A stretch of DNA of 35,534 nt from NCBI GenBank assembly GCA_009783415.1, contig WRHF01000004.1, forward strand, positions 1-35,534. The letters run 5' to 3'. Within the stretch, counting starts at the first letter, position 1. Every line of letters starts with the position of its first letter. Shown here in pieces: positions 1-35,534 of this stretch. This stretch comes from Clostridiales bacterium. GTDB lineage: Bacteria; Bacillota; Dehalobacteriia; UBA4068. The notes under the pieces were generated by a model. The model did not search any database. It was not told the DNA's origin and saw only the letters and a list, made by a program, of their open reading frames with translations. The position numbers and the translations under genes were made by a program.

Positions 1-70
1 GAATGCGGGTAACTTTTCGCTTCGCGAAAAGTATTGAAACAAACAATTTGTTTTTTAGTTATGCTGACTT
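1..70 (+). repeat. Dispersed repeat family A, copy 1 (truncated by window edge)
   Basis: gaatgcgggtaacttttcgcttcgcgaaaagtattgaaacaaacaatttgttttttagtt; internal CTTTTCGC-TTC-GCGAAAAG hairpin. Confidence 0.85.
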
Positions 71-87
71 GGAGTGACTAACTAAGG

Positions 88-330
88 GAAAGGAGGGGTG
101 ATAAAAGGGAGAAGATTAAGGGAGAGGGGGGAGATTAAAAATAGAAAGAGATTAAGGGGATAGATTAGAGAGAGATCAAGGGGATAGATTAGGGAGAGTT
201 TAGGGAGAGAGATTAAGGGGATAGATTAAGGGGATAGATCAAGGAGAGAGATCAAGGGGATAGATTAGGGAGAGTTTAGGGAGAGAGATTAAGGGGATAG
301 ATCAAAGAGAGAGATCAAGGGGATAAATCA
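88..330. repeat. GA-rich tandem reiteration (gattaaggggatagat units with a 76-bp higher-order repeat)
   Basis: gatcaaggggatagattagggagagtttagggagagagattaaggggatagat occurs at about 174 and again at about 250. Confidence 0.9.
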
Positions 331-384
331 GTACTTATAGGGTACATCACACCTACTCTACTCCCTACTCCCTAACCTCCAACC

Positions 385-521
385 CCCAACCCGGATAAAC
401 CGGAAACCTTGAAAAGGCGATTATGTGTAGGTATCCGGCCAATGACTGCGTTTTCCAGGGCAGACACATGGGTCTGCCCCTACAGTTTTGCCATTTTGTG
501 CAGAATTCCGGTAGTTAGTAG
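385..521 (+). repeat. Dispersed repeat family B, copy 1, with REP-like palindrome 458-479
   Basis: aacccggataaaccgga...ttttgccattttgtgcagaattccggtagttagta; internal GGGCAGAC-acatgg-GTCTGCCC. Confidence 0.65.
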
Positions 522-580
522 CTAACCCCTAACCCAAACTCCCTACTCCCTCGCGGCGCAGCCGCCAAGGAGGAAATGGT

Positions 581-3500
581 ATGTCTAAAATAAAAAAGCT
601 GGCAGCGAGCTTGCTGATTACCCTTATGCTTTTAAGCATGCTGCCACTTAAGGCTTTGGCCGGGGAAGATTTGCCTCCGTTCAATGATGTGAATGGCAGG
701 GAGTATTTTGCCCAGGCAGCCGGAGCCCTGACCCGGTTGGGGATTTTACAGGGATACCCGGACGGCGCCTTCAAGGCAGCCCGAAATATCACCCGGACGG
801 AAATGGTCGTTATCATCATCAGAGCCCTGGGCTTGGAGGGTGAGGTAAAAGCCGGGCCTTTGACCACTGGATATAAGGATGTGGTTGCAGGCCATTGGGC
901 CGGCGCTTATATCAACAAAGCTGCCGAATTGAAAATCATCCAAGGTGATGGCAACGGCAAATTCCGTCCGGATGACAATGTTAAATATGAAGAAACTGTC
1001 AAAATAGTGGCCGAGGCAGTGGGCCTGGGCTCAGAAGCAACCGTTGCCGGCGGCTGGCCGGACGGTTATCTGAAAGTTGCCGGGGATAAAGGACTCTTGA
1101 AAAATGTCCCCGGGCAAAAAGGGGCGGCAGCAATCAGGGGCGCCGTAGCCCTTATGGTTTATCAAGCCTTGTGCAGTCAGGTCAAGGCCCCGACTGCTTC
1201 TCTGGTAGAAGGCAGCTATCCTACCACCCAAAAAGTAACGCTGAGTACCCAAACAGCAGAGGCCAAGATCTATTATACCCTGGATGGCAGCGAACCCGGC
1301 CTTAACAGTACGGAATACAAAACAGAAATCACCGTGGATAAAACCCTTGCTTTGAAGGCTATAAGCGTAAAATCCGGAGCTTTTAACAGCCAGGTCTTTA
1401 CTGCCCAATATGCGATCGGAGCTGATCCCCCGGCTCCCGATGATGGCGGCGGTAACGGCGGCAGCGGCGGAGGGGGCGGAGGCGGTGATGGCGGCAATGG
1501 CGGCGGCGGAGGAACAACTACCTATTATTCAGTCAGCTTTGAGAGTAATGGCGGCAGCACCCTCGCCAAGCAATCTGTAATTGCCGGAGCAAAAGCCATC
1601 AAGCCGGCCGACCCGGCCAAACCCGGCTCTGTTTTCGGAGGATGGTTCACAGACCTGGAGTTAAGTAAAGGATTCGATTTTGCCGCCCCGATTATACATG
1701 ATATCACTCTTTATGCCAAATGGGCGGATCTTCCTCGAGATCCTGATCTGCCCACAGAAAATCCCAGAATCAAAATAGTGACCGATTTCCCTGAGGGGAA
1801 AACCACCCAAGCCGCTTTTGACATAGTATATACCGCTGTGGCCAGCCTGGGCGCGGAAATTGAAGAGGTTTCTTACAGGATAAATGGCGGCGCCCCGGAT
1901 TATCTCTATTTGCGGGGAGGCAATGGGATCAGCCCCAAAGGCAGCATTGGTTTCGGCAGGGTCTTTCCCGTCCCCGGCAAAAACAAAATCGTCTTCACGA
2001 TCAAAGACACTGCCGGAAAAAGCGCCGGCTTTGAGGTAAGCACAACTCCCGATTATGATTTTGGTAATCTGCCCACAGAGTACGACGAGGAAGCATTTAC
2101 AGTCTTTGCCAAAGAAGGCATCAGGGCGGATCAGGTATCCGCAGCAGTTAAGGAAACGAACGGCAGAATCACAGGACAGATATATGCCATCGGACTATAT
2201 TACATAGCTGTCCCCGGAAGCAAAGAAGCCTTTCTAAAAAAATACCCCGACCTATTTGAATTTGCCTATGCAGAAGATAACCTTTACTGCACCGCGGTAA
2301 TAAAAAAAGAAAGACACGAAGCGTCAACAAATAAAAAACAAATCGACCCCAACTCAACACTCAACACTCAAAACTCAAAACTTGGACTGCAAAGCAGTCC
2401 AACGGAAGAGGGTCCGCTCAAGGGAGGGGCTGTCAAATCCCGGATGGACTGGGATATTATAGGTCCGCTGATCGGCGGCGCTGTCCATACCCAAGACCCC
2501 TGGTGGGACAGGGAATATCAATGGGGTGTGGATGCCATCAAAGTTCCGGATGTTTGGAGCAGCTATGGCTACCGCCTCCGGGATATTAAAATCGGGGCGG
2601 GCGACACCGGTTTTCGCCTCAGCCATGAGGATCTGCAGCTGACGGAAAGCAATATTATCAACCGTCCCCGCACCGCAGACGACGACCACGGCACCCATGT
2701 GATGGGGACAATAGGGGCGATCCATAATAATAAGCTGGGTTTGGCCGGGACAAAGGATTTCAACCGGGCTGATTTGTACGGTTATGATGTTTGTGATGCC
2801 GGCCCTGAGGCTGCCTGTGATGAAGGCCTGATCGATGGCCTGATCTGGAATGTGCTGAATGGGGCAAAAATAATCAATTTCAGCTTTGGTTACCTAGCCG
2901 GCAAGGACCCCACCAAGGAACAGCAGCAGTTCTATGGAACAGTGATTCAACGCCTGCTGGATTTGGGTTATGACTTTGTGATCGTCAATTCTGCCGGTAA
3001 TGCCCAGACAGATGCCGGTCAAAACGGGGTTTTTCTCTGCGTGACCGATCCCAAGCTTCAGGAACGGATCATTGCCGTAGGGGCTACAGATCCCTGGGGC
3101 CGCATGGCATATTTTTCCAATTATGGCCCGCGGATAGATGTTGTGGCCCCCGGCATGAAAATTTATAGCAGCGTAGCCCATAATAACGGCAGAGATTCCA
3201 ATAGCAGCTATGAATACTATGACGGTACATCAATGTCTGCCCCTCATGTGGTAGGTGTAGCAGCCCTGGTTTGGTCTGCCAATCCCGGTCTCAAGGGAAC
3301 TCAGGTCAAGCAGATCATCAAGGATTCGGCCCAGGATTATGGGCGCATTGTCCGGGAAACCAGGTCTTATCTGCCCGAAGCCCAGGGAATGACCTATTAT
3401 CAGATCAATGCCAAGGCAGCGGTAGATCTGGCCCTGGGCCAAATGCCGGAAATAGCGAGAGGAGTGATCCGCGGCCAGGTGGCCGGGGTCGATGAAGCTC

Positions 3501-4522
3501 AAATCTATATGTGGAAGGGCAGCCCCCTTGGCAATGCCGAGTTGGAACTGCGGCTGGAAGCAAACGGACCAGTATTGGCAAGAGCCGCGACCGATAAACA
3601 CGGCGACTATGTAATAAATAATATCCGGGAAGGCCTCTATTATCTGGAAGCCTCCGCCCCGGGTTATATTTCCGAAACCATGCTGGTAGATGTTTCAGGC
3701 GATAGTTATCAAATAATTGGCCTTGTCCCGGAAAAAACGGAGCCTTGCCTATTCAAAGGCAAGATCAAAAATGCTGCTACGGGGCTCCCCGTAACCGGGA
3801 AGGTAGATCTTACTTTTTATAGGGTCGCTGATTCCGACCTGCTGGCTGAAGCGCCGGTTGCCGCCCGGATCACTGCCGCCAACGGAGAATTCAGCTTGGA
3901 GCTTCCGCCGGGCAGCTATATAGTGGAATATAGCGGCAAAGGTTACTATCCCGCCAGTATTCTCTTTTATGCCCTGGGCGGGCAAGTATTTAACGGGGAT
4001 CTGCGGATCCAGTCCTGGTATGATTTTGAGGATCCCCAAATCAGCATAGAAGTGACCTGGGCCGAGGGCAGCCTGGATCTGGATGCTCACCTGATCTGCC
4101 CCCGCTTTGCAGGGGATAGTTTCCATCTTTGGTATTGGGATAATATGTTTTTTGAATATGGGACCATAGATGGCTACTATAAAAATATCCTCTATGCCAC
4201 GTTGTGGGCCGACGGAGCTGTCGGGGCAGCCAGGGAAGATGTAGATATTTATCACCTGAAAGAGGGCAGATACGATTATTATCTGCAGGACTATTCCCAT
4301 TGGGATGAAATAAACAGCATGTTTTTAGCCGGGTCCGAAGCGGTGGTGAACGTCTTTGAGAAAAACGGAGAATTACTGGCTAGCTTTGGGGTTCCGGTGA
4401 CTGAGCCGGGCAGTATTTGGCATGTTTTCTCCCTAGAGGTCAAAGGCGGTAAATACAGCATTGTCCCGGTAAATAAGATGATGAACGAGCCAACCCAGTC
4501 CGAGGATGTGGGTAAACGCTAG
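581..4522 (+). CDS. Secreted SLH-domain S8 (subtilisin-like) serine protease, multidomain
   Basis: Signal peptide MSKIKKLAASLLITLMLLSMLPLKALAG; about three SLH repeats (FNDV..YPDGAFKAARNITRTEM, YKDV..GKFRPDDNVKYEE); chitobiase-like YYTLDGSEP; Gly-rich linker; InlB-B type repeat (VSFESNGGSTL...GGWFTD...LYAKW); S8 triad motifs GDTGF, DDDHGTHVMGTIG, GTSMSAPHVVG; carboxypeptidase-regulatory-like repeats; AAGGAGG RBS. Confidence 0.93.
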   Translation: MSKIKKLAASLLITLMLLSMLPLKALAGEDLPPFNDVNGREYFAQAAGALTRLGILQGYPDGAFKAARNITRTEMVVIIIRALGLEGEVKAGPLTTGYKDVVAGHWAGAYINKAAELKIIQGDGNGKFRPDDNVKYEETVKIVAEAVGLGSEATVAGGWPDGYLKVAGDKGLLKNVPGQKGAAAIRGAVALMVYQALCSQVKAPTASLVEGSYPTTQKVTLSTQTAEAKIYYTLDGSEPGLNSTEYKTEITVDKTLALKAISVKSGAFNSQVFTAQYAIGADPPAPDDGGGNGGSGGGGGGGDGGNGGGGGTTTYYSVSFESNGGSTLAKQSVIAGAKAIKPADPAKPGSVFGGWFTDLELSKGFDFAAPIIHDITLYAKWADLPRDPDLPTENPRIKIVTDFPEGKTTQAAFDIVYTAVASLGAEIEEVSYRINGGAPDYLYLRGGNGISPKGSIGFGRVFPVPGKNKIVFTIKDTAGKSAGFEVSTTPDYDFGNLPTEYDEEAFTVFAKEGIRADQVSAAVKETNGRITGQIYAIGLYYIAVPGSKEAFLKKYPDLFEFAYAEDNLYCTAVIKKERHEASTNKKQIDPNSTLNTQNSKLGLQSSPTEEGPLKGGAVKSRMDWDIIGPLIGGAVHTQDPWWDREYQWGVDAIKVPDVWSSYGYRLRDIKIGAGDTGFRLSHEDLQLTESNIINRPRTADDDHGTHVMGTIGAIHNNKLGLAGTKDFNRADLYGYDVCDAGPEAACDEGLIDGLIWNVLNGAKIINFSFGYLAGKDPTKEQQQFYGTVIQRLLDLGYDFVIVNSAGNAQTDAGQNGVFLCVTDPKLQERIIAVGATDPWGRMAYFSNYGPRIDVVAPGMKIYSSVAHNNGRDSNSSYEYYDGTSMSAPHVVGVAALVWSANPGLKGTQVKQIIKDSAQDYGRIVRETRSYLPEAQGMTYYQINAKAAVDLALGQMPEIARGVIRGQVAGVDEAQIYMWKGSPLGNAELELRLEANGPVLARAATDKHGDYVINNIREGLYYLEASAPGYISETMLVDVSGDSYQIIGLVPEKTEPCLFKGKIKNAATGLPVTGKVDLTFYRVADSDLLAEAPVAARITAANGEFSLELPPGSYIVEYSGKGYYPASILFYALGGQVFNGDLRIQSWYDFEDPQISIEVTWAEGSLDLDAHLICPRFAGDSFHLWYWDNMFFEYGTIDGYYKNILYATLWADGAVGAAREDVDIYHLKEGRYDYYLQDYSHWDEINSMFLAGSEAVVNVFEKNGELLASFGVPVTEPGSIWHVFSLEVKGGKYSIVPVNKMMNEPTQSEDVGKR
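2348..2404 (-). repeat. Hairpin + 7-nt reiteration element inside the protease CDS
   Basis: caactcaacactcaacactcaaaactcaaaacttggactgcaaagcagtccaa; hairpin GGACTGC-AAA-GCAGTCC. Confidence 0.75.
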
Positions 4523-4615
4523 AGCGGCTTTTGGCCGCAAGTATTCAGAAATCAGAATGCGGGTAATTTTTTGCTCCGCGGCAACTATTGGTGCAAACAA
4601 CTTGTTTTTTATTGA
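4523..4615 (+). repeat. Dispersed repeat family A, copy 2, right after the protease stop
   Basis: agcggcttttggccgcaagtattcagaaatcagaatgcgggtaa...actattggtgcaaacaacttgttttttatt. Confidence 0.85.
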
Positions 4616-4644
4616 CACTTTGTGTCTTATAGGTGCTAAGAGAT

Positions 4645-4711
4645 AATAAATCAATAGTTTTTGGAATCTTTTCCAAAAACTATTGATTTATTTATTGTTT
4701 TTGGATATAAT
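4645..4711 (+). promoter_or_regulatory. 22-bp perfect palindrome overlapping a sigma70-like promoter of the first AAA_14 ATPase
   Basis: Arms 4645-4666 and 4671-4692 (loop TCTT); TTGATT (4683-4688) - 17 bp - TATAAT (4706-4711), so the -35 lies in the right arm. Confidence 0.7.
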
Positions 4712-4734
4712 AACTGTGTGAGAGGAGGAGTATA

Positions 4735-5931
4735 ATGATTGAACGCAAAGAATATATGAACAGGCTGATCGGTTATCGCGACAAGCAGGTGATCAAAATT
4801 ATTACCGGGATCCGGCGTTGCGGAAAATCCACACTGCTCTTTATGTATCAGCAATACTTATTAAAAGGCGGTGTGGAGACGGGAAATATCATTACGATCA
4901 ACTTCGAGGATTATGACAACCGGAGCCTATGTGATCCGGGGGTGTTGCACGACTACATTAAATCGCACATGGCAGCAAAAGGCAGAACCTATGTGTTTTT
5001 GGACGAAATTCAGAATGTTCCGGAGTTTCAACGGGTGGTAGATAGTCTGTATCTGCGTAAAAATCTGGACATATATCTGACTGGCTCCAATGCCTGGCTT
5101 CTCTCCGGAGACCTGGCTACGCTGCTCTCCGGTCGCTATGTGGAGATAGAGATGCTTCCGCTCTCCTTTCGGGAGTATGTTTCAGTTGTTGGCGCGGATG
5201 ATCTCTCGCGTAAATATATTGAGTATTTGGAAAATAGTTCCTTTCCGGGTGCGCTTGAATTTTTGGGTAATCAAAAGCATATCAGCGGATACCTGCAAGG
5301 TGTTTACGATTCGGTCGTACTCAAGGATGTTGTAGGCAGATACAGAATCCCGGATACCATGATGCTGGAAAGCCTGGTACGTTTCGCCTTTGATAATATC
5401 GGCAGCCAGCTTTCTACCAAAAGCATCAGTAACACCATGAATGCCGACAGCCGGAAAATTGATGTAAAAACTGTGGAACGGTATCTTAAGGCGCTGATGG
5501 ACAGCTTCATACTCTATCAAGCCAAGCGGTACAATATCAAAGGAAAACAGTATCTAAAAACGCTGGAGAAGTACTACGCTGTTGATATTGGTATGCGCTA
5601 TCTGCTGCTGGGCAAACGCGGTCTTGATGTGGGTCATATTTTGGAAAATGTAGTTTATCTGGAATTGCTCCGGCGGGGGTATCAGGTGTATGTCGGAAAG
5701 GTTGATGAGTTGGAGGTTGATTTTGTCGCCATGGATCAATCCGGGCGGTCATATTTCCAGGTGGCGGCAACGGTTAGGGAACAGACGACGCTGGAGCGTG
5801 AACTTGCGCCGCTAAAAAAAATATCCGATCACTATCCGAAGTATATCCTGACCTTGGATGAAGATCCTGAGGCCGATTATGAAGGAATCCGGAAGATTCG
5901 GGTACTGGACTGGTTGCTGGGCAATCCCTAA
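4735..5931 (+). CDS. ATP-binding protein, AAA_14 / DUF4143 family
   Basis: Walker A GIRRCGKSTLL, Walker B YVFLDEIQ, LTGSNAWLLSGDLATLLSGRYVEIEMLPLSFREY motif, C-terminal nuclease-like ELEVDFVA; RBS GAGGAGG. Confidence 0.92.
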   Translation: MIERKEYMNRLIGYRDKQVIKIITGIRRCGKSTLLFMYQQYLLKGGVETGNIITINFEDYDNRSLCDPGVLHDYIKSHMAAKGRTYVFLDEIQNVPEFQRVVDSLYLRKNLDIYLTGSNAWLLSGDLATLLSGRYVEIEMLPLSFREYVSVVGADDLSRKYIEYLENSSFPGALEFLGNQKHISGYLQGVYDSVVLKDVVGRYRIPDTMMLESLVRFAFDNIGSQLSTKSISNTMNADSRKIDVKTVERYLKALMDSFILYQAKRYNIKGKQYLKTLEKYYAVDIGMRYLLLGKRGLDVGHILENVVYLELLRRGYQVYVGKVDELEVDFVAMDQSGRSYFQVAATVREQTTLERELAPLKKISDHYPKYILTLDEDPEADYEGIRKIRVLDWLLGNP

Positions 5932-6022
5932 CCCGGACAAGCCGGAGTGTTGAGTTTTGAGTAGGAGCAGGAATACGGCGGCACGAAAATTTGCCATTTT
6001 ACGCAGAGTTTCGGGAGTAAGT
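5928..6022 (+). repeat. Dispersed repeat family B, copy 2, at the stop of the first AAA_14 ATPase
   Basis: aacccggacaagccgga...tttgccattttacgcagagtttcgggagtaagt shares both ends with 385-521 but has a different middle. Confidence 0.65.
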
Positions 6023-6087
6023 GCTTAAGAATTGTAAGAACATCATAGATTTTTTGCTGTCTGAATAAAACAAACGGAGGGAAGTTT

Positions 6088-6328
6088 ATGGAACCCACGG
6101 CTCTATTAGAAAAAATTGAACCTTATCCTAGTTAATAAGGGGTATCAAATCATATCTATCCCGCCGGCACTGCGAGTGGAATATATAGGCGCTTTACAGA
6201 TGGCCCAGAGAAGTGAGGATCCGAGCGATAAAGCATTTATTCAGCTTATCGCAGAATGTGAGATTGAAGCCCAGAGGGATTATTGCCGGATGTTCCGAAT
6301 CGAACTGCCGAAGAAAAATAACGATTAG
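6088..6328 (+). pseudogene. Fic-family protein remnant (N-terminal tip fused out of frame to C-terminal tail; Fic core missing)
   Basis: RBS GGAGGG plus ATG at 6088 gives MEPTALLEKIEPYPS*; the other frame gives NLILVNKGYQIISIPPALRVEYIGALQMAQ...FIQLIAECEIEAQRDYCRMF, which resembles the Fic C-terminal tail. No HPFxxGNG core. Confidence 0.6.
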
Positions 6329-6349
6329 TAGCTTACGGACAAAGCAAGT

Positions 6350-6448
6350 TAAAATAAAACAAGAATTTTGTTCAATCCTTTTCGTGGAGCGAAAAGTTAC
6401 CCGCATTCTGATTTCTGAATCCTGAATCCTTGCGGTCGAAGACCGCAA
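6350..6448 (-). repeat. Dispersed repeat family A, copy 3, right after the ParB-domain gene stop
   Basis: Reverse complement: ttgcggtcttcgaccgcaaggattcaggattcagaaatcagaatgcgggtaacttttcgctccacgaaaaggattgaacaaaattcttgtttt. Confidence 0.88.
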
Positions 6449-7255
6449 CTACATCTGACTGTACAGTTCTTCAAGCTTATCAATATGGGCTCTAAGCACA
6501 GTTTTTATTTCTGTATTATCACTATTTTTTGTGAGTTTTCTCAGACCTGAATAGAAACTTTCTGCTATTTTCATGATTTCTGTATCCACAGTCTTTGCGC
6601 CTGCCTGCGTTTCCTGTTTTATCTTTTTATATGTGCCATCTTCGATCTTTGCAGCAAGCTCAGAGATTTCCTCATTCGACCTGCCGGTCAAGGTTTCCAA
6701 ATCCTTCTTGTTGATACTCGTCTCCCCGGAGAGGATTTTTCTTTTTGCCTCCGGTGAATTCTCACCTATTAAGTCGATTGCCTCGGCAAGTTTTGCGTCA
6801 CGTATAATTGTGTCACGAGATACTTTATATTCCTTTGCAAGGTGGCTTGCTGTTGAGCCCGAGTGAAAAGTTGCATTTTGCAACTTTTCACTTTCCTGCG
6901 AATATTGGTTGTTTGTGCCTTGTATTTTTTTATCTGCTTTGTAATGCAAGCCGCGATAGTGGCTGAGCTGGATTTGGGAAAGATTGCGCCGGGATACCTG
7001 GTTGGAGATGATCCAGATAAGAGCTTCTTCTCTGGAGCCAAATTCCTTGTCAACCGTGGTGAACGGGATCTCATGCTCTAGGCAAATAGTATATCTGTTA
7101 TGACCGTCGATTAGAATGCCATTCCAGAGGACTATGGCGTCCCTGCAGCCATTTTGCAGCAGATTTTCTTCCAACGCCAAATAGGTTCTCGGGTCAAGCG
7201 CAGGTAGTAAGCTTTTAAATTCTTCGTCAATGATTATCTCTTGCACTATACGCAC
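6449..7255 (-). CDS. ParB N-terminal-like domain protein
   Basis: ILIDGHNRYTICLEHEIPF, EEALIWIISNQVSRRNLSQIQLSHYRG and GSTASHLAKEYKVSRDTIIRD are typical of ParB/Spo0J-like domain plus HTH. Apparent GTG start. Confidence 0.85.
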   Translation of the reverse strand: MRIVQEIIIDEEFKSLLPALDPRTYLALEENLLQNGCRDAIVLWNGILIDGHNRYTICLEHEIPFTTVDKEFGSREEALIWIISNQVSRRNLSQIQLSHYRGLHYKADKKIQGTNNQYSQESEKLQNATFHSGSTASHLAKEYKVSRDTIIRDAKLAEAIDLIGENSPEAKRKILSGETSINKKDLETLTGRSNEEISELAAKIEDGTYKKIKQETQAGAKTVDTEIMKIAESFYSGLRKLTKNSDNTEIKTVLRAHIDKLEELYSQM

Positions 7256-7390
7256 CGCCTTCTTTGTTTTTTAGCAGTTTTTTTGCATGTCGCAAATGCA
7301 ACGGTAGATCAAGCCGTTGTTGCTGCTTTTGGGTTTTATTATAACATTTTGGCTGATGCTTGTATAGTCCGGAACAATATCCAAAAATGA

Positions 7391-7430
7391 GGCAGTGGAG
7401 AGACCTCTAAAACTCTCCACTGCCTTTTAT
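7391..7430. terminator. Intrinsic terminator-like hairpin
   Basis: ggcagtggagag-acctctaaaa-ctctccactgcc-tttt: 12-bp perfect stem then T run. Confidence 0.75.
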
Positions 7431-7628
7431 GCTGGGGTGACTATTTTCAAAATCAATGCCGCAACTATTTTTTATTTTATTTATATCAACGCCAAGAGAG
7501 GAGGGATGCTTTCCCCTGCTTTCGCAGGGGAAAGCCAGTATGAAAAAAGATTTATTGCTTGCCTTGCCTTGGCCTGGAAGATTCTTGCTTGTCCAACCCG
7601 AACTTCTTATACCATTATTATCCATCAT
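7407..7628 (-). CDS. Small ORF, possible gene remnant or short regulated peptide
   Basis: Good RBS on the minus strand (AAAGGAGAAAAATGATGGAT), palindrome cluster just upstream (7646-7746) and a terminator-like hairpin at its 3' end (7391-7430). No recognised homology. Confidence 0.25.
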   Translation of the reverse strand: MMDNNGIRSSGWTSKNLPGQGKASNKSFFILAFPCESRGKHPSSLGVDINKIKNSCGIDFENSHPSIKGSGEF

Positions 7629-7645
7629 TTTTCTCCTTTTGACAA

Positions 7646-7746
7646 GTGACTAAAGTCACAAAATATATATGACTTTAGTCACAATTTTTCCAGCCAAAAC
7701 CATAATTTTATATGACATCAGTCATGCTCCTATATGACTGATGTCA
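7646..7746. promoter_or_regulatory. Cluster of four TGACNNNNGTCA palindromes
   Basis: GTGACTAAAGTCAC (7646), TGACTTTAGTCA (7670), TGACATCAGTCA (7713), TGACTGATGTCA (7735). Confidence 0.75.
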
Positions 7747-7930
7747 TGCTCTACCCGTTTGAGCTGGCATTTTATGACAAAGGTTATTCCCTTTCTTCCA
7801 GTAATTACCAGATTTGAGGGCATAGCAAAATATTGGTGTTATTGGTGGAATCCACTTGCCTAAATTTTATGCTCAAAAACCCCGGAAAAGACCAGAAAAA
7901 GGAGAAAAAAGGGAAATAATGTTAAATTGA

Positions 7931-7959
7931 TTGTTGCCAGGGTCGGAATGTGATATATT
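7931..7959 (+). promoter_or_regulatory. Candidate sigma70-like promoter of the TIR gene
   Basis: TTGTTG - 17 bp - TATATT, giving a 5' UTR of roughly 120 nt. Confidence 0.35.
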
Positions 7960-8090
7960 GTTGTGTGCCGAGGACCATGAATCACCTCAATATATAAGCA
8001 TGGTGATATGAGTAAAGAGACAAAGAGATGTCCTGTCCCGGCAGTCAAACAAAGACAGCCGGTTATTAATTTGGTTTGGGGGAAATGAAC

Positions 8091-11000
8091 ATGGAAAGAG
8101 AATTCACCTACGATGCTTTTATCAGCTACCGGCATACAGCACTTGATAAAGCTGCCGCAGACAAGCTTCAGAAGCTCTTGGAAAGATACAGTCCGCCAGC
8201 TTCGGTCAGATCAGAGATAGACCGGAAAAAGTTGCGTCTTTTCAGGGATGAAACCGAGCTTTCTATTGGCAACGATCTGAGCGAAGACATCAAAACAGCT
8301 TTGGAGAATTCCCGTTTCCTTATTGTCCTTTGCTCAAAAACAACCGCTCAATCCGCGTGGTGTCTGCAAGAAATTACCTATTTTAAAGAGCTCCATGATG
8401 GCAGCACAGATAATATCATAGTTTTGATGACCGAGGGGAATCCGTCCGAGGATCTCCCGTCTGAATTGTGCACAGAAACCCGCGCAATCAGAAGAGAAGA
8501 CGGTTCTTTGCATACCGAAACTGTTTATGTAGAACGTCTCGTTGCCAATATCTCAGCGCCTGCGGTAAAAGATTCAATAAAAAAACTGAAACGGGAGTAT
8601 TTGCGTATTGCAGCGCCATTATTTGGTTGCAGATTTTATGATTTGTATAAGCGCAATCAAAAAAGGGTCATTCGGCGGGTAATTACCATTTCTGCTATAC
8701 TGGTGGCTCTTCTGTCTGCATTCGCTACATACAGCAGCGCCATGGTTTATCAAATCAGCAGCCAAAGAAATGAGCTTGCCCAAAAGACGATCGATTTAGA
8801 ATCAAAAACAGTGGAACTAAATGAAACAAACACGGAACTGATCCAAAAGAATGACGAACTGGATTCCGTGAACTCTCAGCTGGAGCAAACAAACGATGAC
8901 TTGGAAGAAAGCAATATTGAGCTTGCCGCCAAAACCACTGAAGCCGAAGAGAATTTGATCTATGCAAATAGCCAAAAATCAGAAGCCGAGAAAAATCTGG
9001 AATATGCCAACCAGCAAAAGACCAAGGCTGAGAAAAACTTGGAATATGCCAATCGGCAAAAGGTTGAAGCCGAAAAAAATCTTGCATATGCGAATGAACA
9101 AAAAGAGCTGGCGGAAATCAATGAAGCAAACACAAAAAAAGCAAACCATGAACTGAGAGTTCAAAGTTCAGTTATTCTAACAGCACAAGCTAAACTTTAT
9201 TTTGACGATGGCGATAGAATAAATGCAATAAAAGCTGCTATCGGGGCATTGCCAATTGACGAAAATGATGATTTGCCCGTGAATACTACCGCCGAGTATT
9301 TACTATCGAAAGCGGCATCTATATATTCCGATTCTTCTGTTATGATGCGCAAAACAGTTGATACCTCCGGATATATTGCCGGAATGAAGTATAGCGATGA
9401 CGGATCCAAGCTCTTAGCATATGATACAAGTAATAATATTTACTTGATTGATACAAACAGTGACGAAGTTACGAAAACATATTCAGTTGTCAATGATTTT
9501 CATACTGTAGGGTCAAGCAGCGAAATTATGGATATAGTCATGGAAGAGGAGTATGCATATATTCTTTATTCCGGGGGTTTGGCCTGTATAAATCCCATTG
9601 ATGAAACTATACAGTGGTATATTGGGGGATTATTCTATGCAGATATGATAAAAACAAACCGCTCATCTGAGATAATCGCAGTAAAGACATTTGACGGAAT
9701 TTATTTCATAAATAAAAATGGTACATTAATAGAGGAATTTTCGAGTGATAAAGATTCCGGATGCTATTTTTCACTTGGTGATAATATCAAATACTATGAT
9801 TTAGACAGATACACAGCATTTGTTGATGAAAATGGATATTTATTCATTTGTACAGGATTTTATGGTGATTCCGGGCAATCCTTATTGCTGATCAAGCCGG
9901 ATAAAAGAACAGTAAATGCCTACAGCTTAAATTTGAGCGGATTATTATCAATGGCAGAGCTGGATGGTAATATCATAATCAGCGCCGGGACAAAATATGA
10001 GGGTAAAATCGTTTGCTATTATAAAAACGATTTAAGAGTTAAATGGGAGATCGATTATGACAGTGACCGGGCATACCTTTCCAAATATCAATTTAATAAA
10101 ATCTTCAGGCACAATGCTCTGGAATTATGGCAAAGTGAAGAGAAACGGGATGTGGTATGTGTTATTTCAGGAGAAAGTATTGTAAGCGTAGATTATAAGA
10201 CCGGAGAATTGCTGACAAATTATAGCGCGCATTCTGAGATAAAGGATATATGTTATCTGAACCGGCGAGGATTTGTCGGCCTTGGGGTAGGAGGCATTTA
10301 TAATTTTTGCTTATCTGAGTATTTATCTGTCAGATTTGCTTCGCTTCATTCTGATGAGGAAATAGAGCATATGGCTTATGGTTCAGAGGATAAATTCGCC
10401 TTTACGGAGAGCAATTCTTCTAAAATCAACACATATAAATCAGGTTCTAGAGAGAATCAGTCTGTTGAGCTGGCCGGCTCAGATACTGACAAATTCGATC
10501 TCTTAAGAGAAAACGGCTATGGGGTCATCGCCTACTTCGATCATAATTATAATAATGAAATAAATTCTCTAAAAATTTATGACACAAATAAAAGGGAGCA
10601 AAAGGGAGAAATCTCTTTGAATTCAGACAAAGAAATTTTGTGCTTGGAATTTGTTAATGCTGACAAGTTGGTGATATGTGATGACAAAGGCAGCATGTAT
10701 TTATATGATGTTGGCGGGCATTTGTTGGACCAGATAAATTTTTCTGAAAAAAGCGATGAAATCGCCGGCAATTCCCTGCTGCCGGATGCCGGCATTTCTT
10801 TTTCCAATTCATCAATTCTGGCTTCAAACCAAGGCGACCGCTTTATTTGCCGGGCATCGGAGCATTTAATTTATCTAGAAATCTCAATGAATACACTGAA
10901 TATTGAAGAAATAATTGATTGGCCTTGGACATACTATGATCTTTCTAAGTGTTTTACAGAAACAAACTTTAGGATAAATTCATTTTCAGCGCCAATATAT

Positions 11001-11639
11001 ACTGAAAACACACAAGGCGATACGGAATATTTACATAACAGGATTTTGTTCGTTGATGATAGCTATGAGGTTTCTTATATGCTTGACGGAGATAATGAAT
11101 TTACATATGACAGAAAAGAAGTGTCAGATCTATTGCTTTCCAATCATGGGGAAATCATTGCCTTTATAAAAATAGACGATTATGTCGGTATTTATTCAAT
11201 AAAAGATAAATTGCTCCGTAAAATCAAGTTTTCGGCAGGCAATGCAATTCCTAAATCTATCGTATTTACTCCGGACGATAGGTTTTTGCTTGCCTTTTGT
11301 CATAACGGCAATATAATTCGCTATTCATTGCTTGATTTAAGCATATCTGATCAAATTAAAATAGGCCTTGATGCATCTCATTCATCATGTGATTTTGAGT
11401 TTATCGGCAATAACGAGGTCATCATATCAGGCAATGAGAGAGCCATATTTGTTAATTACGGCAGCATGATGATCAGGGCGGAAATTGCTGATAATTATGT
11501 TGGCTTTATCCATTCATCAAGAAGAATAATAACATACAAATATAGTAATGGAAGTAAGAGATACACGCTGTATTATTATAAGTACCTTAGCATCGAAGAG
11601 TTAATTGAATCAGCAAAGCGCTTTGCGGAAATAGATTAA
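8091..11639 (+). CDS. Membrane TIR-domain protein with coiled coil and C-terminal beta-propeller/WD40-like region
   Basis: EREFTYDAFISYRHTALDKAAADKLQKLLERY, LRLFRDETELSIG, FLIVLCSKTTAQSAWCLQEI (TIR; candidate catalytic Glu in SAWCLQE); TM helix RRVITISAILVALLSAFATYSSAMVY; long coiled coil; many repeated strand motifs (e.g. SDDGSKLLAYDTSNNIYLID, TPDDRFLLAFCHNGNIIRYSL). Start at 8085 or 8091 preferred over the ORF-track TTG. Confidence 0.9.
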   Translation: MEREFTYDAFISYRHTALDKAAADKLQKLLERYSPPASVRSEIDRKKLRLFRDETELSIGNDLSEDIKTALENSRFLIVLCSKTTAQSAWCLQEITYFKELHDGSTDNIIVLMTEGNPSEDLPSELCTETRAIRREDGSLHTETVYVERLVANISAPAVKDSIKKLKREYLRIAAPLFGCRFYDLYKRNQKRVIRRVITISAILVALLSAFATYSSAMVYQISSQRNELAQKTIDLESKTVELNETNTELIQKNDELDSVNSQLEQTNDDLEESNIELAAKTTEAEENLIYANSQKSEAEKNLEYANQQKTKAEKNLEYANRQKVEAEKNLAYANEQKELAEINEANTKKANHELRVQSSVILTAQAKLYFDDGDRINAIKAAIGALPIDENDDLPVNTTAEYLLSKAASIYSDSSVMMRKTVDTSGYIAGMKYSDDGSKLLAYDTSNNIYLIDTNSDEVTKTYSVVNDFHTVGSSSEIMDIVMEEEYAYILYSGGLACINPIDETIQWYIGGLFYADMIKTNRSSEIIAVKTFDGIYFINKNGTLIEEFSSDKDSGCYFSLGDNIKYYDLDRYTAFVDENGYLFICTGFYGDSGQSLLLIKPDKRTVNAYSLNLSGLLSMAELDGNIIISAGTKYEGKIVCYYKNDLRVKWEIDYDSDRAYLSKYQFNKIFRHNALELWQSEEKRDVVCVISGESIVSVDYKTGELLTNYSAHSEIKDICYLNRRGFVGLGVGGIYNFCLSEYLSVRFASLHSDEEIEHMAYGSEDKFAFTESNSSKINTYKSGSRENQSVELAGSDTDKFDLLRENGYGVIAYFDHNYNNEINSLKIYDTNKREQKGEISLNSDKEILCLEFVNADKLVICDDKGSMYLYDVGGHLLDQINFSEKSDEIAGNSLLPDAGISFSNSSILASNQGDRFICRASEHLIYLEISMNTLNIEEIIDWPWTYYDLSKCFTETNFRINSFSAPIYTENTQGDTEYLHNRILFVDDSYEVSYMLDGDNEFTYDRKEVSDLLLSNHGEIIAFIKIDDYVGIYSIKDKLLRKIKFSAGNAIPKSIVFTPDDRFLLAFCHNGNIIRYSLLDLSISDQIKIGLDASHSSCDFEFIGNNEVIISGNERAIFVNYGSMMIRAEIADNYVGFIHSSRRIITYKYSNGSKRYTLYYYKYLSIEELIESAKRFAEID

Positions 11640-11661
11640 GTTATTATGGAGGAATCAAACT

Positions 11662-14061
11662 ATGGGCATTCTCATCTGCGGTCACGCCTACACCCGCGTC
11701 TTCACCCATATCGAAAATGGCATTCGCTACGAGTTTTCCGCCCCCGGCGGAGCAGAACTGCTTAAGGCATTACTAAATGCAGAGCCTGCTTCTGAGCTTG
11801 AAGGCGAAAGAAGGGAATTTTTTGAGCTGGGGTATGTTATTGATAAACCGGCAAAAAAGGAATATTATTCCATTATACGCCGTGCCGGGGCTATAGGTAA
11901 TAAGATGGATGTTATCAGCGGGCCGGCCAAGGAAAGCCGGATTATTTGGGATGAAGGTTTTGGTGGTATCTGCTTACCGGGAGATCAGCCGCCAACCTTG
12001 TGGGCATCTAAAAAATCCTTGCCCGATAAGAATTGCTTCGATAAAGCAGCGGTGAACGGTTTCCTGTTTCTAGATGCGGATATACTCCGCACAGCAGGCG
12101 CCTTGATCAGCCGGCAGATTTCCTGGGAACGCACGGCAACGGAATTGATCTGGCAGATCCAAAATAATCCTGTTTTGTCTTATTTGCTCAAGGCGCCGCA
12201 TATTCTTATTGCTTTTGCCGAGGATGGTGCTGTTTATATCAAACGTGAAAATGGTGAAATTAAGGCTTCACTGGTGCTGACTCATGGCGGAGGAGAAGGG
12301 ATTTTGCGGGAAAAGCTTAAAGGTGAGATCGATGATGCTTTTATCCTGATGACCGCAAGTCTGGCCAAGCAATTCCCGGCGGTATTGAGTGGTAAAGAAC
12401 CCTTGCTAGTCCTCCCCCTATTACGGACTGCAGAAGCGCTTATGAACTCCGGCTATACCATAGCCGGACTGGAAAACAGTCAGTTTACTATTATTACGGA
12501 AACAGAGGAAGCGGAGATTGCCTTTGAGATCCCCCTAACACCTGATGGAAATGTTATTGGCCGGGATAATTGGTGTATTTCCAATAATGTGGGTGACAAA
12601 CGTGTTTTTGATATTGCCTATAATTATGTGCGGGTAGGCGCAAAAGAAATAGAAGGCTTGCCGCAATTATCTTTTGGCGCCTTTACTACTGTTGACCGCT
12701 TTGAGATCGAGGCTTTCCAAAACATCCGTAACCTGATTGTCGGTTATGACAAATCCGACAGTGTGCGCCCTCTCTCTATCGCTGTATTCGGTTCTCCCGG
12801 AAGCGGTAAATCCTTTGGAGTCACCCAGATTGCCAAAAATGTGCTGCCGGATATAGTAGAAAAGCTGGAATTTAATGTATCCCAATTTAGGGATCTAAAT
12901 GATCTCAGTGCAGCCTTCCAAAAAGTACGGGATTTGGTATTGGAGGGTAAATTGCCCCTTGTTTTCTTTGATGAATTTGATTCCGACAAAGACGGCTTGC
13001 TGCTGGGTTGGCTCAAGAGTTTTATCATGCCTATGCAGGATGGTAAATTTAAAGACAATAGCGGTGAACATCCTCTTGGTAAATGCATTCTCGTCTTTGC
13101 CGGCGGCACCTCAGCGAATTTTGAGGAATTTATGGCCCCAATGAGCCATAATGGCCAATTATCTTTGCCGCCCCATTTCTCTGAAGAGCCCATAAATCAT
13201 CTGATAATAGAGAACGGCAGACAAAAATATGAGGATTTTAAAAACATTAAGGGCCCTGATTTTGTCAGCCGGCTGAAAGGCATCATCAATGTTCTGGGAC
13301 CGAACCCCAAAGATAAAGACGACAAAAACTATATCCTGCGCCGGGCCTTGCTTCTGCGCAGCCTTTGCGAACGCAAATTCAAGATGAAAAATGGCATCGC
13401 GCCGGTGAGTAAAAACATCATCTGGGCGATGCTGCTTGTTCCCGAATACAAGCACGGCGCCCGGTCCATGGAAGCGATCCTGGAGATGAGCCGCCTGGAA
13501 GGCAATGTCTGGGAGCCTGTTTCTTTACCCTTTTATTCTCAGCTTGATCTGCATGTCGATGCCGCTGCTTTTATCAAGCTGGTATTGCGTAAGGTGATAT
13601 TGAACAGCTATGTGGATAAATTGGCAATTGCTATTCATGAGGATTATCGAAAAAAAATGCAGACAACAGGGCATGGCGACTATCCCAGCGTTGTCCTTTG
13701 GGATGATTTGCCGGAGGAATTCAAGGATTCAAACCGGAATCAGGCCCGGCATATTGGCCGAAAATTAAAAGAAGCCGGCTATAATTATGATGCCGGCGAC
13801 ACGTCATTTTCCTCGGTGGAAGTCTTTGACGAGGAGATAGTTCTGCTGATGGCTAAAAACGAACATATCCGCTGGCTGGATGAAAAAATCGCAGGCGGCT
13901 GGAAATATGATCCGGTGCGTGATGACGCTAACAAGTCACATCCGTTACTGATAGAATGGAAAAATTTACCAGATGAAGAGAAGCAGAAAGATATCAATGC
14001 TGTGCAAAACATAATTCCGCTCCTGAAAAGTGTTGGGTTGAGGGTGTATAAGATGATATAA
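11662..14061 (+). CDS. AAA+ ATPase with N-terminal putative PfkB-like region and tandem C-terminal RyR-like domains
   Basis: Walker A FGSPGSGKSFG, Walker B LPLVFFDEFD; RyR-like repeat 1 LAIAIHEDYRKK...WDDLPEEFKDSNRNQARHIGRKLKEAGY and repeat 2 KNEHIRWLDEKIAGGWKYDPVRDDANKSHPLLIEWKNLPDEEKQKDINAVQNIIPLLKSVGLRV. N-terminal FLDADILRTAGALISRQISWERTATELIWQI looks PfkB/ribokinase-like (weaker). Starts 22 bp after the TIR gene; RBS GGAGGAATC. Confidence 0.88.
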   Translation: MGILICGHAYTRVFTHIENGIRYEFSAPGGAELLKALLNAEPASELEGERREFFELGYVIDKPAKKEYYSIIRRAGAIGNKMDVISGPAKESRIIWDEGFGGICLPGDQPPTLWASKKSLPDKNCFDKAAVNGFLFLDADILRTAGALISRQISWERTATELIWQIQNNPVLSYLLKAPHILIAFAEDGAVYIKRENGEIKASLVLTHGGGEGILREKLKGEIDDAFILMTASLAKQFPAVLSGKEPLLVLPLLRTAEALMNSGYTIAGLENSQFTIITETEEAEIAFEIPLTPDGNVIGRDNWCISNNVGDKRVFDIAYNYVRVGAKEIEGLPQLSFGAFTTVDRFEIEAFQNIRNLIVGYDKSDSVRPLSIAVFGSPGSGKSFGVTQIAKNVLPDIVEKLEFNVSQFRDLNDLSAAFQKVRDLVLEGKLPLVFFDEFDSDKDGLLLGWLKSFIMPMQDGKFKDNSGEHPLGKCILVFAGGTSANFEEFMAPMSHNGQLSLPPHFSEEPINHLIIENGRQKYEDFKNIKGPDFVSRLKGIINVLGPNPKDKDDKNYILRRALLLRSLCERKFKMKNGIAPVSKNIIWAMLLVPEYKHGARSMEAILEMSRLEGNVWEPVSLPFYSQLDLHVDAAAFIKLVLRKVILNSYVDKLAIAIHEDYRKKMQTTGHGDYPSVVLWDDLPEEFKDSNRNQARHIGRKLKEAGYNYDAGDTSFSSVEVFDEEIVLLMAKNEHIRWLDEKIAGGWKYDPVRDDANKSHPLLIEWKNLPDEEKQKDINAVQNIIPLLKSVGLRVYKMI

Positions 14062-14082
14062 TAAAAAGCTCTTTCCTAAAGT

Positions 14083-14133
14083 TATTTTCCAAACGGAAAA
14101 GAACTTTACTGATTCAGGTTTTTCTGTTATAAT
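14083..14133 (+). promoter_or_regulatory. Imperfect palindrome overlapping the -35 of the second AAA_14 ATPase promoter
   Basis: AAAGTTaTTTTCC-AAAC-GGAAAAgAACTTT; TTTACT (14105-14110) - 17 bp - TATAAT (14128-14133). Confidence 0.55.
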
Positions 14134-14154
14134 ATTGACGAGGTGGTGATTGAG

Positions 14155-15354
14155 ATGGAAAAAATTGTCCCGCGTCCGCGTTTTTTGGAAAAACTGATAA
14201 AATTCCGTGAGGTCGATGTTATCAAAGTCGTAACAGGCGTCAGGCGTTGCGGCAAATCAACTTTGTTTGAATTGTTTATTGAGCACCTGAAGCAGGCAGG
14301 CGTTGAGGAAAGCCAAATCATTCATATCAATCTGGAAGACGTTAATATGGAGCATTTGCATGACTACCATGCCCTGAACGAATTTCTTGTGAACAAACTG
14401 CAAAAGGAGAGGATGACCTATATCTTCATTGACGAAGTCGGCCGCTGCCCGGGGTTTGAAAAAGCGGTTGACAGCATCTATATCAAAAAAAATACAGATG
14501 TCTATATTACAGGTTCTAATGCTGACTTGCTTTCCGGTGAACTTGCTACTTTGATTTCGGGGCGTTATGTGGAAATCAAAATGCTGCCGTTTTCATTTGC
14601 GGAGTTTTATGAGGCAAACGAAAACAAAGATAAAAACAGGGCATTTATTGACTACCTGAATATCGGAAGCCTCCCGGTTGTCGTTACCCAGCTGAAGAGT
14701 GATATGGAGCTTTCTGACCAGTATTTGGAGGGTATTTATAATACCGTCATTGTCAAAGATGTTGTCAGCCGAAAGGGCATCAGTGATATCGGTTTGCTGA
14801 AAAATATTGTCAAGTACCTTTGCAGCAATGTGGGCAGCTCCATTTCAACCGCAAATATAACCGGCTATATCAACAACTCCGGCAGAAAAATTACCCAGAA
14901 GACAGTTGATAAATATATCAAAGCCCTGGTGGATAGTTTCTTGTTTTATAATGTTGAGCGCTATAATATTAAGGGCAAAAACCTCTTGAAAACACTTGGT
15001 AAATATTATATCGTTGATACGGGATTGCGCAATCATCTGCTTTCTTCGGCAAATTTAGATACCGGTCATCAGATAGAGAACATTGTATTTCTGGAACTCT
15101 TGCGCCGCGGTTACCGGGTAAACATCGGTAAAATTGATGAGAGGGAAATTGATTTTGTTGCGGCCAGGCAAAACACCAAGGAATACTATCAAGTCTCCTT
15201 GTCTGCTCTTGACGAACCGGTCCGGGAGCGCGAGCTCGCCCCCCTGCTGAAAGTCAGCGACAATTATCCGAAATACCTTTTGACGCTTGATTTCATTAGC
15301 GGAGACTATGAAGGAATAAAGCAAATCAATTTAATTGATTGGCTGCTGCTATGA
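14155..15354 (+). CDS. ATP-binding protein, AAA_14 / DUF4143 family (paralog of 4735-5931)
   Basis: GVRRCGKSTLFELF, YIFIDEVG, YITGSNADLLSGELATLISGRYVEIKMLPFSFAEFY, C-terminal EIDFVAARQ. ATG at 14155 has RBS AGGTGG; the track start 14143 is an alternative. Confidence 0.92.
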   Translation: MEKIVPRPRFLEKLIKFREVDVIKVVTGVRRCGKSTLFELFIEHLKQAGVEESQIIHINLEDVNMEHLHDYHALNEFLVNKLQKERMTYIFIDEVGRCPGFEKAVDSIYIKKNTDVYITGSNADLLSGELATLISGRYVEIKMLPFSFAEFYEANENKDKNRAFIDYLNIGSLPVVVTQLKSDMELSDQYLEGIYNTVIVKDVVSRKGISDIGLLKNIVKYLCSNVGSSISTANITGYINNSGRKITQKTVDKYIKALVDSFLFYNVERYNIKGKNLLKTLGKYYIVDTGLRNHLLSSANLDTGHQIENIVFLELLRRGYRVNIGKIDEREIDFVAARQNTKEYYQVSLSALDEPVRERELAPLLKVSDNYPKYLLTLDFISGDYEGIKQINLIDWLLL

Positions 15355-15356
15355 GT

Positions 15357-16535
15357 TCAAAAATTCGTAACATCATGCTTTTTGATCCGGTTTGCCTGAA
15401 AAGCTATTATGGGGATAATAACGACTGTTTCGCAGATGAGAGTACCGATCAGGGATTCGGGGCAAAAATAGGAAAGTTGGAGGCCTTTTGCAAATAGAAC
15501 AGTCTCGTTCAGAACAAATATCATCAGCAAAACCATGACTGCCCCCAGAGCCAAGCCCAGCAAATTGATCAGGATAGTCTCTTTGATAACTTTGAAGGTG
15601 ATCTCCCAGCGGGAAAATCCGGTTGCTTTATAGATGCTGAATTCCAGCTTTCTATTGGCGTATTCCCCGATCAAAATGGCATTTATCATAATGGCCAGGA
15701 TCAGGGCAACAATAAGCGCCACAACAATAATTATCGCATAATATACAGCTAAAACGTCGTTGATTATATTTTTTTGATACTCATAATCAATAAACTGCAG
15801 GTCAGGATATTCTTGTTTTAATTGCATAACGGCAGCATTAAAATCTTCTCTGGATTTTTCCTTATCAGGAGTATTTTCTCTCAAAAGCAAAACACTATCC
15901 GGAGTATGGGCAGAGTCTATCCGAAATGAGGTATAGCCGTTTGACTTATAGGTCTGAGCCAGGGTGCTGCTTTGTTTAAACCCTGTAATCAACTCCCCGT
16001 CATTATCTATTACAGCTCCCTTTTCCAGACCCAGGTTTCTTTTCAGAAGATCACTCATAGCCATCTCACCATTGGCAAGCTGCCAATCGATTGAGGGATC
16101 AATGAACAGCCCTACAGTATTTTTAAAGACAGAAAAGTTATTCGAATTGTAGAAAATAGGCATAGAGATGCCTCCGGGTAATCCGATCAGCCTGGTAAAG
16201 GATATTTTCTGCCGGGCATTAATATCTCTTATCCCGCCGGTATTCTTCTGATCCGCAAAATAGCTGACCAGCATCACCCTGCCAATGCCAAAATTGGACT
16301 CGCTTGAAACATTCTTCAAAAATTCCAGACAATCCTGCTTATCCAGGCCGGTACCTTTTGAGACAATGGTAAAATCCTGATAGATATCTATTGTTTTCAG
16401 GTTCTCATAATAGGGGCTGCTGATATACAACCCGCCCAGATAGCAGATGGAAATAAGCGACATCAAAGCGATCAGAATGAATACCCGCGATCTGTTGTTT
16501 AGTAAATAATATAAAGCATGAATAGGCTTGATCAT
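15357..16535 (-). CDS. ABC transporter permease (FtsX/MacB-like)
   Basis: N-terminal TM, large extracytoplasmic domain, C-terminal TMs with EYANRKLEFSIYKATGFSRWEITFKVIKETILIN. Confidence 0.82.
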   Translation of the reverse strand: MIKPIHALYYLLNNRSRVFILIALMSLISICYLGGLYISSPYYENLKTIDIYQDFTIVSKGTGLDKQDCLEFLKNVSSESNFGIGRVMLVSYFADQKNTGGIRDINARQKISFTRLIGLPGGISMPIFYNSNNFSVFKNTVGLFIDPSIDWQLANGEMAMSDLLKRNLGLEKGAVIDNDGELITGFKQSSTLAQTYKSNGYTSFRIDSAHTPDSVLLLRENTPDKEKSREDFNAAVMQLKQEYPDLQFIDYEYQKNIINDVLAVYYAIIIVVALIVALILAIMINAILIGEYANRKLEFSIYKATGFSRWEITFKVIKETILINLLGLALGAVMVLLMIFVLNETVLFAKGLQLSYFCPESLIGTLICETVVIIPIIAFQANRIKKHDVTNF

Positions 16536-17221
16536 ATATTTTTTTCCTTAGATATAATTTTGGTTGTGCCCAGAATGCTTCCATCCCACATTTCTATCTT
16601 TCCGGAAGCATTTTTAAGGATCGATGTATCATGGGTAATAACCAGGACCAGCTGACTTAAAGCATATGTTTTCAAGACGTCCATTACAAGATTGGCAGTG
16701 TCATGATCTAAAGATGATGTGGGTTCGTCGGCAAAAATAACTTTAGGATCGTTGATCATGGCTCTGGCAATGGCGACCCGCTGTCTTTGTCCGCTGGAGA
16801 GCGCGGGCGGACGCTTTTGCATTTCGCTGGGTTTGATGCCAAAATCAAAAAGGAGTCTTTGGCCCCGTTCCGCCGCCAGAGAAGAATTTTCTGTCGAGGC
16901 AATGATGACATTATCCAAGGCGCTCATATAATGAACCAAAAAGTGCCTCTGGAATACAAAACCAAATTCACGGCGTCTCAAGGACTCCTTTTCCTTTTGG
17001 CTATAATCTTTGAACTGCTTGCCATCATACCAGATCTCACCTGCCGTCTGCTCTTTCAAGGTAGAAAGGCAATACATCAGGGTCGATTTGCCGCTGCCGG
17101 ATGGTCCCACAATCCCCCAAAGCCCCTTTTCGGGTAAAGTGAGGTCGATATTCTTAAGGGCAAAAACTTTTTCTGCCTTATCTATATCGTAAATCAAAGT
17201 TAGCTTTCTCAACTCAAACAT
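16532..17221 (-). CDS. ABC transporter ATP-binding protein (LolD/MacB type)
   Basis: Walker A GPSGSGKSTLM, signature ALSSGQRQRVAIARAM, Walker B KVIFADEPTSSLD. Start MFELRK at 17221 with AAGGAG RBS; the ORF-track extension translates a dispersed repeat. Confidence 0.93.
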   Translation of the reverse strand: MFELRKLTLIYDIDKAEKVFALKNIDLTLPEKGLWGIVGPSGSGKSTLMYCLSTLKEQTAGEIWYDGKQFKDYSQKEKESLRRREFGFVFQRHFLVHYMSALDNVIIASTENSSLAAERGQRLLFDFGIKPSEMQKRPPALSSGQRQRVAIARAMINDPKVIFADEPTSSLDHDTANLVMDVLKTYALSQLVLVITHDTSILKNASGKIEMWDGSILGTTKIISKEKNI

Positions 17222-17256
17222 AGTTAGAAACTCCTTATACCCATCATTTTCATTGA

Positions 17257-17360
17257 ATAAAAATAAGTTGTTTGCTTCAATAGTTTTCGCGGAGCGAAAA
17301 GTTACCGGCATTCTGAATTCTGAATTCTGAATTCTGAATACATGTGCTCGAAGAGCGCAT
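17257..17360 (-). repeat. Dispersed repeat family A, copy 4, right after the permease stop
   Basis: Reverse complement: tgcgctcttcgagcacatgtattcagaattcagaattcagaattcagaatgccggtaacttttcgctccgcgaaaactattgaagcaaacaacttattttta. Confidence 0.88.
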
Positions 17361-18463
17361 TAAATCATTTCTTCTTCCAAAATGTCAATGGTATCAACTT
17401 TTTGCATAGCAAAGAATATAGCCGGCTGCATAGCGGCAAAGATCAAAAAAAGGCAGGCAAAGCAGTGCAATAGCTCTTTGGCCATAAATAATGATATGTT
17501 CAACCCCAGGGGGATAATAATAAAGCATTTGACTAAAAAATATAAGACAATAGATAAAGCAGAACCAATCAGGATAGAAATGCCGAAAACAAATAAGAGT
17601 TTTTTGAGAACAGATAAGTAAATATCTTTTTTGGAAAAACCAATCGAATAATAAAAACACAGTTCCGCTTGCCTGTCCCGGATATATAAGCTAAGCAAGG
17701 CCATCAAACACAGGATAATCAAGACAACAGCGGTAGTTTTTATGAGAAAATAAATTCTATATTCGATATTAGCATATCTTTGCTGAATATCCTTTTGGCT
17801 AAAGTAGTCTTCTGCCACCAGATTATTCGGATCCTCAATCTTAAGTTTTTCATCCGATAAATTCTTAGAATAGTTGATATTATTGCCGGAAGAAAGAATC
17901 ACAACACTTTGGAGATCAGGGGAATCAGCTATGCCGGCAACCAAATAACAGTCGCTTTCTAAAATGCCAATAATTTCCAGTTGGCCTCCCAGGCTATCAC
18001 CTATTTTCAGATTTTGATTGGTGGCATACTTTTGATCCACAATGATTTCATGGTTTTTTTCCGGTAATCTACCGCGGGTCAAAGTGGCTGATGTGTATTC
18101 CAGAATAATTTTTATATCTTCTCGGCTGACCAGGTAGGCCTTGGCCAAAGGCCGGTTTTCAAAAATCGTATTGATATCTATTCTAACCGGATCACAAGGA
18201 AGAACATGATCTATCTCTGGAATTTTTTCCAAACTCTTTATCAAACCATCAATGCTGATGTTGTTTGCGATAGGGGATATGACCTGAAGTTTTTCTGCTT
18301 GATACAGCAGAATTCTCTCCATGACTTCTCCGGAGGGCTGTAATATGAATGCCATACTGTAGAGCATGATAATAAACACGGATACGCTTAGAATCAAAGT
18401 AAATAATCTTTGCCTGTTATTCTTAATATAATATTTCACTGATAACCCAGTCTGACCCTTCAT
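17360..18463 (-). CDS. ABC transporter permease (FtsX/MacB-like)
   Basis: MKGQTGLSVKYYIKNNRQRLFTLILSVSVF start with RBS GAGAGG at 18463; RDRQAELCFYYSIGFSKKDIYLSVLKKLLFV; C-terminal TM helices. Confidence 0.82.
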   Translation of the reverse strand: MKGQTGLSVKYYIKNNRQRLFTLILSVSVFIIMLYSMAFILQPSGEVMERILLYQAEKLQVISPIANNISIDGLIKSLEKIPEIDHVLPCDPVRIDINTIFENRPLAKAYLVSREDIKIILEYTSATLTRGRLPEKNHEIIVDQKYATNQNLKIGDSLGGQLEIIGILESDCYLVAGIADSPDLQSVVILSSGNNINYSKNLSDEKLKIEDPNNLVAEDYFSQKDIQQRYANIEYRIYFLIKTTAVVLIILCLMALLSLYIRDRQAELCFYYSIGFSKKDIYLSVLKKLLFVFGISILIGSALSIVLYFLVKCFIIIPLGLNISLFMAKELLHCFACLFLIFAAMQPAIFFAMQKVDTIDILEEEMI

Positions 18464-18482
18464 AACAAACCTCTCATTTAAC

Positions 18483-19196
18483 TTAATTTTCAGGTTCCTC
18501 TTCGGGATCATCATAAGTCTGATCCGAATCAGTGGTTTCAATAGGCAGGTCTTTTTTAAGTGCCATCACGAGTTGAATCCTGTCACTAATGCCGGTTTTT
18601 TCATAAATAGATGACATATAATTTCTTACTGTTCCTTCGGCAATAAATAGTTTTTCCGCGATCTGACTGTTTGTGCATCCGCTCGCCAGGAGCCTGCAAG
18701 TTTGACGTTCGCGTAAGGTCATGTTCTCAAACAGTATTTTTTTGCTGATCGGCGCATCTTCATTTGTTTGTCGGGCAATCTTGCGGATCCATTTCAGAAC
18801 TCTTCTGTCAAAAATGCTTTGCCCCTGCAGCAAAAGTTTTATGGCATGGATAAGCTTGTCGGAAAGATCCTTGGTGATATAGCTGTCCGCCCCACTTATG
18901 ATAGCCTCCGCTATATCTTTTTCCCCACAAAATGTTGTCAGAACCATTTTTTTCATAAAGGGATATTTGCCATTGAGGTCGCAGATCAATTGGATTCCGT
19001 TCATCACAGGCATTTCTAAATCTATCAGCATCAGATCCGCTTGGATTTCTTCTAAAAGCAACAAAGCTTCCTTTCCGTTATAGGCGGTCCCTACAACCTC
19101 GAACCCCCCCCTTTTTTCCAGTATTATCTTGAGGTTTTCTACTATATCATGGTCATCATCGACAACAATTATCGTTTGCTTATCTATCATTGCCAT
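18483..19196 (-). CDS. Response regulator, NarL/LuxR family
   Basis: IIVVDDDHDIVENL, LMLIDLEMPVMNG receiver; ENMTLRERQTCRLLASGCTNSQIAEKLFIAEGTVRNYMSSIYEKTGISDRIQL LuxR HTH. Start may be 19190. Confidence 0.95.
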   Translation of the reverse strand: MAMIDKQTIIVVDDDHDIVENLKIILEKRGGFEVVGTAYNGKEALLLLEEIQADLMLIDLEMPVMNGIQLICDLNGKYPFMKKMVLTTFCGEKDIAEAIISGADSYITKDLSDKLIHAIKLLLQGQSIFDRRVLKWIRKIARQTNEDAPISKKILFENMTLRERQTCRLLASGCTNSQIAEKLFIAEGTVRNYMSSIYEKTGISDRIQLVMALKKDLPIETTDSDQTYDDPEEEPEN

Positions 19197-20436
19197 TCAC
19201 CTCTAAAATTGGAATTGTGATTTCTACCGCAAAGCTCTCCGTTGTTTTTAGCTGGTATGCTCCCCCGCATTCACGGACATATTTTTCTATGTTTTTCAAG
19301 CCGAAGCCATCATTTAATTTGCTAAGTTTTTGTTCTTCGGAAAGTGAAATGAAGGAAAGACCGTTGTCCGACACGCATAGCTTAAGATAAGCTCTGCTAT
19401 ATGTTAGAAGTACAGTTATCGTGGTAATATCGGCAGTCTTTGAGGCATTGGTCAATAATTCCATCAATGCTCCGGTAATAAACTCCCCATGCCTTTTGGG
19501 GACAGATATATCCGGGGGTTGATCCTTTAGGTTGTGGACAAGTTTTAGCGGCGTGCAGGAGATGAACTCTTCCGCGCTTAAATGCATGTAGGATACCAGG
19601 TCGGATAAGGCGGCGCTTTCGTTTTCCGGATCCATGATCCTGACGATCTGGCGAATGGATTCCAAGCCTTCAGACATCTTATCCCTGGCGATCAGGATTT
19701 TCTTCATAGACTCATCAGGGCAAAGATCATGCAAAATGTGGGCGGCCTCCAGGGTCATTATCGAAGAGGTGATCGCATGGCCTACGACATTATGGATATT
19801 AAGACTCATGGTTTCCCGTTCCTTGTTGCGAGCATTTTGGATTTCAATATCCTTTTGCAGGGCCAACCTATTGCTGAATAGTTTTTCAGTCAGCGCGTTT
19901 ACAGATGAAGCGCTCATGATCTTTTCAATATCTGACAGCCTTTCCAGGTAGTTGCCGAAGTAAAAAAAAAGGACAAAGCAGATCACCGCATTTAGAACCA
20001 GAGCTGCGGAAGTAATGAGGATATTTATTGCCCGCAGCTCATTTGATCCTACAAATGAAAAAATAAGTAGGGCAGCAATTAATATGATCAGCGTCAGGTA
20101 GCGGCCAAATCCTTGCTTTATCTCTATGATCTTGTGATAGCATAAAAGATAGGGTAATAGTAAAAGAGCTGTCCAGTGCAGGGATACAAGGCAAAGTATA
20201 AAATAGGCCGCAAATAAGCCGATCAATAAAGGCTTTCTCAGGGAAGACTCTTCACGCATTATATCCACTGCGAAATGCAAAAATACAATTGAACTGTATA
20301 GCAATAATAAAACATAATATTTGGCTTCTCTCTCAATACTGCCGGCTTCGATATTGCAGACGAACAAAAACGAGCCCAGTATGAGTATCATAAATAAAGC
20401 AACTATGTTTTTGGTTCTAATTATATCAGACTTCAT
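19180..20436 (-). CDS. Sensor histidine kinase (NarL-partner type, multi-TM)
   Basis: Several N-terminal TM helices; H-box SLNIHNVVGHAITSSIMTLEAAH; HATPase LMELLTNASK, VSDNGLSF, NDGFGLKNIEKYV. Overlaps the response-regulator gene. Confidence 0.9.
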   Translation of the reverse strand: MKSDIIRTKNIVALFMILILGSFLFVCNIEAGSIEREAKYYVLLLLYSSIVFLHFAVDIMREESSLRKPLLIGLFAAYFILCLVSLHWTALLLLPYLLCYHKIIEIKQGFGRYLTLIILIAALLIFSFVGSNELRAINILITSAALVLNAVICFVLFFYFGNYLERLSDIEKIMSASSVNALTEKLFSNRLALQKDIEIQNARNKERETMSLNIHNVVGHAITSSIMTLEAAHILHDLCPDESMKKILIARDKMSEGLESIRQIVRIMDPENESAALSDLVSYMHLSAEEFISCTPLKLVHNLKDQPPDISVPKRHGEFITGALMELLTNASKTADITTITVLLTYSRAYLKLCVSDNGLSFISLSEEQKLSKLNDGFGLKNIEKYVRECGGAYQLKTTESFAVEITIPILEVNGNDR

Positions 20437-20530
20437 AATATAAACTTTTCTCCCATTTCACAGCGCAGGGCTGCCCAATGTCCTGATAAAAACCGATTGT
20501 ATTCCCGCCGGGGGCCGGGGAATACAAGTT

Positions 20531-21286
20531 TTATATTTGCTTTTGGTTCAGAAATCCAAGCAATACCTGGGGCCTGATAAATATCTTATTCTTTTGCACA
20601 TCATTATAAGGTAAAGTTAGATGGTTATCAGCTAGACCCAGCTCTTCTAAGAGCAAAAGGATTCCTTTCAGGTTACTTTCGGTGTCGGTTATGCCCGGGA
20701 TCAGGGGGGTTCTGGGAATGATCCTTATTTCTTCCTTGACCAGATGACGCAGATTATCCAGAATAAGCAGGTTGTCCCGGCCGGTATACTTCTTATGTTC
20801 TTCGGGATCGATCAGCTTGAGGTCATAGAGGATACAGTCAAGATAGGGCAAAACCAGATCTTTGAAAGCTGAAAAATCAAAATAACCGCAGGTTTCAATT
20901 GCGCAGCTGATCTCCTTATCTCTAAGTATCTTAGCAAACTCACCAATAAATTCCATATGCAGGGTCGGCTCTCCGCCGCTGAGCGTAACCCCGCCGCCTG
21001 AAACCCTATAATAGGTAATATCTTCGCTGACCATGGATACAAGTTCGTTGATAGTACATTGCATCCCAATAGAGGAAAGCGCTCCATAGGGGCATAAATC
21101 AAGGCAATTGCCGCAGTTTTGGCAGAGTTTGCCGGTATAGGAATATTCAAAATACTGATTTTTGGAAACCGGATTATGGCACCATAAGCAATCTAAGGGG
21201 CATCCTTTAAAAAACACTACGGTTCTGATCCCGTCACCATCATCAATACTGCCCCTTTTGATTTGAAAAATGAATGGTGTTTTCAT
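20531..21286 (-). CDS. Glycyl-radical enzyme activating protein (radical SAM)
   Basis: DDGDGIRTVVFFKGCPLDCLWCHNP (CxxxCxxC), extra cluster CQNCGNCLDLCPYGAL, SGGGVTLSGGEPTLH. Confidence 0.94.
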   Translation of the reverse strand: MKTPFIFQIKRGSIDDGDGIRTVVFFKGCPLDCLWCHNPVSKNQYFEYSYTGKLCQNCGNCLDLCPYGALSSIGMQCTINELVSMVSEDITYYRVSGGGVTLSGGEPTLHMEFIGEFAKILRDKEISCAIETCGYFDFSAFKDLVLPYLDCILYDLKLIDPEEHKKYTGRDNLLILDNLRHLVKEEIRIIPRTPLIPGITDTESNLKGILLLLEELGLADNHLTLPYNDVQKNKIFIRPQVLLGFLNQKQI

Positions 21287-21833
21287 TGGTTCCTCCCGGG
21301 GGTAATGCCATATTTCTGAGTGTTAAGGCCATATAGGCGAATTTGATCAAATAGTTTAAATTGCCTTTGAAGTCGATCTCCTGTTTAAGGGCTGCCTCAA
21401 AGATATTGGGCGGATAGGAAAGCAGTAATTTCATGATCGCTTCTCCGTCTTTGAAAACAAGGGTGACCTTAGGATCCGAAACCTGTCTTTTTCGAATCTT
21501 GAGCTTATTATCTTTAAATATCGCCGCGACATGTATATTGGATTTTCCGTTAATAAACAAATACTCCGCTTCAAAATCCTTGATGTTTTTCCGGAAGTTG
21601 GAATCGATTATCAGAATAAGGCTCATTATTCTCAACAATACAACTAAGAACTTATCCGCCACCGCCCTTGAAATTATTCCCACTAACGCCCTCTTGATAA
21701 TGCCGAGAAACTTGCCAAAGTAGTGTTTTATCCTGATCTCTCTAAAGTGAATGGGATTTTCTGCCGTTTTATGCGGATTCTCTTCTGTTTTACCCGGATT
21801 GTCTGCTAATTTAGGTGCAGTGATCGTATTCAT
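21243..21833 (-). CDS. Hypothetical protein, SCP2-like sterol/lipid-binding fold (tentative)
   Basis: FINGKSNIHVAAIFKDNKLKIRKRQVSDPKVTLVFKDGEAIMKLLLSYPPNIFEAALKQEIDFKGNLNYLIKF matches the SCP2-like pattern. Lies between glycyl radical enzyme and activase and overlaps the latter. Confidence 0.55.
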   Translation of the reverse strand: MNTITAPKLADNPGKTEENPHKTAENPIHFREIRIKHYFGKFLGIIKRALVGIISRAVADKFLVVLLRIMSLILIIDSNFRKNIKDFEAEYLFINGKSNIHVAAIFKDNKLKIRKRQVSDPKVTLVFKDGEAIMKLLLSYPPNIFEAALKQEIDFKGNLNYLIKFAYMALTLRNMALPPGGTNENTIHFSNQKGQY

Positions 21834-24239
21834 TTACAGCACCGCCCTTCCGTTGATATCATATTCGGCCCGCAATATCAATTCATCCTTCATCCGTTCG
21901 GTCAAATTATTAAAATAAGCGGAATAGCCGGAAACACGCACCAGCAGGTTGGGATAATTGTCCGGGTTCAATTTGGCGTCAATGAGCATTTGCCGCGACA
22001 TGATATTGAACTGTATTTGCTGTCCGCCATTGATGAAGTAGGCTTCGACATAATCGCCTAAGCGCTTGATATCTTCACTGCCTTCTATCGAAGGAAATTT
22101 GATGTTCAAAGCTTCCCCGCCCGGTATGTTCTCACAGCCCAGAGAAGCAACGCTGTTCAGGCATTCCGTCAGGCTTCTGACCGCATGCGGTACGGGTGTG
22201 ATCCCGCTGGAAAAGGGTAGCGCCGCTCTGCGCCCGCTGGGCAGGGCATGAGTTACTTGGCCCAGCCCCGAATGCTGGGTCATGGTCCAGTAAGCGGGCC
22301 GGTACTTTCCTCCGCGATGATTGGTATGGCTTTGATAGGTGTCATGCAAAAAGCGGATGACTTCTCCTGACATTCCGGATTCGCTCTCGGCCTTGGTTCC
22401 GTATTTTAAGGCATAATGCTTTATTATCTGCCGTAAATACTCATACCCGTCATAATCAGCTTTCAAAGCATCTTGGAGCAGGCGCATGGTATAGTGTGTT
22501 TCCTCCAGCAGATAGCGGATCGCGTTCAGTGAATCCACAACATCGGCAAAACCGACATGGGTAACCCCCGAAGAATTATAGATTGCCCCTCCGCAAATAA
22601 GGTCGCATCCCTTTGTCAAAGGGCCTTCAAACAGCGCCGACAGCAGCGGGGTAGGCAGCATCTGCTGATGGATCTTGGCCATCTGTTCATTTAAGTCAAT
22701 GGCTTGGCCGATCAGCCAGCCGGTTTGCTTTTGAAAAGCTGCCCAAAAGTCGTTAAAATTGGTAAAATCTTCCAATTCACCGGTTGAGGGGCCAAATTGC
22801 TCTTCCCCGGTACTATAACGCCTGCCATTATACATAGCCATTTCCAGAGGCGCTGTCAAATTGAGGATAACGGCGCTGGAAGAGTCATAACTCCTGCCTG
22901 GTATCCCCAGCTCAACACAGCCGATTATGGCATAATCCCGGGCATGTTCGATGGAGGCGCCGTGACTGTGAAGGGTCTCGATATTGGCGTCGTCGTTATG
23001 GAATGCAGGGATAGCTTTGGTTTTGGCTATCACCTCGGCGACCCGGTTGCGGTACCTTTTTTCGTTTTTTTCATAATGAAAGCGGGCATTCATATTTGGT
23101 TCGCGCAAACCCAACAGCTCGGTTGCTCTCAGCATGATATAGGTCAGATCATTTACCGCGTCCTCGCCCTCCTTATTGATACCTCCCAGGGTAACTGCGG
23201 GTGCGGTGCCGGCGCCTCCAAACAACTCTTCCGACATTTCCGGAACCAGGTTGACATTGTCGCCTATTTTGATCCAAAGATTACCAACTATCTCCAAAGC
23301 TTCTTCAACTGTCAGGATGCCGGAGGCGATATCTGCTTGATAATAGGGGTAAAGAACCTGGTCAAGGCGTCCGGGACTGATTGCCATGTTCATATTTTCC
23401 GCATGAATAGCGACCAGGCAAAGCCAGAGGCAACTGACCGCTTCATAAAAGCCGGCAGCGGGTTTCGCGGGCACATGGGCGCAAGCCCTGGCCATCCGCA
23501 GGAAGCGGGCTTTATCTTTGGGGTTTTTTTGGTTTTGGGCAAGCCGGTGGGCTTCTATGCCAAGATGCCTGACATATCTTAAGAAGCCTTTCAGGACAAT
23601 GCTTGCCGCATTATAAAAATCTTTGCTTTCGGTTTTTTGGGCAGCTTTTTGCTCTGCCTCTTCAATGATAGCATCCAAGCCTTCCTGCAAAACACGCTCA
23701 AAAAAAGGAACCGTATGGGATATGCAGCCGGCTTTTCCCGCTACAAAAAAGATGATTTTCTCCAGCATCCGGGTCGAGATACTCTCACCGAATTCCTTTT
23801 TGGTAGCGCTCAGCACATCCCGGTCCAGCCAATAGGGATAAATTTGAAAATTCAGCTTTTGTGCATCTTCTTTAGACAGAACTTGAGGATTTTTTTCCCT
23901 GGTACTGATAGTATTAAGCTCTGCCCAGATCATCATCCCGATATATTCCGGATAAAGCGGCGCTGATTTTAGCTTGGAGCCGGTGGTTCCGGCAAGCAGA
24001 TTGCCGTCAGGAAAAACAGCCTCTTTATTTTTGAGATAATGGGCGACCGTATTGGCGCGGAAGATGATAGGCGGTTGCCCATCTCCGTCATGGGCCTGCA
24101 TGTATTCGGTAATCAATCCGGCGCGCTCAATACAAACCTCAACAGGAGCGGATAGCAGGGTATCGCGCAAGGCAGCCAAATCTTTGAGTTCGTTAAGCGT
24201 AACTCCACTCAAACGGATATCTTCAAGTGTTACAGACAT
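21834..24239 (-). CDS. Glycyl radical enzyme, pyruvate formate-lyase family; substrate unknown
   Basis: Active-site Cys motif YAIIGCVELGIPGRSYDSSSA; C-terminal glycyl radical loop LLVRVSGYSAYFNNL; PFL-like N-terminus; activase two genes downstream. Confidence 0.94.
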   Translation of the reverse strand: MSVTLEDIRLSGVTLNELKDLAALRDTLLSAPVEVCIERAGLITEYMQAHDGDGQPPIIFRANTVAHYLKNKEAVFPDGNLLAGTTGSKLKSAPLYPEYIGMMIWAELNTISTREKNPQVLSKEDAQKLNFQIYPYWLDRDVLSATKKEFGESISTRMLEKIIFFVAGKAGCISHTVPFFERVLQEGLDAIIEEAEQKAAQKTESKDFYNAASIVLKGFLRYVRHLGIEAHRLAQNQKNPKDKARFLRMARACAHVPAKPAAGFYEAVSCLWLCLVAIHAENMNMAISPGRLDQVLYPYYQADIASGILTVEEALEIVGNLWIKIGDNVNLVPEMSEELFGGAGTAPAVTLGGINKEGEDAVNDLTYIMLRATELLGLREPNMNARFHYEKNEKRYRNRVAEVIAKTKAIPAFHNDDANIETLHSHGASIEHARDYAIIGCVELGIPGRSYDSSSAVILNLTAPLEMAMYNGRRYSTGEEQFGPSTGELEDFTNFNDFWAAFQKQTGWLIGQAIDLNEQMAKIHQQMLPTPLLSALFEGPLTKGCDLICGGAIYNSSGVTHVGFADVVDSLNAIRYLLEETHYTMRLLQDALKADYDGYEYLRQIIKHYALKYGTKAESESGMSGEVIRFLHDTYQSHTNHRGGKYRPAYWTMTQHSGLGQVTHALPSGRRAALPFSSGITPVPHAVRSLTECLNSVASLGCENIPGGEALNIKFPSIEGSEDIKRLGDYVEAYFINGGQQIQFNIMSRQMLIDAKLNPDNYPNLLVRVSGYSAYFNNLTERMKDELILRAEYDINGRAVL

Positions 24240-24353
24240 CTCATCATCCCCTTACTTCAGTGGTCAGTGGTTAAACACAGTTATTTTTTCGCTCCATGAA
24301 GTAGTTTTTCTGAACTTACCATAATTTTACAATATTATTTCTCTTTCCGCAAG

Positions 24354-24429
24354 TGACTGAAGTCATATCTAAACCATGACTTCAGTCATGTTTTTTGCAT
24401 GGTTGACTATGACTTCAGTCATAGTCAAC
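24354..24429. promoter_or_regulatory. Cluster of three TGACTNNAGTCA palindromes upstream of the glycyl radical enzyme
   Basis: TGACTGAAGTCA (24354), TGACTTCAGTCA (24377), GTTGACTATGACT-TC-AGTCATAGTCAAC (24402-24429). Confidence 0.8.
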
Positions 24430-24484
24430 TCCTATTTTTATCTTAAAGACGCAAAGTATCAATAAATAATCATAGATTTTAGCC

Positions 24485-25801
24485 TTACCTCCGGCTTCCT
24501 GCTTCCGGCTTCTGTCTTCTTGAGGGCGTAGTCCCCAAGGCAATTTCCTGATAGCTTGACATCTGTTCCATACTCCCGATTGATGAATATTCTCCTGTCA
24601 CATTATAAACATGTTTGTAAGCGAGCTCATTATACATAAAAAACAAATCGCTGATATCCCTGGAAATCATCGGGAATACGGCGCGAGCCTGATCGCCATG
24701 TTCCGAATAGATATCAGAAAGTTCTCTGCTATCAATGTCAAGCTTATTGAGGACCCTTCTATTTTTATAGTTCAGGCGTTGCAGCTTTATCTCGATGAAC
24801 TTGTTTTTTTGATAACAATAGGAAATATTTGGGAATATCCTGGACCATCTCTCTTTGTTTTCAACATGGTCTTTTTGATTATTGATGTTTTGGGCTATTG
24901 CCAGTTTTCTCTTTAAAATATGCCATTCATCACTATTTGGGGCAGGTTTGCCTGTTATTTTGCATAGTATTTTCAGGATCCGCCGGGAACAGTCGGCAAA
25001 GGCTTCCGAGTTGTTACGCTCAATAACAGACTCCATGTCTCCATCTTTCCTCATCTTAGTATAAAGAAGAATCTTACGTTCGCAAAAATCGGTTACGGAA
25101 TCAGCATTGCAGTGACCGATAGACGGCAACGTACGGAAAAAGATTCTTTCGGCTAAATTCATATTGCAATTTGTTGCTGGCTTGGCAAAGTGCTTTCCCA
25201 AAAATGTATTTCTCAGCCTAAAAGAGGGTTGGCTGATCATTTGCCAAGGGTGTTTAGTTTCCAACCCGGCAATATAAAATTCGTTTTCCCAGCCATGAAA
25301 GCCGGAAAAGCCATCGTGTGAATAGGTGTCGGCATAAATATGCAGCATCATGCCCAAGGCCATTAGGGAATATTTGTCTTTGAGGTTCACCTTTTCAACT
25401 GTTTCTTTCATCAGATGATTTATGAGAAGGTCATCTTTTTTACTTGCCATAATACAGCGGTAATTGCTGCGGTCGGCATCTTCCGGTAATTCGGGAAAAG
25501 GCACAGGTAAAATAAAATGAAAGGGCATTAAGGTATGAATCTGATAATTATGAGATCTGGAATTAAGCAAACTGAATCCGGTAGGGCATGGGGCAAAAGT
25601 CCACCGGTTATCGCATAATCTGTCAGCCAGGCTATTTTTCAGAAAAAACTCCGGAGGTTCCCTGTCCACTATAAAGGGTTTGCGCATAATATAATCATCA
25701 ACATATTGAGAAAAGTAGGCGATAAACTGCGCGGTTTCGTCGCTGAATCCGGCATAATATGCCAGCGTTTTCACTGTGTAATAGTGATAATTTACCAACA
25801 T
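24485..25801 (-). CDS. DUF6765-like protein (possible metal-dependent, phospholipase C-like HD/H-rich fold)
   Basis: NYHYYTVKTLAYYAGF, SLMALGMMLHIYADTYSHDGFSGFHGWEN; paralog of the next gene. Confidence 0.65.
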   Translation of the reverse strand: MLVNYHYYTVKTLAYYAGFSDETAQFIAYFSQYVDDYIMRKPFIVDREPPEFFLKNSLADRLCDNRWTFAPCPTGFSLLNSRSHNYQIHTLMPFHFILPVPFPELPEDADRSNYRCIMASKKDDLLINHLMKETVEKVNLKDKYSLMALGMMLHIYADTYSHDGFSGFHGWENEFYIAGLETKHPWQMISQPSFRLRNTFLGKHFAKPATNCNMNLAERIFFRTLPSIGHCNADSVTDFCERKILLYTKMRKDGDMESVIERNNSEAFADCSRRILKILCKITGKPAPNSDEWHILKRKLAIAQNINNQKDHVENKERWSRIFPNISYCYQKNKFIEIKLQRLNYKNRRVLNKLDIDSRELSDIYSEHGDQARAVFPMISRDISDLFFMYNELAYKHVYNVTGEYSSIGSMEQMSSYQEIALGTTPSRRQKPEAGSRR

Positions 25802-25827
25802 TGTTCCATGCCTTTTCCTTATTAAAA

Positions 25828-27123
25828 TTAAGCAAGCTTTTTCTGGGGGCAGATACTCAGGGCAAGCTCATGATAGTTGAACATTTGCTCGGTTTTCCCG
25901 GGTGATGCATATTCACCGGTCACTTGATAGACATGTTCATAGGCAAGTTCGTTAAATGTGAAGAACAAATCACTGACATCTTTGGCGAGCATGAGGGTCA
26001 CGGCACGGGCCTGATCACCCGCTTCCGAATACATATCCAAAAGGCTGCGGTTATTGATGGCAAGCTCATCTGTTAAGTATTTAGTCTTATAAGTCAGGCG
26101 TTCGAATTTCAGGTCGATAAACTCATTTTTACGGAAATTATATTCGATATCGGGAAAGATCATGGACCATTTCCTCTTGTTGGTTTTATGATTTCCCTGT
26201 TTGATAAGACTTTGAGCTATTGATAGTTTTTTTTGTAATAGCTGCCATTCGTCATCATTCAGAGCGGGCTTGCCGCTCACTTGACAGAGCATATTGAGTA
26301 TATTTCTGGAACAATCAGCAAAGGACTCCGAGCTGTCACGCTCAATGAAAGGTTGCAGTTTTTCTTGTTTGTCCGTTTTGGCAAGCAGGCAAATTTTGCA
26401 CTCACAGTAATCCGGTGCGCAATAGACATTTCCGTGTCCGATGGAGGGCAGATTACTGTAAAAGAGTTTTTCCGGCAATCCCATTTCCCTATGTACCGAA
26501 AGTTTTCCTAAAAGCTTATCTTGCAGCCATTTGTGAATTGTATGGTAAAAGTATTCTTTTTCTCTCTTGGGATAGCAGCGATCCATTTGGGCAATATATG
26601 CTTGGTTTTCCCAACCATGAAAACCGGAAAAGCCGCAATGCGAATAGGTATCCGCATATGTGTGTAATAACATGCCTAAAGCCATAAGCGAGGGTTTATT
26701 TTCAGGGCTGGCTTTATTCAGAGCTTTTTCCAGCAGGCGGTTAATGAGAAGGTTATGGTCTTGATTTGCCGTTACACAACGGTAAAGGCTGCGGTCGGGG
26801 TTTTCCGGTAATTCGGGAAAGGCAAGCGGCATAATGAAGTGGAAGGGCATGAGGGTGTGCAGCTGATAATTATGAGACGATGTATTTATAATATTAACTC
26901 CGGTAGCGCAGGGTGAAAATATCCATTTGTTTGTGTACAATTCTGTTGCCAAGCCATTTTTCAAGAAAAAATCCGGCGGTTTCCTGTCAATTACAAATGG
27001 TTTGTTCATGATATAGCAATCTATATAATTGGAAAAATAAGCGATCAATTGCGCAGCTTCGCTATCAAACCCGGCATAAGACGCCAATGTTTTTACGGTA
27101 TAATAATGATAAGTCGCTTGCAT
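25828..27123 (-). CDS. DUF6765-like protein, tandem paralog
   Basis: TYHYYTVKTLASYAGFDSEAAQLIAYFSNYID, LMALGMLLHTYADTYSHCGFSGFHGWEN; collinear with 24485-25801. Confidence 0.65.
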   Translation of the reverse strand: MQATYHYYTVKTLASYAGFDSEAAQLIAYFSNYIDCYIMNKPFVIDRKPPDFFLKNGLATELYTNKWIFSPCATGVNIINTSSHNYQLHTLMPFHFIMPLAFPELPENPDRSLYRCVTANQDHNLLINRLLEKALNKASPENKPSLMALGMLLHTYADTYSHCGFSGFHGWENQAYIAQMDRCYPKREKEYFYHTIHKWLQDKLLGKLSVHREMGLPEKLFYSNLPSIGHGNVYCAPDYCECKICLLAKTDKQEKLQPFIERDSSESFADCSRNILNMLCQVSGKPALNDDEWQLLQKKLSIAQSLIKQGNHKTNKRKWSMIFPDIEYNFRKNEFIDLKFERLTYKTKYLTDELAINNRSLLDMYSEAGDQARAVTLMLAKDVSDLFFTFNELAYEHVYQVTGEYASPGKTEQMFNYHELALSICPQKKLA

Positions 27124-27136
27124 TTGCTATCTCCTT

Positions 27137-27649
27137 CTATTCTTTTGTCAAGGTGAAAAAATAACCCATTTCAGCTACCCATTCCACATCGCAGAGACCA
27201 AGGATTTTATCATTACTGATCCTGGCAAAAACATCAATGATCGGTTTTTGGTCATATTGCATAATTGTTGTGTATTTACCGCGGTATTCCCGGAGATAGA
27301 GCCGGGCCCGCCCTTTTTTCGTATGTAAAAACGGGGAAACTATGCTAAACAGGGTCTTGATCAGGGGACGCGGCAGCAGCATAAAGGTCTCCAGCGGTAA
27401 TAAACCCGGATTACCGGAAAAGGTAGCCCCATTGTTCTTGCTAAACAGCAAAGGATCCACATCTTGGGGATTGCGGAAGAACTTGCCGAACCAGTCGGCT
27501 GCACTAAGCATTCCATCCATCGGATGCCCTGTCAGGATTTCTTCACCGCGCCAGATTCCCGATAATTCGCAGGGCAAAACCGGCGCCAAATCATCAAACC
27601 AGGCAAAAGCTTGCCCTTGAGTCATTTTTGTTAAAATAGAAATGATCAA
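27137..27649 (-). CDS. GXWXG / DUF4334-like protein
   Basis: ELSGIWRGEEILTGHPMDGMLSAADWFGKFF...DVDPLLF...AGmost-like strand pattern ARLYLREYRGKYTTIMQYDQKPIIDVFARI. Start codon uncertain (TTG 27649 or ATG 27625). Confidence 0.6.
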   Translation of the reverse strand: MIISILTKMTQGQAFAWFDDLAPVLPCELSGIWRGEEILTGHPMDGMLSAADWFGKFFRNPQDVDPLLFSKNNGATFSGNPGLLPLETFMLLPRPLIKTLFSIVSPFLHTKKGRARLYLREYRGKYTTIMQYDQKPIIDVFARISNDKILGLCDVEWVAEMGYFFTLTKE

Positions 27650-27917
27650 TCACCCTCCCCGATTATGCAAATGCTTCCAAATTATCTATAAATTAGAAAT
27701 TACTATCTCCTAAATTATACCATTATGGAGGTAATTGTCAATAATTTTCCTAATAGTTCTTTTGATCATATTCGAGCATATCCGCGCAATTACGATTATT
27801 TCTGTGGTATTTCCCCCTCTCTTTTCAACTTATGATATTGTCCTTATATTATTAATACCCCCGGAATGCCAAAAAGGATGCAAAAAGGGAAAATTTAACA
27901 AAAGTGATTAGAAAATT

Positions 27918-27942
27918 AATAGGGAGGCTTTGCCTCCCTATC
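27918..27942 (-). terminator. Terminator-like hairpin downstream of topA
   Basis: atagggaggc-ttt-gcctccctat; on the minus strand followed by taattttc. Confidence 0.6.
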
Positions 27943-27953
27943 TGTTGTTCCTC

Positions 27954-30110
27954 TTATTTTTTACTTGTGGTTTTCTTTGTTTTGGCGGTCGTCTTTTTCT
28001 CTTTGACTGCCTTGGGCTCTTTAGGAGTTCTAGTGGTACGCGGTTTGGCCGGGCCCTTGGCCGGGCAGTCTTTATTGGGGCAAACTTCCTGTTCTTCGCC
28101 ATTCTTCAGTTTGCGGACTGTCATTTGCCAGCCGCAGACCGGGCAAGGTTTTTCTATGGGCAAATCCCAAGCTACATAGGCGCAGCCCGGATAATGGTCA
28201 CAGCCATAAAAGATCCGCCCGGTTTTGGTCTTGCGCTGGACAATATTACCACCGCAGGCCAGGCATTTCACATTGGTGGGGATGAGAATGGCCTTGGTAT
28301 TGCGGCAATCCGGAAAGCCGCTGCAAGCCAAAAAGCGGCCATAGGCGCCCATGCGGTAAACCATGGGTTTGCCGCATTTCTCGCACGCTTCCCCGCTTTC
28401 TTCCGGAGCCACCACGATTTTTTCCATTTCTGCTTCGGCATGCTGCAAGGCCTCATAAAAGGGCGGATAGAAATCCTCCAGCACTTGGCGCCAGGGCAAA
28501 TCCCCCTCTTCCACCAGATCCAAGCGGCTTTCCATCCCGGCGGTAAAGCCTGTATCCAGGATGCTTTCAAAATACTCCATCAGCAGGCTCAGTACCACTT
28601 GGCCCAGCTCTGTGGGATAGAATTGCTTGGCCTCCCGCGCGACATAGTTGCGGTTGATTATAGTATCAATAGTAGGGGCATAGGTGCTGGGACGGCCTAC
28701 ACCTAGCTCTTCCAGGGCTTTTACCAAGGTGGCATCAGTATAGCGGGGAGGCGGCTGGGTAAAATGCTGCTTGGGATCCAGCTTGATCAAAGGCAGTATC
28801 TGCTCCGGCTGCAAAGGCGGTAAAAGACCGCTTTCCTCTTCTTCCTCTTTATCCTGGCCTTCGATATAAACCTGCATAAAACCGGCAAAGCGCACTACGG
28901 AACCACTGGCTTTAAAGAGGCAAACTCCGGCGCTGATATCCACGCTGACGGTGTCCATAATGGCCGGGCTCATTTGGCTGGCTACGAAGCGCTCCCAAAT
29001 CAGCTTATAGAGCTTGTACTGCAAAGGTGTGAGAAAAGGTTTTACTTCGCCGGGGGTACGCGCTACTGAGGAGGGGCGGATCGCTTCATGGGCTTCCTGG
29101 GTCCTGCCCCGGCTGGCATAAATATTGGGTTTAGGCGGAACATAATCCTTGCCGTATTTTTCCGTCACAAAAGCTCTGGCTTCTTCCTGGGCCTGGCCGG
29201 CAATACGTACGGAATCTGTCCGCATATAGGTAATAAGACCAACCACACCGCTGCCGACATTGATGCCTTCATAAAGCTGCTGGGCGGTTTGCATGGTTTT
29301 GCGGGTGACCATCCCCAAGCGGCGGCTGGCCTCCTGTTGCAGGGTGCTGGTGGTAAAGGGCGGGGCGGCGGAGCGCTTTTTCTCCTTTTGTTGGATGGAC
29401 TTGACCTGATAGCTTTTATCAGCTAAATAATCCAGCAGGTTTTGCATATCATCTTGAGAGCTCAGGCGGGGCTTTTTACCGGCTTGCTTGATCAGTTTGG
29501 CAATGACCGGGCCTTTGCCGCTGTCTAAATGAGCAGCCAGGGTCCAATATTCCTCGGAGATAAAATTTCTGATTTCTTCTTCCCGGTCACAAATCAGGCG
29601 TACTGCCACCGACTGCACCCGTCCGGCGGAAAGGCCTTTTTTTACTTTTTTCCAAAGCAAGGGGCTGATTTTATAACCCACCAGCCTGTCCAAAATACGG
29701 CGGGCCTGCTGGGCCTCCACCCGGTCCATATCAATGGGGCGGGGCGTCGAGGCGGCTCTTTTTACCGCTTCTGCCGTGATTTCATTGAATTCGATCCGGC
29801 ATTTTTCTTCCGTTACCCGCAAATGCTCCCGCAAATGCCAGGCAATAGCTTCGCCTTCCCGGTCCGGGTCGCTGGCAAGCAGGATCCGGTCGGCTTTTTT
29901 GGCCTCATCCTTGAGGGTTTTCAAGACATCACCCTTGCCCCGGATGGTTATATAGCGGGGCTCAAAATGATTTTCCACATCCACTCCCAAGGTACTCTTG
30001 GGCAAATCCCGGACATGACCAAAAGAAGACTTAACCGCATAATTACGCCCCAGCATCTTGCTAATGGTCTTGGCTTTGGTAGGGGACTCAACGATAACTA
30101 GAGTTTTCAT
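27954..30110 (-). CDS. topA: DNA topoisomerase I
   Basis: MKTLVIVESPTKAKTISKMLG, SFGHVRDLPKS, ASDPDREGEAIAWHL, GLITYMRTDSVRIA, three C-terminal Cys4 modules, Lys-rich tail. Confidence 0.98.
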   Translation of the reverse strand: MKTLVIVESPTKAKTISKMLGRNYAVKSSFGHVRDLPKSTLGVDVENHFEPRYITIRGKGDVLKTLKDEAKKADRILLASDPDREGEAIAWHLREHLRVTEEKCRIEFNEITAEAVKRAASTPRPIDMDRVEAQQARRILDRLVGYKISPLLWKKVKKGLSAGRVQSVAVRLICDREEEIRNFISEEYWTLAAHLDSGKGPVIAKLIKQAGKKPRLSSQDDMQNLLDYLADKSYQVKSIQQKEKKRSAAPPFTTSTLQQEASRRLGMVTRKTMQTAQQLYEGINVGSGVVGLITYMRTDSVRIAGQAQEEARAFVTEKYGKDYVPPKPNIYASRGRTQEAHEAIRPSSVARTPGEVKPFLTPLQYKLYKLIWERFVASQMSPAIMDTVSVDISAGVCLFKASGSVVRFAGFMQVYIEGQDKEEEEESGLLPPLQPEQILPLIKLDPKQHFTQPPPRYTDATLVKALEELGVGRPSTYAPTIDTIINRNYVAREAKQFYPTELGQVVLSLLMEYFESILDTGFTAGMESRLDLVEEGDLPWRQVLEDFYPPFYEALQHAEAEMEKIVVAPEESGEACEKCGKPMVYRMGAYGRFLACSGFPDCRNTKAILIPTNVKCLACGGNIVQRKTKTGRIFYGCDHYPGCAYVAWDLPIEKPCPVCGWQMTVRKLKNGEEQEVCPNKDCPAKGPAKPRTTRTPKEPKAVKEKKTTAKTKKTTSKK

Positions 30111-30148
30111 TTAACTTGTGCGTACCTCCATGTCTTGAATTACCTGCT

Positions 30149-31228
30149 TTATTTGAATGCTTTTATATAATATTTTCCTGGCAGCTGCTCAATTATGCCT
30201 TTGATTTCTAAAATAGTGAGCTGGGCTGCTAAACGGGCCGGTTGCCAGCCCAGGTCCAAGGCCAGGGCGTCAAAATGGCGGGGCTCGGCGCCGGGGCCCA
30301 GGGTCTTGATGATCTGTTCTTCCTCCGGTTCCAAAACCAGCTGTTGCTGGCGGGGAACTGATGCCCGCCGTTTGATATAATAGCCCCAAACATCTTCGGC
30401 TTTGGTGACTACTCTCGCTCCTTCGGCAACCATGGCATTGGTGCCTTCCGAGAGGGCACTGGTGATGGGCCCCGGTACTGCAAAAATATCTCTTCCCTGT
30501 TCGGCGGCGCAATCCACCGTCAATTTTGTGCCGCTTTTCAATCCGGCTTCAATCACAATAACCCCCTGGCTCAATCCGCTGATGATCCGGTTCCGGGCCG
30601 GAAAATTGCCTGCCAAAGGCCCCATACCCAAAGGCAGCTCGCTGATGACCGCGCCGTTAAAGCAAATCTCCTGATAAAGAGAGCGGTGTTCCGGGGGATA
30701 GATCACATCTATACCGCTGCCCAAAACGGCCAGGGTCTTGCTGCCCGCGTCTATGGCTGCCTGATGACAAATACCGTCTATACCCCGGGCCAGGCCGCTG
30801 ACTATCCAAATCCCCTGAGCGGCGATTTCCCCCGCCAGCTGCTTGGCCACCTGCCGCCCATAAGGAGTAGCCCGGCGGGAGCCGACCATAGCCAGGCAGA
30901 TATCTGCCGGATCAGGCAGCTGCCCCAGGTAAAAAAGGAGCAGAGGCGGCTGATAAATATCGTGCAGCAAAGGTGGATAAGCAGGGTCGTCCCAGGTAAT
31001 AAGTTTGGCCCGGGATTTTTGAAATTGCTCATAAACCGCTTCCGGATCAATACTCCGGCTGGCGGCAGCTAGGGCCAGAGCAGTTTCCCGAGGCAGACCG
31101 GGAATATCAGCCCAAGTTGGAATATTATCCCAGGCAGTTTGATAGTCATGATTAAAATAAGCGATGATCTGTCTTAAACGAACATTACCCATACCACGAA
31201 TGTGGTGCAGGGCTAGGAGGTGTTTCAT
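30149..31228 (-). CDS. dprA: DNA-processing protein DprA
   Basis: MVGSRRATPYGRQVAKQLAGEIAAQGIWIVSGLARGIDGICHQAAIDAGSKTLAVLGSGIDVIYPPEH, IVIEAGLKSGTKLTVDCAAEQGRDIFAVPG; next to topA. Confidence 0.98.
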   Translation of the reverse strand: MKHLLALHHIRGMGNVRLRQIIAYFNHDYQTAWDNIPTWADIPGLPRETALALAAASRSIDPEAVYEQFQKSRAKLITWDDPAYPPLLHDIYQPPLLLFYLGQLPDPADICLAMVGSRRATPYGRQVAKQLAGEIAAQGIWIVSGLARGIDGICHQAAIDAGSKTLAVLGSGIDVIYPPEHRSLYQEICFNGAVISELPLGMGPLAGNFPARNRIISGLSQGVIVIEAGLKSGTKLTVDCAAEQGRDIFAVPGPITSALSEGTNAMVAEGARVVTKAEDVWGYYIKRRASVPRQQQLVLEPEEEQIIKTLGPGAEPRHFDALALDLGWQPARLAAQLTILEIKGIIEQLPGKYYIKAFK

Positions 31229-31304
31229 GGGTTTAGATACCTTTCGTTTGTTAGCTTAGTTGTAAGAAAGTAGAGAGCAGGTAATAAGTGATAGGAATTA
31301 CATA

Positions 31305-32477
31305 TTACTTGCTTTTAGCTCCTTTTAGTCCACCTTTGCTGAGGATATTCGAAGCATAGGTATAGACCAGGCGTTGTTTTTCCCTTTGCCTTCTTAGGGC
31401 CAGATGGATCAATTCATCTGTTAGTTGGCTGAAATCTTTTCCTGCAGGCTGCCAAAGATAAAAGGCCAGGGAGCCTGGTATAGTATTGATTTCATTGATA
31501 TATATTTTCCCTTCATCTGCTTGCACCAAAAAGTCGATGCGGCTCACTCCGTGGCCGTCCAGGGCGATAAAAGCCTTTTTGGCCAGATCAAGAATTAGCT
31601 GTTGCTGCTCCTGGGGCAGATCCGCCGGGATGCGCCTAGATAGGCTGCTCATGCCCTTGCCCCCGCCCTCTAAATATTTATCGGCAAAAGAGAGAATTCC
31701 TTCTCCCGCTGCCGGTTCCTCGCAGACGGACACTTCCAGGCTTTCCGGGCAGCCTAAAACCGAGCAGTTGATTTCCCGCAGGGGGGTAATAGCTTGTTCC
31801 ACCAGGATCCGCCCGGAAAAGGTGGCAGCCAGATCAATGGCGCAAGTCAGCTGGGTATCGTTTTGGGCCCGGCCGATACCAATGGAAGAGCCCAAATTGG
31901 CAGGCTTTATCACCAGGGGGTAAGTCAGCTTTTCCTCAATTTCTCTAAGAACGGCTTCCTTTTCATTTTTCCAGCGCCAGCCATAAAACCAAGTATAATC
32001 CGGTGTAGGCAGGCCCGCCTCTTTCAGGCAGGCTTTCATCATAATTTTATCCATGCCGGCGGCAGCTCCCAAAACCCCCGGTCCCACATAGGGCAGTCCG
32101 CTCAATTCCAGCAATCCCTGGAGGCAGCCATCTTCGCCATTGGTGCCGTGGATCACCGGAAATGCCACATCAATAGCCTGATATTCCATTTTTTGGAAAA
32201 TACCCTTTTTGGGCAGGAAAATGATTTGCCCCTGATCGTGAGTAGGAGAGAATATCACTTGACGGCAATTGTCCAAAAGGGTATCCAGATTGCGATAATT
32301 GGCCAAATCCAGCAAATCATCCCCGGTATACCAACGCCCCTGTTTTGAAATATAAAGAGGCAGGGGCTGATATTTGTCTTTATCCAGGGCATGAAGGGTC
32401 TGAAGGGCAGAAATAATAGAAACCTCATGCTCCACACTACGACCACCGTATATTATGGCTACCGTTATCTTTTCCAT
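31305..32477 (-). CDS. ddl: D-alanine--D-alanine ligase
   Basis: IIYGGRSVEHEVSIISA, VIHGTNGEDGCLQGLLELSGLPYVGPGVLGAAAGMDK, YINEINTIPGSLAFYLW. Confidence 0.97.
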   Translation of the reverse strand: MEKITVAIIYGGRSVEHEVSIISALQTLHALDKDKYQPLPLYISKQGRWYTGDDLLDLANYRNLDTLLDNCRQVIFSPTHDQGQIIFLPKKGIFQKMEYQAIDVAFPVIHGTNGEDGCLQGLLELSGLPYVGPGVLGAAAGMDKIMMKACLKEAGLPTPDYTWFYGWRWKNEKEAVLREIEEKLTYPLVIKPANLGSSIGIGRAQNDTQLTCAIDLAATFSGRILVEQAITPLREINCSVLGCPESLEVSVCEEPAAGEGILSFADKYLEGGGKGMSSLSRRIPADLPQEQQQLILDLAKKAFIALDGHGVSRIDFLVQADEGKIYINEINTIPGSLAFYLWQPAGKDFSQLTDELIHLALRRQREKQRLVYTYASNILSKGGLKGAKSK

Positions 32478-32544
32478 GTTTAGCTAACCTCCGTTTTGTT
32501 GCTAGACTGTTCCTTTTCATCTTTCATGCACAACTGAACTCGAC

Positions 32545-34122
32545 TTACTCACTATAGGTGTCCGGCAAATCGTTCTCAAACAACACCACGTCACCTGCTT
32601 CGGCCCAAAGGCCCAGTTGTTTTTGGGCTTCTGTCAGGCTGGGTACGGTCGTCCAGCGTTCCGGGGGGAAATTGGCGTCTTCCAGGCCCTTTTTTAGGGG
32701 TTCGATCCGCTTTTTGCCTACCAGGATGATATAATCGCAAACCAGGGCTGCGCTTTGGCTGAATTCCCGGTTCAGCTGATCTTCTTTGGCCCCCAGCTCG
32801 ATCATGCCGGGAGTGATCAGGATCTTCCGGCCGCTTTCAAAGGAGGCCAGCACCTCCAGGGCGATTTGGGCTCCCAGAGGATTGGAATTGAAGGCATCGT
32901 CGATGATGGTTATATCAGCTGTCCCTTGGCGCAATTGCAGCCGGTGTTCAATGGGGGGCAGGGTTTTTACTGCCCTGGCAGCCTCTTCCAGGGATACCCC
33001 CAGCTGATGGGCGGCGGCGGCGGCGCCCAGGATATTATAGACATTGTGGCGGCCCAATAGCTTGGTTTGAAAAGAAACCTTTACCTGATCCGGGCCGTGG
33101 ATAAGAAAAGAGCAGCCCTTTGCTCCATAGTTGATTTCCCCGGCCCAATAATCCAGTTCCGGGCTGAGGCCATAGCGGACGACCGGGCAAGGACTGTTTT
33201 TGGCCTGAGCCGCGATCAAAGGGTCGTCGCAATTGAGTATCGCAAGACCTTTTGGAGGTAAAGATTGGATCAGCTCGAATTTTGTAGCTGCAATATTTTC
33301 AATATTGCCAAAAGTTTCCAAATGCTGCTCGCCCAAGGCAGTAATGATCCCCAAACGGGGCTTTGTCAGGCGGCACAGTTCGGCAATATCCCCCCGCTGT
33401 TTAGCCCCCATTTCCGCCACAAACATTTCATGCGTGGGGCGCAGCTGCTCCCGAATGACGCGGGTAAGTCCCATGGGAGTATTGAAGCTGGAAGGAGTGA
33501 CCAGTGTGGTATATTTTTCGCTTAAAATCTCCCCCAGGATCATTTTGACGCTGGTTTTGCCAAAGCTGCCGGTAATGCCGATAGTGGTCAATCGCGAAAG
33601 GGCTGCCAACTTGGTTTGAGCCTGGCGGAAATAGCGGCGGTTGATAGCGGATTCCAGGGGATAGATAAAAAGGACGCCCAGTAATACCGGGATAAGAGGC
33701 AGATAGGTAAGAATAAGCAAAACCCCAACGCCAATAAATAAATGCGGTGGAGATAAAAGCAGCCAGGTGATCATTGATCCCAAAAGAAACAGGGCTGCGG
33801 TACAAAGCCGTTTGGCCCGGGCCGTCCAGACCAAGGGCTTTTTCTGCCGGGGACGCCGATAGAGCAAGCAAAGGGTAAGATAGGAAGCAGCCAAAAACCC
33901 CCTGGCAAAGACGCTCTCTCCCCCCGCCGCCACAGCAAAAAGCGGCAAAAGAGGCAACCACTCCCACCAGGAAAAACGCAAGCTTTGCCGGGGAAAATAC
34001 CAACGCAAATAACGCCGGGGCCGATAGGAGTTCTGCTGCATCATATGCAAAAAATAAAGACTCTTTCGCACCAGATAAGCGGCAAAAAACAGCAGGGAGA
34101 GTATATAGAACAGTTTCAGCAT
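32545..34122 (-). CDS. murF: Membrane-anchored Mur ligase, MurF-like
   Basis: Mur ligase ATP site GITGSFGKTSVKMIL, VAEMGAKQRGDIAELCRLTKPRLGIITALGEQHLETFG, IIDDAFNSNPLGAQIALEVL; multiple N-terminal TM helices; adjacent ddl. Confidence 0.82.
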   Translation of the reverse strand: MLKLFYILSLLFFAAYLVRKSLYFLHMMQQNSYRPRRYLRWYFPRQSLRFSWWEWLPLLPLFAVAAGGESVFARGFLAASYLTLCLLYRRPRQKKPLVWTARAKRLCTAALFLLGSMITWLLLSPPHLFIGVGVLLILTYLPLIPVLLGVLFIYPLESAINRRYFRQAQTKLAALSRLTTIGITGSFGKTSVKMILGEILSEKYTTLVTPSSFNTPMGLTRVIREQLRPTHEMFVAEMGAKQRGDIAELCRLTKPRLGIITALGEQHLETFGNIENIAATKFELIQSLPPKGLAILNCDDPLIAAQAKNSPCPVVRYGLSPELDYWAGEINYGAKGCSFLIHGPDQVKVSFQTKLLGRHNVYNILGAAAAAHQLGVSLEEAARAVKTLPPIEHRLQLRQGTADITIIDDAFNSNPLGAQIALEVLASFESGRKILITPGMIELGAKEDQLNREFSQSAALVCDYIILVGKKRIEPLKKGLEDANFPPERWTTVPSLTEAQKQLGLWAEAGDVVLFENDLPDTYSE

Positions 34123-34144
34123 GTAGTTAATCCTTTCGGTTTTG

Positions 34145-34200
34145 TAATAGGTAATAGGTAATAAGTTATAGGTGTTGTAGTTTCGCTTTGCGAAACGTTT
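34145..34200 (-). repeat. Hairpin + ggtaata reiteration element upstream of murF
   Basis: taataggtaataggtaataagttataggtgttgtagtttcgctttgcgaaac; hairpin GTTTCGC-TTT-GCGAAAC. Confidence 0.7.
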
Positions 34201-34369
34201 TATTTAAGATAAAACCTTCCTGAAATATTACCTAGGGGGTATCGACTTTATGCCCATTGCTATGATGGGTGCAAACTCGTCTTCCTATTAATTCGCTAGT
34301 TAGCATGGATTATGAGTTAAAACCCGAAATGAATAATGCTCGTGGGGGTGCTAAGTCGACACCTCCCTA

Positions 34370-35152
34370 TTACCTATTACTTATTACCTGCTTTTCTGGT
34401 GCTAGGAAGCTTTCGCAGATCAGGAGGAATTCCGGGAGCTTATCCAGGTAGGCGTAGTGGCCTGCTCCTTCCAGGATCACCAGGCCGCTGTCGGGGATCA
34501 GTTTTTCCATCAGTTGGCCGTCCGGCGGGGGGGTTGCTGTGTCCAGTTCGCCCCAAACTAAAAGGGTCGGTACAGTAATGCGGGGCAGATGGCGGCGCAG
34601 ATCCTCATTGACCACCTTGACAAAAGTGGTTCTCATTACCCCGCTTGCCTGTTGATAATCGCTGGAAGCATTGGCTTTTTCCCAGCGGGCCAGCGCTTTT
34701 GTTTTGAAACGGGAAAGGCCGGGCAGGCCCAGTACTCTCTTGGCCAGCTTATAGCTATAGACCCGGGCATAATAATCCGGGCCCCGTTTGGGAGGGATCC
34801 CGGCGCTGCCCACCAGAATCAGCTTTTGGGCCAATCCTCTGATCCCCAAAATAGCAGCCAGCTTGCCGCCAAAAGAATGACCCAGGATAATTGGTTTTTC
34901 GATTGCTTTAGCAGCCAGAAATTTTTCCAGCAGGTCGGCATAATCATCCGAACCCCAAGGCGCAGGAGGCGGGGCGCTGGCCCCAAAACCGGGTAAATCC
35001 AGGCAAAAGAGCTGAAAACCTTGGGCCAGGGCTTGTTGCACCGGGCCCAGGCTGGCCAAATTAGCTCCCCAGCCATGAAGCAGCAGCACCGGGTGCCCCG
35101 ACCCTGCCTCTTGATAATTGATTTTGATACCGTCCAGGGTTATTTCCATCAA
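34370..35152 (-). CDS. Alpha/beta hydrolase
   Basis: HPVLLLHGWGAN, ILGHSFGGKLAAILG, TLLVWGELDTATPP, EGAGHYAYLDKLPEF. Confidence 0.93.
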   Translation of the reverse strand: MMEITLDGIKINYQEAGSGHPVLLLHGWGANLASLGPVQQALAQGFQLFCLDLPGFGASAPPPAPWGSDDYADLLEKFLAAKAIEKPIILGHSFGGKLAAILGIRGLAQKLILVGSAGIPPKRGPDYYARVYSYKLAKRVLGLPGLSRFKTKALARWEKANASSDYQQASGVMRTTFVKVVNEDLRRHLPRITVPTLLVWGELDTATPPPDGQLMEKLIPDSGLVILEGAGHYAYLDKLPEFLLICESFLAPEKQVISNR

Positions 35153-35491
35153 AAACCTCTCGTTTATCGTGCGCTCTGGTTATAATTACGCGGCTTTGAG
35201 CCTAAAAATTCTTAAACGCTCTAAAGTTTATTCTCTATCTGATATCTTCTTCCTTCAATTTAAAGAATTAATGTAGGAAATAATTTCCCCCGAGCATTGT
35301 CTTCCCTCATTATTATATGGAATTTTGCCGATCTGTCAATTGTTACTGCTGAATTTTTAGCAATAGGGGATATGAAGATCATATTGGTTTATATCTGTTA
35401 AGTATTTCTTGACAAGTAGGAAAATTTATGATAATCTAAACTCATAATTTAAATATGCATAATTTATTGTTAATGAGGAATGGTCATTGCT

Positions 35492-35534
35492 ATGTTTTAT
35501 GAACGAACCATTGAAAAAACCTTGAAAAGCATCA
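35492..35534 (+). CDS. Partial CDS, possible AAA-type ATP-binding (DUF4143-like) protein N-terminus
   Basis: MFYERTIEKTLKSI... resembles the N-terminus of GpRQvGKTT-type DUF4143 ATPases; TTGACA box upstream at 35409. Runs off the window. Confidence 0.4.
   Translation, partial: MFYERTIEKTLKSI

What the first reader, a model, noticed from the sequence alone, without database searches (positions are those of the whole stretch)
8091..14061. Two-gene cassette: transmembrane TIR-propeller protein plus AAA ATPase with tandem RyR-like domains
Seen: the genes are 22 bp apart and co-oriented. Gene 1 has a TIR with a candidate NADase Glu (SAWCLQE), a TM helix, a coiled coil and a long propeller-like region. 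Gene 2 has an AAA core (GSPGSGKS / VFFDEFD) and two C-terminal RyR-like repeats. Known: bacterial TIR domains can hydrolyse NAD+ in anti-phage systems, and prokaryotic RyR domains have been noted in nucleotide-centred conflict neighbourhoods. Inference: the propeller senses a signal at the membrane, TIR makes a nucleotide product or depletes NAD+, and the AAA-RyR protein senses the nucleotide or gates the effector. I do not recognise this exact pairing as a characterised system.
Basis: partly seen in the sequence, partly recalled or inferred. Interest (0 to 1): 0.85.

Follow-up and report, generated by a model that had tools for sequence, protein, structure and literature searches.

The report
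Bacterial TIR–ryanodine-receptor-domain signalling pair
Two neighbouring bacterial genes encode a membrane protein with an NAD-cutting-type TIR domain and an ATPase that carries the pocket of a domain, shared with animal ryanodine receptors, recently shown to bind ADP-ribose signals; relatives show such proteins repeatedly placed next to interchangeable NAD-signal proteins, so this looks like an unrecognised immune-type signalling module.

Summary
Gene 1 (8091-11639) is TIR (WCxxE Glu present)–TM–coiled coil–WD40-like. Gene 2 (11662-14061) is a Clp-type AAA+ ATPase ending in a tandem RyR (R12) fold. The exact pairing is not conserved, but a broader one is. In 20 of 22 AAA–RyR loci, the gene beside it (same strand, within two ORFs) or fused to it is TIR (7), DUF4062, a TIR-like NADase (8), or SLOG-like (5). 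These kinds were swapped at least nine times on the ATPase tree. In other relatives a SLOG-like domain replaces RyR at the C-terminus. A phylum sample of any RyR gene gives 9 of 10 genomes with such a neighbour. Gene 2's second RyR repeat keeps all four ligand residues, at exact spacing, of a phage RyR protein that binds and cleaves 2'/3'cADPR. Best reading: a Thoeris-like NAD-derived signalling module with RyR as signal receptor. Whether AAA–RyR executes the response or terminates the signal is open; phage defence is untested. I file it as a new variant of TIR signalling; a 2025 TIR-system preprint could not be read and may overlap.

The parts
8091..11639 (+). Gene 1: TIR-TM-coiled coil-WD40-like protein, 1182 aa from ATG 8091
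   Evidence: ORF; Pfam; profile of relatives against PDB
8118..8450 (+). TIR domain, residues 10-120; candidate catalytic Glu E94 at 8370-8372 (WCxxE)
   Evidence: TIR_2, TIR and ThsB_TIR over cut-off; aligned with Roq1, RUN1; Glu kept in neighbour TIRs
8667..8723 (+). Single transmembrane helix, residues 193-211; charges suggest the TIR side is cytosolic
   Evidence: hydropathy 2.05 over 19 residues; orientation is inference from RNQKRVIRR before the helix
8748..9155 (+). Coiled-coil region, about residues 220-355, with AEKNLEYAN-type repeats
   Evidence: sequence; coiled-coil-type matches only
9345..11423 (+). WD40-like propeller region, about residues 419-1111
   Evidence: weak propeller matches; profile of TIR-TM-WD40 relatives hits WD40 chains
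11662..14061 (+). Gene 2: ribokinase-fold - AAA+ - tandem RyR (R12) protein, 799 aa
   Evidence: ORF; model pLDDT 83; 27 related loci
11662..12591 (+). N-terminal ribokinase/PfkB-fold domain, about residues 1-310, no GAGD motif
   Evidence: model pLDDT 83.3, pTM 0.84; Foldseek best hits ketohexokinase, PFK-2, sugar kinases, E 6e-6; motif scan
12694..13566 (+). AAA+ domain, residues 345-635: Walker A GSPGSGKS, Walker B FFDEFD, PDFxSR arginine, GAR sensor-2-like
   Evidence: alignment invariants; Foldseek to ClpB NBD2, ClpX
13594..13785 (+). RyR repeat 1, residues 645-708, degenerate; pocket positions H659, Y662, Y674, N691
   Evidence: R12 fold match; alignment
13810..14052 (+). RyR repeat 2, residues 717-797; pocket H735, W738, H760, D777 (codons 13864-13866, 13873-13875, 13939-13941, 13990-13992)
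   Evidence: PF02026 7e-17; spacing identical to RyDEP H75/W78/H100/D117

Best explanation
A two-gene, Thoeris-like NAD-derived signalling module. Gene 1 is the sensor and signal maker: its propeller, held by a TM helix and coiled coil, detects a trigger; its TIR domains cluster and convert NAD+ to an ADP-ribose-type signal (cADPR isomer, ADPR or a conjugate). Gene 2 is the receiver: the second RyR repeat of its C-terminal R12 domain binds that signal in the H735/W738/H760/D777 pocket, the ribokinase-fold N-terminal domain adds a further predicted nucleoside- or sugar-binding site, and binding switches the Clp-type AAA+ ring, which carries out or gates the response, most likely growth arrest or abortive defence. 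Shown here by sequence, model or context: the anatomy, catalytic motifs, pocket residues, repeated pairing and partner swapping. Inferred: the enzymatic product, ligand binding, the AAA+ action, and defence.
For: (1) TIR matches TIR_2, ThsB_TIR and plant TIRs with the WCxxE Glu kept. (2) The C-terminus has the R12 fold; repeat 2 keeps H-W-H-D with spacings 3/22/17, identical to phage RyDEP H75, W78, H100, D117, which contact the ligand (PMC13232231); HWHD in 18 of the 22 AAA-RyR loci, single changes in three (HWSD, HWND, HFHD), one cut by an assembly gap. (3) 20 of 22 AAA-RyR loci have TIR, DUF4062 or a SLOG-like domain on the same strand within two ORFs, or fused; DUF4062 is a TIR-like NADase (PMC13174449). 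(4) Partner kind switched at least 9 times on the AAA tree, so the three kinds act as equivalents. (5) L042-L045 carry a SLOG-like domain where RyR sits; L023 has both. (6) Survey of PF02026 in 399 genomes of the phylum: 9 of the 10 genomes with RyR have such a neighbour. (7) Four RyR-less AAA relatives (L016, L020, L021, L026) have no such neighbour. (8) Window genome: one RyR gene, three TIR_2 genes, one of them adjacent.
Against: The TIR-TM-propeller partner itself is not conserved beside AAA-RyR. No ligand or enzyme assay exists. In the phage study RyR domains cleave or sequester the signal rather than act on it. Human R12 structures hold ATP/ADP-type ligands (entries), so the ligand could be an ordinary adenine nucleotide. 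Five of 32 RyR loci show no partner within two ORFs in the strict count; the RyR-less control loci are few and some contigs are short. The SLOG assignment rests on motif and sub-threshold Pfam matches. No phage data; PADLOC has no model for the pair.
Confidence: 0.55

Rival explanations
1. Attenuator: TIR (or DUF4062) is the executing NADase or signal maker, and AAA-RyR is the host's off-switch that cleaves or sequesters the ADP-ribose signal, as phage RyDEP does, or disassembles the TIR assembly with its Clp-type ring.
For: The RyDEP catalytic pair H75/D117 is present as H735/D777 with the same spacing. Characterised RyR proteins are hydrolases or sponges. Small stand-alone RyR genes sit beside or near TIR genes in G342 and G281, as a buffering protein would. 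Clp-type rings dismantle protein assemblies (family knowledge).
Against: Six of eight tested phage homologues bound the signals, but the homologues other than RyDEP did not cleave them, so the conserved residues do not prove hydrolysis. A large ribokinase-AAA-R12 protein is elaborate for an off-switch. Loci with a SLOG-like partner and no TIR or DUF4062 in the stretch seen (L002, L009, L015) show nothing to attenuate there.
Confidence: 0.25
2. Metabolic regulator: R12 and the ribokinase-fold domain sense ATP/ADP or another housekeeping nucleotide and set AAA+ activity; the TIR protein works by plain NAD+ depletion and is assembled or restrained by the AAA+ ring through protein contact.
For: Human R12 is solved with ADP and AMP-PCP. 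Swarozyc DUF4062 depletes NAD+ without a signal receptor.
Against: Does not explain why SLOG-like domains, the cADPR sensor class of ThsA, swap with RyR and with TIR. Two RyDEP homologues bind cADPR isomers with nanomolar affinity.
Confidence: 0.15
3. Chance or defence-island neighbourhood: TIR, DUF4062, SLOG-like and RyR genes merely gather in the same variable islands and the two genes do not work together.
For: The exact TIR-TM-propeller/AAA-RyR pairing is unique to the window; TIR genes gather in islands generally (family knowledge).
Against: Often gaps of -29 to about 100 bp on the same strand, gene fusions, and 7-fold enrichment within two ORFs against farther ORFs of the same loci (Fisher p 7e-8; rows are not independent).
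Confidence: 0.05

Closest known systems
Thoeris (ThsB TIR + ThsA SIR2-SLOG or TM-macro effector)
   Same: TIR protein beside a gene with an ADP-ribose-type-signal domain; TIR keeps the catalytic Glu; SLOG-like domains swap with RyR in this family
   Different: No SIR2, no macro domain; the receiver is ribokinase-fold - Clp-type AAA+ - R12; the TIR protein has TM, coiled coil and propeller
Phage RyDEP / PF02026 R12 proteins (PMC13232231)
   Same: R12 fold and the same H-W-H-D pocket at the same spacing
   Different: RyDEP is a small phage evasion protein; here R12 is the C-terminus of a cellular AAA+ protein beside a TIR gene
Swarozyc DUF4062 NADase (PMC13174449)
   Same: DUF4062 proteins, some with NACHT-WD40 architecture, take the TIR gene's place in eight related loci
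   Different: Swarozyc is described as a portal-activated NADase acting on its own; that paper's main text mentions neither RyR nor AAA
Clp/HCLR-type AAA+ (ClpB NBD2, ClpX)
   Same: Best AAA fold matches; PDFxSR and GAR motifs
   Different: No aromatic GYVG-like pore loop seen between Walker A and B; different N- and C-domains
Ribokinase/PfkB sugar kinases
   Same: N-terminal domain fold (ketohexokinase, PFK-2)
   Different: GAGD motif absent from the family, so probably not a kinase

Membership tests
Thoeris | TIR protein with catalytic Glu | tested here: met
   E94 in WCxxE
Thoeris | Effector with SIR2-SLOG or TM-macro domains | tested here: not met
   Gene 2 is ribokinase-fold - AAA - R12. 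Not filed as Thoeris
Thoeris | TIR-made ADPR signal activates the effector and stops phage | not testable with these tools
   needs enzyme and phage assays
RyR/R12 domain family PF02026 | Pfam score over cut-off and R12 fold | tested here: met
   61.9 bits against 27.4; RyR3 R12 fold
RyR/R12 domain family PF02026 | Ligand residues H, W, H, D | tested here: met
   repeat 2 HWHD at RyDEP spacing; repeat 1 HYYN
TIR NADase | Turnover of NAD+ | not testable with these tools
   motif present only
AAA+ Clp/HCLR clade | Walker A/B, arginine finger, sensor 2, Clp-like fold | tested here: met
   invariant columns; Foldseek
AAA+ Clp/HCLR clade | Aromatic pore loop for substrate threading | tested here: inconclusive
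   no GYVG-like motif in the alignment; model not inspected atom by atom
Ribokinase/PfkB | Fold | tested here: met
   33 PDB hits at E<=0.001, all of this superfamily among those listed
Ribokinase/PfkB | GAGD catalytic motif | tested here: not met
   no row of the family has GAGD in its N-terminal part
Known defence systems of PADLOC 2.0 | A model matching gene 1 or gene 2 over its length | tested here: not met
   only weak partial TIR, coiled-coil or AAA hits
Swarozyc (DUF4062) | DUF4062 domain in the window's own pair | tested here: not met
   gene 1 carries TIR, not DUF4062; no DUF4062 in the genome

The most novel reading that the evidence does not exclude
Bacteria use the ryanodine-receptor R12 domain as a dedicated receptor for TIR-made ADP-ribose signals, built into a pseudo-sugar-kinase - Clp-type AAA+ machine (and into TrkA_N-RyR membrane proteins) that pairs interchangeably with TIR, DUF4062 and SLOG-like proteins; the animal RyR domain and the phage RyDEP evasion proteins would then be offshoots of an old NAD-signal receptor.
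Probability: 0.45. Interest if true: 0.85.

Novelty: new variant of a known kind. Interest (0 to 1): 0.7.

Why it matters
It gives bacterial RyR domains a testable job and adds a probable new receiver class to TIR signalling beside SLOG and macro domains. It would explain why phages carry RyR proteins that destroy or soak up cADPR (they would share a domain with the host receiver), and it bears on the old question of whether cADPR-type molecules act directly on animal ryanodine receptors. It also links DUF4062 NADases of the TEP1/NWD type to a specific partner.

Tried and rejected
Exact-pair conservation: searched 27 loci and 399 phylum genomes; the TIR-TM-propeller gene is beside AAA-RyR only here, so that form of the claim is rejected. 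Phage origin: no gene 2 relative in IMG/VR and only about 75-residue RyR matches in two phage records. A PDB search with the N-terminal alignment by sequence gave nothing; the fold search did. The SLOG-like profile against PDB gave nothing, so that label rests on motif and sub-threshold Pfam matches. Pfam, NCBIfam and PADLOC gave no over-threshold name for the AAA domain of gene 2. RNA families and tRNAs in the window: none. Burroughs 2015 and the Yirmiya 2025 TIR-systems preprint were not held, so a prior description of RyR in TIR operons cannot be excluded. Gene 1 was not modelled: its alignment was shallow and the last job went to the gene 2 N-terminus.
Full report
Observation. Both genes are present as described: gene 1 at 8091-11639 and gene 2 at 11662-14061, 22 bp apart on the same strand, with GGAGG upstream of gene 2. 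Gene 1 has a TIR domain over the Pfam cut-offs. It aligns best with plant TIRs such as Roq1 and RUN1 across the WCxxE glutamate, and has one TM helix and a coiled-coil stretch. Its C-terminal region is only weakly propeller-like alone, but a profile of TIR-TM relatives matches WD40 chains strongly. Gene 2 has intact Walker motifs and an RyR domain.

Anatomy of gene 2. An AlphaFold model from a 22-row alignment (pLDDT 83) shows three parts. The C-terminus matches human RyR3 Repeat12 structures over about 190 residues, so both repeats are there, though only repeat 2 scores in Pfam. The AAA+ core matches ClpB NBD2 and ClpX; PDFxSR and GAR are kept. The N-terminal domain, nameless by sequence, models well (pLDDT 83, pTM 0.84) and matches ketohexokinase, PFK-2 and other ribokinase-superfamily sugar kinases. 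The GAGD motif of that superfamily is absent, so it is probably a binding domain rather than a kinase; that last step is inference.

Ligand pocket. A 2026 preprint (PMC13232231) shows that the phage RyR protein RyDEP binds and hydrolyses 2' and 3'cADPR through H75, W78, H100 and D117, and that six of eight tested homologues bind the signals. Gene 2 repeat 2 has H735, W738, H760 and D777: the same residues with the same spacings (3, 22, 17). Among the 22 AAA-RyR loci, 18 read HWHD; the others read HWSD (L003), HWND (L011), HFHD (L014) or are cut by an assembly gap (L008).

Neighbours. Relatives of gene 2 were fetched from GTDB species genomes (27 loci), a phylum sample (6 of 399 genomes) and plasmids. 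Neighbours were scanned with Pfam and with profiles built from them. Of 22 non-redundant AAA-RyR loci, 20 have a partner within two ORFs on the same strand or fused: TIR in 7 (window, L004, L006, L013, L014, L022, L041), DUF4062 in 8 (L003, L005, L007, L008, L012, L017, L018, L019), SLOG-like in 5 (L002, L009, L010, L015, and fused in L023). The exceptions are L011 and the Methylobacterium plasmid L048, where a SIR2-family gene lies nearby on the other strand. DUF4062 is a TIR-like NADase with antiphage activity (PMC13174449). The SLOG label is provisional: sub-threshold matches to two SLOG-superfamily models, in 3 and 2 of 11 members.

Interchangeability. On a tree of the AAA domain the partner kind changes at least 9 times, and TIR alone at least 5 on well-supported branches. 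The window's nearest relative, L002, has a SLOG-like gene instead of TIR. In L042-L045 a SLOG-like domain occupies the C-terminal position where RyR sits; in L023 both are present. RyR-less relatives L016, L020, L021 and L026 have no such partner, although some contigs are short.

A sample not chosen by gene 2. A search for any RyR domain in 399 genomes of the phylum found 10 genomes. In nine of them a TIR, DUF4062 or SLOG-like gene lies beside or within one or two genes of an RyR gene; G181 is the exception. Examples: RyR(578)-TIR-LRR overlapping by 4 bp in two genomes of the window's own family; DUF4062-RyR-SLOG-like in G248; RyR-TIR-AAA-RyR in G164; a 96-aa RyR next to a TIR in G342. The window's genome has one RyR gene, three TIR_2 genes, and no DUF4062 or SLOG-like match; the SLOG-like negative has no positive control. 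Within RyR loci, partner genes are about 7 times enriched within two ORFs (Fisher p 7e-8). The rows are related and the profiles came from these neighbours, so that p-value is only indicative.

Interpretation. The simplest reading that covers the pocket, the repeated NADase neighbours and the RyR/SLOG swap is an NAD-derived signalling module: TIR makes an ADP-ribose-type signal and R12 receives it. What the AAA+ ring then does is not known. Executor and attenuator are both open; I give 0.55 and 0.25. Anti-phage function is inferred from the families involved. It is not Thoeris by membership, because the SIR2-SLOG or TM-macro effector is absent, but on this reading it works like it.

Novelty. 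No model in PADLOC names the pair, and the two 2026 preprints that define RyR and DUF4062 biochemistry do not mention AAA-RyR operons in their main texts. A late-2025 preprint on systematic discovery of TIR-based systems is cited in the RyDEP paper but could not be read, nor could the 2015 nucleotide-network survey. I therefore call it a new variant of a known kind.

Noticed in passing
window 4735-5931 and 14143-15354: Two AAA_14-DUF4143 ATPase genes, 48% identical, flank the cassette on the same strand, with one opposite-strand gene between the first and gene 1; both match PADLOC candidate PDC-S01 at 1e-150 or better.
   Followed up: partly
L057:5360-9461: A TIR-TM-WD40 relative of gene 1 overlaps a SLOG-like 4TM gene, closing the triangle TIR-SLOG-RyR.
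   Followed up: partly
L005, L008, L012, L017, L019: Large DUF4062 proteins, several with NACHT/STAND and propeller domains resembling the TEP1/NWD layout, sit just downstream of AAA-RyR.
   Followed up: partly
L007, L012, L017 versus L005, L006, L008: A 96-98-aa stand-alone RyR gene upstream of AAA-RyR in some Bacteroidota is fused to its N-terminus in others.
   Followed up: partly
L006:2581-4236, L007:8792-10441, L028:3495-5228: RyR proteins with two predicted N-terminal TM helices, TrkA_N in two of them, accompany AAA-RyR or SLOG-like genes; possible channel-type receivers.
   Followed up: partly
L025:541-7716: A Bathyarchaeota locus with an RyR-SLOG-like fusion, an opposite-strand TIR and an RyR-less AAA relative: the module reaches archaea.
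   Followed up: no
phage records MT837259.1 and MT836850.1: Small RyR-like matches of about 75 residues in unannotated faecal phage contigs, possibly RyDEP-like evasion genes.
   Followed up: no
window 581-4522: S8 subtilase with SLH, chitobiase-type and List_Bact repeat domains.
   Followed up: no
window 20531-24239: Glycyl-radical (pyruvate formate lyase-like) enzyme with a radical SAM gene likely to be its activase.
   Followed up: no
window 24485-27123: Two adjacent DUF6765 genes.
   Followed up: no
L083:1905-2975 and L084 (G000:C2:29441-29806): The genome's other two TIR_2 genes; neither has an RyR gene nearby.
   Followed up: partly
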